Part shown: one piece after another, positions 1 to 64,000 of the stretch
How the letters are laid out: each line of letters begins with the position of its first letter
Numbering within the stretch: the first letter of the stretch is position 1
From: a virus
Reading direction: 5' to 3' (one strand)
Length of the DNA: 64,000 bases
Virus record (IMG/VR): IMGVR_UViG_3300047548_000652
Coordinates: 1-64,000 of that record
Program-made: the position numbers and the translations under genes
The notes under the pieces: model-generated
What the model was told of the DNA's origin: nothing
What the model saw: only the letters and a program-made list of their open reading frames with translations
The model's database searches: none

Positions 1-455
1 CTGTGGTGTTGGTATATAGTGCTGCCTGACCAACTGCTGTGTTATTGGTGCCTATGGTGTTGGAGAGCAGTGCTGCATAACCAACTGCTGTGTTATTGGT
101 GCCTGTGGTGTTGGTATATAGTGCTGCATAACCAACTGCTGTGTTATTGGTGCCTGTGGTGTTGTTGGCTAGTACATTTGTGCCAACTGCTGTGTTATTG
201 GTGCCTGTGGTGTTGGTATATAGTGCTGCCTGACCAACTGCTGTGTTATTGGTGCCTATGGTGTTGGAGAGCAGTGCTGCATAACCAACTGCTGTGTTAT
301 TGACGCCTGTGGTGTTGAAGTATAGTGCATTTAGACCAACTGCTGTGTTACGACCGCCTATGGTATTAAATCGTAGTGCTTGAAGACCAACTGCTGTGTT
401 TTCGGTGCCAGTGGTGTTAGCATTTAGTGCTGCATAACCAACTGCTGTGTTATTG
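1..455 (-). repeat. 51-bp tandem repeat array inside fibre gene
   Basis: The core ccaactgctgtgtta recurs at 30, 81, 132, 183, 234, 285, 336, 387 and 438, exactly 51 bp apart each time, and each unit encodes 17 residues in frame. Several units are nearly identical while the right-most ones have diverged, the pattern expected of recent in-frame amplification. The array continues past the left edge. Confidence 0.95.
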
Positions 456-562
456 ACGCCAGTTGTATTACTAAACAATGAACCATTACCAGCCGCAAAG
501 TTTGATGTACCTCCACCACCTCCATAACTAACAACTGTTGTACCCTGAATCTTCAGTGCCAT
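1..562 (-). CDS. Tail fibre protein with 17-residue repeats (3' end beyond window)
   Basis: The frame is open from an ATG at 562 to the left edge, so the C-terminus is missing. The N-terminus (MALKIQGTTVVSYGGGG) is followed by tandem 17-residue units of the type NTAVGYAALxxNTTGTN. This repeat type occurs in trimeric fibrous adhesins and phage fibres and probably forms a beta-structured shaft. It lies first in the tail fibre cluster, downstream of a glycosyltransferase gene. Its role as a fibre is inferred from repeat type and position; the receptor-binding tip is not visible. Confidence 0.85.
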   Translation of the reverse strand, partial: MALKIQGTTVVSYGGGGGTSNFAAGNGSLFSNTTGVNNTAVGYAALNANTTGTENTAVGLQALRFNTIGGRNTAVGLNALYFNTTGVNNTAVGYAALLSNTIGTNNTAVGQAALYTNTTGTNNTAVGTNVLANNTTGTNNTAVGYAALYTNTTGTNNTAVGYAALLSNTIGTNNTAVGQAALYTNTT

Positions 563-580
563 TTTTGACTTTCCCTACTC

Positions 581-1279
581 TTATAGAACTCTTTTTGTCC
601 AGTTATAGAAATCACCAATCCATCGCTTCACACCTGTATGCCCAACATTGATAGATGGATCAATAAACACCTTACCACCATGATGCCGCCATGCCTCACA
701 AAAGAAAATATCTTCTGAGCACAACTGACCATCCAAAATACCAACATTGAATACCATTTTTATTGGTTCGCTCTTATGAGGTTCTGTGTATTGTTCCGAG
801 TATTCCCAGGCTTTTTCAATAGCATCTTTACGAATACGCAGAAATCCTGTGCCTACTGCTGCAACTTCGACCAGACAGTTATGCAAACTCAAAGAGGCCT
901 CATTGATAATCAGCCCTTCAGGTAGCACTTTGACTGCATACTGTTCCATATCAGACTTCTTTGGAATCGCAGCACCAACAACTTCTGCATCATGTGAAAG
1001 CAACTTGAAAAAGTCTTGTGGACTCCAATCAACATCACAGTCGATAAACACAAGATCATCAACCTTGGCGTCATAAGCTATTTTGAAAATATCATTGCGT
1101 GCTCGTTGAATCAGGGCATCATAAGACATATACAGAGGTAGCACATTGATACCATTGACCAGACCTAACTTGCAGGTTTCAGCCAAGGCATTGGCGTGCC
1201 AAACATTGACTGTACCATCATAGGATGGTGCAGCCAATAGTACAGTTCTCATACGAGGTGTTTTTTCATTATTTTCCAT
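581..1279 (-). CDS. Glycosyltransferase, GT-A type
   Basis: A 232-residue protein with the N-terminal strand VLLAAPSYDGTVN and a DxD-type motif in LVFIDCDVDW, where GT-A enzymes bind the metal and nucleotide sugar. The later segments VGAAIPKK, AVGTGFLRIRK and SEDIFFCEAW match the usual phage family layout. A GGAG lies 10 nt before the ATG. Being embedded among fibre genes suggests it glycosylates a virion or host surface component; donor and acceptor are unknown. Confidence 0.75.
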   Translation of the reverse strand: MENNEKTPRMRTVLLAAPSYDGTVNVWHANALAETCKLGLVNGINVLPLYMSYDALIQRARNDIFKIAYDAKVDDLVFIDCDVDWSPQDFFKLLSHDAEVVGAAIPKKSDMEQYAVKVLPEGLIINEASLSLHNCLVEVAAVGTGFLRIRKDAIEKAWEYSEQYTEPHKSEPIKMVFNVGILDGQLCSEDIFFCEAWRHHGGKVFIDPSINVGHTGVKRWIGDFYNWTKRVL

Positions 1280-1298
1280 AATACATCATCTCCAAATA

Positions 1299-1607
1299 TT
1301 AGTCTTCAAGGTCATTTAGATTGAAATCACCAACACGTTCTTCTGTTGGAGGTGAGTTATGTGCTTCCCAGTGAGCATCCCAGACTGCATCTGGTAGATT
1401 GGACATAGCCAAAAGTTCGCTCTTGGTATAACCAGAAACAGGCTTGTTTAGATATTCAACATCTTCACTATGAGGATATGTACGAGACCAACCGTTTGAG
1501 TCAGCCTTATAGATTACTTCAAGGTCCCACTTTTTTACTACGCCGTCTGCGAGTCTTAGGGTTGGTTGGGCTTTCTTTAGTGTCTTGGTATAGGAATGTT
1601 TTGCCAT
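1299..1607 (-). CDS. Small tail-region protein overlapping the S74 fibre gene
   Basis: A 102-residue acidic-ended protein (ending NLNDLED) with no recognised domain. The start at 1607 is supported by AAGGAG six bases upstream, although this places its first 89 bases inside the preceding fibre gene in another frame. It might be a fibre chaperone or assembly factor by position only. Confidence 0.7.
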   Translation of the reverse strand: MAKHSYTKTLKKAQPTLRLADGVVKKWDLEVIYKADSNGWSRTYPHSEDVEYLNKPVSGYTKSELLAMSNLPDAVWDAHWEAHNSPPTEERVGDFNLNDLED

Positions 1608-2259
1608 CTTCGACTCCTTTTAGGTTACTAGGCAATGATTTTTTTAGTGTAATAACTTCTTTCTGTAGGCTATTGACAGAATCAATAAGCAATGCTATTA
1701 GTTGTATATAGGAAACTGACTTGACACCCGAGCCATTTGTTGCTACGATTTCAGGTAAAATCTGTTCTATTTCTTGTGCAAGGACACCATACGACTTGGC
1801 TCCATTGGACTTCCAATAAAATGATACCGGATTTATTTTGGAAAGAATCTCTTGTGAGTTTGATATTGTGTCAATATTTTCCTTGAGTGATGCATCTGAT
1901 ACAGAGTTGAAATCTGTGGCTGTGACTGTGCCAGATACTGAAATGGCTGCACCAAAAGAACCACCCAGAGAAGCAGACACAGTATCAGCAACCGAGAAGA
2001 CACCATATGCTACAATCTCAATAATGTCATTGAGTTGGGCTGGAGAAGTTAGTGTCACTGATGTCTTGGTTGTGGCTGTATAATCTTCCTCATTTTGAAG
2101 TAGAGCACCATTGAGGTATACATCCACATACTTACCATCCTGGTACTTCAGGTTGATGCCTGTAATGTCAGCACCAGAAAAAACGGTTTGCCCTGCTGTG
2201 GCATTGTAGTAGTATCTTTGACGAATATTTTGTTGTGGACTATTACCTAAGTATGCCAT
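1519..2259 (-). CDS. Tail fibre with C-terminal S74 intramolecular chaperone
   Basis: 246 residues. The first ~90 residues start MAYLGNSPQQN and form the attachment module shared with the fibre at 2727-4211. Near residue 120 the motif SDASLKENI marks the S74 (endosialidase-type) chaperone, which trims itself off after trimer folding by cleavage before the Ser in homologues. The segment SYGVLAQEIEQILPEIV and a helical stretch follow. The C-terminus is unusually extended and basic (KTRRRRSKK), and this extension is the part that overlaps the next gene. Confidence 0.85.
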   Translation of the reverse strand: MAYLGNSPQQNIRQRYYYNATAGQTVFSGADITGINLKYQDGKYVDVYLNGALLQNEEDYTATTKTSVTLTSPAQLNDIIEIVAYGVFSVADTVSASLGGSFGAAISVSGTVTATDFNSVSDASLKENIDTISNSQEILSKINPVSFYWKSNGAKSYGVLAQEIEQILPEIVATNGSGVKSVSYIQLIALLIDSVNSLQKEVITLKKSLPSNLKGVEDGKTFLYQDTKESPTNPKTRRRRSKKVGP

Positions 2260-2278
2260 TCTTTATTGGTCCTGTTTG

Positions 2279-2713
2279 TTATCGTGTGGATGCATCTCTG
2301 AAGAACTGGTCAATATCATCAGATGTTGCACCAGATGCAGTCATAATCTGGTTTAGTAGTGGGTTAGAGCGGAGATAGGTATCAGCAGCAAAATCGGTCT
2401 CAGCGATGATTTTGTTGGTTTCAGTCATTGTAGAAAATATTTGTTGAACCATTGCTGGTGGTATTCCAGTACGAGTCATATCCAGTGCTTCTTGGGCTGC
2501 AATAAGGTTGCGTTCTCTTAGTTCAATAGCACATTGGCGTCTGGTGATTGACTGTGGTACAGGAGGTGGTGGCGGAACATAAGGTTCGGGTGTGTTACCT
2601 TCAGCCAGCCATTGAAGGTATTCCTGATAGTCTCGGTTACCGCCATCAAAAGGAATAAAGGCATTGTCGATTGTACGATGTACTGTGGTTGGTGATTGTG
2701 TTAGTTTGTACAT
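2279..2713 (-). CDS. Conserved phage tail-region protein
   Basis: 144 residues. The N-terminus contains DYQEYLQWLAEGNTPEP followed by a Pro-rich linker (PPPPPVP), a pattern common in small proteins next to phage fibre genes. The rest is helical and polar. It lies between two MAYLG-type fibres with short gaps. A fibre-assembly or tail accessory role is likely but not shown by any motif. Confidence 0.65.
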   Translation of the reverse strand: MYKLTQSPTTVHRTIDNAFIPFDGGNRDYQEYLQWLAEGNTPEPYVPPPPPVPQSITRRQCAIELRERNLIAAQEALDMTRTGIPPAMVQQIFSTMTETNKIIAETDFAADTYLRSNPLLNQIMTASGATSDDIDQFFRDASTR

Positions 2714-2726
2714 TGATTATTCCTTG

Positions 2727-4211
2727 TTATAGTTCCGCTGATGCCACAACATGAATGACAGGAGTAAGAGTTGTACCTGCTGTAGTAGCACTTGCTAAAT
2801 ACATTGATGTATCTGATGCAGCGGGTGTTGATGGATCATAAACTGTATTAACACCGAAAGCATCTTTCCAAAATCCAGATGTTCCTGTGCCTACATTATA
2901 TAGTGTTATTGTCGGGGCTGCTCTCATTGCTACTGGATATTGCCATCGAGTGGACAATGCAGTACCGGTAGAAAATGTCCCTGTTCTTTCAATGATACAT
3001 CCAGTTACTCCTCTATTATCACCCGGTGCTGTACTTAAAGGAAAAGTTTTACAAAAATATCGTTGACACAACTGCAACTCTGTTCCCAGTGGTCGCACCT
3101 CAAATGGTGTTGCTACTGAACCAGCCTCAAGTTGAACCTGTGCAATATCAAAGGTGCCAGATTGTTGCCCCAATGAGTTTGTACGAGAGTTATAGGTAGA
3201 CCCAGCATCAAACCATAAAAGTATAGTTAATATATCATTATTATCTGTACCTAATGTTTTACCAGAGATTGATGGAATATTGACCGGTATCGTAAACTTT
3301 TTCCAAGAGGTTGTAAGAGCACATGTCGTAACACCAATAGCATTTACGCCAGATGATGGTGAGCCACCTGTACCAAAAGACTGTTGAAACTCAACAGCAA
3401 TATTTTTAGAGGCATCTGCTTTTGCCCAAAAAGATAATATTGCTGTTTGTCCTGCTAATGTTCGGACAGATTCGATATTTTGTCGCAAATCACATCTATT
3501 TGAAGCACCAGCAGAAGACGTTACTATTGTCCGATGAAAGTAAGTTGGTTCATTTGGTACATCTGTTTGCCCAAGTGTAAATGCCTGACGAGACACATTA
3601 GCGGTTGAACCGACACGAAAATGTAGCCATCTATCCGCAAGATACTGTCCAGTAGCAATACTTGTATTGCTCGTACCACGCTGCCAATAATCAAAGTTAC
3701 CATTGATGACTTTATTGCGGAAGGACTGGACTGGTGAAATATATCCACCATTGACTGAAATACTGTTGTCGTTGATGATTACAGTTCCTGTACCGACAGT
3801 AAGATTACCAGACACACTCACATTACCTGTGACTGTCAGTGCTTGTGAAGGTGATGTATTATTGATACCGATTCGGTTGTTTGTGCTGTCAATATATAGA
3901 GTACCAGAATCAAAGTTATAATGACCTTTGCTATCCTGCTCTGGTATAATAGACAATGTTCGTTCAGCTTTACTTTGATACACAACATAGAAACTATCAT
4001 TGGCTGTTACAACACCCGTCATATTCAGTGTGGTGCCAAATGTTGTGTACGCATTGCCCGGTTCCTGCCGAACATTATTGACATAGACTTCAATCTCTTG
4101 CTCATTGCCGACAGGATTATTCAGAGTATAGGTTGTGCCATCATTACCAGTTATGGTCTGCTTTTCAATCTTTGAGTAACCAACCGCTGGTGTTGTGCCT
4201 AAGTATGCCAT
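2727..4211 (-). CDS. Tail fibre with MAYLG attachment module and carbohydrate-binding-like domain
   Basis: 494 residues. Residues 1-90 (MAYLGTTPAVGYSKIEKQ...) resemble the start of the fibre at 1519-2259, so the module probably docks to the same baseplate site. A short beta-repeat section (NRIGINNTSPSQALTVTGN) leads into a large beta-rich domain starting FRNKVINGNFDYWQRG, typical of carbohydrate-binding domains in marine phage fibres; the segment FDIAQVQLEAGSVATPFE is also typical. Likely host-surface recognition. Confidence 0.8.
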   Translation of the reverse strand: MAYLGTTPAVGYSKIEKQTITGNDGTTYTLNNPVGNEQEIEVYVNNVRQEPGNAYTTFGTTLNMTGVVTANDSFYVVYQSKAERTLSIIPEQDSKGHYNFDSGTLYIDSTNNRIGINNTSPSQALTVTGNVSVSGNLTVGTGTVIINDNSISVNGGYISPVQSFRNKVINGNFDYWQRGTSNTSIATGQYLADRWLHFRVGSTANVSRQAFTLGQTDVPNEPTYFHRTIVTSSAGASNRCDLRQNIESVRTLAGQTAILSFWAKADASKNIAVEFQQSFGTGGSPSSGVNAIGVTTCALTTSWKKFTIPVNIPSISGKTLGTDNNDILTILLWFDAGSTYNSRTNSLGQQSGTFDIAQVQLEAGSVATPFEVRPLGTELQLCQRYFCKTFPLSTAPGDNRGVTGCIIERTGTFSTGTALSTRWQYPVAMRAAPTITLYNVGTGTSGFWKDAFGVNTVYDPSTPAASDTSMYLASATTAGTTLTPVIHVVASAEL

Positions 4212-4213
4212 GT

Positions 4214-4546
4214 TTAGGTAATCTCCAGTACGCTCATTACAACATCAGCAGAGTTTGCTGTGTCTGATTTTATCAATAGACGGTCAGTTGGTTCCATAAC
4301 AACCTTTTGATCACCACCAACCAACACAATCGATCCACCAGAAGGCACTGGTGCTTCTTTGACAAGGTGTGTATTACTTGTTCCTGCATTCAGGACCACA
4401 TCAACCAGAATCTGGGATGAAATCTTATTGGCTACAGTCAACCCAATGACTGTGACTTGTGTAGCCGCATTGACTGAATAGTTGCCCACCACACTAAAGG
4501 TGTTGCTGACATTCTGTGAAAGTTTTCTACTAAAACTATTTGGCAT
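4214..4546 (-). CDS. Virion structural protein, T4-like marine phage family
   Basis: 110 residues starting MPNSFSRKLSQN and ending VVMSVLEIT, a small beta-rich protein of a kind often found beside the DUF4815 protein in cyanophage-like myoviruses. It has no catalytic motif. A TATAAATA lies about 100 bp upstream inside the previous gene (4649-4656), but this could be chance. Confidence 0.65.
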   Translation of the reverse strand: MPNSFSRKLSQNVSNTFSVVGNYSVNAATQVTVIGLTVANKISSQILVDVVLNAGTSNTHLVKEAPVPSGGSIVLVGGDQKVVMEPTDRLLIKSDTANSADVVMSVLEIT

Positions 4547-4556
4547 GGTATTCCTT

Positions 4557-5243
4557 CTATCCTAAAGCAATGGCAAAAGCAAGGGCTTCTGATCTGGCGG
4601 TATTTGCTGTATCAAAAGCAGCATTTATTGGTGATGTAGCAATATAGTTATTTATAATAGATACAGCGACAGTATTTACAGTATTTGTAAACTCTGCATT
4701 TGATGACAAAATATTTGCCACTTCCTGCGATACATTGGCTGTAAAAGTAATAATGTTCGATTCAGCATTTGATGCCTTATATAGTGCAATCGTAGCATTT
4801 GATTCGGCATTGGCAGAGTTATAAATGGCAATAGTTGCATTAGATTCGGCATTTGCGGATCGTGAGACGGCTAAAAGCGAGTTGGCCAGTGCCAGAGTGG
4901 CATTAGATTGGGCATTGGCTGATTGTGATCGAGCAATCGTAGCATTAGATTCGGCATTAGCAGACTGAATGTTGGCAGTATTGGCAATATTATAAATGCC
5001 ATTGACTGTGTTATAGACTTCACCAAGCAGAATGTTTGTTGAGTTGGCAATAGTCTCAATAACAAGTGTGTTTGAGGCTAAAACTCCAGCCGCCACATTA
5101 GCAGCATCTTGTGTAACACTATTTGCTTTATTGAATGATGCAACAGCCAGTGTATTGGTTTCTTCATATACACCAATCAACTGGTTTGTGGTCGTTCGCC
5201 ATTCATCAAATGTGTTGAGAAGTGTTACATTAGCAATAGCCAT
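4557..5243 (-). CDS. Repetitive helical fibre-like protein
   Basis: 228 residues built on repeats such as SANAESNATIALYN, rich in Ala, Asn and Ser. The regular spacing of hydrophobic residues suggests a trimeric coiled coil or fibrous rod. Only a short N-terminal segment (MAIANVTLLNTFDEWR) is non-repetitive. A tail fibre shaft or spacer is the best guess. Confidence 0.7.
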   Translation of the reverse strand: MAIANVTLLNTFDEWRTTTNQLIGVYEETNTLAVASFNKANSVTQDAANVAAGVLASNTLVIETIANSTNILLGEVYNTVNGIYNIANTANIQSANAESNATIARSQSANAQSNATLALANSLLAVSRSANAESNATIAIYNSANAESNATIALYKASNAESNIITFTANVSQEVANILSSNAEFTNTVNTVAVSIINNYIATSPINAAFDTANTARSEALAFAIALG

Positions 5244-5244
5244 A

Positions 5245-5481
5245 TTACTTTACCAGTCCTTTGAGAAGTTCTTTTATTTCGGCAATATCTTTTTTGAGTT
5301 CATCAACTTCCTGTAGTCTTGCCATTACTATATTTATTTCCTCTTTAGCTGCTCTCACAGATGAAAATGCAGCTTTTCTCGCTTTATATTCATCCAATCC
5401 TCTTTTATTTACATTTATTATCGCTCCGGTTTCGGAGTCTTTCATAATATCATCTCGATCTTTTACTTTTATTAGACTCAT
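5245..5481 (-). CDS. Small coiled-coil protein of the tail region
   Basis: 78 residues, highly charged, with a C-terminal coiled coil (ELKKDIAEIKELLKGLVK). It sits one base from the repetitive rod gene and one base from the large structural protein upstream, which suggests a shared transcript and a structural or assembly role. Confidence 0.65.
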   Translation of the reverse strand: MSLIKVKDRDDIMKDSETGAIINVNKRGLDEYKARKAAFSSVRAAKEEINIVMARLQEVDELKKDIAEIKELLKGLVK

Positions 5482-5482
5482 T

Positions 5483-7981
5483 TTAGAATATATCCGCTGG
5501 TAAGGCTATTGCTCTGATATCATACAAAAGTGGCACATCTTGGAATAGAGTGCTGGATGAAGCAAGAACAATCTTGACCTTGAACTGATTGAAAGTTTTA
5601 TAAGTGGCATTGCTTGTGGTATAAGTAACTGCATTTGATGTTAGTGATGGTCTGAACTCATACTCAATGGTTTCGCTGTTTGTTGAAAACTTGAGTTCAT
5701 TACCTTTTTGAATCATTTTTACCCAGTTTTTATCATCAATAGAATCCGGGTCAAGTGAGTTCTTCACCTTGAAATATACTTGAACATTAGAACTTTGTGG
5801 TCTGACAGCAGTTACATAAACTCTCAAATCACCAGCATCAAAACCATCTTGCAAAGTGACTGTCTTGCCTACATATTTGGCAATACCAGGACCACCAGAT
5901 GGATCGGTTTCAGAAGAAACAAGAACTGAACCACCAACACCAGAGTTTGCAGTTAGTGTGGTGGTTACTCCACTAAAATAACCAGAACCTGGAGCATCAA
6001 TAACAACTCTGATAATAGAACCATTAGCATCAGATACCACAAAACCATTGGCTGTTACTCCAGTATCAGAACTTGAGAATGTCAGAGACGTATTGGTATT
6101 ATAGTATCCAGTACCAGCATTAGCTACTGTAATCAGTGTATTGCTGATTTCCATATTGTTGATGATGTCTTTTACAACCACAAGATTTTGTCTATTATAA
6201 AAAATGACAGGAGAAACGTCTGGATTTGTTGTGGATAGCTGTGTCTGCACATTGAATGATGGTGCATATTCAGGACCAAATAGTTCTTTTCTTTCATCCA
6301 ACAAAGTATTCTTTTCTGGTACAAACTCACTATAAGTTACATCCATTGTCTTTGATGTATTTGATGTAGCCCTATACAAGAAGTTTACTTTAGTACCAGG
6401 AATCTCAACAAAATCAGACTGATAGTTGAAGAAATCAAAGTTGGCATTAGATGCATATGATGAGTTGGCTCCATAGGGAAGGCGACTATTTGCATCTTTA
6501 CGATCACTAAAAACAATCTGACCTGAGTTTGTAAAGACACATTTATTTATCTTGAACATTACATCTTCATTCTGTAGAGCAGTGAATGTTCGACCAGACT
6601 GAGACTTGAACATCGAACCAAGATATGGTTGTTCAGATACCCAACGATTAGTTCCAACCTGTGTCTGACCAACTTCAGATACCCATAAATCATAGCCATA
6701 ATCATTTGTAAGAATGACAAATGCATATTCTTGGTCGGGTGAAACATAGACTGGTGAAGGAAATGTGAATCGAGTAGCAGTCATGACATTATCTGTATTA
6801 GGTAAAGTAGATACCTTGACTTGCTCTGGTAGTAATGTTGCTTCAGCATAAGGTAAAACTGTTTCGGAATCTGGATAACCTTCAACCATAGGTCTAATCT
6901 GTACCTGAACTGGTAGGTTTTCACCTCTGTTTCTGAAATAAAGGTCAATAGAAGGAATAAAGAAACCTTCTTTGTAGGTGTTACCATCAACAAAGAATGA
7001 TTGGGCAATAGGGTCAAAAACAGTGGCTGAAACAGTCACAACATTTGTGGTTGTAACACGATTAATAATCTGTGTTTGTTCAACCAAAAGACCGTTTGTT
7101 GTATAACGATAATCAGCACGACAGGTATATGCTTTATCACCATCAGTTGTGACCAACTGATTGAGTGGGTTATCCAGTATTCTAAAGATTCTGTCACCTG
7201 TTCTAAATGCATATGTGGTGTTGGCATTTGGGTCTGGTAAATGAAGTGTACCAGAAATAAATCCACGGTCTGTTGTGTAATGTCTTGGTCTAATGCTTGA
7301 GGCATAGTTTCTTCTGATATCACCTATAGAATAGTTATCATTTCTGTTTGGTGATACAGTAAGAGCAGGACTCAATGTTGCTGCTCGGGTAGTACCGTTA
7401 TAAGAAATAATATTTGCTGATTGACCAGCAGCGGGACCAGTAACAACAGTAATGACATTACCAGAATAATAGTTGTTTGTTGGGCTGGCATCTCTGGACA
7501 AAGTAATACTTGTGGTGTTGGCGTTTGCAACCAGACCAGAAAAATGTTGATAAGATACGACGTTACCACGAAGATTGGTTAGAACACCAATAACACTATT
7601 ACCAACTCCAACGTTGGATGTTGGATTTCTCACATCACTGATGTAAAGACGTGTGTTTCCATTTGTAGGGTGAGTTTCATTCAACAGAACCTTGGCTCGT
7701 CCACCAGCAATACGCACATCTTCTCTTGGTGCATTGAATAACATGTCACCAAAGTTTTTCTGTGTATCCAAAATGATGATATTGGGTCTGGATATAAACT
7801 GGTCCATATTTTTATCATCAAAGTAGTACCAAACTTCACGATTAGGTCTTAGATTGTAACCAACAAAGTCAACATCCGATTCTCTAATAAAAGGAATCAC
7901 AGAAACATCAGTTTCAAGTGGACCTACTTTGTCAACCGTATCTGTTGTGCTAAACTGATATGAAAGTGGTGATAATGCCAT
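5483..7981 (-). CDS. Large virion structural protein (baseplate periphery)
   Basis: 832 residues starting MALSPLSYQFSTTDTVDKVG. Beta-rich with Gly/Asn-rich repeats (GTGYYNTNTSLTFSSSDTG, GSGYFSG) like those in the other baseplate proteins of this window. It directly follows the 1204-residue DUF4815-type protein, as in cyanophage-like T4 relatives. It probably forms outer baseplate or fibre attachment structure; no enzymatic motif seen. Confidence 0.75.
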   Translation of the reverse strand: MALSPLSYQFSTTDTVDKVGPLETDVSVIPFIRESDVDFVGYNLRPNREVWYYFDDKNMDQFISRPNIIILDTQKNFGDMLFNAPREDVRIAGGRAKVLLNETHPTNGNTRLYISDVRNPTSNVGVGNSVIGVLTNLRGNVVSYQHFSGLVANANTTSITLSRDASPTNNYYSGNVITVVTGPAAGQSANIISYNGTTRAATLSPALTVSPNRNDNYSIGDIRRNYASSIRPRHYTTDRGFISGTLHLPDPNANTTYAFRTGDRIFRILDNPLNQLVTTDGDKAYTCRADYRYTTNGLLVEQTQIINRVTTTNVVTVSATVFDPIAQSFFVDGNTYKEGFFIPSIDLYFRNRGENLPVQVQIRPMVEGYPDSETVLPYAEATLLPEQVKVSTLPNTDNVMTATRFTFPSPVYVSPDQEYAFVILTNDYGYDLWVSEVGQTQVGTNRWVSEQPYLGSMFKSQSGRTFTALQNEDVMFKINKCVFTNSGQIVFSDRKDANSRLPYGANSSYASNANFDFFNYQSDFVEIPGTKVNFLYRATSNTSKTMDVTYSEFVPEKNTLLDERKELFGPEYAPSFNVQTQLSTTNPDVSPVIFYNRQNLVVVKDIINNMEISNTLITVANAGTGYYNTNTSLTFSSSDTGVTANGFVVSDANGSIIRVVIDAPGSGYFSGVTTTLTANSGVGGSVLVSSETDPSGGPGIAKYVGKTVTLQDGFDAGDLRVYVTAVRPQSSNVQVYFKVKNSLDPDSIDDKNWVKMIQKGNELKFSTNSETIEYEFRPSLTSNAVTYTTSNATYKTFNQFKVKIVLASSSTLFQDVPLLYDIRAIALPADIF

Positions 7982-7994
7982 GTTCTAACGTATC

Positions 7995-10900
7995 CTACAA
8001 TAATGCGTTCAAGTTATTTATCTGTCTTGTGTTGAGGAATCTTTCATCCCCACGAAGACCAAAAGTCTGAAGCCCTCTGTCATTCACCTGTTGGTTTGAT
8101 CCACCTACACCAGTACCAAATGTTCTTGCCCAGTTATTGAGAACATCAATAGGTGCCATACCACCATTTAGTTGTTTTTGTTCCAAGTCTCTTTGTGGTG
8201 GAGTAATAAATCTCCGAAGATTAACCTCATTGACAATATTGATTTGATTGATAACAATATTTCTTGTGGTTTCTTTCCAAATATCAGCATCAGGAACAGT
8301 TAGAATATTACCTTCGAATGATGCAAACAGAAGGTCTGCAACAGGAGTAAACTTTGTGGCTGTATTTTGTGTAATGGCTGGTGCAACAGTGTAGTTCAAT
8401 GTGACAATATCTGTGCCAAACTTGACACCAGTTGATCCTGCTATGTCTGGATCAACATATACACCCTTACAAGCAAACAGGTTTGTGGCCACCCCATCAC
8501 CAGACCAACGACCATTGATGTCAGTGGCAATGGCGTAATCGGGTGAATCAACATCACCCAAAGCATGACCAATGAAACTATCCACAAAAATACCATTTTT
8601 GGTTCTATCCAATCCATCAACATCTGTGATTTGTAGGTCAAGTGTGTTTTTTTCTAGGGTATTCAGGTTTGTATAATATTCAATATTCTCAATGCGTTTT
8701 TCAAGCAAACCAATATCACGCATGGTATATCTTTTATTTTCAACAAATCGCACCGACACATTTGCTGGATATGATGTATATGGTGGAATGTCCAACACAT
8801 GTAGAACCATTGACCGAGTTGGTGCAGTTGGATTTTGAGGAAACTTATTAGGAATACCTTGAATATGTTCTATTGTTTTATTTGCAGAAACAGCAATCAA
8901 ATCTCTACGACCAAGATAGTATTCATAATCAGTATTGAAGTCTGTGGCTGGAATAGGAATCTTTATTCCACCAAGAGTATATGTCAGAGCATTATTAGAA
9001 GCATTTCTTCTGACAGGTCGATAATCAATACAATCTCGAAGATTATTTTCTTTATAAGAAGGAATAATGGCATATCCTGTTCCAAGATTTACACCTTCCT
9101 CAGTAATATTTGTTGTAAGACTTGGATATGAATCTACTGAGAAGTAACCACTATCGGTTGTTGTCTTATAATATCGACAACAAACAACAAGAGGACCTAC
9201 TGGTGGTGCATTGCCAGGGATCAATCGAATACTGGCGTGGTCATAGTAAGCATCTTTTTGACCATTATCAAATGAATATCTGCCAGTTACATCAGTATAA
9301 GATATCAGACTCATTCCTGCTGTTGGTTCTGTGCCATTGAGGTCATAAATCTTTTTTATAGCGAGTACATCGGAAAGAAAAAGACTTTCTCTTTGGTTGG
9401 CTCTCTTTGATGGGTTTCTGATAACAACCTGTCCTGCATCAACATAAACACTTGTGTTGGAACCTGTTGAGTTCAGGAATGTGTTAGCAGCAGATTCTGA
9501 TGTAAAAATAGTTGTATTGGCTGGAACAAAAGTCTTTACTCGTGCTGTTGCTGCTGTACCAGAAACATCCATTTTAGCATAAACGGTGGCGGTTAAAGTA
9601 TCACTTGAACTACCTGTATCCAAGGTTGCTTGTTCGGGTGGTCCAGCCGAGACTGAAGTTGTGACCTTGAGTTGTTCACCAACAGCACGACCTGATGCAG
9701 AAGGATTTGTAACAATAACCAAGAAGTTATCAGTTACTGTGGATGCAACATTTGATGATGAAGACGCACCTTCAAATCCTTCATCAGTGCCAGCAGTGAT
9801 AGTTGCACTACCGCTTGTAAATGATACAGAGGTGAAGGTTCTTCTATACATCCAGGATTGGTCGGCTAAACTATTTTCAACAATAAATGTTTCTGGTATC
9901 TTGAAGACAAGAGAAGATAGTGAGGGTTCAAAGATAAATGTAGAGCCATTAGCCTGACCATTATCCTTGTTTAGAACAGTAATAGATGCGTTGGCGTTTG
10001 ATGTGGCACCGGATGTAAACGCACTTCGTGTAAATGATTCTGCTTCAGCAAAATCAAAGTCTAATGAATAAACTGTATTACCTAATGGAGTTTTTGAAAA
10101 TGGTGAAGAAACATTAGCTAGTCTTGTTGCACCATTATATGAAATGATTGTTCTTTGGTCACCAGCAGATGGTCCTGTTGTGATACGTATGGTAGCACCA
10201 ACATAGGCATCATTATTAGAAGATGTGGCAGTTGAGAATAGATTGATTGTTGAAGTTGTGCTACCTGTAGCATTAGCATTTCCTGTAATGGAAGAAAAGT
10301 TCACATCAAAAATATAAAACTCAAACTTACGATCAGGTACACTAGTATCACCAGAGAAAAACTCAATATCCCTAACTCTTGCGGTACCGATCTTTGTTGT
10401 ATTATATGTTGTGCTACTTGTTCTGTTTACAAACTGTGCAGGAATACAGTGAATATCAACAAGACCCATAGTAGAAAGCGGGAAATCACCATTCAGATTA
10501 TCTACAATGACATAGTTACCAAAGTTTGTATTCAGATTATAGTTTGTAACATTAGCCTTTGTTCTGGCCTTTGGAATCTCAATGAATGTAGGTGCGATAG
10601 ACTCAAACTCAAAACCAAGAATATAGCCTTTACCTTCTGATATAACCGCTTGAAAGTTATTGGCTGTATCAACAGTACTATCTAAAAGAGCAAGTCTGAA
10701 TGGACGTACTGTATAGTTACCAGACTCATCAAATGTTCGGCGGGCAAAGACTTCTTCAATCTCTGAATAAACAGGAACTATAACATTTTTTCTTTGTACA
10801 CCATTCTCAAACCGTGTAATCTCAATAAACTTTTCATCATCGATGGAGTCCAACTCACGACGGGCAAGAACCAAATCGGCTTTATATCGAGAAGCACCTG

Positions 10901-11609
10901 GAGCCTGATAGTTTGATGATTCAAGTGCAGGATCAAGCAATGATGAATCTGAGACTTCAGTAACAATAGAGTCATCAAGTTCAAGACCAATCTTACAGTT
11001 GGAAACTGGTGTATATTTGGAAGCCACAACAGATTGTTTTGGTACTTTGATGAAATAACCATCATAGAAGTAAATGGAATCTTCAATAAAGGCAAGAACA
11101 CCATTTGCTTTTACATTTGATGTCGAAACAAGATTTGCATATATTTCTTCACCGTCAACTTTGATTGTAGCACCAGGACCAAACTCTTCACCTGAAACAT
11201 ACTTGAGGAATAATGTTGGTGGATCAGTATCCGTTGCATTTGATGTCTGAATAACACGGGCAATAACTTCATTATTACCTGATGCATATTTGACTGTTTT
11301 ATCTTTGAAACTTGATGGTGTTACTGTTGTATTGGCATAGGTTGTTGCAAGATTCAATCCCACAATAGGAGTATATTTTACCTCCCCACCAATAACAGAA
11401 GACCCATTCACAAAGATATGCTGACCAAAGCGTTCAATCTGATTCTGAAGAATAGTCTGAAGTTGTGTTAGTTCCCTGGCTTGAACTGCATATCCAGGGC
11501 GAAATAAAATACGATGAAATGACTTATCTTCATTGAAGTCATCATAGTAAGGAAAAACTTTTGTTTCTACTGGAACAACATTGGTGTTTACGACATTAGC
11601 CTTGGCCAT
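7995..11609 (-). CDS. DUF4815-type virion structural protein
   Basis: 1204 residues. The N-terminal segment YYDDFNEDKSFHRILFRPGYAVQARELTQ... is characteristic of DUF4815 virion proteins of T4-like marine phages, which lie at the baseplate periphery. AAGGA precedes the ATG. The position after gp8 matches where T4 carries gp9-gp12, so this protein and the 832-residue neighbour may replace T4's outer wedge and short-fibre proteins (inference). Confidence 0.85.
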   Translation of the reverse strand: MAKANVVNTNVVPVETKVFPYYDDFNEDKSFHRILFRPGYAVQARELTQLQTILQNQIERFGQHIFVNGSSVIGGEVKYTPIVGLNLATTYANTTVTPSSFKDKTVKYASGNNEVIARVIQTSNATDTDPPTLFLKYVSGEEFGPGATIKVDGEEIYANLVSTSNVKANGVLAFIEDSIYFYDGYFIKVPKQSVVASKYTPVSNCKIGLELDDSIVTEVSDSSLLDPALESSNYQAPGASRYKADLVLARRELDSIDDEKFIEITRFENGVQRKNVIVPVYSEIEEVFARRTFDESGNYTVRPFRLALLDSTVDTANNFQAVISEGKGYILGFEFESIAPTFIEIPKARTKANVTNYNLNTNFGNYVIVDNLNGDFPLSTMGLVDIHCIPAQFVNRTSSTTYNTTKIGTARVRDIEFFSGDTSVPDRKFEFYIFDVNFSSITGNANATGSTTSTINLFSTATSSNNDAYVGATIRITTGPSAGDQRTIISYNGATRLANVSSPFSKTPLGNTVYSLDFDFAEAESFTRSAFTSGATSNANASITVLNKDNGQANGSTFIFEPSLSSLVFKIPETFIVENSLADQSWMYRRTFTSVSFTSGSATITAGTDEGFEGASSSSNVASTVTDNFLVIVTNPSASGRAVGEQLKVTTSVSAGPPEQATLDTGSSSDTLTATVYAKMDVSGTAATARVKTFVPANTTIFTSESAANTFLNSTGSNTSVYVDAGQVVIRNPSKRANQRESLFLSDVLAIKKIYDLNGTEPTAGMSLISYTDVTGRYSFDNGQKDAYYDHASIRLIPGNAPPVGPLVVCCRYYKTTTDSGYFSVDSYPSLTTNITEEGVNLGTGYAIIPSYKENNLRDCIDYRPVRRNASNNALTYTLGGIKIPIPATDFNTDYEYYLGRRDLIAVSANKTIEHIQGIPNKFPQNPTAPTRSMVLHVLDIPPYTSYPANVSVRFVENKRYTMRDIGLLEKRIENIEYYTNLNTLEKNTLDLQITDVDGLDRTKNGIFVDSFIGHALGDVDSPDYAIATDINGRWSGDGVATNLFACKGVYVDPDIAGSTGVKFGTDIVTLNYTVAPAITQNTATKFTPVADLLFASFEGNILTVPDADIWKETTRNIVINQINIVNEVNLRRFITPPQRDLEQKQLNGGMAPIDVLNNWARTFGTGVGGSNQQVNDRGLQTFGLRGDERFLNTRQINNLNALL

Positions 11610-11618
11610 TTCTTATCC

Positions 11619-12950
11619 TTAGAATGAAAATGTTATTTTATAATCTTCAGTTTGATCAGCATCACGAGAAATAGGTTTTATATTATCTATATATAAGAGT
11701 TCTCCTGAATACTTACGCATAGTTGGATTTGTGACAGAATCCACGAATCGAGCACCTGTTGAGTTAGCACCAATCAAAATATCAGTAGTTGGAATGCCAA
11801 GAGTATTTGTGAGTTTCACGACATTATTTGGAGAATCCCATTGATAGACCCTACCTCTAAATGTAGATGTTGATAGCGAAGCTCCTTGATAAACGATTTC
11901 ATCTTCAATATACTCGGATGATGTGCCATTCAAAGTTAGTATGGTCAACTGAGACACAACTGTATTTGATTCTATATTTGCCGATTCGAAGACAAGTGGA
12001 TCAGAGATCAAAGAAATCTGTCGGTATTCATTATTGACAGGCAACACACCATTTTCAGAACCACGAAGACGTGGATTTATCATTAGATATGAACCACCAA
12101 GTTCTCGTAGTGGATCAGACCCATGCCCACCAGGAGGTGAAATGATTGCTCTGGCTGCTGCACCAGAACCAGAGCCACTAACAGTAATATTTACTTCAGC
12201 ATAGGTGTAATCTCTACCTGGATTTGTAACCGATATAGTGGAAACTGTGTTTGAGATTGTGTTTACATTCGCTGTTGCTGTAGCCCCTGTGCCATCACCA
12301 GTTATTGTAATAGTTATGGTGGCTGCATTTGTGTAGTTATTACCACCATTTGTAACCCTGATGACATTGATTGCACCAGGAACAGAGTTTGCTTGAACAT
12401 CCCATTGTAGAGAACCATCATCTTGTGATAAAGTTTTGACAGGAATGTAAGAATCTGTAGTAAACTTCATACGTTCATCAGCAGAAATGGTATACATATA
12501 TTTCCAAATATAGCCATCAGATGTTTCTGATGGGCTTGTTGTTGAAATGCTTGTTGGCATAACTGTTGAGTTAGCACCTGCATTATTGGCTAAGCACTTA
12601 TACACGTTCCAATCAGTAGTAACAACATAAAAGGGTGTGTTTGGTGCAAAAAGTTGAAGTGAGCAGATGCAATGGTCATAAGCCGGATAAACAGTATTTG
12701 CTGACCAATCATATCGTAGAGTTACATGACGAATATCATTTCCTGTAATCAGTTTAGCACCGATCATATTATCCCAGACTTCATTGAATACTGTCACAGA
12801 AGAGTTGGCTTGTTGAGGTGCTGAATCATTTGCCCAGGAATAACCACGACCAAATGTAAAATATACTTTAGAACTTGCTGGTTCTGAAACAGATTCTTTG
12901 AACTGTTCAGCGTTGAATATGCGTAGATTTTCAGAGATTACCGCAACCAT
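11619..12950 (-). CDS. 8: Baseplate wedge subunit, gp8-like
   Basis: 443 residues. The C-terminus MRKYSGELLYIDNIKPIS...DQTEDYKITFSF matches the T4 gp8 ending (RHSGEMIYMENR...DQTEEINILFTF), and the N-terminal segment YFTFGRGYSWAND matches gp8's FITFGRSEPW. It is longer than T4 gp8 (334 residues) because of a beta-repeat insertion in the middle (GNNYTNAATITITITGDGTG and similar) that is also found in the neighbouring wedge proteins. Confidence 0.88.
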   Translation of the reverse strand: MVAVISENLRIFNAEQFKESVSEPASSKVYFTFGRGYSWANDSAPQQANSSVTVFNEVWDNMIGAKLITGNDIRHVTLRYDWSANTVYPAYDHCICSLQLFAPNTPFYVVTTDWNVYKCLANNAGANSTVMPTSISTTSPSETSDGYIWKYMYTISADERMKFTTDSYIPVKTLSQDDGSLQWDVQANSVPGAINVIRVTNGGNNYTNAATITITITGDGTGATATANVNTISNTVSTISVTNPGRDYTYAEVNITVSGSGSGAAARAIISPPGGHGSDPLRELGGSYLMINPRLRGSENGVLPVNNEYRQISLISDPLVFESANIESNTVVSQLTILTLNGTSSEYIEDEIVYQGASLSTSTFRGRVYQWDSPNNVVKLTNTLGIPTTDILIGANSTGARFVDSVTNPTMRKYSGELLYIDNIKPISRDADQTEDYKITFSF

Positions 12951-12962
12951 TTACTTTCCTTG

Positions 12963-15119
12963 TTATATTATCAATCCTGCATAAACATTACCAGAACTAT
13001 TGGTTGTGTTTGCTGGGTGTGTTATTGAGAAATAATCAGTATTTGCTGTGTCAACTATAAAGATTCCATTTGTTATATTTATAGTATCACCAGATACGAA
13101 CTCAAGATATATTGTATCATTGACAGACAGATTATTGTTTGCTGTATTTATAACAATATTACCGAGATTGGCTTTGTATGTGCTCTTTACAAACTTTATT
13201 GTCTCTGATTCAGAGAATCTTGCTCGAACATTGACACCATTATATGAAGTATCTTCAAAGGTATACTCACCAAATAACTTCATACCAATGGGATGTGTAA
13301 GTTCAAGTAGGGCTTTTTTATATTTATCAATAGACTCATTTATTTTGACAACATATGAGAAGTTTTGATAATAATCACGGTCTTGTAAAAAGTTATATGA
13401 TGATACATGACCGTCATCGTTCAACCAACGACCAGGATAGGTATAAACACCTTGAACGATTGTAACCGAGACTTGTGCTGTGCCGTCCCCGAGGTTTGTC
13501 AAATCAAGAGTTGTATTAGCATCATAGTTGGAACCAGCAGATTCAATAGTCAGACCTAAAATACGTCCAATAGAAGTTGTGGTTGCAGCAAGTTGTTCAC
13601 CATCACCAAGTATTGCTGTGACTGCAATATTTGCTCCATAGGCATTAACATTAGATGATACGACATTTGCTAAGGGCAGTAAACTTTGTGTGTAACCTGT
13701 TCCTCCTGTGATATGCCCAGGAACAGGAATAAACTCAACTTGAGTGATAGACCCTGTGGTATTTACAGCGGCAACATTTCCTAATGCACCAGAACCATAA
13801 CCACCCAAAACATTGATAAAGTTGATTTTGTCATTGGCTTCATAACCAACACCACCATTTATGATTTCCATTCTACCAAGAATACCAAGAGAACGAACAC
13901 GAGTATTAGCCAGAGCATCCAAGGTTGGTAGTGATGTATACCCTGAACCAGTAGAAAATATTGATACTGTGTTTACTGGACCTGTATTACTATAAACAAA
14001 AGATGCCAATGCATTGACTAAGGTGGTGTTTGCGTTTGATGAACTCAAGTTTGCAAAAATGCTATTACCAATAGGTGTATTTGCTTCATCCGAAATAAGA
14101 GAAATGATGATATTATATGAGTTGGGATGTACAGTGCCGTCTGTTATTACTGATGAAATCTGAGCATTAGCACCAGAACCTCCTCCTCCACCAGAAATAA
14201 GAATACCATCATTGGCTAAAAATCCAGCACCAGGACGAACAATAACAATAGACCCAATATTACCAGAAGTAACAGATGAAATGATAATGCGACCATTTGA
14301 TCCAGTATTACTTACTATTGGAACTTCTGTGCCAACTGAATAGGCATTACCACCAGCAATAATATTGGTTGACGCTATTGCACCACCAAAAACTGTTGCT
14401 GTCAAAGATTTTGTTACATTATTTTCAACAAATGTCGTGAAAAGAGTCTCACCATTCTCAAAGTTGCCTTTCTGAGATGAAATCTTTATTTCTTTGACGG
14501 GTAAACCAGCCTCAAAATAAGATTCTACTCGTTCAACGACGGCATTTGCACCTGATGTATTACCAGTGATGATAGTATTGGCAAAATAGTTCAGAACGCT
14601 TGGGTTTGTATTTGGTATTCCATCGACTTGCCAATCAGAAACTTTGATACTTTTTTCAATAAACCACTTTCCATCAGAGGCTCGAAGAACATCTCGTTTT
14701 GGATAATAAAACTCAATCTGTTTATCTTCACCAAAAATAATGTTCAGTAGTAGTGAAGTTGCTTTTTCTGTTCCTCTTGCTCTATAAAAATCTTTGATAT
14801 TTTTCAAAAGTAAGGCTTTGTCAACCTGAACATTTGCTGGTATTAGTTTCATAAAATGGGAATATAAATGTTCAGAAAACTGATTTATAGTTCTATCAAT
14901 ATCATAGAATGAAGAAATATTTTTAGCCCGAGTGGTAACATTATATTGCTGATTATTAGCAATACCAGAAACAGAACCATCAGCCTGCTCCAACCATTCA
15001 TAGTAGGCTTCAATAAACTTTACAAAGTTTTGATGATCGTTACGAACAAAAAACGGAACTTGTGAGTTGACAAGATTGCTTATTTTGTTGTTTGTAGATG
15101 AAAATGTATTTGCTGTCAT
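12963..15119 (-). CDS. Baseplate wedge protein in the gp7 position
   Basis: 718 residues lying between gp6 and gp8, the place of gp7 in T4. The N-terminus (VPFFVRNDHQNFVKFIEAYYEWLEQADG...) and a segment YRARGTEKATSLLLNIIFGED are typical of the cyanophage-like wedge protein. The centre carries many G-x-G-Y/A repeats (GGSGANAQIS, GSGYTS) shared with gp6 and gp8 here. Functional equivalence to gp7 is inferred from order and size, not from visible similarity. Confidence 0.75.
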   Translation of the reverse strand: MTANTFSSTNNKISNLVNSQVPFFVRNDHQNFVKFIEAYYEWLEQADGSVSGIANNQQYNVTTRAKNISSFYDIDRTINQFSEHLYSHFMKLIPANVQVDKALLLKNIKDFYRARGTEKATSLLLNIIFGEDKQIEFYYPKRDVLRASDGKWFIEKSIKVSDWQVDGIPNTNPSVLNYFANTIITGNTSGANAVVERVESYFEAGLPVKEIKISSQKGNFENGETLFTTFVENNVTKSLTATVFGGAIASTNIIAGGNAYSVGTEVPIVSNTGSNGRIIISSVTSGNIGSIVIVRPGAGFLANDGILISGGGGGSGANAQISSVITDGTVHPNSYNIIISLISDEANTPIGNSIFANLSSSNANTTLVNALASFVYSNTGPVNTVSIFSTGSGYTSLPTLDALANTRVRSLGILGRMEIINGGVGYEANDKINFINVLGGYGSGALGNVAAVNTTGSITQVEFIPVPGHITGGTGYTQSLLPLANVVSSNVNAYGANIAVTAILGDGEQLAATTTSIGRILGLTIESAGSNYDANTTLDLTNLGDGTAQVSVTIVQGVYTYPGRWLNDDGHVSSYNFLQDRDYYQNFSYVVKINESIDKYKKALLELTHPIGMKLFGEYTFEDTSYNGVNVRARFSESETIKFVKSTYKANLGNIVINTANNNLSVNDTIYLEFVSGDTINITNGIFIVDTANTDYFSITHPANTTNSSGNVYAGLII

Positions 15120-15120
15120 A

Positions 15121-17193
15121 TTATGATTCTGCTATTACCTCAATCTGAATGGAAGATGGATCAGATTCATCTATAGTTAGAATACGATTTCTCAAAGGAT
15201 ATATTATTTGATCATCAATAGGAGCAGATACTGTAAAAACATTTTCATCATAGAAATCATTTTCCACTACAGATAAAGGTAAAAGACTCAAAATATCAAT
15301 ACGACCGTTCGTATAGTCTATAGTGCCTGCATTTGGATTTACAATAACTTTTTCACCATTTGATCTGAAATAATATGTGCGAAGTTCACCATTATTTGTT
15401 TGAAGTATTGCTGATGCTGATGCTTCAGACCCACCACCGCCTGTTATAGAAACAGTGGCACGAGTATAGTTTGATCCTTTATTTGTAACAACAATACGAT
15501 CAATCCTACCATTGACAATAAAGGCTTCAGCCGTTGCTCCTATACCATCCCCTGTTATTGTGACAGTTGGTACTGATGCATATTCTCTTCCAGGATTGAC
15601 AATAGAAATAGAATCCACACCAGTAAAAGCTTGTGGTACTTCTTCAAAAAATACACTACGAGAAATACCCTCTGTATCTCTGACATTGATTTGTGGGAAT
15701 GATGTAATCTTTTCATCAAAATCACCTTTACGCAAAGGGGTATTGAAAAGAACTGAATAGTTTTTGGTTACATTTGTATCAAGAACTAATCTTTTCTGCA
15801 TGTATACATCAATATCTGAACCAGTTATAGATGGATCAGCATTCTCCATAAAGTTTTGTAACTTTGATTTTCTAAATACAGAATCAAAAGTATTCAGTTC
15901 TTGTTCAGTATAATCAGATATCGTAGCCTTTACTAAACTTAGAATCTCATTTGCTGTACGTGATGTTTTATTTGGATTATAATATACTTTACCAGAAAGA
16001 GTTAGATATGAAAAGTTTGGGTCAACTATCTCTGGTGTTATTGTAAAAATATTTCTGGATTGAAGTTGCTTTTTGATATTTTCTTTTTCAAGGGCTGTAA
16101 ACACAAAGTTTCCTTTTGGTTTGAGAGAAATGTAAATCTTACCATAAACAACAGGATCATTTTCTTCTCCACCCCAGACAGAAACAGATTCTATATTTGT
16201 GAAATCTTTGAGAATAAGTGTATTATAATCTTGTTTTGTGACAGCACGATTCTGGGTTGTATAAAAATAGGGTGCCCTAAATCTTGTTTGTTCGATACTT
16301 TCTTTATCCACACCACCAGATGATGTCGAAACTGTTGTGATAACAACATTATCGTTATAGCCAGCAACTGGATCAACAAAAACAAACTTTGATATATTGT
16401 TTGATGCAGACCCAATATTATCAATATAAGTACAGATAATCACATTACCAACCTTTGGTTTTTTACCAATAACATCATCACCGAAATAGAAAGTATAGTT
16501 TAGGTTTTCATTTTCTTCAATAAAATATGCTGGTGTTGTAGACGACAGTTCGGTTATATCTGTTGATCTAGTATAAACTGTTGTATAGGTATTTGTAGTT
16601 GATTCCTGCACTGAAATAGATAAGGTGCTAATATCAACATTTGCTGATTGAATCTCAAATCGTCTGTTTATATTTGAAGGTTCCATAAGATATTGTAATG
16701 TGACAACCTCACCTTGTTTGATAGAAATATTATTGAAATCAAAGGTTCCATTTGATTTCGACACTGTATTTGAATATAAAGTGATAAATGGATAGTTAAC
16801 ACCATCAACATCTTGGGCGAGAAATCTAGTATACCTATCAAGTGTTGCTATTGATGTATTTGGTTCATTTGTTGATGGAGTGACCCTTATATTTACTTTT
16901 GCTTCTGAACCTTGACTACTACTTGGCACATAACCAATCATTTTGGCATGAGAAAGGACTGATGCTCTTAGTTGGGCAGTATCCAAAAACATTTCATTAC
17001 CAACCATATTGAGATAAAATGACATATAATGAGTATTGTATGCTAGAATATCGAGCAGAACTGACATACCCGAGCCTTCAAAATCAAAGTCTTGGAACTC
17101 ACTTTGATTGCGGAGATAGTTTTTAAGGTTTTCTTTTATTGACAAAAAGTCAAGTTCTGTGATACGAAGGGCTTGGTTATTTTGTGTGGTCAT
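15121..17193 (-). CDS. 6: Baseplate wedge subunit gp6 (J-like)
   Basis: 690 residues. The N-terminus LDFLSIKENLKNYLRNQSE..., with GSGMSVLLDILAYNTHY, is the hallmark of gp6/P2 gpJ-type wedge proteins that form the inner baseplate ring. A C-terminal beta-repeat segment (GREYASVPTVTITGDGIGA) resembles those in gp8 and the 718-residue protein. It directly follows gp25, as in T4-like genomes of the cyanophage branch. Confidence 0.92.
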   Translation of the reverse strand: MTTQNNQALRITELDFLSIKENLKNYLRNQSEFQDFDFEGSGMSVLLDILAYNTHYMSFYLNMVGNEMFLDTAQLRASVLSHAKMIGYVPSSSQGSEAKVNIRVTPSTNEPNTSIATLDRYTRFLAQDVDGVNYPFITLYSNTVSKSNGTFDFNNISIKQGEVVTLQYLMEPSNINRRFEIQSANVDISTLSISVQESTTNTYTTVYTRSTDITELSSTTPAYFIEENENLNYTFYFGDDVIGKKPKVGNVIICTYIDNIGSASNNISKFVFVDPVAGYNDNVVITTVSTSSGGVDKESIEQTRFRAPYFYTTQNRAVTKQDYNTLILKDFTNIESVSVWGGEENDPVVYGKIYISLKPKGNFVFTALEKENIKKQLQSRNIFTITPEIVDPNFSYLTLSGKVYYNPNKTSRTANEILSLVKATISDYTEQELNTFDSVFRKSKLQNFMENADPSITGSDIDVYMQKRLVLDTNVTKNYSVLFNTPLRKGDFDEKITSFPQINVRDTEGISRSVFFEEVPQAFTGVDSISIVNPGREYASVPTVTITGDGIGATAEAFIVNGRIDRIVVTNKGSNYTRATVSITGGGGSEASASAILQTNNGELRTYYFRSNGEKVIVNPNAGTIDYTNGRIDILSLLPLSVVENDFYDENVFTVSAPIDDQIIYPLRNRILTIDESDPSSIQIEVIAES

Positions 17194-17200
17194 TGGTACT

Positions 17201-17620
17201 TTATCTCAGCCTTTCTAAGAAAATAGATATTGTTGCTGGCTCGTTTCTGTTTAATATGATGAAAGATATTCTTACATTATACCCATTATTATCAGGATCA
17301 ACCTGGACCTTCACACCTCTGTCATTATCTTCTAATAAAGAAACCCTTGGCTCAAAGTTTTCTATAACCTCTGTTACAGCATTTTTGACAAACTGGGCTG
17401 TCAAAGGATTGATATTATCAAAGAGTATCTTTTGGGTATTAGAACCAATACCTGTTCTAAAAGGACGATCATAATAGTTAGTCAGTATAAGATTACGGAT
17501 TGATCTTTTGATTGCCTCAACACCAACCTTTTTTACCACATCCTTTGTGGTTGGATGTGGTAAAAAGTCTAGGTCTAGGTCTGTGTAATCTGGTCTTCTG
17601 TTTATTCTTTGAACTGTCAT
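17201..17620 (-). CDS. 25: Baseplate wedge subunit gp25
   Basis: 139 residues with the gp25 core: IRNLILTNYYDRPFRTGIG, and the conserved EPR motif in ENFEPRVSLL that contacts the sheath/wedge interface in homologues. Length matches T4 gp25 (132). Immediately precedes gp6 with a 7-bp gap. Confidence 0.93.
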   Translation of the reverse strand: MTVQRINRRPDYTDLDLDFLPHPTTKDVVKKVGVEAIKRSIRNLILTNYYDRPFRTGIGSNTQKILFDNINPLTAQFVKNAVTEVIENFEPRVSLLEDNDRGVKVQVDPDNNGYNVRISFIILNRNEPATISIFLERLR

Positions 17621-17638
17621 GTGATTATTTATTATACC

Positions 17639-18442
17639 TTATGAGACAGCAGCGGTGCCAATAACTTGACTTGGTGTCTCGGCTGGACTATCAGAACAGT
17701 TTATGCATATTTTTGCTCCTGTAAGTCGTATTTCTTTATCAGAAGATGCTGATACATTTCCGCCAGTTGCTTGAAAAGAAACAGCACCACCACCTCCACC
17801 ACCTGTTCCTGCTGCAAATGTTACATTTTTTCCTGCACCTACTTGACAATTACCGGATTGTGAACCACAGGCAAAATCTTTGTTTGAAACAATACTCCCT
17901 GAGCCATCTGGAGATGATATAGCAAACCCTTTTTCAGCTTTCATATTCACATTATCACCCCCAATACCAATAGTTCCAGCAACTACACCGATATCACTGG
18001 AAGTAACATAAGCAACTGGACCATCACCAGACATTTTTGTTTTTTTAGTTGGTTTTGCCCCTGATAATTGACCTGATGTTGACGAAGAAACATGTTGAGA
18101 TGATCCTGTTGATCGACCTGATGATGATCCACCACAAGAGCTTGTTTGATTCCCGTTGTTCATGGTTCGTATACCACCATAACCACTTGTGGTCATACCA
18201 TTATGCATTCTTGTTTCCATTTCACCGTTATCATAAGTCCATTGACCAGAACCAGTGTGTCCCATTTCAAAAGACTCAACATTTCCTCTTTGATAACTTA
18301 TACCCTTAGCTTGACCAGCATGTGTTCGTGTAAATCTACAATCTTTGCTTCCTATTCTGTTGCTAGGTTTTGGAGAACTCATTTTTTTAGGAACGATATC
18401 ATTTGTATGTTTTTCAGGTACATATTTTGGAATGTTTACCAT
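17639..18442 (-). CDS. Gly/Ser-rich spike-like baseplate protein
   Basis: 267 residues. The middle is very rich in Gly, Ser and Thr; the C-terminal 100 residues show short alternating beta strands (GFAISSPDGSGSIVSNKDFACGS..., EIRLTGAKICINC) reminiscent of beta-helical tail spikes. Several Cys pairs could bind metal. It lies next to the hub genes, so a central spike or hub cap is plausible, but this is an inference. Confidence 0.6.
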   Translation of the reverse strand: MVNIPKYVPEKHTNDIVPKKMSSPKPSNRIGSKDCRFTRTHAGQAKGISYQRGNVESFEMGHTGSGQWTYDNGEMETRMHNGMTTSGYGGIRTMNNGNQTSSCGGSSSGRSTGSSQHVSSSTSGQLSGAKPTKKTKMSGDGPVAYVTSSDIGVVAGTIGIGGDNVNMKAEKGFAISSPDGSGSIVSNKDFACGSQSGNCQVGAGKNVTFAAGTGGGGGGAVSFQATGGNVSASSDKEIRLTGAKICINCSDSPAETPSQVIGTAAVS

Positions 18443-18460
18443 TGTCTCTATATTCTCCTA

Positions 18461-20002
18461 TTATTTTGGAAATAGACCAGATAGTTTTTCCCAAACATGG
18501 GTTACCTTTTGTAAGGCATGTTGTCCACTAACAATATTTGGTCCACCAGCTTGTTTTACCATATTTTCGAGTCTTTGTTTAATTTTAGCCTGACCTTTAG
18601 GATCAAGCACAGGAATAATTTCACCAATAAGCTTTGAGGCTTCACCAAAGAAATTTGAACCAGCAGACATTCCAGGGAATCCCCCACCACCATTTTGAGA
18701 ACTACTCTCAGTTTGTGGTTGTTCTTGTTTGGATGAGATAGTCATTATTGTGTTTGGGGTGGTTCGTGTTGATGTATTTATAATGTATGTTCCAGTATTA
18801 CCTGTACCTGTCTCAAATCTGGCGATAAAAGTTGAGTCTGGTATATTATCTCCCGAGACAATATTATTTGCCCCAGATACCACATTACCATATATCATTT
18901 TATTGACAGTAAGTACATTATTATCTATTGTTCCATAAAATTGTGCGGTGTCTTCAAATGCATTTTCTGGACCAACAAGAAAGTTGAAAAACTCTTGTTG
19001 AGCAGAAACAACTTCGCTGGATACATTTTCTCTATAATCACCTTCTGCGTCTATGATAATACCAACTTCACCGAAACCAGTATTTACTCTAAACTCAACC
19101 TCTGGTAGATTTTCAAGACCATGTAGTGTTCTGTCATAATACATTCTTTGCTTCACTGCAACGATATCAGAATATGTAGTGCATTGACACAATAAATCAA
19201 CAAGATTGTTTGCAAAAGTTTCTGCATGGATTCTGTTATTGAAGCCTTTATTATCTTCAATTTGATCATCAACATCAGTTGATAGATTTGCCTCTATCAT
19301 ATTGTAAATGTCTGGCGGAACAGAACTTTGTATTTTTTGTTTTTGTTGTGATGACATTCCTTTGAATGCTGATGCAAATGACAAAATTTGCCCAGGCAAC
19401 TGAGAAAGCATATTTGAATTTATAATATTTGAGAATGGGGTCTCTGCGGTAGCAACATTTTTGAATTGTTCCCATCTTCTACCAATTTGATCAAATGTTT
19501 CTTGAAAATGTGGTTTGAAATTACCAAGAGATGGGATATGATCTCCTATATCTTTTGCAAGTAATACTTTTACTCCACCCTCATTTTTGGCCTCTAATGG
19601 TCCTTTTCTTGGCACATTTTCCATCGGCTTTGACCAACCATTACCATCCAACGACATATCACCATCAGCATGAGCAGGAAAAAGTGACATATTACCGGGC
19701 ATGGGTGTACCAGCTTTTGGAAAATTCCTTACTTGTCCTAAAACAGTACAAGTTGGACTTCCTGGATATGCTCGTTGAATCAGTACAGGTGTTGCAGGAT
19801 CGAGCATTCCACCATAAGAGTCTTTTTCTTGTTGAGTTGCTGCGGATAATCCTGTATTGAAATGTAAATCATCAGCATTTACATTTACTCCTTCTTCACC
19901 TATCACTCTATATGCACACATTCCAATTTGATATGGGTCTTGTTTACTACCATGACCACCAACCTGAAATGCTAATAGTGGATGATTTTCATTTTTACTC
20001 AT
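18461..20002 (-). CDS. Baseplate hub-associated protein, possible gp5 counterpart without lysozyme
   Basis: 513 residues between the gp27-like hub and the spike-like protein, i.e. where gp5 is expected. Residues 40-140 (DPATPVLIQRAYPGSPTCTVLGQVRN...) could be an OB-like fold with a DGDMSLDGNGW loop. No lysozyme motif is present; cell-wall hydrolases occur instead in the 1069-residue protein at 25618-28827. The C-terminal 90 residues are a Gln/Ser linker followed by helices. Assignment rests on position. Confidence 0.6.
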   Translation of the reverse strand: MSKNENHPLLAFQVGGHGSKQDPYQIGMCAYRVIGEEGVNVNADDLHFNTGLSAATQQEKDSYGGMLDPATPVLIQRAYPGSPTCTVLGQVRNFPKAGTPMPGNMSLFPAHADGDMSLDGNGWSKPMENVPRKGPLEAKNEGGVKVLLAKDIGDHIPSLGNFKPHFQETFDQIGRRWEQFKNVATAETPFSNIINSNMLSQLPGQILSFASAFKGMSSQQKQKIQSSVPPDIYNMIEANLSTDVDDQIEDNKGFNNRIHAETFANNLVDLLCQCTTYSDIVAVKQRMYYDRTLHGLENLPEVEFRVNTGFGEVGIIIDAEGDYRENVSSEVVSAQQEFFNFLVGPENAFEDTAQFYGTIDNNVLTVNKMIYGNVVSGANNIVSGDNIPDSTFIARFETGTGNTGTYIINTSTRTTPNTIMTISSKQEQPQTESSSQNGGGGFPGMSAGSNFFGEASKLIGEIIPVLDPKGQAKIKQRLENMVKQAGGPNIVSGQHALQKVTHVWEKLSGLFPK

Positions 20003-20005
20003 ATT

Positions 20006-21223
20006 CTATACAATTCCTCCTTGACCAACAGTTTTACTGACACAATCCATGGTAGTTGTAGAAAAGCCACCATTCTTTAGATTATGAGTCAAACTCATTA
20101 TTAGATAGTCACCTGATCCATAGTTTAGTTTTTTTGGATCATTTTTATTTTGAAGTTTGAGTGTTATAATCTTACCTACATTTAGTATTGGGTTCCAAGG
20201 GACAGTAAGTCTCAGTGCAATCTTATCCTGTTCCAATAGACCCATTCTTGCCTGTCTTTTTAGAGCAAAGAACTGTGAATAGTCTGGGCAGGCATGTTGT
20301 GCCTGTTCAGATGAAAAGTTTGACATGGCTGCTTTTAGTACAGAACTCCCACTTCCACATCCTTGGATTTGACTGCCCAAAAGACTGACAATAGAAGACA
20401 ATGGATTGAAAGATATAAGAGAAGACATATCAGCACCATCAGGACCAATACCATTTAGAATGTCAGACAACAAATCAAAATCACATGGAAATGAGTTGGA
20501 CATGATAGCCCGTGGATTTGCATATCCAGAAAGAGATGCAGTCTCATCAAAGAAATATTCAATGATGGGACTGGCAGAACAAAGAGATTTTAGAGACCTA
20601 AAATGATGCGTTCCACCATTTTGGTATGTCATATAATGTAAAAATGAAGGGTCATTACCACCAGCCAAGGCAACATCGGCTTGTTCTGCAACTACCTTGA
20701 ACGGATGAATATTTGTAGCAACATAATCTCTGGCAGGAGCACAGGATTCAATGTCGGTCGATCTTGCACCAGCACATCCAGGTAACACTTCACTGACTAC
20801 TGCTGATGGTGTTGTACATTTCCAGGACTTGCTCACAAGAGTTTCAGCATCAATCAATAGCGTTGGGTCACATGCCCGCAAGGTAAATGTCTCAACCACA
20901 TTGTTGAGCATTTTTCTATTTTCTAATCTGTATATTGTTTGTTGAACTTCCATGGTGGAAGGATATCCAAATTTCGCTAAAACTGGTCTGTTCAAAGAAA
21001 TAGAGATAGTCTTTCCTTTGAAGTTATCCAACACCTTTATTGGTAGGTTATGATAATAACTTTGAACCGTGACAGTTGTTTGTAGACCTGGAGTAAGAAG
21101 ACTTTCACCAAGTATAACTTCCTGGGGAGTTATTTCAAATACAGTTTCATCAGGAACATTGACATCCATCTTTATGGATGTTAGCTTGGACTGTTCTCCA
21201 CGGAGTAGAGTATCATTAGCCAT
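20006..21223 (-). CDS. 27: Baseplate hub subunit, gp27-like
   Basis: 405 residues. The ending GDYLIMSLTHNLKNGGFSTTTMDCVSKT is the typical C-terminal strand pair of gp27/gpD-type hub proteins, and the middle SPIIEYFFDETASLSGY fits the same fold. T4 gp27 is 391 residues. It is flanked by gp53 and the putative gp5 counterpart. Many Cys residues in the centre are unusual. Confidence 0.8.
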   Translation of the reverse strand: MANDTLLRGEQSKLTSIKMDVNVPDETVFEITPQEVILGESLLTPGLQTTVTVQSYYHNLPIKVLDNFKGKTISISLNRPVLAKFGYPSTMEVQQTIYRLENRKMLNNVVETFTLRACDPTLLIDAETLVSKSWKCTTPSAVVSEVLPGCAGARSTDIESCAPARDYVATNIHPFKVVAEQADVALAGGNDPSFLHYMTYQNGGTHHFRSLKSLCSASPIIEYFFDETASLSGYANPRAIMSNSFPCDFDLLSDILNGIGPDGADMSSLISFNPLSSIVSLLGSQIQGCGSGSSVLKAAMSNFSSEQAQHACPDYSQFFALKRQARMGLLEQDKIALRLTVPWNPILNVGKIITLKLQNKNDPKKLNYGSGDYLIMSLTHNLKNGGFSTTTMDCVSKTVGQGGIV

Positions 21224-21229
21224 TCTTTT

Positions 21230-21925
21230 TTACACCAATCTTCTCAAATATCTTGCGTTACCATTTTTTGTTAAAATGTTGAGTTCTTCAACAATTCTTG
21301 GATAGTATTCTGGTTTGATAATCTTTATTGAACGCTTACTTTCATTCAGTTCTAATTCATAATCATAGTTGGATACTGTATTTTTCTTGGTTATCTGTAC
21401 TACGGTTGTGCCATTACCCATATTGATAGTTTCTACATCCTGTGTATCTGTTGTATTTTCCCAAGTGTCATATGGAACATCCAAATCATTTGTTGTTAAC
21501 TGTTTTTTATCTACCCAAAATCTTTTTTCTGTGATTATTCCGGTCAGAGATTCTTCTCTTGTGATTATTCTTTCATAATGATGTATTGTTGTTTTTGCTG
21601 TTTCTATTGAGCCATATTTGTTTATGATATACTTTGTAAAATCTCGTGAGTTTAGAGGCCAATCATATTGAGGATCAATCATATCATTGGCAAAAAGAAT
21701 AACCCAATGTGCTTCGGATGATCCATAGATATTGAATGCCAGAATATCTGGTGTGTCAGACTCTTTTACCAGATACTCATAGTATGCTGAACTGTTTGTT
21801 ATGACATCACGCACTATTCTTAATCTAAATAAAATGTTTGTTGGATAGTCATAGGTTGTTGGTTTTACCTTTCCACCAGAAATATCATAAAGAACTTTTG
21901 GAAATAGATCAAAAAACTCTGCCAT
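21230..21925 (-). CDS. 53: Baseplate wedge subunit gp53
   Basis: 231 residues. AFNIYGSSEAHWVILFANDMIDPQYDWPL matches the T4 gp53 core (IYGNPQLYWVLLMCNDNYDPYYGW). In T4 gp53 clamps neighbouring wedges together. The C-terminal IKIIKPEYYPRIVEEL also aligns in character with the T4 ending. Tightly spaced with gp48 and gp27. Confidence 0.9.
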   Translation of the reverse strand: MAEFFDLFPKVLYDISGGKVKPTTYDYPTNILFRLRIVRDVITNSSAYYEYLVKESDTPDILAFNIYGSSEAHWVILFANDMIDPQYDWPLNSRDFTKYIINKYGSIETAKTTIHHYERIITREESLTGIITEKRFWVDKKQLTTNDLDVPYDTWENTTDTQDVETINMGNGTTVVQITKKNTVSNYDYELELNESKRSIKIIKPEYYPRIVEELNILTKNGNARYLRRLV

Positions 21926-21928
21926 GTA

Positions 21929-22960
21929 TTAGAATCCTTGTCTTACACGTTTCTTATGAATTGGCTCTATCTCTCTAAAACCAAGGCTCAATCTTACTGC
22001 AACTGGATGACCATTCCTAAATGTTGAATAAACACCACTTGGGGCATAATCAACTTCACATCTCTCCAGAACACAAGTGTTTATGCGTAGGATATTTGTG
22101 TTTTCCTGTCCCTTGTTCATAAAGGTAATATCAAACTCAGCAGGCGGAATCCAGTAGAACCCTCCAGCAACATTACCAAATAAAGGAACAGAGCCGGGAG
22201 CACTTAGTTCTGGTGCAGCATGAAATCTAAGTGTTTTGATTATCGCCTGTAATGATAATGACTCTTTTTCGTTACGAGGTGCAAGTAGAAACTCAAATAC
22301 AAACTGTCTTTGTGGGGTGTTGGCAAATAGAATCTCAACAGCAGGATTGATTGGATAACCACCTAATCGAGCTACAGTTCCAATGGTGCTACCAGTTGCA
22401 TCACTTATTGGTCTGGATTGTCCACCAATAACAGATTCCATTGCCTGTGTAGCGGACCTTGCAAGTGTTGATAAAAATCCTCCGGCATATCCAGCAGCAC
22501 CCATCAAGGCCTCTCCACCCAAGGCAGTAAGAGATACTTCCTGATACATATTTTGCCCATTATAGACAAGAGGTGTGGGCATATATAGAGCAATAGATTC
22601 GGCTATTCTTCTGGTCTCACGTTCCAGAGCAAAGTTTGTGGGACCTATTTGTCCTGGAGAAATAAGACCATCTCGTAGTCTTAAGGTGTCAACCTTTGAT
22701 AGCTCATTACCTAGAACAGTTACTTCATTTTCTAATCCAGTTAGATTGGTTCTGTTCTGTCCGCTTGATACAGGGACATTGATATTGATAATCATATAAT
22801 GACCAATATCATCCATACCAACATTATCAGGAAACACCCTATATGAAAAATCATATCTTGACTGTGCCAAATCTCTTGTGAAATCATCACTTGGGTTTGG
22901 CGTTTGTGTATTATTTTGAGTATTTGTAGAAGTGAACGCTTCTCCTAAGATTCCTGGCAT
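21929..22960 (-). CDS. 48: Baseplate tail-tube junction protein gp48
   Basis: 343 residues. INPAVEILFANTPQRQFVFEFLLAPRNEKES... followed by IIKTLRFHAAPEL is the characteristic gp48 segment; T4 gp48 is 364 residues. It caps the baseplate hub and begins the tail tube. First gene of the minus-strand baseplate operon; a T4-type late promoter lies 43-50 bp upstream. Confidence 0.85.
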   Translation of the reverse strand: MPGILGEAFTSTNTQNNTQTPNPSDDFTRDLAQSRYDFSYRVFPDNVGMDDIGHYMIININVPVSSGQNRTNLTGLENEVTVLGNELSKVDTLRLRDGLISPGQIGPTNFALERETRRIAESIALYMPTPLVYNGQNMYQEVSLTALGGEALMGAAGYAGGFLSTLARSATQAMESVIGGQSRPISDATGSTIGTVARLGGYPINPAVEILFANTPQRQFVFEFLLAPRNEKESLSLQAIIKTLRFHAAPELSAPGSVPLFGNVAGGFYWIPPAEFDITFMNKGQENTNILRINTCVLERCEVDYAPSGVYSTFRNGHPVAVRLSLGFREIEPIHKKRVRQGF

Positions 22961-23002
22961 GTATGAAGATTGTCCTTTTACGATATATAGCCGTTATCTA
23001 TA

Positions 23003-23010
23003 TATTTATA
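23003..23010 (-). promoter_or_regulatory. T4-type late promoter of baseplate operon
   Basis: The minus strand reads TATAAATA, the exact T4 late promoter element, in the gap between divergent genes. A transcript starting about six bases downstream would have a leader of roughly 35 nt before gp48. The phage encodes gp33, the late-promoter co-activator. Confidence 0.75.
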
Positions 23011-23036
23011 CTGCATTACAAAAAATATATAGGTCC

Positions 23037-23480
23037 ATGGTAAAAACATATAAAGGTAAGTTCTCACCCAAAAATCCCAAGAAATACAAGGGAGACCCAA
23101 CAAATATAATATATAGGTCATCCTGGGAAAGAAAGTTCTTTCAATATTGTGATGAGACCGAGGATATTGTATCCTGGGCATCAGAAGAAATGTCTGTTGG
23201 TTATTTATCTCCAAAGGATAATCGCTGGCATAGATACTTCCCGGATGTTATTATTCAGGCACGCCAAAAAGATGGTTCAATAAAAACTATCATGATAGAG
23301 ATAAAACCACATAAAGAAACCGTGGAACCAAAAGTAAAGCGTAAAAAGAACCTACAATATATCACCGAAGTTGTCACCTGGGGTGTAAATCAGGCCAAAT
23401 GGAAGTATGCCGAAGAATATTGTAAGGATAGGGGCTGGGAGTTCAAGGTACTAACTGAGAAAGACTTATTTGGGAAATAA
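23037..23480 (+). CDS. 4: Head completion protein gp4, PD-(D/E)xK nuclease-like
   Basis: 147 residues from the ATG at 23037 (MVKTYKGKFSPKNPKKYKG), chosen because the region upstream is the promoter gap. IIYRSSWERKFFQYCDE, YFPDVIIQ and MIEIKPHKE supply the acidic and ExK residues of a restriction-endonuclease-like fold. T4 gp4 (gp50/65) is 150 residues and completes DNA-filled heads. First gene of the plus-strand block. Confidence 0.9.
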   Translation: MVKTYKGKFSPKNPKKYKGDPTNIIYRSSWERKFFQYCDETEDIVSWASEEMSVGYLSPKDNRWHRYFPDVIIQARQKDGSIKTIMIEIKPHKETVEPKVKRKKNLQYITEVVTWGVNQAKWKYAEEYCKDRGWEFKVLTEKDLFGK

Positions 23481-23488
23481 ATAATAAT

Positions 23489-23992
23489 ATGGCAAAAAAG
23501 TATCAACCAAAACAACTACAAGACTGGTTTCGAGGTAAGGCCCGTTCAGCAGCCGGATATAGAAAAAATATCATGGGCAACACTGAACGGTTGCGTAATA
23601 CTATTGGCATTGGTAAGATGTATTTCTTTTTCTATGATGCCAAGCATAAGGACAAACTTCCTGTATGGGACAGATTCCCCATGGTATTTCCTATTGAGAG
23701 ATACGGAGATGGATTTTTAGGAATCAACCTCCACTACCTGAGTGTGAATGAAAGAAAAGAACTACTCGATAAACTCATGGGGTTTGCCAATAATAAGAAG
23801 CTGACACCAAATACCAGATTGCAGTTGTCATATGACTTGCTTCAATCAACCAAGTCTCTGGCATCATTATCCAGACCATGCATCAAAAGATATCTATATT
23901 CACAGATGAGAAGTAGATTTGTTGAAATCCATGCGAGCGAATGGGATAAAGTTGTGGAACTACCAACCGAAGAATTTGTAAGGAAACCATAA
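23489..23992 (+). CDS. Conserved T4-superfamily protein next to gp4
   Basis: 167 residues. The segment MYFFFYDAKHKDKLPVWDRFPMVFPIE and the later CIKRYLYSQMRSRFVEI are typical of a protein widespread in cyanophage-like T4 relatives. A DNA end-protector (gp2-like) role has the right position but no motif supports it. Spaced 8 bp from gp4. Confidence 0.7.
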   Translation: MAKKYQPKQLQDWFRGKARSAAGYRKNIMGNTERLRNTIGIGKMYFFFYDAKHKDKLPVWDRFPMVFPIERYGDGFLGINLHYLSVNERKELLDKLMGFANNKKLTPNTRLQLSYDLLQSTKSLASLSRPCIKRYLYSQMRSRFVEIHASEWDKVVELPTEEFVRKP

Positions 23993-23998
23993 CACAAA

Positions 23999-24649
23999 AT
24001 GGCATCATATCCAATAACAAACGCACCAACAAAACTATCACCAAATGACTTCAAGGCAGTCAATGATAAATATGATAGTTTGGCAAAAGCAGCAAGATTT
24101 GCTGCCATCATAAGACCAGTTGGTGAATATCTCTTACCTTATAGTTCATTTTCACAGGACCTGACATATCTTTGTGAAATGGGTGAACTTCCAGGCCGTG
24201 GTATGATGAACATCGATGTTAGATACTATGGACCCAATCATAAACTTCCATTCCAGACTCAGTATGAAGATTTGAATCTAACTTTCCTGTGTAGAAATAA
24301 ATCTTTGGAAAGACAGTTCTTTGATGATTGGATGTTGATTATCAATCCTATAAACTCCTTTGACTTCAACTATCGAGACCAATACAGAGCAGAGATAGAT
24401 TTGTTTCAGTATAATGTTGTGGGACATCAACACACTGCTGAATATAAAATAACAGTGCATAATGCCTTTCCAGTGTTAATCAATCCACAACCCATGGCAT
24501 GGAGTGATGATCAGGTACAAAGATTGGTTGTATCTTTCACATATACTCATTGGAGCCGTAAGGGTTATGATCCAGAGCCAAGAGGCGGAGAGCCACCAAA
24601 CTGGTCTTATAACTTGTTTGAAGGTAAAACAAATGTGCCACGACCATAG
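23999..24649 (+). CDS. Tail tube-fold protein, gp54/gp19-like
   Basis: 216 residues. LPGRGMMNIDVRYYGPNHKLPFQTQ, RQFFDDWMLIIN and the ending EYKITVHNAFPVLINPQPMAW...RLVVSFTYTHW follow the strand order of T4 gp19 (ending IEIKGLWPTNVGELQLDW...FEVTLALDYWE). It may be the tube initiator gp54 or a tube paralogue; the main tube gene may lie outside the window. Confidence 0.7.
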   Translation: MASYPITNAPTKLSPNDFKAVNDKYDSLAKAARFAAIIRPVGEYLLPYSSFSQDLTYLCEMGELPGRGMMNIDVRYYGPNHKLPFQTQYEDLNLTFLCRNKSLERQFFDDWMLIINPINSFDFNYRDQYRAEIDLFQYNVVGHQHTAEYKITVHNAFPVLINPQPMAWSDDQVQRLVVSFTYTHWSRKGYDPEPRGGEPPNWSYNLFEGKTNVPRP

Positions 24650-24674
24650 TAAATATAAAGGATGATTTTGATAC

Positions 24675-25403
24675 ATGATACCAAAAGTAGATTTACCGAT
24701 ATACGAACTAACCTTACCGTCAAACGGTAGGAAGATTCGAATACGACCATTTATTGTCAAGGAAGAAAAACTTCTTCTTATGGCTGTTGAATCTAATGAC
24801 GAACAAACAATCATAGATACAACAAAACAAATCCTGAATAACTGTATTGTTGATGGACAGGATTTCAATATTGACAAACTACCTTTCTTTGATGTTGATT
24901 ATCTGTTCATATCACTGAGAGCAAAGTCAATAGGCGAATCTGTTGATATCAACTATACCTGTAATAATACTATTGCTGATAGAGGTAGATGTGGAAATGT
25001 CTTTCCTGCAAAGATTGATGTTGGCAACTGCTCTGTTACAAAGGATGATACCATATCCAAGGATGTTAGACTGTCTGGTAGTATGACAGTTAAGATGAAG
25101 TATCCAAACTATACTACAATGAAAAAGATTCTTGATAATGATAATGTTATCAACAAGAAAATAAACATCATTGCAGGTTCAATAGAAATGATTCAGGATG
25201 GAGATAATATCTACACATCCAAGGATTTCACAAAACAAGAACTTATTGAGTTTATTGAAAACTTGACACAAGAACAATACAGAAAACTAGAATACTTTGT
25301 CGATAACTTTCCGTCATTTGTGATAACCACAGAAGCAATGTGTCCTGCCTGTGGATATACACATAAACTCGAATATAAGGATTTCGCAAGTTTTTTCGTC
25401 TAA
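24675..25403 (+). CDS. 26: Baseplate hub protein gp26 (T4_baseplate family)
   Basis: 242 residues. The opening LPIYELTLPSNGRKIRIRPF and KEEKLLLMAVES are characteristic of the gp26 family (PF12322), a baseplate hub assembly protein. A Cys cluster (YTCNN...GRCGN, MCPACGY) suggests a zinc-binding site. Its stop overlaps the next start by one base (TAATG), indicating coupling with the gp51-like gene. Confidence 0.85.
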   Translation: MIPKVDLPIYELTLPSNGRKIRIRPFIVKEEKLLLMAVESNDEQTIIDTTKQILNNCIVDGQDFNIDKLPFFDVDYLFISLRAKSIGESVDINYTCNNTIADRGRCGNVFPAKIDVGNCSVTKDDTISKDVRLSGSMTVKMKYPNYTTMKKILDNDNVINKKINIIAGSIEMIQDGDNIYTSKDFTKQELIEFIENLTQEQYRKLEYFVDNFPSFVITTEAMCPACGYTHKLEYKDFASFFV

Positions 25404-25615
25404 TGCTTGGTTATGATACATTGATGAACCATTTTAAAACTAACTTTTCACTGATGCAGCACCACAAATACTCACTACACGATATAGAAAATATGATGCC
25501 CTGGGAAAAGTTTTTGTATGTAGATTTGTTGAAGCAATATATTAAAGAACAACAAGATTTACAGCGTGACCAAGCAGCAGCAAGACGAGCACAAGCAAAC
25601 ATAGGTAAAAGATAA
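25403..25615 (+). CDS. 51: Baseplate hub assembly protein, gp51-like
   Basis: 70 residues. MQHHKYSLHDIENMMPWEKFLYVDLLKQYIKEQ matches the short gp51 of marine T4-like phages (T4's own gp51 is longer). The gp26-gp51 order is conserved, and in the lambda-like logic these are the two tape-measure chaperones. An internal ATG at 25424 (MNHFKTN) is an alternative start. Confidence 0.8.
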   Translation: MLGYDTLMNHFKTNFSLMQHHKYSLHDIENMMPWEKFLYVDLLKQYIKEQQDLQRDQAAARRAQANIGKR

Positions 25616-25617
25616 AG

Positions 25618-28600
25618 ATGGCCAGACCAGAAGACTTAACAGTAGACTATAAGAAACTATTAAAACTTTCTGTCACGGACAGAGTTCAAATGGCAAGAAG
25701 TCCTATTGGACAAAGTTATCTGGCATCTTTGACACCAAGTCAGTATAATTCATTATTTCCTTCATATTATAAAAACTCTGTTCCATCATATTCAGCAGTA
25801 TCATCTGGTGGTGGTTCCGCTGCTGGTGGTGGTGCAGTAAGTGGTGGAGGTGGTGGGGGTGAAGCAACGACACCATCAACCACAACACCTTCTACATCCT
25901 CAAGCACAACAATATCTTCGGCAACTAAACCAGCATGGCTTCAAAGATTTGAGGCTTCTGTTTTAGCTAAGGTACAAGAAACTGCTGGACCTGTAACAGC
26001 AGATAATACAGGTAGGGTAAATGCAACATCTTTTAGAAATTCAATGATATCTAAGATTCAAAATTCAAGGTTGAATGGTTTTGTTCCTCCTGATGGTGAG
26101 AGATATGGAATTAAGAAAGGCACACCACAAGAATGGGCCAACTATTTTACTGGATTGGCAATGCATGAATCAGGTCTAAAAACAGGAACAGTTGGTGATG
26201 TTGGTAGATTTGCAGGAAACTCAAATGGTTTGTTTCAATTATCACCTAATGATGCGACAACATATAAAATTCAAAACAAACCATTTACTATAGAACAATT
26301 GAGAGACCCAAACTTTAATGCTGATGTTGCTCTAAAAATTCATGAACATTGGCTTGTCACAAAGAAAAAAGGCATTTTAGATGGTGCTGGAAAATATTGG
26401 GGTCCTATTAGTAGAGAAGGTTGGACACCAGGAAAAGGTAGAGATTCAGGTTTACCTTGGAGAGAGTGGGAAAAGGATAGTATATTTCCATCAGGGCCAC
26501 CATCAGCAGCAACAGATGTTCAAAAACAAAGACTACAAACAGACGATGCTGCCGAAACACGGTTGTCTCCTGAACAGGCAAATAAGACTGTGGCAAATAT
26601 GGCCACAGGCAAAATTCCTCTTAATGAACAAATGCTTAAAAATGCCATGACAGTTTTAGGTAGAAATGAAAATAAAGATACCAAAGTCTTGATGGAATAT
26701 TTTAGGAAAGGTGGAGTTAACTGGGACCCCCGTGGCAAAAATCATTGGTGTGGTGTTTTCGTACAATCATCCTTGGCACAAGCAGGTGTTAAAGGAACAA
26801 AAGGTTATACTATAGCAAGTAATTGGTTAAATTGGGGACATGAGGTAAATGCACAGGATGTGAAGCCTGGGGATGTTCTAGCACTAACTGTTTATAGAGG
26901 TCGTGGTGGTGGAAAAATAACACCCGGAGCTACTGGTGGGCATGTTGGTATGGCCACTGGAAAAACCAAGGTAGAAAATGGTGTACTTTATGTTCAAATG
27001 TATGGTGGAAACCAAAGCAATGCAGCAACACTTCAATGGTATCCAGCATCAAAATTATCTGTTAGGCGAGCACCTGAATTTATGGGTGATGCTGACTCAA
27101 GACAAAGAGCAACAGAACTTGAAAGTCTAGGATTAAATCCATTTGATGCAGAAAAAATGGGTAAACAAACAGCAGGGAATGTTTCTCCCGGTATCATAGA
27201 TATGCCAGCCCCGGAAGGATATGAAAATTTACCTGAACCATTACGAAAAGAAATAGAAGCAATGCCTGTGGATCAAAGACATTATTTATATGGCCTTATG
27301 TCAAAAGCACAAGAAGCTGGTATCGACCCAATCTCTGGTCTTAGCACAGCATTTCAGGCATCAAAAAATAATCCAACAGCGGTTGTTCAAACAATACAAG
27401 AAGCACCACCAGGAAAGATTCCTGAAATTTTGGCTGGGAATTTTGAAGTGTTGGATAGGAGTAGAGAACAACTTTCAAGGAAAGAAATTCAAAGTACAAA
27501 AGGAAACAGAGTAGTTTCCCTAGACTTTAATGCAACACCAGGGGCTAAGGGTGTAGAAATCGTCATTCCTGATGATGCAACAGATGAAGAAAAGGCAGCC
27601 GCACAAAACTATGTTGCGTCTGTAAAGAAATATTTCGAAGACAGAGGATATAAAAATTATCCAGTTAGAGGTGTAAGACAAACATCGACAAACAAAAGAG
27701 GTGTTCCTGGATTTTTTCACACAGAGCCATTTTTCTCGACAGATAAAGAGGCTGTTGATATTATATCAAAAGACCCAGGCGGATATGCATCCGTTGTTGC
27801 ATCAACCCTTGGTTCTTTACCTGGAACAAAATTTATTCCACCCCATATGGAAGAATCTCAAGGTGCATCTATACCAAAAGGACCAAGTGAAAGGCAATTT
27901 GCACTAGACAAACTTATTCCTGAATTGAGAAAAATAAAGGAAGCTGCAATGGATGATGCTAGTGAAAAACCATTAGTATCAACATCCGCTCCACAACAAA
28001 CTGCTCCACAAGTACCAACACCAACACCAGAATCCCCTACTGCTACTCCTGTTGTTTCTGCGTCTGCACCACCATCAGTAAGATTTCAGGACATGGATTT
28101 GGGTGGAGCAAAGAGACCCAACTTTACTGAGGCAGAGTTAGAAGCGATAAATCTTACTCCCGGTGCGGCTGAAAAGATTGCAAAGGGAATACGAGAGAAT
28201 CCAATGGCATCATCTATTTTTGCCAGCCCATCTGCTGTAAGAAGTGGAGTTCTCGCAAAATCACCTGAACTAAAAAAGTTTTCTGGCATGTCTCCAGAAG
28301 ACCAACAAAAAAGGCTGCAAGAACTAAAACAGAAAGCAACTCCTGCACCTGCACCAGAACAACCAAAACAGGAACAGACTGCACCAACTGCAACTCCTGC
28401 TGAAGCCCCTGCACCAGAGGCAGCACCAAAGACAGAAGAAAAGCCAAAAGCATTAGCAACTGGTGGTTTGGTTGATATTCCTCCCGGTGAAGACATTGCT
28501 GGTGTGAATATGAAAACTGGTAAGACAGAGTTCTATGCCAATAATAGAGAAGCTGTTTCTGTTAAAAATGGTAAGCTTAAAGTTGATCCTGCGTCTCTGG

Positions 28601-28827
28601 TCAATAATGATCAGCCTTTATATGGAAATGTTCAGCAGGAACCACAACAGCAACAGCCACAAAACATGGCAAGTATGTCTAGTTCATCTGCACCAATGAG
28701 ACCAAATATGTCGGGTGTTGTCAATAGGTTTATGAATATTCATCCTGATACACCATCAGCACAAAGACATGTTACTCAAACATATTATGATTCATACCGG
28801 CGAGGAACAAACTTCAATATGGGATAA
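25618..28827 (+). CDS. Large tail protein with lytic transglycosylase and CHAP/NlpC-like domains
   Basis: 1069 residues. Residues 60-100 are a Gly/Ser/Thr linker. Residues ~160-270 look like a soluble lytic transglycosylase: Glu184 in MHESG followed by GLFQLSP. Residues ~335-490 look like an NlpC/P60 or TIGR02594-type peptidase: Cys378 in NHWCGVF and His442 in TGGHVGMA. A Pro/Ala/Glu-rich stretch (~870-940) precedes a compact end with PPGEDIAGVNMKTGKTEF. It occupies the tape-measure/hub position after gp51 and probably digests peptidoglycan during DNA entry. Confidence 0.8.
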   Translation: MARPEDLTVDYKKLLKLSVTDRVQMARSPIGQSYLASLTPSQYNSLFPSYYKNSVPSYSAVSSGGGSAAGGGAVSGGGGGGEATTPSTTTPSTSSSTTISSATKPAWLQRFEASVLAKVQETAGPVTADNTGRVNATSFRNSMISKIQNSRLNGFVPPDGERYGIKKGTPQEWANYFTGLAMHESGLKTGTVGDVGRFAGNSNGLFQLSPNDATTYKIQNKPFTIEQLRDPNFNADVALKIHEHWLVTKKKGILDGAGKYWGPISREGWTPGKGRDSGLPWREWEKDSIFPSGPPSAATDVQKQRLQTDDAAETRLSPEQANKTVANMATGKIPLNEQMLKNAMTVLGRNENKDTKVLMEYFRKGGVNWDPRGKNHWCGVFVQSSLAQAGVKGTKGYTIASNWLNWGHEVNAQDVKPGDVLALTVYRGRGGGKITPGATGGHVGMATGKTKVENGVLYVQMYGGNQSNAATLQWYPASKLSVRRAPEFMGDADSRQRATELESLGLNPFDAEKMGKQTAGNVSPGIIDMPAPEGYENLPEPLRKEIEAMPVDQRHYLYGLMSKAQEAGIDPISGLSTAFQASKNNPTAVVQTIQEAPPGKIPEILAGNFEVLDRSREQLSRKEIQSTKGNRVVSLDFNATPGAKGVEIVIPDDATDEEKAAAQNYVASVKKYFEDRGYKNYPVRGVRQTSTNKRGVPGFFHTEPFFSTDKEAVDIISKDPGGYASVVASTLGSLPGTKFIPPHMEESQGASIPKGPSERQFALDKLIPELRKIKEAAMDDASEKPLVSTSAPQQTAPQVPTPTPESPTATPVVSASAPPSVRFQDMDLGGAKRPNFTEAELEAINLTPGAAEKIAKGIRENPMASSIFASPSAVRSGVLAKSPELKKFSGMSPEDQQKRLQELKQKATPAPAPEQPKQEQTAPTATPAEAPAPEAAPKTEEKPKALATGGLVDIPPGEDIAGVNMKTGKTEFYANNREAVSVKNGKLKVDPASLVNNDQPLYGNVQQEPQQQQPQNMASMSSSSAPMRPNMSGVVNRFMNIHPDTPSAQRHVTQTYYDSYRRGTNFNMG

Positions 28828-28829
28828 TA

Positions 28830-28859
28830 AAAAAGAGGGGAATCAAATCCCCTCTTTTT
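28830..28859. terminator. Bidirectional terminator between convergent genes
   Basis: A perfect 12-bp inverted repeat (aaaaagagggga / tcccctcttttt) with a 6-base loop. It gives a GC stem followed by a T-run in both directions and separates the plus-strand tail block from gp32. Confidence 0.93.
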
Positions 28860-28865
28860 CAACTC

Positions 28866-29777
28866 TTACTCAGCCAAGGCCCTAAATGCCTTTAGATCAT
28901 CATCCTCATCGTCTAGGAAAGGAATCTCATCATCAACAATAGGTGTCTTGCGTGTAGGTGGTGCGGCATTGGTTGCTGGTGCCTTTGCGGCAACAGGTGA
29001 ACCTGCACCATTTAAATCAAGGACTTCATTGAGCCTACGCTTCAACTCATCATATGACTTGAACTTATCGGGTGAAACAAACTCAGCAAGAGAATACTCA
29101 CTCTTGTAAATCCGTTCCAACTTTGAATCGTCTTCTGAGATTGGTGAAGGACTATCAAACACAGATTGCTCATAGTTTGGATAACCATCCACCATACGAA
29201 TACGCAACTTGAAGTTCGCACCCTTCCACAAATCAAATACTGGAATAGGCTTCTCATCAGCAAACTCTGGCTTCCATGCAGCCATGATCTTATCAAAGAT
29301 TTTCTTTCCGTACTGGAATAGAAAAACCTTGCCGTTGTTTTCTGGGTGGGCAGGATCAGACACAACAAGGATATTGGAAATATACCGCAACCGACGCTTT
29401 TGTGCTCGTGCCTGCTTACGGGCAGGAGAGTTATCATCTGTTGTGGAGTTCCAAAGAACTGTATTGTATTCTGATACAGGGTCCTTATGACCTTTACCAA
29501 AGGTGGTTAGTGATTTCTCAATATACCACTTGCCTGTTGGTCCTTGAAATCCATGATCCCAGAACCGAACCCAGGGTAGAGCATCATCACCATCAGCTTC
29601 ACATGGAGGCAGGAACCGAATAATAGCAGAGCCGTTACCGGCCTTGTCACGCTCAAGTTTCCAAAAGCGAGTGTCTTCTGTCTTTTCGGTTTCTGGGGAT
29701 GTGATGGCCTCAATTTCACGAGTAATGCGTTCGTTGAGTGCTTCTGATGACTTCTTTAGTTTAGCAAAATCTACCAT
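28866..29777 (-). CDS. 32: Single-stranded DNA-binding protein gp32
   Basis: 303 residues (T4: 301). The core aligns: KSLTTFGKGHKDPVSEYN, LRYISNILVVSDPAHPENNGKVFLFQYGKKIFDKI, FDLWKGANFKLRIR. The N-terminus (FAKLKKSSEALNERI) fits the basic cooperativity domain and the C-terminus is acidic (DDEIPFLDDEDDDLKAF) for partner binding. The His/Cys residues that bind zinc in T4 gp32 are absent. Start of the gp32-gp59-gp33 module. Confidence 0.95.
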   Translation of the reverse strand: MVDFAKLKKSSEALNERITREIEAITSPETEKTEDTRFWKLERDKAGNGSAIIRFLPPCEADGDDALPWVRFWDHGFQGPTGKWYIEKSLTTFGKGHKDPVSEYNTVLWNSTTDDNSPARKQARAQKRRLRYISNILVVSDPAHPENNGKVFLFQYGKKIFDKIMAAWKPEFADEKPIPVFDLWKGANFKLRIRMVDGYPNYEQSVFDSPSPISEDDSKLERIYKSEYSLAEFVSPDKFKSYDELKRRLNEVLDLNGAGSPVAAKAPATNAAPPTRKTPIVDDEIPFLDDEDDDLKAFRALAE

Positions 29778-29830
29778 TTTTGTATGTCTCCGTATGTTTT
29801 GTATGTCAATGTATAGCAGTGTATGGTCTT
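29778..29830 (-). promoter_or_regulatory. Repeat-rich gp32 leader, probable autoregulatory operator
   Basis: Reading toward gp32, the leader contains five spaced copies of an ATACA/CATAC element (ccatacac, tatacatt, acatacaa, acatacgg, acatacaa), with the Shine-Dalgarno GGAG lying between the last two. T4 gp32 represses its own translation by binding cooperatively to unstructured RNA over the start site, so these repeats are plausible binding sites. Confidence 0.5.
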
Positions 29831-29873
29831 CTTAGTGTAATCGACTGGAGTTGCCCCCAATCTTCCCACCATA

Positions 29874-30104
29874 TTAGTATAGAAACTGTTCGTTGTCAAT
29901 ACCAAAACGGTGATATTCTTCGTGTAGTTCTTGTATTTCTTCTTGGCTCAGTGGTTCGATGATAACCTGTTGTGTCAAAACTCTATGCTCTAATTCCTCC
30001 ACCTTAGGTAAGGTTTCAGCAAGGGTCTTACCCAATCCCATTAGATAATCATCATATGATGGAAGATTTGTGCCTATCAAATGTAGTCCAACAATAGTAG
30101 CCAT
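29874..30104 (-). CDS. Small acidic protein of unknown function
   Basis: 76 residues from the ATG at 30104 (MATIVGLHLIGTN), favoured because GAGG lies 8 bases upstream; in-frame GTG (30128) and ATG (30110) are alternatives. Rich in Glu/Leu with EELEHRVLTQQVIIEPLSQEE. Transcribed with the gp59 group toward gp32. Confidence 0.6.
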   Translation of the reverse strand: MATIVGLHLIGTNLPSYDDYLMGLGKTLAETLPKVEELEHRVLTQQVIIEPLSQEEIQELHEEYHRFGIDNEQFLY

Positions 30105-30109
30105 AATCA

Positions 30110-30700
30110 TTACCTCGATACCTTCCACTTATTATATTCAGCCAACAGTATTGGATTGTTTGTAAGCGAATCCTTGGATGAATATCCCAACTCTTTTCTT
30201 CTTTGAGACCAGGAACCAGGATGATAATCCCTGACCTTTTTATTTGATACCTTTGTTTCGGGTAGTGGAGGTGGCATACTTTTTAGTTTTTTGGTGTCAT
30301 TTTTTGATGATGATTTCTTTACATCATCGGCTGTATATACAGCTTTTATGGCCCTTTTCGAATAGACGATTCGTCTTACCTCAGTTTCCACTGCCTTCTT
30401 TACTTCATCTGGCGTCTTTGGTGTTTCAACTTCAGGTAAAGGTGGTGGTGTTTCCGCCACAACAGGTGAAGTATCATTCAAGACTTCTGGTTGTGTTAAT
30501 AGGTTTGGAATCTTTACAGGCAATGGTAAAGGTGGTGGAGATATTTGCATATCCTCTTTTGGTGCATCAGGCTTTGGGTCATCTTTGTCGGGAGTGCCAC
30601 CATCTGTTGTTTTGGTGATGCTTTGGTATGAAGCAACACCAGCAACCAAGCCCATAAGACCTAATACTGCCACCTGTAACTTTTGTCTAATGTCTAACAC
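30110..30700 (-). CDS. Membrane-anchored Pro-rich protein
   Basis: 196 residues starting with GTG at 30700, overlapping the end of gp59 by 7 bases. Residues 8-26 (LQVAVLGLMGLVAGVASYQ) form one membrane segment; a long Pro/Lys/Asp-rich region follows (PPPLPLPVKIP, TPPPLPEVETP), then a basic end (HPGSWSQRRKELGY). The layout of one anchor and a Pro-rich rod is spanin-like, but the lysis context is missing, so function is open. Confidence 0.65.
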   Translation of the reverse strand: MLDIRQKLQVAVLGLMGLVAGVASYQSITKTTDGGTPDKDDPKPDAPKEDMQISPPPLPLPVKIPNLLTQPEVLNDTSPVVAETPPPLPEVETPKTPDEVKKAVETEVRRIVYSKRAIKAVYTADDVKKSSSKNDTKKLKSMPPPLPETKVSNKKVRDYHPGSWSQRRKELGYSSKDSLTNNPILLAEYNKWKVSR

Positions 30701-31335
30701 AACACATTTTCTCCTGATTGAACCTTATTGGTATCAGGGCTATTTATGTGTTCTTTTAGAAGTCTCTTACATTTTTCTCGGTCATATGTCAAGAAAGGTG
30801 TTAGTTTCACAATCATGTTTCTTATGTTAGACCAAATGAAATCATCCTGCCCCAACTGCTTATCAAAGATATGTACGAAAGGAATGAATGAGTTCAACAC
30901 ACATAAGGTTTCAATATGAATGGTATTTGACATACACAGATCAATAAGAACAGGATAGGTTGAGTTCTTTTCTTTGAAGATATTTGTTGGTGAGGATATG
31001 TTATCAAATATATGATTTAGTTCACTCTGGAATGTGTAGGTGAATGACTGTGTTCTTTTGATATATTTTATGTAGATGTCTTCGGCTTCCTCATCCATAA
31101 GGTCACCAATCCACCTACGGCCAGCAATGATATTGGCCAGAATGAAATCCTGCATTTCAACTGCATCATATGTTTTTGCTAGTTTGGCATACTTGAATCT
31201 ATCCCTATTTGTCTCAAACTTTTCTTTGGAGGTTTTTACCTTGCCATGATACTTGAAAAAGGAATAGTTCTTTTGTGTGAAATGGTTTCTAATAGCCATG
31301 AACAAACAATAAGTCTGGTATGCATCAAGTTTCAT
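30694..31335 (-). CDS. 59: Helicase loader gp59
   Basis: 213 residues (T4: 217). YCLFMAIRNHFTQKNYSFFKYHGKVK, ILANIIAGRRWIGDLMDEEAEDIYIKYI and FTYTFQSELNHIF match gp59, which binds gp32-covered forked DNA and loads the gp41 helicase. The order 32...59-33 is as in T4. Overlaps gp33 by 4 bases (ATGA). Confidence 0.9.
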   Translation of the reverse strand: MKLDAYQTYCLFMAIRNHFTQKNYSFFKYHGKVKTSKEKFETNRDRFKYAKLAKTYDAVEMQDFILANIIAGRRWIGDLMDEEAEDIYIKYIKRTQSFTYTFQSELNHIFDNISSPTNIFKEKNSTYPVLIDLCMSNTIHIETLCVLNSFIPFVHIFDKQLGQDDFIWSNIRNMIVKLTPFLTYDREKCKRLLKEHINSPDTNKVQSGENVLC

Positions 31336-31565
31336 ATAGGTAGCTTGGATGTATTGCTCTTTGGAAGGAAATGTAGATTCTCTGCTTCGATCTTGATCTT
31401 TGATTTGAGTGAGGATGATATAAGCTTTGCAGCAACCTCAATCTCAAACCCGGTCTGCTCGCAATATAGCAGAACAGCATCCATGTATGACACATCTTTG
31501 TCTTCCACAATCTCTTCTATCTTGAATGAAAAGGTTGTGATTTCTTCTCTGCTTATCATCATATA
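31332..31565 (-). CDS. 33: Late promoter recognition protein gp33
   Basis: 77 residues from the ATG at 31565, with AAGGA ten bases upstream; the next codon is also ATG. VSYMDAVLLYCEQTGFEIEVAAKLISSSLKSKI... AENLHFL is the conserved gp33 segment that bridges RNA polymerase and the sliding clamp. Its presence supports reading the TATAAATA elements as late promoters. Confidence 0.85.
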   Translation of the reverse strand, partial: YMMISREEITTFSFKIEEIVEDKDVSYMDAVLLYCEQTGFEIEVAAKLISSSLKSKIKIEAENLHFLPKSNTSKLPI

Positions 31566-31681
31566 AAAGTATTCCTTAAAAAAATATATCCCCACGCCCA
31601 TTGATCAGATGGATCGGCATGTTAATTCATGCCTTGATGTTGCGGTCTTTTACGATCCCGTCCGGGGACTTGTTAAGAATT
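31566..31681 (-). other. Structured leader between the tmRNA-repeat region and gp33
   Basis: About 115 bases without a gene. It contains the perfect hairpin GGCATG-(6)-CATGCC at 31616-31633 and a GC-rich GTCCCCGGAC segment. It lies just upstream of gp33 and could be regulatory RNA; no known riboswitch pattern is recognised. Confidence 0.4.
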
Positions 31682-31722
31682 AGTGCCGGGTTTTCTGTTA
31701 CGTGGAAGAACCCGGCGAACCC
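31682..31722 (-). repeat. Second copy of the tmRNA 3' hairpin
   Basis: Copy A of a 39-41 base direct repeat. On the minus strand it starts gggttcgccgggtt and ends gtaacagaaaacccggcact, identical to copy B at 31947-31985 except for 5-7 bases in the middle. Each copy folds as GCCGGGTT...AACCCGGC. Confidence 0.9.
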
Positions 31723-31727
31723 ATTAC

Positions 31728-31919
31728 TCAAATTAGTTTCTCAAATTCTATGATATCTTTGTGAATACGTTTAAATTTATACCCATCAAGATTACTTTCT
31801 TCAAGAGCAGTTCTACGAACTAATTTAAATGCAAGTTCTTTTTCGTCATTTTCACTTGGTGGATTGTTAGGTAACATTATCCAATCAAACGACGAGTTTA
31901 TAATTTCTTGATATGTCAT
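31728..31919 (-). CDS. Small protein between duplicated tmRNA 3' hairpins
   Basis: 63 residues starting MTYQEIINSSFDWIML and rich in Glu/Lys. AGAGGA lies 8 bases before the ATG. The gene fills almost exactly the space between two copies of the tmRNA 3' hairpin. No family recognised; the layout suggests it arrived as a cassette. Confidence 0.6.
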   Translation of the reverse strand: MTYQEIINSSFDWIMLPNNPPSENDEKELAFKLVRRTALEESNLDGYKFKRIHKDIIEFEKLI

Positions 31920-31946
31920 ATCTTCAATCCTCTCATGCTCATCAAA

Positions 31947-31985
31947 AGTGCCGGGTTTTCTGTTACGAGGAAACCCGGCGAACCC
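31947..31985 (-). repeat. tmRNA 3' hairpin, original copy
   Basis: Copy B of the direct repeat, directly after the tag stop and P5-like helix of the tmRNA. It reads gggttcgccgggtttcctc then gtaacagaaaacccggcact on the minus strand. Being contiguous with the tmRNA it is probably the ancestral copy. Confidence 0.85.
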
Positions 31986-32314
31986 TATGAGACCTTAAGC
32001 CGCTAGGCGTGTCTCAAATGGAGCATTATCGTTTGCTGCCTTTACGTTTTTGACCCGATAACGGCGGAATCATGCCGGTCTTCTCCTCTTGTCCTTCAAC
32101 GCCTGTCGATCCTAGTTCTGGCCCATCAAAAGCACTACTGGCATCCTGATTGACTTCTCCAACTGAGCCACGACAGCCCAATCTGTCAACCACCGTATCC
32201 CTTGCCAGTCGGGTTGGGAGTTACCCAGTTTCCTTTGGTAGTGCTTGTGGTGGACCAGTGCGGTACTGCCCCGCAGTCCAGTTCGTCTATCTCCAATTCT
32301 CATCAAAGACAACT
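31947..32314 (-). ncRNA. ssrA: Circularly permuted two-piece tmRNA
   Basis: Upstream acceptor piece: T-arm stem TGCGG/CCGCA (32275-32259), 3' acceptor strand CTGGTCC, discriminator A and CCA ending at 32248. A 123-base intervening segment follows; its ends pair (AAGCACTAC / GTAGTGCTT). The coding piece starts at 32124 with GGGCCAG, which pairs with CTGGTCC and includes the G3-U70 wobble that identifies alanine; then GGATCGACAGG, a probable pseudoknot, and the tag reading frame ending at the TAA at 31995-31997. The tag is AANDNAPFETRLAA (first Ala from the charge). TGAGAC/GTCTCA pairs around the stop, and a GCCGGGTT hairpin follows. AAGGACAA in the coding piece pairs with TTGTCTTT in the acceptor piece. 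The T-loop GGCAGTA is not canonical. Confidence 0.88.
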
Positions 32315-32316
32315 TA

Positions 32317-32345
32317 TTTATAGCACAGACAATCTCATTTGTCAA
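32317..32345 (-). promoter_or_regulatory. Early promoter of tmRNA with embedded TATAAATA
   Basis: TTGACA, 17-base spacer ending TGC, then TATAAA. The same -10 extends into TATAAATA (32315-32322), so early host polymerase and late phage-modified polymerase could both read it. Predicted start lies near 32310, at the 5' end of the acceptor piece. Confidence 0.85.
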
Positions 32346-32377
32346 TATCTATAAAGCATATAAAGAGTAGGTATTAC

Positions 32378-32560
32378 TTAGTCTCCACGGTCAGCATATT
32401 TGTTCACACAAACGGCATATACTGCTTTTAGTCCTCCATTAAAACTTTTCTCAACAGCAACTTTTGCTTTCTCACATGCTTCGAGGCTGGCAAAATCTGC
32501 TGTTGTGGTACCACCATTACTGTACCCAGAAATAAAGATAATCATAATCCAGTTCATCAT
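32378..32560 (-). CDS. Small protein with hydrophobic N-terminus
   Basis: 60 residues from the ATG at 32560 (MMNWIMIIFISGYSNGG), whose start overlaps the RNA ligase stop in ATGA and has AGGAG upstream. The first ~12 residues are hydrophobic, possibly a signal or anchor; two Cys residues (EACEKA, YAVCVNKY) could form a disulfide. Function unknown. Confidence 0.65.
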   Translation of the reverse strand: MMNWIMIIFISGYSNGGTTTADFASLEACEKAKVAVEKSFNGGLKAVYAVCVNKYADRGD

Positions 32561-33693
32561 AGTTCTCCTGCTTTCCACTTGACCTTTATAATGTTACGAA
32601 TAGAATCAACATCCTTTTGAGACGAACAGTTTTTCAGTACAAGAGCAATCACCTTATCTCGTATATGAACTTCGTTGTTGTCCCAGCACGCAAAAAGAAT
32701 AGACCGAGTAAAAGGATTTATCTTTGGTGCATACTCAGTGGCAAACTGCTTACGAGTTATACCATTTGCCTGAAAATGTATCAAGGTAGTTAGTACAGTC
32801 ATTACCTCCAACTCAATATTCATCAACAGACCTTCCTTGAAATGAATGACTCGTTCCTTGTCGCTGTCTGGTAGATTGGGAAGAATATCATCGATCTTTT
32901 CTTCAAGGATAAGCTTGATAACATTCTTTTCAAATAGAATATTTTCTTTGGCCTTATGAATAGCAACATACCATTCGGTTTTGATCTTTATCATTTCTCC
33001 ATTCTCAAACCGAACTACCACACCTTCCATATCAGTCTGGTTCTTCAGGTCATCCAATAAACCGTGATACTGATCTACAACAGGAATATTATACCGATAG
33101 GCATTTACACGAACAGCCTCGGGTGGCAGATACTTACCAGATACATTCTCACGGATTGCCAGTATGATAAGCTTTGATTCTTTGTATGGTAGAACAATAC
33201 GATTGTCTGGGCTGATGAACTCAAAGATTGGAGTCATATTGTGTTCATGGCACAGCAAGGCAAACTGCTCATATAAAATATCTGGCTTGCTGGCAATGAA
33301 ATCTTCTGCCTGTATTGCCACATCAGTAATACCCATTTTGGTTGCCCAACGGACATTACCATCAATCACCAGTGGAGTGATCATGCTTCCATCAAGTTTC
33401 TCCAACACAACATGTGGTATATTCCAGTTGATATTATCTGGTAGGGTATGTTCCTTTTCACCCAGGTTGAAGAACTTATGAAAGCGACGAGATAAAACAC
33501 AACCGTTCTCGTCAAAGACAAGACCACGGCACTCCCGGCGAATAGGACAATCAAAGGAATCTTCGTGGGCAACCATATAGTTGAATACAGTATAGCCTTC
33601 ACGGGTAGCCTCTATAAACTCGGGGCGACCTTGAATAGCCACCCTGACTTCATCAATATGATTTATCTCTGGAAACATTTTCAACATTCTCAA
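32557..33693 (-). CDS. rnlA: RNA ligase 1 (T4 Rnl1-like)
   Basis: 378 residues (T4: 374). The nucleotidyl-lysine motif EKLDGSM has Lys99, the same number as the T4 catalytic Lys99. RECRGLVFD, FEFI, EGVVVRF and KIKTEWYV supply the later ligase motifs. It seals tRNA anticodon breaks made by host anticodon nucleases in T4. A stand-alone 3'-phosphatase gene lies just upstream. Confidence 0.92.
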   Translation of the reverse strand: MRMLKMFPEINHIDEVRVAIQGRPEFIEATREGYTVFNYMVAHEDSFDCPIRRECRGLVFDENGCVLSRRFHKFFNLGEKEHTLPDNINWNIPHVVLEKLDGSMITPLVIDGNVRWATKMGITDVAIQAEDFIASKPDILYEQFALLCHEHNMTPIFEFISPDNRIVLPYKESKLIILAIRENVSGKYLPPEAVRVNAYRYNIPVVDQYHGLLDDLKNQTDMEGVVVRFENGEMIKIKTEWYVAIHKAKENILFEKNVIKLILEEKIDDILPNLPDSDKERVIHFKEGLLMNIELEVMTVLTTLIHFQANGITRKQFATEYAPKINPFTRSILFACWDNNEVHIRDKVIALVLKNCSSQKDVDSIRNIIKVKWKAGEL

Positions 33694-33854
33694 TACGTTT
33701 TGAATACTTTCATTTCACCACAGGTCTTACATTGTAAAGTAAACTTATTACCAATTCTTACGTCATCATCATCGACAATGATGGTCTCTTGGTATACTTC
33801 CCAATGATGATCGTGCCAAGCTCCCGTCCATAAAAATCTAAGTAACTTTTTCAT
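33690..33854 (-). CDS. Small protein with CxxC
   Basis: 54 residues from the ATG at 33854, which overlaps the upstream stop as ATGA and has GGAAAG before it. The C-terminal LQCKTCGEMKVF has one Cys pair; the N-terminus is rich in Trp and His (WTGAWHDHHWE). Unknown function; coupled to RNA ligase by another ATGA overlap. Confidence 0.6.
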   Translation of the reverse strand: MKKLLRFLWTGAWHDHHWEVYQETIIVDDDDVRIGNKFTLQCKTCGEMKVFKTY

Positions 33855-34063
33855 ATCACAACTTTCCATGCTCGATTGTTTGAGCACCAGTCAGCAATAC
33901 AGTTTTCAGCAGTGATCAATTCGCTATTCTCACCGTGAAGTTTTACCATTCGGACCTTCCACCACTCCCAATGATCATTCAAAACTTCTTCTCGGGTCTT
34001 GGTGATCACAAGTGGTTCTTCGCCCATATCAAGGATAGGAGTATAGAAAGCATACTTTTCCAT
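33851..34063 (-). CDS. Small phage protein of unknown function
   Basis: 70 residues (MEKYAFYTPILDMGEEPL). GGGAG lies 9 bases upstream. Trp-rich centre (DHWEWWKVRMVKLH). It belongs to the RNA-repair operon transcribed from the promoter at 34536-34564. Confidence 0.6.
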   Translation of the reverse strand: MEKYAFYTPILDMGEEPLVITKTREEVLNDHWEWWKVRMVKLHGENSELITAENCIADWCSNNRAWKVVI

Positions 34064-34064
34064 A

Positions 34065-34514
34065 TTAGTAATCTCCCGGCTTTACCTGCATACACCGAAT
34101 ACCGTTCTCACGCCACATATTTACTACGGTGTTCCGGTCATCAAACACCATATAGGGATTGTAGCCATCAAGACGCATCTGGTCAAGCATATCTTTCTTC
34201 ACAAGAGCATCATCCCGGTAATCATCCTTTTCACGCATGTATATTACATCATAGGACACCTCGGCAACATTCTCAAGCCACCATACAGTATCTTCCCGCT
34301 GCCGTTCACTACGGCCAGTTGAAATAATAATGCGGCAACCCTTTGCTTGAAACATCTTTAGAAGCCAGACCACATCTTCATAAACAGTATCTTCCCGGAC
34401 ACCCTTATGAAAACCTTTCCAGCCTTTTGGACGGTCGTGCAGATAGTGCAGCCGATGACCTAAGTTAGCCAGTGTGCCGTCAATATCAAATATAATGTCC
34501 TTGGTCATTCGCAT
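34065..34514 (-). CDS. Stand-alone polynucleotide 3'-phosphatase (PseT C-terminal domain)
   Basis: 149 residues. DIDGTLA (Asp10, Asp12) is the HAD nucleophile motif, ISTGRSE is motif II, and VFDDRNTVVNMWRENGIRCMQVKPGDY matches the T4 Pnkp C-terminus ([25 protein letters not shown]). The N-terminal kinase half of T4 Pnkp is absent. It removes the 3' or cyclic phosphate before ligation. The second ATG at 34508 has better spacing from GAGGA. Confidence 0.88.
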   Translation of the reverse strand: MRMTKDIIFDIDGTLANLGHRLHYLHDRPKGWKGFHKGVREDTVYEDVVWLLKMFQAKGCRIIISTGRSERQREDTVWWLENVAEVSYDVIYMREKDDYRDDALVKKDMLDQMRLDGYNPYMVFDDRNTVVNMWRENGIRCMQVKPGDY

Positions 34515-34535
34515 TTTTCCTCATCATTACGTATA

Positions 34536-34564
34536 ACTATACCAGATCAGGACGGCAAAGTCAA
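34536..34564 (-). promoter_or_regulatory. Early promoter of RNA-repair operon
   Basis: TTGACT, 17-base spacer, TATAGT on the minus strand. Lacks the TGC before the -10 seen in most early promoters here. Confidence 0.8.
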
Positions 34565-34677
34565 GTTCTATTTTCCACACAAAACAGTGTTTAGTTGAGG
34601 CATATACAACCACTTAGTTGTATCTACGCCAAATGAGGCATAAAATATATGAAGGAAAATAAGTGGAGTGAAAAATA
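34565..34677. other. Intergenic region with GTTGTAT palindrome
   Basis: No gene. It contains ATACAAC-(6)-GTTGTAT just upstream of the early promoter; related GTTGTAT elements occur upstream of other early promoters of the window, so this may be an operator. Confidence 0.4.
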
Positions 34678-35115
34678 TCATTTTACGATTTCCCATTGAT
34701 AGTAATCTTCTGGTGGAGACTGAAAATCTACTTTTCTATCACTCATTGTCATAGAAAACATATAGACCTTTTGTTCAGAGTATATTGAATCAAACTTCCA
34801 TCCAACGAATCCACCATCATCTTCATAACCAATAAGAACAGTGGATGCGGTTATATCATCACTTTTTTCCACAAAGACTGTGTAGTCCATATGTGAATGT
34901 TTTGATGCAATCTCACCAAGTCTTTTTTCAAGGCCTGCTTTTATTTCATTCATATCCACAGTTTGTCTGGTTTCTTTAGCAACAGAAACCAACTCGTCCT
35001 TTACTTCATTTTTGATCATGTAGAACATAGAATGTTTATATTGTTGGGCATCGCTTTTACACGATCCCGCAACAATCAAAATGAGAGTAAGAACAATAAT
35101 AATATGTTTGATCAT
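34678..35115 (-). CDS. Secreted or lipoprotein-like protein
   Basis: 145 residues. Residues 1-19 (MIKHIIIVLTLILIVAGSC) are a hydrophobic signal ending in a Cys, a possible but imperfect lipobox. The mature part is mixed alpha/beta with no motif. Overlaps the upstream stop as ATGA with GAGGA in front. Confidence 0.65.
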   Translation of the reverse strand: MIKHIIIVLTLILIVAGSCKSDAQQYKHSMFYMIKNEVKDELVSVAKETRQTVDMNEIKAGLEKRLGEIASKHSHMDYTVFVEKSDDITASTVLIGYEDDGGFVGWKFDSIYSEQKVYMFSMTMSDRKVDFQSPPEDYYQWEIVK

Positions 35116-35618
35116 CCACGTTCCTCTGAGACACTAAAATCTGTTCCAAAGGCATGGTTCATACCTTTGTGGTTGAGTATAGTGTCTTTGAGTTCTGGTG
35201 TCAACTTTTCATTTCCTGTATAGTGAAAGGTTGTCTTTCCTTTCACTATTTTGACGATACCAGGAATGGCGTGTCTTTCACCAGCAGCAACAGTTTTATC
35301 CTTGACTGCACCATGAGAAACCTTGCCATGTTCAAAGAATGATGCATGGCCGTTTTTAGACAGCCACGCACCAGCACGAGAATCAGAGGTCATGGGGCTA
35401 TCCTTAGAAACATAATTCATCATATGCTTCTTCAGTCTTTCATCAAACATGGTTCTTTCATCAGGTTTGATTTTATCCCGAACATGAATAATACCATATT
35501 CAAGGCCACGATGATTCTTGCCTGTATCAACATCGGTATAATCATTCTTTGGTGTTCTGGGCTTTGGTTTTGCTCTTGGCTCTTTTGCTTCTGCCAGAAG
35601 TTCTCTAAGTGTTTTCAT
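35112..35618 (-). CDS. Phage protein of unknown function
   Basis: 168 residues, basic, starting MKTLRELLAEAKEPRAKPKPR. Such MK-L-x-L-L-x-E N-termini are common in T4-like genomes. No catalytic pattern recognised. Overlaps the PhoH stop as ATGA. Confidence 0.65.
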   Translation of the reverse strand: MKTLRELLAEAKEPRAKPKPRTPKNDYTDVDTGKNHRGLEYGIIHVRDKIKPDERTMFDERLKKHMMNYVSKDSPMTSDSRAGAWLSKNGHASFFEHGKVSHGAVKDKTVAAGERHAIPGIVKIVKGKTTFHYTGNEKLTPELKDTILNHKGMNHAFGTDFSVSEERG

Positions 35619-36346
35619 CCTACTATTCCAAGTTCTGTTCGTTTGATAATGTAATCTTTCACCAAGCCTGAGCGAACAATATCATTCTTCTCAAACTCAA
35701 TGTAATCAAACTTGTTCATTCGTTTTGTTATATTTAGGAAATGCATAAGCCCACTTTTGTCTCTATCGTGGGTAAGGTCTGTCTGTCTAAAGTCACCACA
35801 GAAAATAATGCGTGATTGATTGCCCATACGAGTCATCACAGTATCCAACTCTTGGAATGTCATGTTCTGTAGCTCATCAACAATAACGATGGCATTGTTG
35901 AATGTGAGGCCTCTCAAATATGATGTTGTGGTGAACTCAATTACGTTTCTTAGTTTGAGTATGTCATAGGCATCGCCTCTTTCAAATAGCTCATTACATA
36001 TTTCTCTGTATGGTTCTTCGTATACTTTGATCTTTTCTTTGATATTGCCTGGAAGAAAGCCCACATCCCTGGATGGAACAACCGATCTCACAATAACAAC
36101 CTTATCATATAGAGTCGAGCCTGATATGATTTCTTCCAATCCCAAATACATTGAAATGAACGATTTACCTGTTCCAGCAAAGCCGTGAAGAACTAAATTC
36201 ATTCCATTATTATAGGACGTGAATGTTTTCTGTTGGTTTGTTGTTAGGGGAGATATCTTTCTCAACTCAAATCTATTTTTGACGAGAGTATTATTGTTGT
36301 TATTGTTGTTGTTCTGGTTTGATTGTTTTTGCTTTCTTTTAGACAT
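35615..36346 (-). CDS. phoH: PhoH-like ATPase
   Basis: 243 residues from the ATG at 36346, chosen for AGGAG five bases upstream. Walker A GFAGTGKS at residues 55-62, Walker B IVIVDELQN and FCGDFRQTDL are typical of PhoH, an RNA/DNA-associated ATPase common in marine phages. Residues 12-19 are eight Asn in a row from an AAC/AAT microsatellite, a likely slippage site. Confidence 0.9.
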   Translation of the reverse strand: MSKRKQKQSNQNNNNNNNNTLVKNRFELRKISPLTTNQQKTFTSYNNGMNLVLHGFAGTGKSFISMYLGLEEIISGSTLYDKVVIVRSVVPSRDVGFLPGNIKEKIKVYEEPYREICNELFERGDAYDILKLRNVIEFTTTSYLRGLTFNNAIVIVDELQNMTFQELDTVMTRMGNQSRIIFCGDFRQTDLTHDRDKSGLMHFLNITKRMNKFDYIEFEKNDIVRSGLVKDYIIKRTELGIVG

Positions 36347-36368
36347 ATCGTCTCCTTTATGTGCAGAA

Positions 36369-36402
36369 AAGGCCCTTCTCATTTTTTGAGAAAGACCCTT
36401 TC
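36369..36402 (-). promoter_or_regulatory. Hairpin in the PhoH leader
   Basis: The minus strand reads AAAGGGTCTTTCTC, a short A-rich loop, then GAGAAGGGCCTTT, an imperfect hairpin between the upstream stop and the PhoH ribosome-binding site. It may act as terminator or translational element. Confidence 0.45.
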
Positions 36403-36449
36403 TTATACTTCTGTCGGTAACTCTGTTTTTAGAACTATACAAGTTTTTG

Positions 36450-37013
36450 TTATACCTCTTTTGGAATGCCCCATCGCTTTGAAGCGACGGCTGATGCCCC
36501 TGGGACTTCTTTTACTTTACCCAGGACATATTTTTGAAAGTCCGCTGGTGGCTTTGTGACACCAATGCCAACAGGATCAACAATATTCATTGAATCGTAT
36601 ACTCGTTCCATATGTGGATTATGGTTTTGGAACTTTTCCATTTCACTAATAGACATAAAGAGGTCTACGATCTCGTCTGTCTTTGTATTATGATATCTAT
36701 AAGTTGGCATTTTTCCCTCGCTCATTGGAACTGATTTCTTGGGTCTTACTGCTGGCTTTGGTTTGGGTGGCACGATCTTTGGTGCTGGTGTTGTCTTTGG
36801 GACTTCTGTTGTTCTTGGTCCAGGAAGAATATGATCAAAGTTGCCCTTTGGTAATGGTTCTATCTTCTCTGGTTTGTCAGTCTTACCCTGACTCATAAAG
36901 GACTCAACGTCATCCTTGTTCCAAACTCTTTTATCAATAACATTCTTACTTTCTTTATCACCGGGTTGGTATTCTAACTCTTTCAGGTATTGCTTGAATG
37001 ACTTTACTTTCAT
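36450..37013 (-). CDS. Late-expressed phage protein with FmdB-like C-terminal half
   Basis: 187 residues. The N-terminal half is basic and Pro/Lys-rich (KTTPAPKIVPPKPKPAVRPKK). From MPTYRYHNTKTDEIVDLFMSI it resembles the small FmdB-like proteins of T4-like phages, but the Cys pairs of that zinc ribbon are missing. A T4-type late promoter sits 27-34 bp upstream, pointing to a late role. Confidence 0.6.
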   Translation of the reverse strand: MKVKSFKQYLKELEYQPGDKESKNVIDKRVWNKDDVESFMSQGKTDKPEKIEPLPKGNFDHILPGPRTTEVPKTTPAPKIVPPKPKPAVRPKKSVPMSEGKMPTYRYHNTKTDEIVDLFMSISEMEKFQNHNPHMERVYDSMNIVDPVGIGVTKPPADFQKYVLGKVKEVPGASAVASKRWGIPKEV

Positions 37014-37039
37014 AACTTATCCTACAGTTGTTATGGATG

Positions 37040-37047
37040 TATTTATA
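37040..37047 (-). promoter_or_regulatory. T4-type late promoter
   Basis: TATAAATA on the minus strand, overlapping the stop of the upstream gene and ending 27 bp before the ATG at 37013, whose ribosome-binding site is AGGA. Spacing and position support a real late promoter. Confidence 0.7.
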
Positions 37048-37579
37048 TAACTAACCACTTTGGAGGTTGTCTTTTTGTATATATGTGTAGATGTTTTTTA
37101 CCGTGAATATAATAGTTACGATAGTTCTCCACGGAATCTTCACTGATTATATATTGCTTATCCATAGCAGGGGTTGGTTGTGTGAAAGGTGTGGTTGGAA
37201 TATTCTGTGGTGGTGAACCAAGCACTCCCAAAAGATCACAACACTTGTGTCGTTTGCCATACCTGTATGTGTATTCTTTTGTAAGCTCTATTGTGTGATT
37301 GAATAGCCAATAATAGTTATCCTGGCACTCCCGGCACCAGACAGAAGATGGATGATTGACATGTGTTGCCTGATATATCACATCATCCCGTTGATCATCA
37401 AGTTTCCATCGTTTGACCTTGCGACCACCTGGAGATAGGGCAATGTACATTTTACCATCCACCATACGATGGGCCGTTGATAGTAATTGAGTTGATTCTA
37501 AAATCATCTTCACTACGTGACGGTCAACAAGAGACTGTGCTGCGACTATGGGGGACTGGTCTACATAGAATATGTTCAT
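37043..37579 (-). CDS. Conserved T4-superfamily protein of unknown function
   Basis: 178 residues from ATG 37579 (MNIFYVDQSPIVAAQSLVDRHVVKMILESTQLL), with GGAG 8 bases upstream. THVNHPSSVWCRE, YRYGKRHK and YRNYYIHGKKH complete a pattern seen widely in cyanophage-like phages. Function unknown; the dense His/Arg/Glu residues suggest a nucleic-acid enzyme. Confidence 0.75.
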   Translation of the reverse strand: MNIFYVDQSPIVAAQSLVDRHVVKMILESTQLLSTAHRMVDGKMYIALSPGGRKVKRWKLDDQRDDVIYQATHVNHPSSVWCRECQDNYYWLFNHTIELTKEYTYRYGKRHKCCDLLGVLGSPPQNIPTTPFTQPTPAMDKQYIISEDSVENYRNYYIHGKKHLHIYTKRQPPKWLVI

Positions 37580-37608
37580 TTGTGGCACTCCGGCATAACA
37601 TATAAAAA

Positions 37609-37640
37609 AAGAGGTTGGGACTATTCTATCCCAACCTCTT
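37609..37640 (-). terminator. Terminator after the Lys/Ala-rich protein gene
   Basis: gaggttggga / tcccaacctc, 10 bp with an 8-base loop; on the minus strand it is followed by a run of seven T. Confidence 0.9.
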
Positions 37641-37665
37641 CAGGCGATCAAGTCTCATTTGATGA

Positions 37666-38214
37666 TTACGCAACCAACTTTTCAAGAGGCTGGTCATACT
37701 CATCAAAGGACTCGTCAATGGCATACTCACCAGTCGTGGCACTCTCGACTTCTTCATCAAGCTCCACTTCTTCGGCTTCCTTGGCAGCCTTAGCTTCGGC
37801 ACGAGCCTTTGCCTTTTCTACCTTGGCAGCTTCCTTTTCTGCCTTTACCAGAGCCCGAGCCTTGGCCTTTTCTGCCTTTTCAAGTTCCTTGGCAGCCTTG
37901 GCTTCTTCACGGGCCTTAAGCTTCGCTGCCTTGATAAACTCTCGCTGAAACAACTTCTCATTCTTGTCGTGTTCCTTTTGAACACGGGCAGCCATCTTGT
38001 CTTCATATTCCTGGGCAGTGCCCACACCGTTGTAGGTGTATGAAGCGATAGAACGGCCATCCTTCTCAACAGAGATATCATAACCTAGCTTACGCAACTG
38101 CCAAACATAACGAGTGGCAAACTCATCGCCAGTAGCACTGTTGATATCAGCCGGGGTAACAGAGTCATTGGTCTTCAGTAGAGCAAGAGCAGTTTCATGG
38201 GGACGCTTAGCCAT
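37666..38214 (-). CDS. DNA-binding-like protein with Lys/Ala/Glu helical tail
   Basis: 182 residues. Residues 1-55 (ETALALLKTNDSVTPADINSATGDEFATRYVWQLRKLGYDISVEK) resemble a winged-helix or HTH fold. Residues ~75-155 are a long charged helix of KAEKAKARA type, then an acidic end. The design recalls histone-like nucleoid proteins. Transcribed from its own early promoter and terminated, so probably abundant early. Confidence 0.7.
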   Translation of the reverse strand: MAKRPHETALALLKTNDSVTPADINSATGDEFATRYVWQLRKLGYDISVEKDGRSIASYTYNGVGTAQEYEDKMAARVQKEHDKNEKLFQREFIKAAKLKAREEAKAAKELEKAEKAKARALVKAEKEAAKVEKAKARAEAKAAKEAEEVELDEEVESATTGEYAIDESFDEYDQPLEKLVA

Positions 38215-38262
38215 TAGTTTTTCCTCACAGGAGTTATATGTTCATTTCCAACTTACAAAACA

Positions 38263-38291
38263 AATATAGCATTTCTAAACTTATCTGTCAA
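38263..38291 (-). promoter_or_regulatory. Early promoter
   Basis: TTGACA, 17 bases ending TGC, TATATT. Drives the Lys/Ala-rich protein gene at 37666-38214. Confidence 0.88.
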
Positions 38292-38330
38292 GCGGTATTT
38301 GATCACAACTTTGTGATTTGAGTTGTATGT

Positions 38331-38522
38331 CTAATCTAACAAATCATCATTCAGGATTTGACACTGAACTTGATATCCAACTTGGACCCTGATTTGATCC
38401 AAGACTTGATATCCAACTTGATCCAATACTTGAGACCTGACTTGAAACCCGACTTGATTCCAAACTTGTTCCTCGACTTCAAACCTGACTTGATATTTAT
38501 TTTGTTCTTCTACATTTTTCAT
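38331..38522 (-). CDS. QV-repeat mini-protein, outlying member
   Basis: 63 residues opening MKNVEEQNKY and then EEQVWNQVGFQVRSQVLDQV. It keeps the four-residue repeat but not the MNSV start, and its start overlaps the upstream gene by 26 bases rather than 8. It lies 9 kb from the main arrays. Confidence 0.65.
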   Translation of the reverse strand: MKNVEEQNKYQVRFEVEEQVWNQVGFQVRSQVLDQVGYQVLDQIRVQVGYQVQCQILNDDLLD

Positions 38523-38718
38523 TTCTTCTCTTACCTACCTTTGTCTTCACCAAAGACTTGGGACGTTCACCAGCATAGGAAACACCTACACGGGCAGGAT
38601 AGAAAGATGTATTACTCTTGTCTCGCTTACCCTTCTTACAGACTGTGATTGTCTTACCAGAAGCGACAAACTCTGCTAACTGGTCAGCAATGAGCACTCT
38701 CGTTTCTGTCTTCTTCAT
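38497..38718 (-). CDS. Small basic protein of unknown function
   Basis: 73 residues from ATG 38718 (MKKTETRVLIADQLAEFV), with GGAG six bases upstream. C-terminal half very basic (KVGKRRNEKCRRTK), so nucleic-acid binding is possible. Confidence 0.65.
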   Translation of the reverse strand: MKKTETRVLIADQLAEFVASGKTITVCKKGKRDKSNTSFYPARVGVSYAGERPKSLVKTKVGKRRNEKCRRTK

Positions 38719-38738
38719 AACGATCTCCATAAAATATA

Positions 38739-38817
38739 TGGGGAAGAACTTTGGCATGGTATAAGAACTTTTTTGCTGACAAACTCTGCGAATGTCAAGT
38801 CTTATGGTTCTTCCCCA
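38739..38817 (-). terminator. Long-loop inverted repeat before the 38497-38718 gene
   Basis: tggggaagaac and gttcttcccca form an 11-bp stem around a 57-base loop, followed on the minus strand by an AT-rich stretch and TTTTATGGAGAT. It may end transcripts from the 38826-39233 gene or act as an attenuator. Confidence 0.5.
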
Positions 38818-38825
38818 CAAATCCA

Positions 38826-39233
38826 TTATTCCAAGACGTAGGGCTTATTCCACTTGCCGATATTCACGCTGACATACCAACCTTTGTCAAAGTAATCGGT
38901 TTGAATGTCGGAGTTATCCCAGTTACCAGTATTCAGGGCCTGCATCAACTCAGTAAGAAACGCCTTACAGTCACCATCAAAGTAGTTTCGAAAATGATAG
39001 GGATTGATACTAATATGGTCCTTGGCTTCTTCCTTCTGCCAGGAACTATATTGACTGATGGTACTCACGGTATTGTTGAAGTTGTTGATGAAGTCCAGCT
39101 TACCAGACTTGATATTACACACCAGAGTGGAATGATTGTCTACAGCAAAGGTTGCCTTGACACCATACTTTTTGAGAATGGGCTTTGCGAGTTCAACCAA
39201 CACTTTCTTGTTCGTTTGGTTCATGTAAGCCAT
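38826..39233 (-). CDS. Conserved phage protein of unknown function
   Basis: 135 residues. The end SDIQTDYFDKGWYVSVNIGKWNKPYVLE is typical of a small protein family in several phage groups. It shares its first residues (M-x-YMNQTNKK) and promoter layout with the gene at 41381-41632, suggesting duplication of the 5' region. Confidence 0.7.
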   Translation of the reverse strand: MAYMNQTNKKVLVELAKPILKKYGVKATFAVDNHSTLVCNIKSGKLDFINNFNNTVSTISQYSSWQKEEAKDHISINPYHFRNYFDGDCKAFLTELMQALNTGNWDNSDIQTDYFDKGWYVSVNIGKWNKPYVLE

Positions 39234-39264
39234 TGCTTGATTCCTATCTCATCATTACGAGAAT

Positions 39265-39293
39265 ATATTAGCAAATCACAGTGGCAATGTCAA
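39265..39293 (-). promoter_or_regulatory. Early promoter
   Basis: TTGACA, 17 bases ending TGC, TAATAT. Drives 38826-39233. Confidence 0.88.
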
Positions 39294-39583
39294 GCGGCCT
39301 TTTTGGTGTTGTAGAGACACAACTTTTTGATGGGCCACTTTTCAACGACAAGCTTACCGTCGTCGGTTTCATCCACAACCACATATGCCACAGTTTTGAG
39401 CACTCGGGCATATCGGGTTTCGTTGCCTTGAGGACCGACATACACCAACTGTGGAAAGGAATGAATCTTGTTATCCGTAACAACCTGGAACACATCCAGG
39501 GCATTTACAAATTCAAACGGACGGGCCGTTTCTTTGTGAATGAAGTATCCAGTCACACGCATATTAGAAGCAGCGAAAGCCAT
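39290..39583 (-). CDS. Small early protein of unknown function
   Basis: 97 residues, beta-rich (MAFAASNMRVTGYFIHKETARPF ... VVEKWPIKKLCLYN). AGGAG precedes the ATG and an early promoter lies just upstream. Confidence 0.65.
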   Translation of the reverse strand: MAFAASNMRVTGYFIHKETARPFEFVNALDVFQVVTDNKIHSFPQLVYVGPQGNETRYARVLKTVAYVVVDETDDGKLVVEKWPIKKLCLYNTKKAA

Positions 39584-39611
39584 ATCGTTCTCCTCTCATC
39601 ATCATGAAAGT

Positions 39612-39640
39612 ATAATAGCATGTGACTGGATAACTGTCAA
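39612..39640 (-). promoter_or_regulatory. Early promoter
   Basis: TTGACA, 17 bases ending TGC, TATTAT. Drives 39290-39583. Confidence 0.88.
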
Positions 39641-39660
39641 ACGAAAAGTTTTATGAGTTG

Positions 39661-39987
39661 TCAGTAAAAGTAAACGGTGAAGTCATCGATACCGGAGTTT
39701 TCCTTTACCATAAACAAATCACCATCTTCACCAGGAGACAAAACATACTTTACCTTTGTAATAGGATGAACAAAGGTTGCCTTGTTCAAAACAGCATCCC
39801 AGCACTCCCAATAAAACTCCTCATCCGGTCCTTTCAGTACAGTTTGATAATCAGGGTCGAAGTCTTCCATACCCCACATAAGATTATTAAACTGTTCAGC
39901 AAAGACCTGTGGCACATACTGGCCATGATGTCCATCAACAAGAAGTGTGGGATATTGTTCCATCATCTTTGGATCAAACTCATCCAT
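39661..39987 (-). CDS. Small acidic early protein
   Basis: 108 residues (MDEFDPKMMEQYPTLLVDGHHGQY). Rich in Asp, Glu and aromatic residues, no family recognised. Its start overlaps the previous gene by 8 bases (ATGGATGA) and AAGGA precedes it. Confidence 0.65.
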   Translation of the reverse strand: MDEFDPKMMEQYPTLLVDGHHGQYVPQVFAEQFNNLMWGMEDFDPDYQTVLKGPDEEFYWECWDAVLNKATFVHPITKVKYVLSPGEDGDLFMVKENSGIDDFTVYFY

Positions 39988-40135
39988 TCTTTGATTCCTT
40001 TCTAAGGTCTTTGTATTTCACATCCAGAACGACACTACCACTATTCAGCAGCACAGTATATCGTCCTTTTAGGTCAATGGAGAGGACTTTTCCTTCCTCT
40101 CCATTGATAACAACAGAATCATTTATCCAATACAT
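39980..40135 (-). CDS. 51-residue early protein with internal mRNA hairpin
   Basis: MYWINDSVVINGEEGKVLSI... ends RKESKNG. The start overlaps the stop of the upstream reading frame by one base (TAATG) and its stop overlaps the next start. Looks like a small beta barrel. The mRNA contains a 13-bp hairpin within the coding region. Confidence 0.7.
   Translation of the reverse strand: MYWINDSVVINGEEGKVLSIDLKGRYTVLLNSGSVVLDVKYKDLRKESKNG
40074..40107 (-). other. 13-bp hairpin inside a coding region
   Basis: tcaatggagagga and tcctctccattga form a perfect stem with an 8-base loop. It is strong enough to slow ribosomes or serve as an RNase site in the polycistronic mRNA. Confidence 0.85.
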
Positions 40136-40368
40136 TATTTTCTCTTACGAATCAAATCACCCAAACCTTTTAGTTTGGGAATGTTGCGTTCAATCTCAAG
40201 GACGGCACTCTCCAAATCATCACGGGAGAGATGTCATACCGCTTTTTCAAGGTGGCTATCTTTGTAGTACACGGTATAGCCACCCTGTTCCAAGTACTTG
40301 ATGATTTCATCATCTGAAAACTCATCAAGGGCTACCTCAACTGGAACATCAACTGTTATGTATGACAT
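40135..40368 (-). pseudogene. Small phage gene interrupted by an in-frame TGA
   Basis: From ATG 40368 the frame reads MSYITVDVPVEVALDEFSDD...SHLEKAV, meets TGA at 40234-40236, and continues in the same frame as HLSRDDLESAVLEIERNIPK...LIRKRK to a TAA that overlaps the next start (TAATG). The first part (44 codons) resembles the common phage ITVDVDLDEFDDDDII type and the second part looks like its usual C-terminus. Either a nonsense mutation, a sequencing error or readthrough. Confidence 0.65.
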
Positions 40369-40380
40369 GTAATGTGTCCT

Positions 40381-40734
40381 TTAGAGATAGGCCGCACCAT
40401 AATGACCGAGTGCCTTGCCAATAGAATAGTCAGGCTCAAACACCGTGCCTCGAATGTGCTTTGCCGGAGCCTTCCAACTTGCGGCCTTGTAGATGTTACC
40501 GGCAAGATCGATAAAGCAATACACACTCTTGCTATCAGAAGCATCTGCCCGCTCACGAACCAGCTTGATATACTTACGACCAACCTGTGCCGTGATCACA
40601 TCATAGTTACCATCAGCATAAAGTGACGGAAAAGTTTTCTTTTGATATTCCTTAACATACTTGTTAAGGGCAACAAGAAAATCCTTAAGTGCGACTTCCT
40701 TACCATCAGCATTTTTCATCACGAGATCAGTCAT
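40381..40734 (-). CDS. Conserved phage protein of unknown function
   Basis: 117 residues from ATG 40734 (MTDLVMKNADGKEV). The segment SVYCFIDLAGNIYKAASWKAPAKHIRG is shared by a very widespread family of uncharacterised phage proteins. AGGGA precedes the start; own early promoter. Confidence 0.8.
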   Translation of the reverse strand: MTDLVMKNADGKEVALKDFLVALNKYVKEYQKKTFPSLYADGNYDVITAQVGRKYIKLVRERADASDSKSVYCFIDLAGNIYKAASWKAPAKHIRGTVFEPDYSIGKALGHYGAAYL

Positions 40735-40765
40735 CTTTGTTCCCTCTCTCATCATCATGTAAGCA

Positions 40766-40794
40766 TCATAGCACGGGCTGGAATGAATGTCAAG
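40766..40794 (-). promoter_or_regulatory. Early promoter
   Basis: TTGACA, 17 bases ending TGC, TATGAT. Drives 40381-40734. Confidence 0.88.
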
Positions 40795-40809
40795 CACATA
40801 TTTTGATTA

Positions 40810-40989
40810 TTAACACCAGCCTCGTTTGGGTATAATCTTAGTTGAAATTTCAACTACACCCTCGAAGACTTCTCTGTCAAAGTCTGAAATTTCTCTACTT
40901 CCGTTTGAAAAGTAAATGTCGAGAAATTCAGCCTCTTTTTCTTCACTAATAACAAAGAACTCACTCCAACTTTTATATACGATTAGCAT
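40810..40989 (-). CDS. 59-residue early protein
   Basis: Starts at ATG 40989 (MLIVYKSWSEFFVISEEKE), with GGAGG 7 bases upstream. Ends KIIPKRGWC. No family recognised. Confidence 0.65.
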   Translation of the reverse strand: MLIVYKSWSEFFVISEEKEAEFLDIYFSNGSREISDFDREVFEGVVEISTKIIPKRGWC

Positions 40990-41030
40990 TAATCGTCCTC
41001 CACATATTCCAAAGCTTTCTGTATATAAGC

Positions 41031-41059
41031 ATCTTAGCAAATCAGTCGGAACTTGTCAA
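41031..41059 (-). promoter_or_regulatory. Early promoter
   Basis: TTGACA, 17 bases ending TGC, TAAGAT. Drives 40810-40989. Two GTTGTAT copies lie upstream of it. Confidence 0.85.
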
Positions 41060-41094
41060 ACTAAAAATACTATGGTTGTATATCATCAGTTGTA

Positions 41095-41169
41095 TGGTGA
41101 ACCCGGCTGGGATCGAACCAGCGACACACGGATTAAAAGTCCGATGTTCTACCACTGAACTACGGGTCC
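41095..41169 (-). tRNA. tRNA-Lys (TTT)
   Basis: Acceptor GGACCCG pairs with CGGGTTC, the anticodon loop is CTTTTAA, the T-loop is TTCGATC, and CCA is encoded. Full cloverleaf of 75 bases. Confidence 0.96.
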
Positions 41170-41178
41170 AAAATAAAA

Positions 41179-41257
41179 TGGTCTGGGTGGATGGATTTGA
41201 ACCACCGATCTTCTGCTCCCAAAGCAGACGGATTAGACCAGACTTTCCTACACCCAG
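41179..41257 (-). tRNA. tRNA-Pro (TGG)
   Basis: Acceptor CTGGGTG pairs with CACCCAG, anticodon stem TCTGC/GCAGA around TTTGGGA, T-loop TTCAAAT, encoded CCA. Nine bases upstream of tRNA-Lys. Confidence 0.95.
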
Positions 41258-41267
41258 AAAAAATTCA

Positions 41268-41384
41268 TCACTTTTTCAGATCAGACTTATATACTGTTTC
41301 AACGTTAAGCCATACATTATCAGTATCGCTGAAATACTGGAGCCGACGCTCACCATCATAATCAATAAACCATCTTAGTTTCAT
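41268..41384 (-). CDS. 38-residue early protein
   Basis: MKLRWFIDYDGERRLQYF ... YKSDLKK. Its ATG overlaps the stop of the upstream gene as ATGA and it ends ten bases before tRNA-Pro, so protein genes and tRNAs probably share one transcript. Confidence 0.6.
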   Translation of the reverse strand: MKLRWFIDYDGERRLQYFSDTDNVWLNVETVYKSDLKK

Positions 41385-41632
41385 TGAAGCGTCATCCCTC
41401 GCTTTGGTAAATCTTCTTCATTGAGAAGTTCAATTATAGTATCTTTAAAATTTGGATTTATAATATCATTGATGGATAAAATGGCTTCACAATAAGCAGT
41501 AGCAATTATTGCAAACAATTTGGGATCGGAACCATGATTGTAACACATTTTTTTAGTCGCATCAAACAAATCCTTTACAAGATTGTTTATAGATTCAATC
41601 TCTTTTTTGTTAGTCTGATTCATGTAATCCAT
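41381..41632 (-). CDS. Small helical early protein
   Basis: 83 residues starting MDYMNQTNKKEIESINNL, the same opening as 38826-39233 although the remainder differs. GAGGA precedes the start. Function unknown. Confidence 0.65.
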   Translation of the reverse strand: MDYMNQTNKKEIESINNLVKDLFDATKKMCYNHGSDPKLFAIIATAYCEAILSINDIINPNFKDTIIELLNEEDLPKRGMTLQ

Positions 41633-41663
41633 GTCTTTGTTCCTCTCTCATCATCATGTAAGC

Positions 41664-41692
41664 ATCATAGCAAATTTCATGGAACTTGTCAA
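41664..41692 (-). promoter_or_regulatory. Early promoter of a protein-tRNA operon
   Basis: TTGACA, 17 bases ending TGC, TATGAT. Transcribes 41381-41632, 41268-41384 and tRNA-Pro/Lys. Confidence 0.88.
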
Positions 41693-41696
41693 GAGG

Positions 41697-42086
41697 CTAA
41701 AAACTTAATCCACTTGCATAACGAACCCTTCTATAATGTCTTCCATTACCTTTATTCTTGTTCTTATAAGTATCCGTCTGTGAATGGCAGTTTGGACAAA
41801 TCAAACATACATTTTCTAGACTATTATCAGTATGATTACCATTTTTATGTTCAAGTTCTAACACAATAGGTTTCCCATTCCAACTATTAATGCCACAAAC
41901 AGAACATTCATTTTTTTGCTCCGTTAAATATCGTTTAACAGTTTTATGTGATGCTGTATTATTTGATACAGCATGTAACATTTCATATTCTTTCTGGCAC
42001 TTATTTGAACAATACTTTCCGGCTGTGTTGTATGATATTTTATATATATGGCAGTTTAAACATTCAAACTCTATCTTTTTAGGCAT
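41697..42086 (-). CDS. HNH homing endonuclease
   Basis: 129 residues. LELEHKNGNHTDNSLENVCLICPNCHSQTDTY is the HNH motif with its zinc Cys pairs; an N-terminal CLNC...YCSNKC zinc finger precedes it. Free-standing, inserted between the tRNA clusters. It has a T4-type late promoter rather than an early one. Confidence 0.9.
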   Translation of the reverse strand: MPKKIEFECLNCHIYKISYNTAGKYCSNKCQKEYEMLHAVSNNTASHKTVKRYLTEQKNECSVCGINSWNGKPIVLELEHKNGNHTDNSLENVCLICPNCHSQTDTYKNKNKGNGRHYRRVRYASGLSF

Positions 42087-42113
42087 TTAGGTCTCCGAAG
42101 TAACTGGTAGACC

Positions 42114-42121
42114 TATTTATA
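42114..42121 (-). promoter_or_regulatory. T4-type late promoter of HNH gene
   Basis: TATAAATA on the minus strand, 28 bp before the ATG at 42086. Timing late expression of a homing nuclease by such an element is known for T4-like mobile genes. Confidence 0.7.
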
Positions 42122-42159
42122 TTTTTACCATGCACTACCGCTGTGCTATTGTGGCAATC

Positions 42160-42233
42160 TGGCACCTGTGGTGGGAATTGAACCCACTCTTGCGGTTTTG
42201 GAGACCGCCGTGCTACCGTAACACTTCACAGAT
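42160..42233 (-). tRNA. tRNA-Trp (CCA)
   Basis: Acceptor ATCTGTG pairs with CACAGGT, anticodon stem GCGGT/ACCGC around CTCCAAA, T-loop TTCAATT, discriminator G and encoded CCA. Confidence 0.94.
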
Positions 42234-42237
42234 ATTT

Positions 42238-42325
42238 TGGTGGGAAATATAGGATTCGAACCTACTAAGCACAAAGGCAACAGATTTACAGTCTGCCGTG
42301 ACTCTCCAACGTCAACCGCTTTCCC
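42238..42325 (-). tRNA. tRNA-Tyr (GTA)
   Basis: 88 bases with the long variable arm of tRNA-Tyr. Anticodon loop CTGTAAA, T-loop TTCGAAT, acceptor GGGAAAG with ATTTCCC (last pair mismatched), encoded CCA. Four bases upstream of tRNA-Trp. Confidence 0.92.
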
Positions 42326-42333
42326 ATAAAAGC

Positions 42334-42505
42334 GTTTTGAGAGACAGGTAGGAAGCCACTCCTACTTTACCGAACTTGCAAGATTCCACCAAATGAGATG
42401 GTCGGTAAATGATCCACTACAACAATGGTAGTGGATCAATGTGCTTTTGAAGTGTCCCGTCTACGCAGTACACAGGCCGCTATGCACACTTCTGTCTCTC
42501 AAAAC
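42334..42505 (-). ncRNA. Unassigned multi-branched RNA upstream of tRNA-Tyr
   Basis: The ends pair perfectly over 14 bp (gttttgagagacag 42334-42347 with ctgtctctcaaaac 42492-42505). Inside are four arms in plus order: gtagga/tcctac (42348-42365), tttaccga/tcggtaaa (42366-42409), tgatccactac/gtagtggatca (42410-42438) and aagtgt/acactt (42450-42491). No protein frame fits. It is transcribed from its own promoter and ends 9 bases before tRNA-Tyr. It recalls the stable RNAs C and D of the T4 tRNA cluster by context only. Confidence 0.8.
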
Positions 42506-42522
42506 TCTCTCACATTCAAATC

Positions 42523-42551
42523 ATAGTACCAAACTCAATACCGCTTGTCAA
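42523..42551 (-). promoter_or_regulatory. Promoter of branched RNA and tRNA-Tyr/Trp
   Basis: TTGACA, 17-base spacer, TACTAT. Start predicted near 42516, about ten bases before the closing stem of the RNA. Confidence 0.85.
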
Positions 42552-42554
42552 GTG

Positions 42555-42875
42555 TTATCGCACATCGGTATTGAGTTTGGGCTTCAACTCACGAATAAGC
42601 TCACGTTCAACTTCGTGGGCGGCAGACTTGCCACGTACAACCTGAACAACTTCTACAACGAAAGCGTCAGGACCGTACTTGCGGATGGCATCACAAAGAC
42701 GCCATGAGCGATCTTCTGCAAGTGCTCGTTGCACATGCTTACGCCAGCGGCGAGCCAAGGATTTCTTGGGGCTGGCTTGTTCCACGAAAGTCACACCGAT
42801 ATAAACAAGGTTTTTGACCTGGAGTTTATAGACAATGTGGTTTCGGTCAGTTCGCTTTTTCCGTTTCATCACCAT
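42555..42875 (-). CDS. GIY-YIG nuclease domain protein
   Basis: 106 residues. HIVYKLQVKNLVYIGVTF carries the GIY-YIG pair; LARRWRKHVQ and VVEVVQVVRGKSAAHEVERELIRELKP follow as in the family, including the catalytic Arg and Glu region. Small free-standing nuclease, possibly mobile. The ATG lies only about 7 bases beyond the -10 box, so the mRNA may be nearly leaderless. Confidence 0.85.
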   Translation of the reverse strand: MVMKRKKRTDRNHIVYKLQVKNLVYIGVTFVEQASPKKSLARRWRKHVQRALAEDRSWRLCDAIRKYGPDAFVVEVVQVVRGKSAAHEVERELIRELKPKLNTDVR

Positions 42876-42881
42876 GAATAC

Positions 42882-42909
42882 ATATTAGCATACCCATACC
42901 CGGAAGCAA
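42882..42909 (-). promoter_or_regulatory. Early promoter of GIY-YIG gene
   Basis: TTGCTT, 16 bases ending TGC, TAATAT. Weaker -35 than the other early promoters. Confidence 0.6.
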
Positions 42910-43107
42910 CTACTATTTGTGCATGGCTGGTATGCAATAATGCATGGCTTATATACAACAAAACTTGGCGTTTTCAATGGGACTGATATACAACTAAACG
43001 GTGTTTATTGAACCGTGTATAGTTGTATATCATATGTTGTATATGAGTACAACCTGGGGTTGTAACTATCATGAGCACAACCCCAGGTTAAATGTATTAG
43101 CAACTAA
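42910..43107. other. Palindrome-rich intergenic region
   Basis: About 200 bases without a gene. ATATACAACTA and TAGTTGTATAT (11 bp) flank an ACGGT/ACCGT inner pair at about 42990-43033. A second perfect 13-bp inverted repeat, aacctggggttgt / acaaccccaggtt, lies at 43051-43089 and may end the transcript of 43108-43281. Short GCATGGC/TATGC repeats lie near the promoter side. Confidence 0.7.
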
Positions 43108-43281
43108 TCATTTTCCAAAAAACTCGTCGTGCTCATCATAATCTGTTTGGTGTTCGCCCCAAACCTTTTTCCAGTTTTTGACTTGCCGCCGTCGTGGGCT
43201 GTCCTTCTTTTTGGCTGGACGGAAGTCCTCGTCATCATAATCATCATTGATGTCAAACTTACGAGTCTTGGAGTTTTTCAT
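43108..43281 (-). CDS. 57-residue charged protein
   Basis: MKNSKTRKFDINDDYDDEDFR ... QTDYDEHDEFFGK. Acidic patches flank a strongly basic centre (KKKDSPRRRQVKNWKK). Function unknown; possibly nucleic-acid binding. Confidence 0.65.
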   Translation of the reverse strand: MKNSKTRKFDINDDYDDEDFRPAKKKDSPRRRQVKNWKKVWGEHQTDYDEHDEFFGK

Positions 43282-43319
43282 GGCGTATTATTTTACTTAC
43301 CTCTTTCTATGTGGTTGCT

Positions 43320-43751
43320 TTATGGTAGTAGATCGGGGAAGGCTTCCTTGACAATCTTATATGTCAGTCCCTTCACTTTTTGGTTTTTGAGAAGCATGTT
43401 CATAAAGATTTCTGCTTCTCGCTTTTCCAGTGCTTCCAGGATTTGAATCAAAATCTGTTCCTTTCTATCATAGGAAAGATTTGGATCAACCCGTGGATTG
43501 TTTTCTTCAAACAAGTATGCTCTGCTTAGTTCTTGAGCAATGGTTGTGTATCCCATACCAACAGGGGCATCAGAGACACCATAGTATGGCACCTTCTCAA
43601 TAACAAACTTTACATTGGGGTCAAATGTACCTTTCAATACACTTCTTAGTGTATAAGTTCCATTTGATCGTAGGACATTGATCTTATCTTGTTTGGATGG
43701 TGCCATTTCAAACATATCAAAGATTTCATACATCATTTTGGTTTTTGTCAT
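43320..43751 (-). CDS. Conserved T4-like protein (DUF6433-like)
   Basis: 143 residues. APSKQDKINVLRSNGTYTLRSVLKGTFDPNVKF ... LIQILEALEKREAEIFMNMLLKNQKVKGLTYKIVKEAFPDLLP fits a protein found widely in T4-like marine phages next to RNase H. Function unknown. Confidence 0.8.
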   Translation of the reverse strand: MTKTKMMYEIFDMFEMAPSKQDKINVLRSNGTYTLRSVLKGTFDPNVKFVIEKVPYYGVSDAPVGMGYTTIAQELSRAYLFEENNPRVDPNLSYDRKEQILIQILEALEKREAEIFMNMLLKNQKVKGLTYKIVKEAFPDLLP

Positions 43752-43763
43752 TTCTCTCTCACT

Positions 43764-44615
43764 TTAGAACTCATCAACAACTGATGCAAGTTCGCTCAAT
43801 CTGTTTTCAATAAGGTAGTTTAGCATTTTCATTTTTGTGCCTGTCTTGGCAACATCATATTCCTCTAAAATCTTGGTTGTCATTTCTGTTGGAATAAAGT
43901 CCAAATCAACCAATACCTGATTTCTCTTATAGTTCCTCAACATAACATCATTAGAACAAAAGTCGGCAGGGTCTTTTGTAATCCATTCTGCCAGTTTCTT
44001 GCTATTTATAGGTTTCTGTCTTTCTCCAATAACAAAAACATTGTCAGAAGATAGGAAGTTTGGCACTCCATCACCCCGATCACCACGAATAATATGTTCC
44101 TTGGTAAAGGCAACAGGATCATCTGTTGTGATAAATCGCCTTAGAATAGGGCTATATTGAGATACATTTGGGTATTTCTGCAACTGAACAAAATCATTGT
44201 CTGATGACAAGATCAGCATGTTCTCTTGCTGAGAATACTTCTTCACCAGAACAGCAATGATGTCGTCTGCTTCTGCACCCTCAACTTCCACAACACGGTA
44301 TGGAAAATGTTCTTTCAACTCATCCCGTATCTTGTTTAGTGCCTCAAAGATTGCCACCCAATCAAAATCTGATTTATCACGATCTTTCTTTCGATGTGCC
44401 TTATAGAAAGGAAATACGTCCCGTCTCCAATACTTTTTACTATCACAGGCAATAACAATCGTTCCATACTTTGTTTTGAACTGCTGAATATATGAGCGGA
44501 GGGTATTTAGAACAATATGTCTAATCAGTCCTTCTTCAATCTTCATTTTTGGGTTGGAGTTGATCTGCTGCATCACACTCGCAATACCAGTTTGACTAAA
44601 ATCCACAATAATCAT
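43764..44615 (-). CDS. rnh: RNase H / 5'-3' flap exonuclease
   Basis: 283 residues (T4: 305). IVIACDSKKYWRRDVFPFYKAHR, EGAEADDIIAVLVKKY and ILSSDNDFVQLQ supply the metal-binding Asp/Glu residues of the FEN family, and GDRGDGVPNFLSSDNVF the helix-hairpin-helix region. Removes RNA primers during lagging-strand synthesis. Confidence 0.92.
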   Translation of the reverse strand: MIIVDFSQTGIASVMQQINSNPKMKIEEGLIRHIVLNTLRSYIQQFKTKYGTIVIACDSKKYWRRDVFPFYKAHRKKDRDKSDFDWVAIFEALNKIRDELKEHFPYRVVEVEGAEADDIIAVLVKKYSQQENMLILSSDNDFVQLQKYPNVSQYSPILRRFITTDDPVAFTKEHIIRGDRGDGVPNFLSSDNVFVIGERQKPINSKKLAEWITKDPADFCSNDVMLRNYKRNQVLVDLDFIPTEMTTKILEEYDVAKTGTKMKMLNYLIENRLSELASVVDEF

Positions 44616-44629
44616 TTATGTAATCTTTC

Positions 44630-44998
44630 TCACTCGTCGTCTTCTGGGTTATCTGTATTTTTTACCTTGTCTGTGATTTCTTTGACTTCGGCCAGAGATA
44701 CATTTTCATCAATGAATTTATGAAAGTGATGTTCGACACCAACTGAACGATAGACCAGTGCAGATAGAATAGCACACATAAAGTAGAAGTCTTTGGTGAA
44801 CTCGTCACTCTCGGTATCCACACCAAAGTTCTCTAACTCAAACAAAATAAGGTCAGACATTTCTGCTGTGATTGTGTCTGCAAAGTTTTGAATACTCTTT
44901 TCCTTCATCTTATTGACAGCATCAATATTCAGGGAAGTATCCCGTACAATCTTACTCTTTGGAAAGGCAACAACATTGGTTTCAGTATTGGATGTCAT
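44630..44998 (-). CDS. Conserved helical protein of the RNase H region
   Basis: 122 residues, mostly helical (FADTITAEMSDLILFELENFGVD ... HHFHKFIDENVSLAEVKEIT). Similar small proteins accompany rnh in marine T4-like phages. Function unknown. Confidence 0.65.
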   Translation of the reverse strand: MTSNTETNVVAFPKSKIVRDTSLNIDAVNKMKEKSIQNFADTITAEMSDLILFELENFGVDTESDEFTKDFYFMCAILSALVYRSVGVEHHFHKFIDENVSLAEVKEITDKVKNTDNPEDDE

Positions 44999-44999
44999 T

Positions 45000-46205
45000 T
45001 TATTTCACCACTTTGATTAGAACTGTGTCTGTATTTATTCGACCAGAGGCTTGCTTTTCCACGGCCTTGATGTCTTCCATGATCTTACGTAGTGCCAGCT
45101 TACCACCAGAGAGCACCTTTGGCAATACATCTTTTGGCTTGCGTAGCGTTTTGGTTATGGAAGTCTTTTCATCAAAGCCAATAATAGTTGTTCCCTTCAC
45201 GATTAAACCTGTAGGGCCAATAGCATTGAACACGCTAAGGCGGCGAGTGCTAACATTGAATACCCAGGCTTGTTGTGATCCAATGATAGTAGCAGGGCTA
45301 ATAGAAGTAAGGTTATAGGTATCATCTTTTTCCTTGTACTTCAACTTCTCTACCAAAGCAGTAGCAGGCTTTTCTTTCTTCTTACGAGGCTTACGAGATA
45401 CCTTTGTGACAGTTGAAAATGTCTCTGATGTTGAAATGATACCCTTGACAAACTCCACATACTTTTTTAGGGCAGACTTTTTCCAACCCTTGTATGCTTC
45501 CTTTAGATCATCATCCTTGCCTGTGTAGGCATCATACAACTCAGAGTAAAGTGGACGATAGTATTCTGCAACCTTTTTTGCGATTGCGGGCTTGATATTC
45601 TTGGCTCGCATCCAAGCAGATGCATCAAAGTCGGGCACTCCTGAAAGAATGAACTTATCAAGCTCCTCCTCCAAGGCAGAGATTACATCTGTTGCCTTGG
45701 ATTCAACCCGACTTTGAATAGAGATTACAGGTGCAATCTCAACATCTTCTTCCTGCTTTTGTTCAGGTGCAGCCACACACAAAGCATCAAGAGTAGACCA
45801 CATCTTGGTCTCAATCTGCTCTGGTAGTGTGCCACCACGAGTAAGATTGCGAAAACCCCAACCAGTGGTACGAAGCTTGTTAGCATCGACCTGTGGAAGT
45901 GCTTTCAAATATGCCTTGAACTTTTTGGTTGTGGCTGGGTCTGTACTGCTATCCTTTACTTTGGACTTGAGATATTCGATGACATATCTCTTGGCATCTT
46001 CGGAGTCGTTATTATAGTTATACCAGTTATAAAACCGAATGATGTCAAGATTAGAAGAGTTGGTACTAATCGTTGGTTCAGAGCCAAAATGCTTCTCATT
46101 GATAAGCGAGTCCTTAGCCCGACTTAGATTTTTTGATCTCTTCATATTCTTTCTCAAAGTCCGAGAAACTATATTCCTTGAAGTCTGTGATAAGGTTTGT
46201 GCCAT
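45000..46205 (-). CDS. Conserved phage protein of unknown function
   Basis: 401 residues. Two parts: a helical N-terminal 260 residues and a beta-rich C-terminus (LTSISPATIIGSQQAWVFNVSTRR ... KGTTIIGFDEKTSITKTLRKP) that looks like a repeated barrel. An internal ATG at 46145 would reduce the overlap with the upstream gene from 92 to 32 bases and may be the true start. Confidence 0.7.
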   Translation of the reverse strand: MAQTLSQTSRNIVSRTLRKNMKRSKNLSRAKDSLINEKHFGSEPTISTNSSNLDIIRFYNWYNYNNDSEDAKRYVIEYLKSKVKDSSTDPATTKKFKAYLKALPQVDANKLRTTGWGFRNLTRGGTLPEQIETKMWSTLDALCVAAPEQKQEEDVEIAPVISIQSRVESKATDVISALEEELDKFILSGVPDFDASAWMRAKNIKPAIAKKVAEYYRPLYSELYDAYTGKDDDLKEAYKGWKKSALKKYVEFVKGIISTSETFSTVTKVSRKPRKKKEKPATALVEKLKYKEKDDTYNLTSISPATIIGSQQAWVFNVSTRRLSVFNAIGPTGLIVKGTTIIGFDEKTSITKTLRKPKDVLPKVLSGGKLALRKIMEDIKAVEKQASGRINTDTVLIKVVK

Positions 46206-46437
46206 ATTCTGTCCAGCCTATATCATCTTCCATATTGGATGCAGCATCCCATGCCTCATCCAGCGATTCATACACAACACTTGTAGCATAGACTTCCACG
46301 ATTGTCAATATGTTTGGTGTCCAGGTTTTATCTGCAACATTATATTCTTCAAAGATAGCAGTCACATTTTGCATATGTGCTATGCGAAATTGTGGACCCT
46401 TGGTTTGTAAAACATAAACACCATTATCTGCCGACAT
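46114..46437 (-). CDS. Conserved small phage protein (MSADNGVYVL type)
   Basis: 107 residues. MSADNGVYVLQTKGPQFRIAH and the centre IVEVYATSVVYESLDEAWDAA are typical of a common small phage protein of unknown function. GAGGA lies 8 bases upstream of the ATG. Confidence 0.8.
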   Translation of the reverse strand: MSADNGVYVLQTKGPQFRIAHMQNVTAIFEEYNVADKTWTPNILTIVEVYATSVVYESLDEAWDAASNMEDDIGWTEYGTNLITDFKEYSFSDFEKEYEEIKKSKSG

Positions 46438-46462
46438 ATTTCTTTTCCTCTTACTGTTTATT

Positions 46463-46573
46463 ATCTGCTGCTTGCATATCTTTCAACCAAGACTTCCACA
46501 CATCTTTTCCCTTTGCCTTACCGAACTTATTTTGAAGGCGAATCTTTTGACGGTTTGAATCCAACTTTGTCAT
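46463..46573 (-). CDS. 36-residue basic peptide gene
   Basis: MTKLDSNRQKIRLQNKFGK ... ends RYASSR. The ATG overlaps the upstream stop as ATGA, which supports translation, but the frame is short and no family is known. Confidence 0.45.
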
Positions 46574-46821
46574 TTATCATTATCTCCTACTCTTGATTTT
46601 AGTGCCTTTAGAATAAAATCTTTCTTGTCTACTCCATCAGGTATTTCCAGGCAATCACCCAAAACAACATCAGTTGATGTTGCTACTTGTGTTAGTTCAT
46701 TATATAGTGTTGTGCCCTTTGCTCGGCACTCGTGAAAATTCTGGTATGCACTTGGATCAACATATACTTCACAAGTAAAGTTCAAGGTGCTACATAGAAT
46801 AAAACCTGCTGTAAAACTCAT
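46570..46821 (-). CDS. Small Cys-containing protein
   Basis: 83 residues with a weakly hydrophobic start (MSFTAGFILCSTLNFTCEVYVD) and four Cys; possibly periplasmic. AGGGA precedes the ATG. Unknown function. Confidence 0.6.
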   Translation of the reverse strand: MSFTAGFILCSTLNFTCEVYVDPSAYQNFHECRAKGTTLYNELTQVATSTDVVLGDCLEIPDGVDKKDFILKALKSRVGDNDK

Positions 46822-46832
46822 ATTTCTAATCC

Positions 46833-47084
46833 CTATGAATAACTGATACTCCTGATTGAGTCCAGCCTAAATGATCGCCAATTATTATTATCTATATCCC
46901 ATACAACAAGCACATCCTCATTTTCCTTTTTGGATGATTCTGTGATGTATTCTGGTAGATAATCTTCCAGTAGCGTGCATCGCATCTGTCTTAGGCTACC
47001 ATCAGATTTCTCAAACACAACAGTCATAATATGGCTTTGAAGATTGCTCTTTAGACTTTCTTGTTCTAACATAACTTCAGTCAT
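46833..47084 (-). CDS. WYL_2-like SH3-barrel protein (paralogue 1)
   Basis: 83 residues. VVFEKSDGSLRQMRCTL ... WDIDNNNWRSFRLDSIRSISYS matches the WYL_2 (Sm-like SH3 barrel) pattern and the paralogue at 58489-58758. Probably binds nucleic acid or nucleotides, but no function is established. Confidence 0.75.
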   Translation of the reverse strand: MTEVMLEQESLKSNLQSHIMTVVFEKSDGSLRQMRCTLLEDYLPEYITESSKKENEDVLVVWDIDNNNWRSFRLDSIRSISYS

Positions 47085-47087
47085 TTT

Positions 47088-47339
47088 TTATCGTCCCCTG
47101 TTATTTTCTAGGATAGCCTCAATAACATCTTTGTGTTGGTCTATTATATGGAAAGTGTAATCTTCCATTAGATACGCACAACATAATCCAATAATCAAAA
47201 TATTTATGTCAGTGATTACTCCCAAGGCATAAAAAAGTGTGCCAATAACTCCAAGTATATACACGAAGTTTATTGTAAAGAATATTGTTGCCATTAGATA
47301 TATAATGGTTTTGCCATTTTCTTCAATGAACTTTTTCAT
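47088..47339 (-). CDS. Small membrane protein with two helices
   Basis: 83 residues from ATG 47339 (MKKFIEENGKTIIYLMATIFF). Two hydrophobic segments span about 13-40 and 43-60. GGAG lies ten bases upstream within the end of glutaredoxin. Unknown role at the host membrane. Confidence 0.7.
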   Translation of the reverse strand: MKKFIEENGKTIIYLMATIFFTINFVYILGVIGTLFYALGVITDINILIIGLCCAYLMEDYTFHIIDQHKDVIEAILENNRGR

Positions 47340-47340
47340 T

Positions 47341-47586
47341 TTAGGCAATCTCCAAATATACTCTTAGGTCTTCATATCCACCAATACGAATACCATCAAA
47401 TCTAAAAATCTGTGGTACTGTTGGTTTGATATCTGGTCCTAATATAGCACAAAGGTCTTCCTTTGTAAAGTCCTCATTGAATATTTTTTCTACATATTGA
47501 ATATGTAGGTTTTCAAGGATTGCCTTGGCTTTATCACACCAAGGGCAATCTGGTTTAGAGTATATTATCATTTTCATACTATTCAT
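47341..47586 (-). CDS. Glutaredoxin
   Basis: 81 residues with the CPWC active site (Cys14, Cys17) in IIYSKPDCPWCDKAKA and the TVPQIFRFDGIRIGGYEDL glutathione-binding part. A likely electron donor for ribonucleotide reductase. Its first residues MNSMK are not typical of glutaredoxin; they come from the QV start cassette (ATGAATAG overlap with the preceding QV gene). The native start is probably the internal MKMIIYSK or MIIYSK. Confidence 0.88.
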   Translation of the reverse strand: MNSMKMIIYSKPDCPWCDKAKAILENLHIQYVEKIFNEDFTKEDLCAILGPDIKPTVPQIFRFDGIRIGGYEDLRVYLEIA

Positions 47587-47923
47587 TCATTTGATCCCTA
47601 ACTTCATCCCTAGCTTTATGGTAGACTTGATCCCTGACTTGATCCTCGACTTGAGACATGACTTGATCCAAGACTCGATCCCAGACTTGAATCCCAACAC
47701 GATCCCAGGTTTGATTACAGAGTTGATCCCTGATTTGGTCCCATAATTGAAACCTGACTTGATCCCTGATTTGGTCCCATAATTGAAACCTGACTTGATC
47801 CCAGACTTCACCTTCAACTTGGCTTTCAACTTGAAACCTGACTTGACCATCGGCTTCATTCCAGACTCGATCAAAGACTTGATCAAAAACTTTAGGTGCA
47901 ACTTGATCTTTCATACTATTCAT
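47579..47923 (-). CDS. QV-repeat mini-protein, long member
   Basis: 114 residues, almost twice the family norm. Opens MNSMKDQVAP, ends VRDQMNE. A tandem 36-bp duplication (VRFQLWDQIRDQ twice) and a 72-bp block identical to one in the gene at 48113-48295 explain the extra length. Last QV gene before glutaredoxin, overlapping it by 8 bases. Confidence 0.8.
   Translation of the reverse strand: MNSMKDQVAPKVFDQVFDRVWNEADGQVRFQVESQVEGEVWDQVRFQLWDQIRDQVRFQLWDQIRDQLCNQTWDRVGIQVWDRVLDQVMSQVEDQVRDQVYHKARDEVRDQMNE
47662..47733 (-). repeat. 72-bp block shared by two QV genes, copy 1
   Basis: Identical base for base to 48202-48273, exactly 540 bp away, although the flanking QV repeats differ. Indicates recent recombination or gene conversion. 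Confidence 0.92.
47723..47794 (-). repeat. 36-bp perfect tandem duplication in a QV gene
   Basis: Two copies, 47723-47758 and 47759-47794, each encoding 12 residues (three four-residue units) in frame. Confidence 0.95.
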
Positions 47924-48116
47924 TTATTTGGTACCTGACTTGATTTCTGACACAATCATAGATTTGATCGTGGATTCGATTCCTAACTTGAATACTAATT
48001 TCAGTATTGACTTGTTGATGGACCTGATCCCAGGCTTGATCACTAACTTTATCCCCAACTTGATCCCAGACTTGATTATAGACTTGAGTGTCTATTCGTT
48101 TTTTCATACTATTCAT
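47916..48116 (-). CDS. QV-repeat mini-protein
   Basis: 66 residues. Opens MNSMKKRIDT, ends RYQINE. ATGAATAG overlap with the gene downstream and ATGA overlap with the one upstream. Contains an off-repeat NTEISIQ segment. Confidence 0.78.
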   Translation of the reverse strand: MNSMKKRIDTQVYNQVWDQVGDKVSDQAWDQVHQQVNTEISIQVRNRIHDQIYDCVRNQVRYQINE

Positions 48117-48295
48117 TTAGTTTCATCCCGAACTTGATCTTGGACTGGAACTAAGGCTTGAGGACATATTTGATTTCTCACTTGAACAGTGAGTTCCCAA
48201 CCTTGATCCAAGACTCGATCCCAGACTTGAATCCCAACACGATCCCAGGTTTGATTACAGAGTTGATCCCTGACTTTGTGTTTCACACTATTCAT
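48113..48295 (-). CDS. QV-repeat mini-protein
   Basis: 60 residues. Opens MNSVKHKVRD, ends VRDETK with an ATGA junction. Its middle (LCNQTWDRVGIQVWDRVLDQ) is the 72-bp block shared with 47579-47923, followed by a divergent GWELTVQ segment. Confidence 0.78.
   Translation of the reverse strand: MNSVKHKVRDQLCNQTWDRVGIQVWDRVLDQGWELTVQVRNQICPQALVPVQDQVRDETK
48202..48273 (-). repeat. 72-bp block shared by two QV genes, copy 2
   Basis: Partner of 47662-47733. Confidence 0.92.
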
Positions 48296-48476
48296 TTAGT
48301 TGATCCTTCATTTGAGACCTAACTTGATCTCCAACTTGAACCCATACCTGATCATCAACTGGAGTCCAGATATATGTATCAACCTGAGACATTACACGAA
48401 GATAAACATGATCTCTGATTTGATCCTCAATCTCATTCCAGATGTCAGCATCAATTCGTCTATCCACACTATTCAT
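48288..48476 (-). CDS. QV-repeat mini-protein after the phosphoesterase
   Basis: 62 residues. Opens MNSVDRRIDA, ends KDQLNE. Starts four bases after the phosphoesterase stop, with GAGG supplied by that gene's last codons (GAG GTT TGA). More acidic start than its neighbours. Confidence 0.78.
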   Translation of the reverse strand: MNSVDRRIDADIWNEIEDQIRDHVYLRVMSQVDTYIWTPVDDQVWVQVGDQVRSQMKDQLNE

Positions 48477-48480
48477 TTTA

Positions 48481-49296
48481 TCAAACCTCAAAATAAGTAT
48501 CAGGGTTGAAGTGCGTTGCTATGCTTTCATACCCTTCATAACCACGAGCATTAGATACAAGTGTGGTTTCACCAATCTCAAACTTTGACTGAATGTGAGT
48601 ATGACCAAACACCCAATACTTTACCTGTGGTCTATCCATAATGAACTCATCAAGGGCACTCGCATAACCAGCATCAAGGTGATTACCACCGTGATAAGGA
48701 TTGATTCCTTTGTATGTGGGTGAATGATGTGTTACCACCACACAGTTCTTGTGCTTGTTTGCTTCCAGTTCTGTTGTTAGAAACTCCATTGTCTTTGTGT
48801 GCTTTTCATAGGCGTGCTTTGTAAAAAACCTATCCTTGCCGATTTCAATGTAATGAAAATCATTCATACCAGCACCAACAGCCCGATGTGCCAATGGATC
48901 GTCTTTATTCATATCAGTCCATAGAGTGCCACCAAGCACAACTGTACTATCATCCAAATGATATGACGAATCATTCAGGTGAATTACACCCGGCAGATAC
49001 TTCTCAATATACTCTGCTTCAAGGTTGATGTCAAACCCATATGACTCGTGGTTGCCAGTCACATAGAACACTCGCTTGAAGTTTTCACGGACGATATTGA
49101 AAAATGTTAGGGTGCGATCCCGTAGTTTTCTGTTCCGGGCATCAGTCATCCTTGGATTTAGTGCCCTCAACAAAGTGATGTCGCCAGCCAAAATGAGATT
49201 GTCACCAGAGATTGCCATAAATCTTGGTGAAGCAAAAAATCTTGGTGAAGCAAACTCAATGTGTAGGTCAGACATATAATAGAACTTGTGTGTCAT
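48481..49296 (-). CDS. Calcineurin-like metallophosphoesterase
   Basis: 271 residues. Metal motifs in order: SDLHIE (Asp10, His12), LAGDIT, GNHESYG, THHSP and GHTH. An 18-bp tandem duplication after SDLHIE gives FASPRFFASPRF. Embedded between QV genes: its ATG overlaps the stop of the upstream QV gene as ATGA. Substrate unknown (nucleic acid or nucleotide). Confidence 0.9.
   Translation of the reverse strand: MTHKFYYMSDLHIEFASPRFFASPRFMAISGDNLILAGDITLLRALNPRMTDARNRKLRDRTLTFFNIVRENFKRVFYVTGNHESYGFDINLEAEYIEKYLPGVIHLNDSSYHLDDSTVVLGGTLWTDMNKDDPLAHRAVGAGMNDFHYIEIGKDRFFTKHAYEKHTKTMEFLTTELEANKHKNCVVVTHHSPTYKGINPYHGGNHLDAGYASALDEFIMDRPQVKYWVFGHTHIQSKFEIGETTLVSNARGYEGYESIATHFNPDTYFEV
49219..49254 (-). 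repeat. 18-bp tandem duplication in phosphoesterase gene
   Basis: Two perfect copies of aaatcttggtgaagcaaa, adding six residues next to the first metal motif. Confidence 0.95.
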
Positions 49297-49478
49297 TTTG
49301 TTTCATCCCAGACTTGAATATAGACTTGATCATGGACTTGATCGCTGACTTGATCCCAGACTCGACCCATGATTTGATCCCTGACTTGTTCATGGACTTG
49401 ATCACTGACTTGATTCCAGACTTGTTCATGGACTTGACGCCGGACTTGATCACTGACTTGTTTTTTCACACTATTCAT
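49293..49478 (-). CDS. QV-repeat mini-protein
   Basis: 61 residues. Opens MNSVKKQVSD, ends VWDETK. Its TGA overlaps the phosphoesterase ATG, and GGGATG in the WDE codons is the phosphoesterase Shine-Dalgarno sequence. Confidence 0.8.
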   Translation of the reverse strand: MNSVKKQVSDQVRRQVHEQVWNQVSDQVHEQVRDQIMGRVWDQVSDQVHDQVYIQVWDETK

Positions 49479-49674
49479 TTAGTTGATCCCATACTTGATT
49501 TCTAACTTGAGCCCAAACATGATCCCTGACTTGAACCTCGACTTGATCGCTGATTTGGTCCCAGATTTGATTTCTAATTTGTTCCCAGTCTTGAGACCAG
49601 ACTTGATGATAAACACGAGAGGTTCTCAGTTCAGCCCAAGGTTGATCCCAGATATGTTGTTTCAAACTATTCAT
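49471..49674 (-). CDS. QV-repeat mini-protein
   Basis: 67 residues. Opens MNSLKQHIWD, ends VWDQLNE. An off-repeat stretch PWAELRTSRVYH interrupts the pattern near the N-terminus. Confidence 0.8.
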   Translation of the reverse strand: MNSLKQHIWDQPWAELRTSRVYHQVWSQDWEQIRNQIWDQISDQVEVQVRDHVWAQVRNQVWDQLNE

Positions 49675-49843
49675 CTATTTGATCCCAACCTTGATCTCTA
49701 ACTTGAAACCAAACCTGTTGATAAACTTGATTACTGGCTTGATTGCTGGTTTGAACCATAACTTGAATACAGACTTGAGATTTGATTTGTTCATAAACGT
49801 GATCCCAAATCTTAGTTTTAGCTATCTGTCTCACACTATTCAT
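49667..49843 (-). CDS. QV-repeat mini-protein
   Basis: 58 residues. Opens MNSVRQIAKT, ends GWDQIDE. Found by following the junctions: 8-base overlap downstream, ATGA overlap upstream. Confidence 0.78.
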   Translation of the reverse strand: MNSVRQIAKTKIWDHVYEQIKSQVCIQVMVQTSNQASNQVYQQVWFQVRDQGWDQIDE

Positions 49844-50013
49844 TTCATTTCATCCCAGAGTTGATCATCCAATTGTTCCCAGAATAGAAACCTGACTTGA
49901 GCCCAAACATGATCCCTGACTTGATCAAGGGCTTGATCCCTGACTTGATTCCAGACTTGTTCATGGACTTGATCACTGACTTGAGACCAGACTTGTTTTT
50001 TCACACTATTCAT
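49840..50013 (-). CDS. QV-repeat mini-protein
   Basis: 57 residues. Opens MNSVKKQVWS, ends QLWDEMK. ATGA junction downstream, ATGAATAG junction upstream. Confidence 0.78.
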   Translation of the reverse strand: MNSVKKQVWSQVSDQVHEQVWNQVRDQALDQVRDHVWAQVRFLFWEQLDDQLWDEMK

Positions 50014-50194
50014 CAATTTGATTCTCGACTTGAGTCCTGACTTGAGTCCTGACTTGAGCACAAACTTGTTTATCAACTTGGGTCCAGACTTGAAACCGGA
50101 CTTGATCGTAGACTTGATTACTGACTTGATTATAGACTTGACTATCAACATTAGGCCAGACGTTACTTTTGACTTTGTATTTCACACTATTCAT
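50006..50194 (-). CDS. QV-repeat mini-protein at head of an array
   Basis: 62 residues. Opens MNSVKYKVKS, ends ENQIDE. GGAG lies 8 bases before the third of three adjacent ATGs (50194), which is the family start. The leader TATGGAGATATGATGATG nearly matches that of the other array head at 52271. Confidence 0.8.
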   Translation of the reverse strand: MNSVKYKVKSNVWPNVDSQVYNQVSNQVYDQVRFQVWTQVDKQVCAQVRTQVRTQVENQIDE

Positions 50195-50216
50195 CATCAT
50201 ATCTCCATAATGAAGA

Positions 50217-50243
50217 AGGGGTCCAGTTAGACCAGACCCCCTT
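50217..50243 (-). terminator. Terminator before a QV array
   Basis: aaggggtc paired with gacccc-ctt (one bulged C) on either side of a 12-base loop, followed on the minus strand by TTCTTCATTATGG. Separates 50250-50588 from the QV array head. Confidence 0.7.
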
Positions 50244-50249
50244 TATGGT

Positions 50250-50588
50250 TTAGTCCTGCACTCGACGGAACCCCTCCGGGGTATACTCACGCTGACGCCG
50301 AACATGATAAGTTCCCTTATCAAACATAATAGGCTCGTGGGTATCGTAACTACGAAGGTGCTCAAGTGCCGTGGGATCATTCACAACGAGGAAGCAATCC
50401 ATAATGGAATCAGGCAGTGAATACATCTTCACCTTCTCTGCTTCCATAACATGGTTGTGACCCGTTTCTGAGTGAGTAACAATCAACTTACCATTTTCGG
50501 GCTTTACTTCCACAACATTTGCAGGAAGTGAGTCAACACGACGAATATACACATCGCCCTGAGCACAAGTATTTTTGAATGTTCGCAT
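50250..50588 (-). CDS. Conserved phage protein of unknown function
   Basis: 112 residues. KLIVTHSETGHNHVME, YSLPDSIMDCFLVVNDPTALEHLRS and DTHEPIMFDKGTYHVRRQREYTPEG belong to a family found across many tailed phages. AAGGAG precedes the start; own promoter. Confidence 0.85.
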   Translation of the reverse strand: MRTFKNTCAQGDVYIRRVDSLPANVVEVKPENGKLIVTHSETGHNHVMEAEKVKMYSLPDSIMDCFLVVNDPTALEHLRSYDTHEPIMFDKGTYHVRRQREYTPEGFRRVQD

Positions 50589-50621
50589 TGTATAGTCTCC
50601 TTTGGTTTTCCATTATGTCTT

Positions 50622-50650
50622 ATAGTAGCATACTATTTAGTGGAAGTCAA
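50622..50650 (-). promoter_or_regulatory. Early promoter
   Basis: TTGACT, 17 bases ending TGC, TACTAT. Drives 50250-50588 and, past the terminator, possibly the QV array at 50194. Confidence 0.87.
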
Positions 50651-50818
50651 GTATAAAGTTTCATATAGTTCATTCAAACTTTGAACCCTAACATTATAAA
50701 CAAGTTGTGCTGTATCTTCTAACATCCAATGATCAAATTTTGCTTCAATATCAACATGTTCATCAAATTCTGAATGAAATTTTGGAGTAAGATATACCTT
50801 ATTCAATCTTCCAGCCAT
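50633..50818 (-). CDS. Small protein ending the first QV array
   Basis: 61 residues (MAGRLNKVYLTPKFHSEFDEH), not a QV repeat. AGGA precedes its ATG within the last codons of the preceding gene, which it overlaps by 16 bases. Confidence 0.6.
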   Translation of the reverse strand: MAGRLNKVYLTPKFHSEFDEHVDIEAKFDHWMLEDTAQLVYNVRVQSLNELYETLYLTSTK

Positions 50819-50988
50819 CGTATATCTTCCTGTAGTTGAAATTCTACTGCGGAACGAACTTGTTCGCCCACCATTATATAGACAGGGCGTGGCACACCAC
50901 CACCTACTTGATCGGCAACTTCCTCACATACTACTTCTCCAAAAAAACCGTACAAAGTTGTATAAACCTTTTTTCTCACACTATTCAT
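50803..50988 (-). CDS. QV-family mini-protein, degenerate repeat
   Basis: 61 residues. Keeps the MNSVRKKVYT opening and the 8-base junction, but the body (LYGFFGEVVCEEVADQVGGGVPRPVY...) retains only a few QV units. Either an ancestral form or a member adapting to a new role. Confidence 0.7.
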   Translation of the reverse strand: MNSVRKKVYTTLYGFFGEVVCEEVADQVGGGVPRPVYIMVGEQVRSAVEFQLQEDIRWLED

Positions 50989-51193
50989 TGATTTGATCCC
51001 AAACTTCATCCCAGATTTGATCACCAACTTGATCATAGACTTGATCCCAGACATGAATAGTGACTCTATTCCCGATTTGATCCCAGACATGAAACCTGAC
51101 CTGATCCCTAACTTGAACCATGACTTGATCCCTAATTTGAACCTCGACCTGATACCTGACTTGATCATAGACTTGATCGAACACACTATTCAT
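50981..51193 (-). CDS. QV-repeat mini-protein
   Basis: 70 residues. Opens MNSVFDQVYD, ends VWDQINE. One of the most regular members (RDQVMVQVRDQVRFHVWDQ). Confidence 0.8.
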   Translation of the reverse strand: MNSVFDQVYDQVRYQVEVQIRDQVMVQVRDQVRFHVWDQIGNRVTIHVWDQVYDQVGDQIWDEVWDQINE

Positions 51194-51350
51194 TGATTTG
51201 ATTCCTGACTTGATGCCAGACTCGATGTACGATATGACCCCGGACATGATCACTGACCTGATTATCAACTTGAATACTGACTTGTTTCCAGAGTTGGTCT
51301 GTAACTTGAATCCAGTTTTCAGTTTGGATTTGTTCTCTCACACTATTCAT
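51186..51350 (-). CDS. QV-repeat mini-protein, shortest member
   Basis: 54 residues. Opens MNSVREQIQT, ends VRNQINE. Confidence 0.78.
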   Translation of the reverse strand: MNSVREQIQTENWIQVTDQLWKQVSIQVDNQVSDHVRGHIVHRVWHQVRNQINE

Positions 51351-51519
51351 GTAACTGATTCCAGATGTGATTTCTGACTTGATTATTGACTTGATCTCGG
51401 ACTTGACCCTTGACTTGAGTCCTGACTTGATCATAAATTTGAATACAGGCTTGATGTCTGGTTTGATTCCAAACTTGAATATAAGGTTGCTCCCAAACTT
51501 GACCTTTCACACTATTCAT
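51343..51519 (-). CDS. QV-repeat mini-protein
   Basis: 58 residues. Opens MNSVKGQVWE, ends WNQLHE; the final CATGAATAG still keeps the start cassette of the next gene. Confidence 0.78.
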   Translation of the reverse strand: MNSVKGQVWEQPYIQVWNQTRHQACIQIYDQVRTQVKGQVRDQVNNQVRNHIWNQLHE

Positions 51520-51745
51520 CAATTTGATTCCAAACTTTATCCCAAGCTTGATCCTCGACTTGATCATAAACTTGATCTTGGACTTGATATATAACTTGAA
51601 TCTTAACTTGACTCCTAACTTGATTCTCGACTTTATCCCAGACTTGTTTACCAACTTGATTCTTGATTTGCATCTCAACTTGATCGTTGACTTGGCCGAC
51701 TGGAGTATATATTTGATTCCAAATTTGTTTTTTCACACTATTCAT
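51512..51745 (-). CDS. QV-repeat mini-protein
   Basis: 77 residues. Opens MNSVKKQIWN, ends VWNQIDE. Contains YTPVGQVNDQVEMQIKNQ. Confidence 0.78.
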   Translation of the reverse strand: MNSVKKQIWNQIYTPVGQVNDQVEMQIKNQVGKQVWDKVENQVRSQVKIQVIYQVQDQVYDQVEDQAWDKVWNQIDE

Positions 51746-51933
51746 TTGATCTGATTCCATACTTCATCCCAAACTTGATTCCAGACTTGATTCTTGACTT
51801 GATAACTGTTTTTATTTTCCCAACGCTGCATGATAACGGCTTGATCCCAAGCTTCATTACTTGTTTGATTTTTGACTTGATCCCTGACCTGAATATAGAG
51901 TTGAGACCCAATTTGTTTTGCCATACTATTCAT
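51742..51933 (-). CDS. QV-repeat mini-protein
   Basis: 63 residues. Opens MNSMAKQIGS, ends EVWNQIK with an ATGA junction. Carries an off-repeat insertion AVIMQRWENKNSY. Confidence 0.75.
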   Translation of the reverse strand: MNSMAKQIGSQLYIQVRDQVKNQTSNEAWDQAVIMQRWENKNSYQVKNQVWNQVWDEVWNQIK

Positions 51934-52102
51934 CGATTTGTTCTTTGATTTGAACCATTGTTTTATGTCTAATTTGTTCCCAGAATGGATCACCAACTTT
52001 AATCCAGACTTGAGCCCTGACTTGAACCAAGATTTGATTCTCGACTTGATCCCAAACTTGATCGATGACTTGATACCTGACTTGATTTTTCACACTATTC
52101 AT
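51926..52102 (-). CDS. QV-repeat mini-protein
   Basis: 58 residues. Opens MNSVKNQVRY, ends IKEQIDE. Confidence 0.78.
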   Translation of the reverse strand: MNSVKNQVRYQVIDQVWDQVENQILVQVRAQVWIKVGDPFWEQIRHKTMVQIKEQIDE

Positions 52103-52271
52103 CGATTTGATCCAAAATTTGAGCCGTAGTTTGATATCTGGCTTGTTCACAAAATTGATCACCGAATTGAGACCAGACTTGAGACCTGATTTGAATACAT
52201 ATTTCATGTCCGGTTTGATTGCAAACTTGAACAAAGATTTGATTCCAGATTTGTTTTCTCACACTATTCAT
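52095..52271 (-). CDS. QV-repeat mini-protein at head of the longest array
   Basis: 58 residues from ATG 52271 with GGAG 8 bases upstream. Opens MNSVRKQIWN, ends LDQIDE. Cys-rich for the family (four Cys). First of eight consecutive members. Confidence 0.8.
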   Translation of the reverse strand: MNSVRKQIWNQIFVQVCNQTGHEICIQIRSQVWSQFGDQFCEQARYQTTAQILDQIDE

Positions 52272-52289
52272 AATCATATCTCCATAAAA

Positions 52290-52315
52290 GTAGAGGGGGT
52301 TTATGCCCCCTCTAC
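52290..52315 (-). terminator. Terminator before the longest QV array
   Basis: gtagaggggg / ccccctctac, 10 bp with a 6-base loop, followed by TTTTATGGAG on the minus strand. Array expression would need readthrough or an unseen promoter. Confidence 0.88.
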
Positions 52316-52329
52316 CGGCACTCCCAAGA

Positions 52330-53202
52330 TTAGGTTCGGATTTCAGGTTTCAGGAAACTATCCTTATCAAACCCAAAAGTCCAAGCATTGGCATCCAGAG
52401 CAGTCTTCATATCAGGCGGAACAGGCAACGCAAACTCTCGACCCGTACCACACATAACACGCAGGAACTTCTCCTTACCAATCTCAGGAATTTCTACCTC
52501 AAGCAGTGTACCAATTTCAGGGTCTTCATCTTCATCAAGAACCTGAGCATCAAGGGCCTTGAGAATCTTGTTCCAACCAAGGATTTCACAGGCACAACGA
52601 CGCTGTTCAATGTTTTCCCAAGTTAGAGCAATCTCAGGATTCAACTTTTCCTTGTTCTCAATCCACTCGGCAGGAATGCGAGTACCGTGCCAAGCATAGA
52701 CGCAGAAGCCATCACGGTAACGAATCGCTGGACCATCTTCACAGTGAAGTCGGTTCTGATCATCAAACTTGATGCGTTCTGGCCGATCCTGAAACACAAC
52801 CAGATCATCATAGACATTGAGCCAACCACAATGTTTGGCCAGTTCAATGAGACCATTCAACTTATTGCAGCATTCCAGACCGACCACATCACGGAAGTAG
52901 GCATAGAAGGCCAGCCAATAGGCATCGTGAGCACCATAAATCATTTCATTATAGATTTCACGCTTGGTTCGCTTTGGATCAATCTCCTGAATGATACGAA
53001 TAGCATCCATAGGACCCTTGGCCGTGAGGAACTTTGTGGGTAGAGGCAAACCAACAAGTTCATATGCCATACACACAGCATCCTTGGCCTTTTCAAAATC
53101 AACAGGTTCGGTGGATAGACCGATATCAATCCAAGTATCACGGTATTCACCAAACTTGGCCTTCTGTTCTTCAGTGAGTGCTTCAATCTTCTTAGTCGTC
53201 AT
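52330..53202 (-). CDS. DUF6745-like protein
   Basis: 290 residues from ATG 53202 (MTTKKIEALTEEQKAKF), with GAGGA upstream; an ATG at 53217 is the alternative. The core NRLHCEDGPAIRYRDGFCVYAWHGTRIPAEWI is the DUF6745 pattern seen in phages and bacteria. Unknown function; strong promoter and terminator suggest an abundant early product. Confidence 0.8.
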   Translation of the reverse strand: MTTKKIEALTEEQKAKFGEYRDTWIDIGLSTEPVDFEKAKDAVCMAYELVGLPLPTKFLTAKGPMDAIRIIQEIDPKRTKREIYNEMIYGAHDAYWLAFYAYFRDVVGLECCNKLNGLIELAKHCGWLNVYDDLVVFQDRPERIKFDDQNRLHCEDGPAIRYRDGFCVYAWHGTRIPAEWIENKEKLNPEIALTWENIEQRRCACEILGWNKILKALDAQVLDEDEDPEIGTLLEVEIPEIGKEKFLRVMCGTGREFALPVPPDMKTALDANAWTFGFDKDSFLKPEIRT

Positions 53203-53237
53203 TGTATAAGTCCTCATTGGTTTCGCATTATGTTTCT

Positions 53238-53266
53238 ACTATAGCATAGGTAAAAAGGAAAGTCAA
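53238..53266 (-). promoter_or_regulatory. Early promoter
   Basis: TTGACT, 17 bases ending TGC, TATAGT. Drives 52330-53202. Confidence 0.88.
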
Positions 53267-53275
53267 GCGTGATTT

Positions 53276-53461
53276 TTAGTCATAGATTTCATCTACAAGT
53301 CTATCTACAATTTTGTCGTGAACTTCAAAAATTTTATTTTCCAGTGGGCGTTCAATATCTCTCCACACAATATTATTAATCTTTATATCCACTTGAGATT
53401 CAATTTTAGATGCAACTTCAGCATGACCTTTATGATATATTTGTCTATCAACAGATTTCAT
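53276..53461 (-). CDS. QV-family mini-protein, diverged
   Basis: 61 residues. Opens MKSVDRQIYH and ends VDRLVDEIYD; the body has lost the strict repeat (ESQVDIKINNIVWRDI). ATGA overlap with the QV gene upstream. Last gene of its operon. Confidence 0.65.
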   Translation of the reverse strand: MKSVDRQIYHKGHAEVASKIESQVDIKINNIVWRDIERPLENKIFEVHDKIVDRLVDEIYD

Positions 53462-53631
53462 TTGGTTTCATCCCAGATTTGATCTTGGGTCAATCCGTTA
53501 ACTTGAATAGCCATTTGACCCCAGACTTGATTCTGGCATTCAGCCTGAACTTGAAATGTGGTTTGATATTCAGTTTGATCGGTGACTTGAACCATAGGTT
53601 CACTTCTGATTTGTTTTCTCACACTATTCAT
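53458..53631 (-). CDS. QV-repeat mini-protein
   Basis: 57 residues. Opens MNSVRKQIRS, ends IWDETK. ATGA overlaps on both sides. Confidence 0.77.
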   Translation of the reverse strand: MNSVRKQIRSEPMVQVTDQTEYQTTFQVQAECQNQVWGQMAIQVNGLTQDQIWDETK

Positions 53632-53801
53632 TTAGTTTCATCCCAGACTTGATTACTGACTTGAGTAATGGCTTGAGCCAAGTTTTGATCCCTGATTTGG
53701 TCCCATAATTGATCCCAGACTTGATCGCTGACTTTATCCCAAACTTGGTCACTGACTTGAATATAAACTTTATTCCAGATGTGTTTTCTCACACTATTCA
53801 T
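53628..53801 (-). CDS. QV-repeat mini-protein
   Basis: 57 residues. Opens MNSVRKHIWN, ends VWDETK. Its start overlaps the last codons (KNE-stop) of an unrelated gene by 8 bases. Confidence 0.78.
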   Translation of the reverse strand: MNSVRKHIWNKVYIQVSDQVWDKVSDQVWDQLWDQIRDQNLAQAITQVSNQVWDETK

Positions 53802-53973
53802 TTTTGTATCCAACAACATCACAAATATCCTCAATAAGATCATAGGCATTTTCAATAACCCGATCACATTGGCCTATTGTTTCAGGGCAAGATATACGCT
53901 GATTCTCAATAAACTTTTCACAAACAACCCAAAGTTTTTTGAGCCGTTCTATATCAATCTCCTGATGTGCCAT
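53794..53973 (-). CDS. Small helical protein
   Basis: 59 residues from ATG 53973 (MAHQEIDIERLKKLWVVCEK), with GGAGG upstream. Ends VVGYKNE; the last codons form the ATGAATAG start cassette of a QV gene. Unknown function. Confidence 0.65.
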   Translation of the reverse strand: MAHQEIDIERLKKLWVVCEKFIENQRISCPETIGQCDRVIENAYDLIEDICDVVGYKNE

Positions 53974-54151
53974 TCCATCCTCCGTCCTTATATACTTTAT
54001 TTCGCTCACAGGAAATCTTCATTAGTTCGTCTGCCAGAGCATCCAAGGCATTACGAACACAAAGTTCCATCTCTGTTATTTTTTCTGGCTTCAAATCCAT
54101 CCTACCGACGACACGACGAATGGCAAGTTCAACTACTTCAAAATCATTCAT
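53954..54151 (-). CDS. Small helical protein
   Basis: 65 residues (MNDFEVVELAIRRVVGRMD ... RNALDALADELMKIS). ATGA junction with the QV gene upstream and a 20-base overlap with the next gene. Unknown function. Confidence 0.65.
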   Translation of the reverse strand: MNDFEVVELAIRRVVGRMDLKPEKITEMELCVRNALDALADELMKISCERNKVYKDGGWNGTSGD

Positions 54152-54333
54152 TTGGTTTCATCCAAAAGTTGGTTACTGACTTGATTTCTGATTTGAACCC
54201 AGACTTGATCACAGACTTGAACCCAGACTTGATCCATAACTTGTTCATAGATTTGATTACTGGCTTGATTATAGACTTGATCACAGACTTGATCCCGGAC
54301 TTGATCACAGACTTGTTTGCTCAAACTATTCAT
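54148..54333 (-). CDS. QV-repeat mini-protein
   Basis: 61 residues. Opens MNSLSKQVCD, ends LLDETK. Inserted singly between two ordinary genes with overlapping junctions at both ends. Confidence 0.78.
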   Translation of the reverse strand: MNSLSKQVCDQVRDQVCDQVYNQASNQIYEQVMDQVWVQVCDQVWVQIRNQVSNQLLDETK

Positions 54334-54601
54334 TTGACTTGATCCTGTTATACAAGCGTTTCAACTTATTCAACTCTGGGTGTTTATGTATCCACATACC
54401 TGTATCTGTTTCAAACTTGGTTTGAAAAAACTTATCCAGTTTTGGATTGTCTGTTTTGATATCTGGTCTAATCTTACGAGACATTTCATCATATTTGGCA
54501 TCACTGATTATAGAATCATTCTCAAACTCATATGAGTATGCCGCAACAGAAAGAATGATCCTGTTGCGGCGTTCTATCTCTATTTCGCTTCCCCAAGACA
54601 T
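54326..54601 (-). CDS. Phage protein resembling the NAD-dependent DNA ligase Ia region
   Basis: 91 residues. AAYSYEFENDSIISDAKYDEMSRKI recalls the Ia domain of NAD-dependent ligases (AYY...ISDAEYD), present here without the catalytic domain, as in other phages. Ends KSNE, forming the start cassette of the QV gene downstream. Confidence 0.65.
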   Translation of the reverse strand: MSWGSEIEIERRNRIILSVAAYSYEFENDSIISDAKYDEMSRKIRPDIKTDNPKLDKFFQTKFETDTGMWIHKHPELNKLKRLYNRIKSNE

Positions 54602-54873
54602 TAGAAGTCATCATCCAATGGTTTTGGTTCTACTGTTTCGCCCTTATATGATTCAGCAAGTGCCTTTTTTGCCATCTTCATATGATCGTCTCGCTGCCAC
54701 TGAACCTTATCGTGGGATAGTTCAACATAATCATTTGCGATGTAGCGAAGTGTTGCCCGAAGTCGTTCAATCTCATCATTGGCTGATTCAAGTTCCATTT
54801 TTTTATCACAATATGCTTGCCACAGCATAAGTTGTGATTCTTGGGCAATATCTTCTATTGATTTGTTAGTCAT
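54601..54873 (-). CDS. Coiled-coil phage protein
   Basis: 90 residues from ATG 54873 (MTNKSIEDIAQESQLMLW), with AGGA upstream. Coiled-coil core MELESANDEIERLRATLRYI. TAATG junction with the next gene. Confidence 0.65.
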   Translation of the reverse strand: MTNKSIEDIAQESQLMLWQAYCDKKMELESANDEIERLRATLRYIANDYVELSHDKVQWQRDDHMKMAKKALAESYKGETVEPKPLDDDF

Positions 54874-55115
54874 TGTCCCATCCTTTCGGGGGAAGAAATC
54901 CAACCAAGTTCTGTTATGCGTTCTTTTAGTTTTTCATTTTCAGCACGCAAGCGTTCAATCTCATCAATGGCATCATAGACACATTTTGCTTCTGTATAGG
55001 CACCCGTTATATCGCTGCACTCTGCGTATGCTTTCAGCCGTTCAACAACATCAGTCACTATAGACCTACCTACATTTGTGCCGGACATAATAAGATTCAA
55101 TGGACCTTTTTTCAT
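54870..55115 (-). CDS. Coiled-coil phage protein
   Basis: 81 residues. AIDEIERLRAENEKLKERITEL is a clear coiled coil and shares EIERLRA with the gene downstream, suggesting an old duplication. ATGA junctions on both sides. Confidence 0.65.
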   Translation of the reverse strand: MKKGPLNLIMSGTNVGRSIVTDVVERLKAYAECSDITGAYTEAKCVYDAIDEIERLRAENEKLKERITELGWISSPERMGQ

Positions 55116-55336
55116 ATCACACTTTCCTTTGAGCCGTAAGCCTCATTGATATTTGCTAATATATCATTGATTTGCTGCTTTGTCAAGCCCGTATATTTTT
55201 TACCATCATACCCATTTTTGTAAAGGGTGTATGTACCATAATCTTCCTTGATGATCAAAAAGTCCATCAAATAGATGGTACTTGAATGAAGTTCTTCAAA
55301 ACGATCTCGGTCAATGATCATCATATTATTCAACAT
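55112..55336 (-). CDS. Small phage protein of unknown function
   Basis: 74 residues (MLNNMMIIDRDRFEELHSS ... YTGLTKQQINDILANIN). GGAAAG precedes the ATG. Confidence 0.6.
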   Translation of the reverse strand: MLNNMMIIDRDRFEELHSSTIYLMDFLIIKEDYGTYTLYKNGYDGKKYTGLTKQQINDILANINEAYGSKESVI

Positions 55337-55337
55337 A

Positions 55338-55718
55338 TCACACTTTCCTTCCCAGGGATTCTACATCAGCACCATCGGTTATGTATTGGTAACTGCCCTT
55401 GTTGCAAATTGGGGCAATCTTTTTCTTCTTGCGTTCTGTCTCGGCAATCACTTCTTCACTTTCATTGCGACCAGACTTCCACTTGTAGTCATCAATACTA
55501 CGCTTGAAGCCATTACCAGGGATGCTGTTAGAAATAGGGGCAACATTTTTGTTCTCCACTTTTAATGATTGAAACTCAACACAAGACTTTTTGTTAGGTC
55601 CAGTATAGCCCACTGACCGTAGAAAAGCAAGATGTTTCTTTTGTGCTTCTGTTTGTACTTTAGTCTTAGGCTGCTTTTTTTTCTTGGGTGGGCGGTTGCT
55701 TACATAAAATATGGCCAT
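55338..55718 (-). CDS. Conserved phage protein of unknown function
   Basis: 126 residues, basic N-terminus (RPPKKKKQPKTKVQTEAQKKH). APISNSIPGNGFKRSIDDYKWKSG and IAPICNKGSYQYITDG form a pattern shared by many phages. GGGAG seven bases upstream. First gene of an eleven-gene operon that ends in three QV-family genes. Confidence 0.75.
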   Translation of the reverse strand: MAIFYVSNRPPKKKKQPKTKVQTEAQKKHLAFLRSVGYTGPNKKSCVEFQSLKVENKNVAPISNSIPGNGFKRSIDDYKWKSGRNESEEVIAETERKKKKIAPICNKGSYQYITDGADVESLGRKV

Positions 55719-55750
55719 AACGGCACTCCCATTTTTGGGTCACTAAATTT

Positions 55751-55779
55751 ATAGTACTACAATATACCGCAGAAGTCAA
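55751..55779 (-). promoter_or_regulatory. Early promoter
   Basis: TTGACT, 17-base spacer, TACTAT. Reads the operon 55718-53276. Confidence 0.85.
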
Positions 55780-55791
55780 GCTCGTATGTTA

Positions 55792-55799
55792 TATAAATA
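55792..55799 (+). promoter_or_regulatory. T4-type late promoter, plus strand
   Basis: TATAAATA, 65 bases upstream of the homing endonuclease ATG. The only plus-strand copy noticed. Confidence 0.7.
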
Positions 55800-55863
55800 A
55801 CAATGTGGTTCACGAGATTGCCGTCTCCAACCACTCTAACACCTTACGAGGAGGTACCAGCAT
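55800..55863 (+). promoter_or_regulatory. Structured leader with strong ribosome-binding site
   Basis: GTGGTT/AACCAC with an inner GAGA/TCTC pair forms a hairpin, followed by AGGAGG nine bases before the ATG. Late promoter plus leader hairpin is the arrangement known for the T4 intron nuclease I-TevI. Confidence 0.55.
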
Positions 55864-56457
55864 ATGTCTATTTATACCCCATCATTAGAATATTATGTTT
55901 ATGCTTATCTAGGAATAGATGGCAAGCCTTATTATATTGGCAAAGGTAAAGGTTATAGGGCTTGGAGCAAACATAAGAAAATTATAGTTCCCGAGGACAG
56001 GAAAAGGATTGTCATTTGCGAATCTAATCTAACGGAAGTTGGTGCGTTTGCTTTGGAAAGAAGGCTTATTCGTTGGTATGGTAGAAAAAATAATGGCACA
56101 GGAATATTGAGAAATATGACTGATGGTGGAGAGGGTTTATCTGGTTTAGTATTTACTGAAGAATTAAGAATAAAAATTAGTGAAAGAACATCTGGTGAAA
56201 ACCATCATCTCTTTGGTAAGAAGCATAGCGAAGAAACAAAAGAGAAAATAAGACAATCCAGACTAGGTAAAAAACATAGCGAAGAATCTAAACAAAAAAT
56301 GAGTGAAGAAAGAAAAGGTATAAATAACCCCTTCTTTGGTAAGAAACATAGTGATGAAGTTAAACAAATAGTAAGTCTAACAAATAAGAACAAAGTTAGA
56401 ACAGAAGAAACAAAAAGAAAAATCAGTATGACAAAAAAGGCTATGCGGCAATTTTAG
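55864..56457 (+). CDS. GIY-YIG homing endonuclease with NUMOD3 repeats
   Basis: 197 residues. Catalytic domain YYVYAYLGIDGKPYYIGKG ... EVGAFALERRLIRWYGR with Arg and Glu of the family; the C-terminal half has NUMOD3-type DNA-binding motifs (HHLFGKKHSEETKEKIRQSRLG and three more). On the opposite strand to all its neighbours, with its own late promoter. Free-standing mobile gene. Confidence 0.92.
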   Translation: MSIYTPSLEYYVYAYLGIDGKPYYIGKGKGYRAWSKHKKIIVPEDRKRIVICESNLTEVGAFALERRLIRWYGRKNNGTGILRNMTDGGEGLSGLVFTEELRIKISERTSGENHHLFGKKHSEETKEKIRQSRLGKKHSEESKQKMSEERKGINNPFFGKKHSDEVKQIVSLTNKNKVRTEETKRKISMTKKAMRQF

Positions 56458-56683
56458 ATTGCTCTTGCAATATGCATTTCCAAGTTTGGGTTTTTTCATC
56501 CCATCTATAATTCAACTGTATCCATTCTACAAGTTGCTTATTATTAAGATTTCTAAAATCATAATTATTATCTCTTTTTATATTGAGATAAAAGGAAATA
56601 CAGATGCCTAACAACTTCTGTTGGTCAAGTAACAAAAATCTATGGATGGCTTCATCCATAGATACAGCATTCGTGTTTTCCAA
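56441..56683 (-). CDS. Small phage protein, possible TTG start
   Basis: 80 residues if it starts at TTG 56683 (MENTNAVSMDEAIHRF); ATG 56659 is an alternative. C-terminal LVEWIQLNYRWDEKTQTW. Its 3' end overlaps the convergent endonuclease gene by 17 bases. A TATAAATA lies upstream at 56717-56724. Confidence 0.6.
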   Translation of the reverse strand: MENTNAVSMDEAIHRFLLLDQQKLLGICISFYLNIKRDNNYDFRNLNNKQLVEWIQLNYRWDEKTQTWKCILQEQSKIAA

Positions 56684-56716
56684 TTCAAGTAGACCCCCAA
56701 TGAGTTGTTGAGAATG

Positions 56717-56724
56717 TATTTATA
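56717..56724 (-). promoter_or_regulatory. T4-type late promoter
   Basis: TATAAATA on the minus strand, 34-41 bp upstream of the 56441-56683 gene and just after the stop of the preceding gene. Confidence 0.6.
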
Positions 56725-56728
56725 ATAC

Positions 56729-56851
56729 TTACCCGTTATAGGTTCCTAATGAAATTGTGCCGATGTATTTCCACTCACCATCAATATATTGCTCAAGTAT
56801 CGTTCCACCAAAATAATCTGTGTTGATTCTTACTTCCATTTCTTTTGGCAT
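56729..56851 (-). CDS. 40-residue protein
   Basis: MPKEMEVRINTDYFGGTI ... IGTISLGTYNG. Compact beta-like peptide immediately downstream of 56855-57193 with a 3-base gap. Function unknown. Confidence 0.6.
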   Translation of the reverse strand: MPKEMEVRINTDYFGGTILEQYIDGEWKYIGTISLGTYNG

Positions 56852-56854
56852 ATT

Positions 56855-57193
56855 TCATCTTTCAAACTTCTTTTTCAGCCGTTCGTATTCAGCCCGTTCT
56901 TTTTCTTCAGCAATTTTCTTATCTGCTTTTTTCTTGGACATTTCTTCATTCAGCATCTTCAATCTTTTATTATATTCCTTATCAGTCTCAATCCTATCAC
57001 CTAACAAATAAAGCCGTTCTACATCTTCATATCGTAATAGAATCATATCCAATCGTAAATTTTTATAACCGTTTTCAGTATAAATTTTGGAAAGATTTGA
57101 TAACATTTCTATTGCTTCATTCAAAGCATAACTATGCAAGTCTATATGAATAAGTTGATCTGTCACATAAATTTTTTCTATTGTTTTCATCAT
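56855..57193 (-). CDS. Coiled-coil protein of unknown function
   Basis: 112 residues. N-terminal half alpha/beta (KIYVTDQLIHIDLHSYALNEAIEML), C-terminal half a charged coiled coil (EEMSKKKADKKIAEEKERAEY). ATGA junction with the upstream gene; the second codon is also ATG. Confidence 0.65.
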   Translation of the reverse strand: MMKTIEKIYVTDQLIHIDLHSYALNEAIEMLSNLSKIYTENGYKNLRLDMILLRYEDVERLYLLGDRIETDKEYNKRLKMLNEEMSKKKADKKIAEEKERAEYERLKKKFER

Positions 57194-57327
57194 CTACAAA
57201 TCTCACCCACAAACTTGTTGTCTTCACACACAAGACCATCTTCTATGTTATAGACTGAATATAGCATACAGCCGATAACAAGGCAAGAGATAATCGCCAT
57301 ATAGATTGTGAAAAATTTCTGTGTCAT
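57190..57327 (-). CDS. 45-residue membrane protein
   Basis: MTQKFFTIYMAIISCLVIGC gives one membrane helix; the short tail has two more Cys (VCEDNKFVGEICR). ATGA overlaps on both sides. A weak internal promoter (TTGCCT, 17, TATATT at 57258-57286) may serve the next gene. Confidence 0.65.
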   Translation of the reverse strand: MTQKFFTIYMAIISCLVIGCMLYSVYNIEDGLVCEDNKFVGEICR

Positions 57328-57638
57328 GCCTTGAACCATACATCATTTGTATATGTGACTACATTTTCACTACCATCGTATTCTTCAATACGGAACATTG
57401 TGCTTTCTGGCAACCATTCAATAGTAATTTGTTCAATACCCCCAACATATGTATCTGGGTATCGTTCTTCTGCCAGAGCATATAGATCACGTTCATTCAT
57501 ACCATTCAATACTGCCTCAACAATCACAGGATCAAAAAGCATTTCTGGTTGTGCGGTATTCCAAGAATACCAACCAGCACCATATCCGGGTGAATAGAGC
57601 ACTGCCACCATTCCGTCTTTACGATATTTGGGATACAT
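57324..57638 (-). CDS. Conserved phage protein of unknown function
   Basis: 104 residues from ATG 57638 (MYPKYRKDGMVAVLYSPGYGAGWYSWN), with AAGGAG upstream. LFDPVIVEAVLNG and YVGGIEQITIEWLPESTMFRIEEYDG are typical of a widely shared phage family. Confidence 0.8.
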   Translation of the reverse strand: MYPKYRKDGMVAVLYSPGYGAGWYSWNTAQPEMLFDPVIVEAVLNGMNERDLYALAEERYPDTYVGGIEQITIEWLPESTMFRIEEYDGSENVVTYTNDVWFKA

Positions 57639-57664
57639 TTTTGTCTCCTTAGTTGAAAGCATGT

Positions 57665-57859
57665 TTACCATTTGCTCTTTTCAAGTACAGCACTTCCATC
57701 ACAATAACCACACCGAACGGCTTTTGGTCCCGAAGATGCTTCAAAAAACATATCTTGTCTCCTTGGAACGTAACCATAGCCGTAACAGAACGGACATGAT
57801 ACTTGATTGTCTTTGGGCACTCGTGGTGAACCTGAAAGTAGATAATGGCTGTTCGTCAT
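57665..57859 (-). CDS. Small zinc-finger protein (DnaJ-type CxxCxGxG)
   Basis: 64 residues from ATG 57859 (MTNSHYLLSGSPRV). VSCPFCYGYGYVPRR and VRCGYCDGSAV give two CxxC pairs in the DnaJ zinc-domain style. Possibly nucleic-acid or protein binding. Confidence 0.7.
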   Translation of the reverse strand: MTNSHYLLSGSPRVPKDNQVSCPFCYGYGYVPRRQDMFFEASSGPKAVRCGYCDGSAVLEKSKW

Positions 57860-57866
57860 ATTGTTA

Positions 57867-58070
57867 TCACCCGAAAGCATTGTAGTAGGAACTCTCATCT
57901 TCATATTGTGAATACTTGTGATCTATCACAAGTCGTCCAGTGATTTCTTCAATCTCGGTTTGAAAATCCACAACAGTCATACGAGAACAATCACAGATAG
58001 GCAAAGCACCATATGCAAGACGATATGTTTCAAGGTAAAGAGCCATCCAAAGATCACGCTTGCTGTTCAT
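57867..58070 (-). CDS. Small protein after a QV gene
   Basis: 67 residues from ATG 58070 (MNSKRDLWMALYLETYRL), overlapping the QV stop as ATGA. Like glutaredoxin it begins MNS, so its N-terminus may be partly the QV start cassette. Unknown function. Confidence 0.65.
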   Translation of the reverse strand: MNSKRDLWMALYLETYRLAYGALPICDCSRMTVVDFQTEIEEITGRLVIDHKYSQYEDESSYYNAFG

Positions 58071-58252
58071 TTGATTTCCTCCCATACTTGAGCATAGATT
58101 TGTCTCCAAACCTCATCATAAACCTCATCCACGATTTGAGACCTGACTTGATTATTGACTTGATTGTTGACTTGAGACCAGCCTTGAGCCCAGACTTGAT
58201 CCCTGACTTGTTCCATAACTTGGTCCCAGACTTGATTGCTCACACTATTCAT
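58067..58252 (-). CDS. QV-repeat mini-protein
   Basis: 61 residues. Opens MNSVSNQVWD, ends VWEEIK. ATGAATAG junction upstream, ATGA downstream. Lies about 4 kb from the nearest other cluster. Confidence 0.78.
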   Translation of the reverse strand: MNSVSNQVWDQVMEQVRDQVWAQGWSQVNNQVNNQVRSQIVDEVYDEVWRQIYAQVWEEIK

Positions 58253-58427
58253 TTTCAATATCCAGGTTATCATAGATTTGATCAAGTATCACACCGTGGA
58301 GATTATCATAGTCAATGGGTGATTCAAAGCACAAAGAAGTCCATAGATTAGCACTAACATATTTTATCAAATGATCAAATGTATCTTGTGTGGCTTTATT
58401 AGAGACTTTACGATTCAGGCTTTTCAT
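58245..58427 (-). CDS. QV-family mini-protein, diverged
   Basis: 60 residues from ATG 58427. Opens MKSLNRKVSN and ends LDIENE; the body is mixed rather than repetitive but the terminal ATGAATAG junction is kept. Directly follows a terminator. Confidence 0.6.
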   Translation of the reverse strand: MKSLNRKVSNKATQDTFDHLIKYVSANLWTSLCFESPIDYDNLHGVILDQIYDNLDIENE

Positions 58428-58450
58428 ATCATCACCAAAAAAGAACAAAA

Positions 58451-58480
58451 GAGAGTGGGAATAATGACACTCCCACTCTC
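58451..58480 (-). terminator. Terminator before a QV pair
   Basis: gagagtggga / tcccactctc, 10 bp with a 10-base loop, followed by TTTTGTTC on the minus strand. Confidence 0.9.
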
Positions 58481-58488
58481 TACTTCCA

Positions 58489-58758
58489 TTAGGCTACCAT
58501 AGCAAGATCATAGTAGCTAATGGACTTCACGCTGTCAAGCCGGAACGAACGCCACTCGCTCTTGTCAAGGTCATAGGCTGCCACAACCTCTTCGTCGATT
58601 TCACGAGTCTTCTTTGCGGAAGACTTCTTTGTCTTGGGCAGCATATCCTTGGCAAGTGTACAACGCATCGTTCGTTCTGTACCATCTGCCTTCTCAAAGG
58701 TTACCATAGCAATGGCAGACTTCAGGCCAGCAACAACTTCATCACGAATGAGTTCCAT
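58489..58758 (-). CDS. WYL_2-like SH3-barrel protein (paralogue 2)
   Basis: 89 residues. MVTFEKADGTERTMRCTL and YDLDKSEWRSFRLDSVKSISY match the paralogue at 46833-47084. It has its own strong promoter and terminator, so is probably the more highly expressed copy. Confidence 0.82.
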   Translation of the reverse strand: MELIRDEVVAGLKSAIAMVTFEKADGTERTMRCTLAKDMLPKTKKSSAKKTREIDEEVVAAYDLDKSEWRSFRLDSVKSISYYDLAMVA

Positions 58759-58789
58759 AGAGGTCTCCTTTATTACTCATTATGGTAGT

Positions 58790-58818
58790 ATAATAGCATA
58801 GGTAAAAAGCAAAGTCAA
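58790..58818 (-). promoter_or_regulatory. Early promoter
   Basis: TTGACT, 17 bases ending TGC, TATTAT. Drives 58489-58758. Confidence 0.9.
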
Positions 58819-58828
58819 GCACTATTTT

Positions 58829-59092
58829 TTAGACAGGTTGCTTGTACGACTCATAGGAACGAATAGGTGAATGATTCTTTTGCTTTAGAGCTTTGATTGT
58901 ATATTCAATGTTCTTGGCTTTGAGTGTATCAACAAGAAGTACCGCATCACAATCTTCTTCAAGGTATGCGGACTTACCACGCTGATATGAGCATTGAGAA
59001 ATCTTATCGGCAATACCTAGATCAGCCAGAAGGGTAATCTTTACTGCTACCCAACCGTGACCAGCATCACTGTGATAGTTTAGAGTAAGCAT
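58829..59092 (-). CDS. Conserved phage protein of unknown function
   Basis: 87 residues from ATG 59092 (MLTLNYHSDAGHGWVAVKITLL), with GGAG upstream. ISQCSYQRGKSAYLEEDCDAVLLV and SPIRSYESY are typical of a small family found in many phages. Confidence 0.8.
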   Translation of the reverse strand: MLTLNYHSDAGHGWVAVKITLLADLGIADKISQCSYQRGKSAYLEEDCDAVLLVDTLKAKNIEYTIKALKQKNHSPIRSYESYKQPV

Positions 59093-59212
59093 TGTGTAGC
59101 TCCACAATCCAAGATTGAATGTACCGAATGGCCCCCAACCCGCCTTCGATCCGACCTATCCATTTGACCACTAACATAGGCTTTTGATGTGTAAGGTCTT
59201 GCCTTGATTACT
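59093..59212 (-). other. Gene-poor gap
   Basis: About 120 bases. A frame runs through it from 59298 but lacks a ribosome-binding site. A short CAATC/GATTG hairpin is visible. It was checked for a tRNA because of a TTCAATC segment, but no cloverleaf forms. Confidence 0.4.
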
Positions 59213-59350
59213 TTATCGCAGATTATCTTTCTGCCACTGCCATAGATCACTGATATTATTGAATGTGGGTCCAAATCCATACTGGACATGTACACCATCT
59301 ATAGCAGAACGCCAACCACCAATAACACTAATACAGCAAATCTTTGTCAT
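59213..59350 (-). CDS. 45-residue protein
   Basis: MTKICCISVIGGWRSAIDGV ... LWQWQKDNLR. Starts five bases after the stop of the 38-residue gene upstream. No family recognised. Confidence 0.55.
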   Translation of the reverse strand: MTKICCISVIGGWRSAIDGVHVQYGFGPTFNNISDLWQWQKDNLR

Positions 59351-59355
59351 TTGGT

Positions 59356-59472
59356 TTACCCCATCAGGATTCGCTTGAGTTGAGCAATCGACATACCAGT
59401 CATACGAGACAACTGACCCAAAGTCAAGTTGGGATTGCTGTCATATAGATCACGAATCTTTTGAGCAGTCAT
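59356..59472 (-). CDS. 38-residue helix-turn-helix-like protein
   Basis: MTAQKIRDLYDSNPNLTLGQLSR then MTGMSIAQLKRILMG resembles a minimal HTH (LTLGQLSRMTGMSIAQLKRIL). AGGAG precedes the ATG and a strong early promoter lies upstream, so it may be a small early regulator. Confidence 0.65.
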   Translation of the reverse strand: MTAQKIRDLYDSNPNLTLGQLSRMTGMSIAQLKRILMG

Positions 59473-59496
59473 ATCTGTTCTCCTCATTACGCAACC

Positions 59497-59525
59497 AATA
59501 TAGCACGGTCAAATGGGGAAGTCAA
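59497..59525 (-). promoter_or_regulatory. Early promoter
   Basis: TTGACT, 17 bases ending TGC, TATATT. Drives 59356-59472 and probably 59213-59350 and 58829-59092. Confidence 0.88.
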
Positions 59526-59610
59526 ATACTATTTTTGCATAGCTGCTATGCATTTTTTGATGGGTTGTATAGCGGTCATAAACACTGTTTATGATGGTTA
59601 TGGCAGTCAT
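59526..59610. other. Palindrome-rich intergenic region
   Basis: Contains GCATAGC-t-GCTATGC, TCATAAACA-c-TGTTTATGA and GGGTTGTATAG, just upstream of the early promoter. Candidate operator or enhancer. Confidence 0.5.
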
Positions 59611-60012
59611 TTAGAGTTTTATATGCGACCTATGTATTCTCACATAGATTTGATCGTTGTAAAAGTTTTCTGATTCAAGGGCATTGTGAAGTATTTGTTC
59701 TTTCAACTCCAGATAACTACAAGTTCCTTTGGTCTTACACAAGTGTAGAATCTCACGACGAAAGCAAGTCACACCAAACTGTTTTACATCTTCTTTGAGA
59801 AGATTGTTTGAACCATAGTAGTTCTGCCAATCGGATTGCTTTGTCACTTTCTTACGGCGTGTCTTACCCTTGACCTTTTTGGTTCTGGTAAAAGAGAATA
59901 GTTTCTTACCTATGTATTTCTTTTTTGTGAAGATGTTTTCTATGAGATAGACAAAGCCGACATAACCTTCAGCCTGTTCTTCCTTGAACTCCTCACCCTG
60001 ATACATCCACAT
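59611..60012 (-). CDS. Seg-like GIY-YIG putative endonuclease
   Basis: 133 residues. GFVYLIENIFTKKKYIGKKLF carries a GIY-YIG-like pair; KVTKQSDWQNYYGSNNLLKEDVKQFG and FRREILHLCKTKGTCSYLELKEQI are typical of Seg-like phage nucleases. Possibly mobile. Confidence 0.75.
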   Translation of the reverse strand: MWMYQGEEFKEEQAEGYVGFVYLIENIFTKKKYIGKKLFSFTRTKKVKGKTRRKKVTKQSDWQNYYGSNNLLKEDVKQFGVTCFRREILHLCKTKGTCSYLELKEQILHNALESENFYNDQIYVRIHRSHIKL

Positions 60013-60015
60013 TTA

Positions 60016-60216
60016 TTATAAACAGGTTACCTGAAAGTTTGGACAATCCGAGCGAACACATACATATCCCATAGGACCTTTGAAAGAGATATTACATTTA
60101 GGACAAGTAGATACTATATCTGTTATTTGTGTTGGTATAACAGGATTATGTTTCTTGGCTGCCTCAAATCCATCCTTGAATCCATCACGGTATCCTTTCT
60201 TATAATCATCACTCAT
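60016..60216 (-). CDS. Small zinc-ribbon protein
   Basis: 66 residues from ATG 60216 (MSDDYKKGYRDGFKDGFEAAK), overlapping the upstream stop by 8 bases (ATGAGTGA). STCPKCNISFKGPMGYVCVRSDCPNFQ holds four to five Cys for zinc. Similar small proteins occur in T4-like phages; function unknown. Confidence 0.7.
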   Translation of the reverse strand: MSDDYKKGYRDGFKDGFEAAKKHNPVIPTQITDIVSTCPKCNISFKGPMGYVCVRSDCPNFQVTCL

Positions 60217-60373
60217 CTTCGTTTTCCTCATCATATTTTACATCATCATCGTAGGTTTCTTCAGCACAAAATGGACAGAATCTTGGATAGCCAGTAGTCA
60301 TAGACATATCAAACAATAACTTGTATGAAGACTCGCAGTGAGGGCAGGTGTGCTTTTCTACTTCTTTGGTCAT
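60209..60373 (-). CDS. 54-residue zinc-ribbon protein
   Basis: MTKEVEKHTCPHCESSYKLL ... YPRFCPFCAEE, then an acidic tail (DDDVKYDEENEDE). CPHC and CPFC form one zinc ribbon. A TATAAATA lies 56 bp upstream. Confidence 0.7.
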   Translation of the reverse strand: MTKEVEKHTCPHCESSYKLLFDMSMTTGYPRFCPFCAEETYDDDVKYDEENEDE

Positions 60374-60394
60374 TAGCATTTCCGTATTTTAGAA

Positions 60395-60419
60395 AGGGAT
60401 GGGTATTATACCCATCCCT
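60395..60419 (-). terminator. Hairpin terminator after nrdJ
   Basis: agggatgggta / tacccatccct, 11 bp with a 3-base loop; T-rich tail on the minus strand is short. Confidence 0.75.
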
Positions 60420-60428
60420 ATTTTCGTG

Positions 60429-60436
60429 TATTTATA
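60429..60436 (-). promoter_or_regulatory. Possible T4-type late promoter at the end of nrdJ
   Basis: TATAAATA on the minus strand overlapping the nrdJ stop. It would read through the hairpin at 60395-60419 into the zinc-ribbon genes; may be coincidental. Confidence 0.4.
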
Positions 60437-62360
60437 GCTCACAGGAACCGCTAACGCAGGCTAATTCTTGAGTACCTGTTGTAGTATCGACCTTTTCATA
60501 ATCAGCAAGTTTAGACCAGTCAACATTTTTAGGCATTTTAGCCAGCAAAGCTTCATATTCTTCTTTAGTACAATCCTGATATGGCATTTGTTTATATGTT
60601 GTATCACTATATGGCAAGAATGATACACCAGACATTTCATCAAAATTCTGCCAGACCCATGCACCAACTTCTGGCCATTCATCTTCCTTTACAGTTACTG
60701 TGATAGAAGGTTTATGTTCACAGAAATGACGCTGATATGTCAGCCATAGTTCAAGTTGTTCAATGGCAGTCATATCTTTACGGAACACAGCATTTTCTGG
60801 TGCCTTCATTGGGAATGAGAAGACATAGGTATGCTGTGGTTTTGTCACATCATCTTCAACAGGGAAGCCCATATCAAGCATCATCTTTGCCAATGGGTCT
60901 TTCTTGTCTGCCCGTACTGTACGAATGTAGTAAGGGTTATGACGAGCATGAATGCCAGAAGCAGAGTCAACAAGAGCAGAAACTGTGCCTGATGGTTTTA
61001 CGCAAGTAATAGCAGCAGACTGAGGAATACCAATCTTATCTGCCCATTCCTTGTTTGTATCAACAGCAGCAACACGCAGACCACTTAGTACATCTTCTAA
61101 TGAAGTACCGGCAGCATTACATAGTTTTCCATTAGTATAACCATTATCAAGGATACCAGTCAAGGACACACCAAGTAGTCTTTCTTCCTTGCAGTTTTCT
61201 TCCCACTTCTTTGATATGTACTTGAAGTTTGTTAGGGTAGACTGGATAGTTCCAAGGATTGTGGCCAGACGAACCTTGTTAGCCAATGTCTCTGGTGTAT
61301 CTGTTTCACGCACCACAACTTCTGTAAGATTACAGAACTCACGGGAACGCAGAATGATTTCAGAGCAAGGATTAGTTCCAAAGTCGTGGTTAGGATCACG
61401 GCGGCCATACTTTTCAGCCTGATCCTTGGATGCTGTACGAGAGAAGATACCACGCTCACCAGACTTTGACTGATAAAGAGATAGCCATTCACGCATAAAC
61501 ACACCAACATCAGGCTTTTCCTTTGCCACGAATGAGTTATTGGCTAGAGCACGCTGAACACTATCTTCCCACCAAGCACCAGACTTGGCAGTTCTCATCC
61601 GATCATCAGAAAGATCAGAGAGAGAAATGAGAGCAGAACGGCGAACACCACCGACAACCACGATCTCCGCAATCTTACATACAATGTCATGGCACTCCAA
61701 TGTGTTAAGTCTACGACCAGCAGCACCCTTGAATGTCTTTACAACAAACTCAAAGAGTGAAACAAGTGGTTCTGGGCCAGAGGCACGACCACCAAAAACC
61801 TTGAGTGGAGCACCAGCAGGACGAACCTTTGACACATCCCAACCAGGAACCTGACCTGAATATAGAAGATGAATGAGTTCCTTCAATGCCTTGGCCCAAC
61901 CAAGCTTACTATCAGCAACAGCAATGGTTGTGTCTGTTGAATGAAACTCCTCAGCAACCATAGGTAGTTGCTCAACAAACTTTGACTCAACAGAGAAGCC
62001 AACGCCTGTGCCATTCATAAGAATGTAAAGGATTTCATCAAAGGCACGGGGACTATCAACAGCAACATAGGAGCAATTATAACCAGCAACATTCTCACGC
62101 TTCAGTGCTTCACCAGCAGTCATAAGACAACGCATTGATGGCATGATTTCAAGGTTCATCACAGCATCCTTTAGTTCCTGACGAGTCTTTGTGTCAATAG
62201 TAAAGTTATGCATATCCTTTAGGTGTTCGTCAAAGAAGTTGAAATACCGATCAACAGTCTCACCCCAGTTTTCACGACGATTCTTTTCTGGTAGCCATCG
62301 TGAATAACGGGAAAGGTGGATGTATTCTTGGTATAAGGTGGGGAAAAAATTGGTAGTCAT
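60432..62360 (-). CDS. nrdJ: Class II (B12-dependent) ribonucleoside-triphosphate reductase
   Basis: 642 residues, resembling the monomeric Lactobacillus-type enzyme (739). Cys96 (GYNCSY) and Cys343 (EFCNLTE) are the redox pair, Cys332 and Glu334 (NPCSEI) the radical and acid residues, and Cys635/Cys640 (CVSGSC) the C-terminal shuttle pair. Makes deoxynucleotides without oxygen dependence but needs host cobalamin. AAGGAG precedes the ATG. Works with the glutaredoxin and ThyX of this window. Confidence 0.95.
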   Translation of the reverse strand: MTTNFFPTLYQEYIHLSRYSRWLPEKNRRENWGETVDRYFNFFDEHLKDMHNFTIDTKTRQELKDAVMNLEIMPSMRCLMTAGEALKRENVAGYNCSYVAVDSPRAFDEILYILMNGTGVGFSVESKFVEQLPMVAEEFHSTDTTIAVADSKLGWAKALKELIHLLYSGQVPGWDVSKVRPAGAPLKVFGGRASGPEPLVSLFEFVVKTFKGAAGRRLNTLECHDIVCKIAEIVVVGGVRRSALISLSDLSDDRMRTAKSGAWWEDSVQRALANNSFVAKEKPDVGVFMREWLSLYQSKSGERGIFSRTASKDQAEKYGRRDPNHDFGTNPCSEIILRSREFCNLTEVVVRETDTPETLANKVRLATILGTIQSTLTNFKYISKKWEENCKEERLLGVSLTGILDNGYTNGKLCNAAGTSLEDVLSGLRVAAVDTNKEWADKIGIPQSAAITCVKPSGTVSALVDSASGIHARHNPYYIRTVRADKKDPLAKMMLDMGFPVEDDVTKPQHTYVFSFPMKAPENAVFRKDMTAIEQLELWLTYQRHFCEHKPSITVTVKEDEWPEVGAWVWQNFDEMSGVSFLPYSDTTYKQMPYQDCTKEEYEALLAKMPKNVDWSKLADYEKVDTTTGTQELACVSGSCEL

Positions 62361-62363
62361 ATA

Positions 62364-62714
62364 TTACTCCTTATTGAGTCTTTTATCGATTACTGGCTTA
62401 TCACATGCAACAATCAGTTCATCTAAATCATTTCGCATAATCAATAATTGTTTTTTAAGTTCTTTGGTAATGTTATCAATATCATCCTGTAAAACAAAAT
62501 TACACATCAGTTTTATTTTTTGTATTTTATCTTCAATTTGTTCCAAAATATTTTGAGAGTTAATTATAGCAAAATCTGATTCTAACTCTTTTGAAACTTT
62601 ATTGAAAGCAAGGTGTGATGCTCCACTTTTATTAATAAAAGTGTTCATCAAGTTTTCATTATTGGTATTATGTTCGCTTAGAACAAGTCTTGGTTCTGTT
62701 GTATGCTTAATCAT
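62364..62714 (-). CDS. Helical protein of unknown function
   Basis: 116 residues, helical (SQNILEQIEDKIQKIKLMCNF). AGGAG precedes the ATG, which overlaps the HNH stop by 8 bases (ATGATTAA). Sits between the HNH gene and nrdJ. Confidence 0.6.
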   Translation of the reverse strand: MIKHTTEPRLVLSEHNTNNENLMNTFINKSGASHLAFNKVSKELESDFAIINSQNILEQIEDKIQKIKLMCNFVLQDDIDNITKELKKQLLIMRNDLDELIVACDKPVIDKRLNKE

Positions 62715-63300
62715 TAATTACTCCTGTATCTTTATTTAAACTATGTTCGTATATTTCTTTTATTTTTTTCAAAAATAAATCTTTTGGTTCACTCATTTTC
62801 ATAGAATTACATCTACTACAACATGGTACAGAATTGTCAATAGAATATCCTTTTGAACTATCTATTCTATCAATTCCATTTATAGGAATTTTAATCCCTA
62901 CTTGGTTGTGTGATACTCCTTCATGAAGTTTAGGATTGTCTCCACAATAGTGACATTCTTTTTGAACCAAAGATGAAAATTCATCAAAAGTTATTTCATA
63001 ATTTAAATTTTTGAATTTAGCATATCGCTTTTTTTCACCATAAAGAAAATTCAAATAACTATCTTCTGTCCTTTGATTTTTTCCTTTTTCTATTGCTAAA
63101 TCTTTTCTTAAACATCCACAACTTTGTGTTTTTCCATTATAGATATAATCTTTTCTTATCCATTTTTCATTTCCACATTCACAACAACATTTTAAAAAAA
63201 CCCGTGATACTTTATTTTTACCTACTTTTTTTCTTTTTTCTGGCACATCTAAAATTGTTAATCTTCCTATCTTACTAAATGTTGGTGTGATATATTTCAT
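62707..63300 (-). CDS. HNH-type homing endonuclease
   Basis: 197 residues. N-terminal zinc part KCCCECGNEKWIRKDYI ... SCGCLRK and C-terminal HNH part CHYCGDNPKL ... NGIDRIDSSKGYSIDNSVPCCSRCNSMK. More AT-rich than its neighbours, which suggests recent arrival between thyX and nrdJ. Confidence 0.85.
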   Translation of the reverse strand: MKYITPTFSKIGRLTILDVPEKRKKVGKNKVSRVFLKCCCECGNEKWIRKDYIYNGKTQSCGCLRKDLAIEKGKNQRTEDSYLNFLYGEKKRYAKFKNLNYEITFDEFSSLVQKECHYCGDNPKLHEGVSHNQVGIKIPINGIDRIDSSKGYSIDNSVPCCSRCNSMKMSEPKDLFLKKIKEIYEHSLNKDTGVIND

Positions 63301-63348
63301 GTACTATTTCTCCAATATTGATATTTGGTAATGCTATTTAGTACATTA

Positions 63349-64000
63349 TTACCAAGGAGAATCATATCCACCTAAAGCATCCCCAATTTTAGGAAACTTT
63401 AAACAAATAATTTTTTTACATTCCAATGCAATATCTCTATGCTCTTTTTGTGTTCCATTTTTTTCTCTTAAAGATATGAAGGTAATCCATGATCTTAGCG
63501 TACCATTCATATAAAGTCTACTGTTAGTTATACCCTCGGGCAAAATGGCACGGGCTTGCTCTTTGGCAATACCATTTTCGATGGCCCATTTGTATGCCAA
63601 TGTAATTTCGTGTATGAGTTGTTCCTGTTTTATAACCCAGGTCTTTTGTAGGTCCTCATCTGTAGTTTCGATTGAGTTCTGTCTGTTCTTTGAGTCCTGT
63701 AGACGGGCTTCTCTTATAGTGAAGCCGAGCTGTGTTGGATCAGCATATCTTTGAGAAAACTCTTGGAATGTGAAGCTTCTGTGTCGCAGTATTTGTCTGG
63801 CAATATCTCTGGTGGTATTGATCTCCATAACAACATTTACCATTTCAAAGATAGACCAATGCTTGTTGTCTATACAATACTTGAGAAGTTTTGATGAAGT
63901 CTCAAAATTATTTTGATTTGATGGATTGCTGACACGAGCACAATATGAAATCAACTGTTCGGCTGTTTCCATATTACCATCTATTGGTTCACTTATTGAA
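63349..64000 (-). CDS. thyX: Flavin-dependent thymidylate synthase ThyX (5' end beyond window)
   Basis: The motif RHRSFTFQEFSQRY matches RHRxxSxxxxSxR of ThyX. LISYCARVSNPSNQ, HWSIFEMVNVVMEI, ILPEGITNSRLYMNGTLRSW and KIGDALGGYDSPW complete the family. An ATG exists at 63972, but the frame stays open to the edge (SISEPIDGNMETAEQ), matching the usual ThyX N-terminus, so the true start is outside. Converts dUMP to dTMP using FAD. Confidence 0.95.
   Translation of the reverse strand, partial: SISEPIDGNMETAEQLISYCARVSNPSNQNNFETSSKLLKYCIDNKHWSIFEMVNVVMEINTTRDIARQILRHRSFTFQEFSQRYADPTQLGFTIREARLQDSKNRQNSIETTDEDLQKTWVIKQEQLIHEITLAYKWAIENGIAKEQARAILPEGITNSRLYMNGTLRSWITFISLREKNGTQKEHRDIALECKKIICLKFPKIGDALGGYDSPW

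Follow-up and report, generated by a model that had tools for sequence, protein, structure and literature searches.

Arrays of QV-repeat mini-genes in a T4-like virus as putative detached copies of a repeat built into DUF6745 proteins

Introduction

The window analysed here, a 64,000-nt stretch of a T4-like virus record of 156,381 bp, carries some two dozen very small genes arranged head to tail, whose products are largely built of one four-residue repeat. The locus raises the question of what such genes are for: they may be parts of a protein system, small effectors acting on the host, a tolerated expansion of a repeat, or DNA that happens to be open in one frame. We consider it rather probable that the mini-genes are stand-alone helical modules which work in trans with a DUF6745 protein and its partner and which are amplified and reshuffled by recombination.

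Results and Discussion

Organisation of the mini-gene arrays

Twenty clear and four diverged QV mini-genes, all on the minus strand and confined to 38.3-58.4 kb of the record, form runs of 8, 5, 4 and 3 (Table 1). The clear members open with MNS(V/M/L) and are 54-77 aa long, with a single one of 114 aa. A search of the entire 156,381-bp record with a profile of the members has found 23 places, all within 38346-58252 (E = 1e-6 to 3e-25). Together with the gene layout this search confirmed the member counts, run sizes, lengths and openings given by an earlier sequence-only reading. The surroundings of the arrays are an accessory region rich in small uncharacterised genes.

Table 1. QV mini-genes and associated genes in the window
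Feature	Coordinates	Strand	Evidence and remarks
Isolated diverged QV mini-gene with its own start, MKNVEEQ...	38331..38522	-	profile E 1.3e-21
Glutaredoxin, MNSMK... from a QV-type junction, last gene of the run-of-4 chain	47341..47586	-	PF00462, 5.6e-10; 8-nt overlap
Run of 4 QV mini-genes	47579..48476	-	profile matches; overlaps of 8, 4 and 8 nt
Members of the run of 4	47579-47923 (114 aa); 47916-48116; 48113-48295; 48288-48476	-	
Metallophosphoesterase, coupled to the upstream QV gene	48481..49296	-	4-nt ATGA overlap
Run of 5 QV mini-genes	49293..50194	-	profile matches, overlaps
GHxH partner of DUF6745, 112 aa, ..QGD..HSETGHNHVM..DTHE..VRRQREYTPEGFRR	50250..50588	-	co-occurrence
Diverged QV mini-gene, largely non-repetitive, closing the run of 8	50803..50988	-	profile E 7.5e-6; 8-nt overlap
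Run of 8: the seven clear members	50981..52271	-	profile; leader at 52271 with GGAG Shine-Dalgarno
DUF6745 protein (290 aa) without internal QV block	52330..53202	-	PF20530, 1.5e-35; alignment
Diverged mini-gene, MKSVDRQ...	53276..53461	-	4-nt overlap
Run of 3: the two clear members	53458..53801	-	profile matches, overlaps
Single QV mini-gene	54148..54333	-	unrelated small genes coupled on either side (8- and 4-nt overlaps)
Non-QV gene in the chain	57867-58070	-	same junction type
Single QV mini-gene	58067..58252	-	profile match
Diverged mini-gene, MKSLNRK...DIENE	58245..58427	-	8-nt overlap with 58067-58252

Nearly all mini-genes in the window are chained via exact stop/start overlaps: within runs, a start overlaps the upstream stop by either 4 nt (ATGA) or 8 nt (ATGAATAG). 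The ATGAATAGTRTG junction occurs 22 times (with 0-1 mismatch) vs 1.3 occurrences expected from shuffling, and GGAG Shine-Dalgarno sequences are located at two run leaders (52271 and 50194). The glutaredoxin and metallophosphoesterase genes and the non-QV gene listed near the end of Table 1 share these junctions within the chain. Such coupling extends beyond this virus, as 125 out of 154 adjacent mini-gene pairs from many loci have a stop/start overlap.

The mini-genes had been proposed to be real protein-coding genes, and the other reading frames support this proposal. Among 328 mini-genes from many loci stops break frame +1 in 199 and frame +2 in 286, while the three antisense frames contain stops in 120, 325 and 303. 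The QV frame is also the one in which the block fused inside DUF6745 proteins is read, and it is probably the translated frame of the mini-genes.

The arrays change quickly. Three phages which are about 97-99% identical (L451, L454 and L455) differ in the presence of complete mini-genes and of chimeric ones, and the frame is kept in every case. Depending on the genome, glutamine is encoded by CAA or CAG and valine by GTC, GTT or GTA; since the codons differ between genomes, it is the amino-acid pattern and not the DNA unit that is kept. Inside a genome the DNA is strongly homogeneous and codons are homogenised within arrays. One contig (L141) carries arrays on both strands.

Properties of the mini-proteins

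The repeat reads D/N-Q-V-x, with two of every four residues variable. Across 105 loci the lengths (median 64 aa), the caps and the overlaps are conserved, and even the diverged non-repetitive members retain the start, the length and the acidic tail. AlphaFold2 models a mini-protein as one helix spanning residues 2-76 (pLDDT 92, pTM 0.45), although confidence is easily overstated when repeats are modelled as single helices. The earlier suggestion of a helix with valine at every fourth residue thus stands as a prediction. The hydrophobic period is 4, and this strict period does not fit the heptad or hendecad period of a canonical coiled coil. No autocorrelation of the variable residues, i.e., no order of W, R or G along the rod, was found.

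Comparing synonymous and non-synonymous changes between members had been suggested as a check of the coding claim. The changes were not equal, nor did they indicate purifying selection: 15 pairs of equal length gave a pN/pS of 2.1 in the QV frame. These pairs are mostly paralogues and do not constitute a clean selection test, diverged orthologues of the same length being too scarce for a clean dN/dS. The lowest value, 0.47, belongs to frame +1. Variation is found mainly at the first two bases of the two variable codons, and within a single array the Q and V codons hardly change. As far as sequence comparison goes, this pattern fits unit shuffling and/or diversification.

The repeat is shared with DUF6745 proteins

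The DUF6745 gene located between two of the mini-gene runs is the only copy in the 156-kb record, and its product scores 122.8 bits against a Pfam gathering cut-off of 27 (PF20530). In other viruses and in bacteria, DUF6745 proteins may carry a QV block in cis, located after the N-terminal domain and before the GQHDAxWLAFY core. The alignment places a non-repetitive linker of about 20 residues at this position of the window protein, instead of the tetrapeptide block. The mini-proteins correspond to this period-4 Q-V/I/L-x-[D/N/A/S] block, in the same frame. Sequence comparison newly identifies the mini-gene repeat with the block that DUF6745 proteins of other viruses and bacteria contain. AlphaFold2 confidence for the cis block is low (39-58).

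DUF6745 genes are thus of two kinds, with the block (cis) or without it, and block-less ones often adjoin free QV arrays (trans), usually with 0-100 bp between the no-insert gene and a mini-gene. DUF6745 is present in 34 of 49 array-bearing virus records vs 2 of 42 controls (p 6e-11); most array loci were retrieved by the QV pattern, and these and the other counts and p-values are inflated by the many loci that are fragments of contigs or near-duplicates. Mini-genes are absent from all 65 cis loci, 23 of which have a flank of 1 kb or more on either side. When loci were sampled by the DUF6745 core and not by QV, mini-genes were found at 0 of 10 cis loci vs 37 of 70 no-insert loci. The other 33 no-insert loci lack QV mini-genes within 6 kb, and some of them have QL- or RV-type or non-repetitive mini-genes; the QL and RV types raise the number of no-insert loci with mini-genes.

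In the tree, the trans lineages do not form one clade (AU p 5.7e-10) and at least five cis/trans changes are required, with L525 and one L333 copy labelled as not cis (the upstream mini-gene is in another frame) and L519 counted with QL-type mini-genes. This points to several phage lineages having independently detached and multiplied the rod, and to an undescribed multi-part system.

A third component is the GHxH partner, a protein of about 112 aa found at 71 of 80 viral DUF6745 loci vs 4 of 205 loci without DUF6745. Its gene is located upstream of DUF6745 in LMM01, Deinococcus, Streptomyces and a Mycobacterium prophage.

Proposed mode of action and alternatives

We propose that the mini-genes are detached and amplified copies of the tetrapeptide-repeat rod built into many DUF6745 proteins. 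Each would encode one rod of about 60 residues, probably α-helical, with V (or I/L) at every fourth residue and with variable residues between a fixed N-cap and a fixed C-cap. The rod-less DUF6745 protein of the window would be supplied with rods in trans by the coupled mini-genes around it and its partner. The rods may be interchangeable interaction modules that dock on one another or on DUF6745, giving a phage complex with many alternative rods rather than a single built-in one, which might act during infection. Recombination between the 12-bp units and between whole mini-genes would allow modules to be gained, lost and reshuffled, and diversification may be the purpose of this turnover. More tentatively, we speculate that DUF6745 and the GHxH partner form a two-protein core whose target-contacting repeat has repeatedly been detached and turned into a fast-recombining library of coupled genes for some 10-24 helical rods, a previously undescribed arrangement of one core with many binders.

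The mini-genes could instead code for independent small host-takeover or counter-defence proteins which diversify to bind varied targets in the host. In this case DUF6745 and its partner would only be neighbours in the genome or the common source of the repeat. The hypervariable residues between the fixed Q and V, the high pN/pS, the accessory surroundings and the turnover between closely related phages all agree with this explanation. We nevertheless regard it as unlikely, as it does not account for the repeated tight linkage to DUF6745 and the partner or for the mutual exclusion of mini-genes and the in-cis block; PADLOC, which lists defence and not counter-defence, gave no match of weight either. 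Still less probable in our opinion is a selfish or neutral expansion, in which a 12-bp repeat gene buds off DUF6745 and multiplies by slippage and unequal recombination into idle, tolerated arrays. Codon homogenisation, the lack of order among the variable residues, the rapid gain and loss of mini-genes and the absence of purifying pN/pS agree with such an expansion. Conserved caps, lengths and overlaps speak against it, as do the features kept by diverged members and the repeated occurrence of mini-genes close to block-less DUF6745 genes in separate lineages.

The 12-bp repeats might also act as DNA or RNA (an origin, a recombination site or a regulatory RNA), the open frame being a by-product. 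In some genomes the unit is indeed open in further frames, pN/pS is lowest in frame +1 and DNA homogeneity within a genome is strong. Against this stand the persistence of QV while the DNA unit differs between genomes, the stops in alternative frames of many members, the reading of the block in the QV frame inside DUF6745, the contig that has arrays on both strands and the lack of an Rfam match, which together make this explanation very improbable.

Database and literature searches

No family explaining the QV mini-genes was found in Pfam, PHROGs, NCBIfam, PADLOC, PDB or Rfam, in agreement with the earlier claim of an undescribed phage system. Weak low-complexity matches were all that Pfam, PHROGs, NCBIfam and PADLOC returned for the mini-proteins: DUF4816 and others reached 19.3 bits at best vs a Pfam cut-off of 29.4, Cas2 matched low-complexity stretches with 11-17 bits, below its curated cut-off, and PHROG 5189 and 33514 matched single mini-proteins (E 1e-6 to 1e-1) below convincing similarity. 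The sequence-only reading, which named no family, missed the link to DUF6745, whose internal block is the repeat and whose gene lies inside the array.

A PDB sequence search with the QV rod or the DUF6745 core found nothing, and a fold search with the DUF6745 model found no solved relative; BFVD matches were DUF6745-type or unnamed viral proteins only. Among cultured phages, tblastn with the mini-proteins gave one convincing record, the prophage prophiGD102-1, where the matching protein is itself a DUF6745 protein. In the open-access literature searched, the repeat motifs and DUF6745 were absent and STM4011-4015 appeared in passing only. The cultured phage Ma-LMM01 has DUF6745 in the pair gp174/gp175, which goes unmentioned in the text of its transcriptome paper.

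Comparison with known systems

What could be taken for a heap of low-complexity ORFs becomes a defined module of three parts which is widespread and which recurrently switches between a built-in repeat and a free library, and the function of DUF6745 is therefore directly testable. The module offers a natural example both of a protein part split off and multiplied independently by several phage lineages and of phage protein modules being turned over by recombination.

The closest counterparts are the cis DUF6745 proteins, such as gp38 of Mycobacterium prophage prophiGD102-1, that of phage record MW202476 and that of Nocardia farcinica plasmid 3. They have the QVx[D/N/A/S] repeat (or its QL or SSL variants) where the window protein has the short linker, and in the prophage the partner gene adjoins. 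In these proteins the rod is one block in one protein, whereas the window has about 24 separate coupled genes and a rod-less DUF6745. An LRR-DUF6745 protein encoded beside the STM4011-STM4015 cluster on a Deinococcus sp. QL22 plasmid is similar in having the partner gene and in the joining of the DUF6745 C-terminal part to a repeat scaffold; it differs in that the scaffold is leucine-rich and in cis, there are no mini-genes and the context is bacterial. Silent-cassette or donor arrays and diversity-generating systems contain tandem variant modules changed by recombination, as do the mini-gene arrays. Neither a locus of expression into which cassettes would move nor a reverse transcriptase came to notice here. 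The mini-gene arrays also differ from these systems in that each module is a complete coupled gene.

Organisation of the QV chain

The 156,381-bp record, of which the window is the opening 64 kb, belongs to a T4-like myovirus with genes for gp32-type SSB, RNase H, RNA ligase and baseplate. Of the QV mini-genes on the minus strand of the window, 20 are clear and start with MNS(V/M/L), and four are diverged; lengths and runs agree with the sequence-only reading. No QV mini-genes were found in the rest of the record. Junctions within runs are exact, being either ATGAATAG (8-nt overlap) or ATGA (4-nt overlap), and GGAG Shine-Dalgarno sequences are present at two run leaders. Since glutaredoxin, metallophosphoesterase and other small genes are joined to the same chain by QV-type junctions, the mini-genes look like members of one coupled operon. 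Three non-QV genes are placed as if inserted into the chain. QV-type starts (MNSM, MNSK) are seen on two of them.

Features of the window other than the QV mini-genes
Feature	Position	Strand	Remarks
Tandem array	1-455		51/102-bp units, 78-82% matches
Glutaredoxin	47341-47586		Non-QV; start at ATGAATAG/ATGA junction
Metallophosphoesterase	48481-49296		Non-QV; start at ATGAATAG/ATGA junction
Partner	50250-50588	-	112 aa; GHxH motif and C-terminal RRQREYTPEGFRR
DUF6745	52330-53202		Sole copy; between runs of 8 and 3
GIY-YIG-like endonuclease	55864-56457	+	Within minus-strand operon; identified by eye
Small uncharacterised gene	57867-58070		Non-QV; start at ATGAATAG/ATGA junction
Second GIY-YIG-like endonuclease	59611-60012	-	SegE GIY-YIG match (PF19835, 1.8e-36)

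Reading frame and variation

Every QV member has a proper start and stop in the QV frame. Among 328 mini-genes from many loci, the number with stops is 199 for frame +1, 286 for frame +2, and 120, 325 and 303 for the three antisense frames. Glutamine is encoded by CAA or CAG depending on the genome and valine mostly by GTC, with GTT or GTA in some genomes; the choice is often near-fixed inside one genome, and the amino acid pattern is constant across genomes despite these codon differences. The QV block of long DUF6745 proteins is translated in the same frame.

The dN/dS comparison between members proposed in the sequence-only reading gave, for 15 within-array pairs, a QV-frame pN/pS of 2.1. 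The most changed sites are the first two bases of both variable codons, while the Q and V codons are almost unchanged. Both observations can mean diversification, but we do not claim positive selection, as shuffling of repeats makes the test less clear and the lower ratio (0.47) belongs to frame +1.

Relatives and the DUF6745 link

DNA-pattern scans of IMG/VR (at least 120 matches in each of three scans) and GTDB genomes (at least 117 stretches) revealed at least 81 loci with two or more QV mini-ORFs, a count in which loci on the same contig are separate. Fragmentary contigs and near-duplicate phages inflate this and the other counts, and the prevalence of arrays is a lower bound. These loci have up to 12 mini-ORFs head to tail and a GC content of 33-56%. 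Median mini-gene length is 64 aa, stop and start overlap in 125 of 154 adjacent pairs, and the caps are fixed per genome yet differ between genomes (MNSV, MKSV, MPINNQ, MTLENK, MTPIKDQ, MSIKDQ and others).

Single-ORF matches proved to be DUF6745 proteins in which a QV block, ~80 units at its longest, separates an N-terminal domain from a GQHDAxWLAFY core; in the window protein a short linker replaces the block. DUF6745 was found in 34 of 49 virus records with arrays versus 2 of 42 controls, both control matches (L040, L107) being block-containing proteins themselves. Other four-residue rods are seen as mini-genes next to DUF6745 (DRVx, DQLx; loci L525, L519) and as blocks within it (SSLx, DQLx; L527, L002). 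The nearest relative of the window DUF6745 (loci L141/L449, 82% core identity) is accompanied by mini-genes on both strands with different caps (MKSV...HEISS), which suggests more rapid turnover in arrays than in the core.

Three close phages (L451, L454 and L455, about 97-99% identity over 7-9 kb) differ in their arrays: L455 has two mini-genes, of which L451 retains one and L454 the other; the L454 type is chimeric and has segments in common with the mini-gene next to it. Recombination between units and between genes thus adds, deletes and mixes modules in frame. No order of W, R and G along the rod was found.

Internal block or free mini-genes

Of the 65 DUF6745 loci whose block is internal (cis), none has mini-genes; in 23 of them the flanks on both sides are 1 kb or longer. 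Because these loci came from the QV-pattern search, a second sample of 80 was chosen by the DUF6745 core alone. Ten of them were cis, again without mini-genes (0/10), and QV mini-genes accompanied 37 of the 70 block-less ones, usually within 100 bp. Among the remaining 33 are loci with QL- or RV-type mini-genes (L519, L525), and one (L507) has coupled, non-repetitive mini-genes of ~60 aa with acidic tails on both sides of DUF6745 (3741-4104, 6757-7289), resembling the diverged members of the window and possibly an ancestral or decayed form. The core-domain tree requires at least five cis/trans changes and rejects a single clade of trans loci (AU p 5.7e-10); hence the split arose repeatedly or was repeatedly reversed.

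AF2 modelled one window mini-protein as a single helix (pLDDT 92, pTM 0.45), and the cis protein L362 as a confident core (>90) with a low-confidence helical QV block (39-58); a helical rod is plausible. The DUF6745 core model gave no fold match among solved structures. In the simplest account, the rod would be an interaction module either built into DUF6745 or recruited by it, and in the trans form one core could pair with many alternative rods. We infer that rods bind DUF6745 and that their variability serves recognition of a putative target. Novelty was judged against the libraries and open-access papers covered.

The partner gene

The GHxH partner occurs in 71 of 80 DUF6745 viral loci versus 4 of 205 loci lacking DUF6745. 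Microcystis phage LMM01 and a Mycobacterium prophage have it upstream of DUF6745, as do plasmids of Deinococcus and Streptomyces (L528, L529). In these plasmids the pair adjoins the uncharacterised STM4011-STM4015 genes (radical SAM, hydrolase and others), and in Deinococcus the C-terminal part of DUF6745 is fused to leucine-rich repeats (seen by eye) in place of QV repeats.
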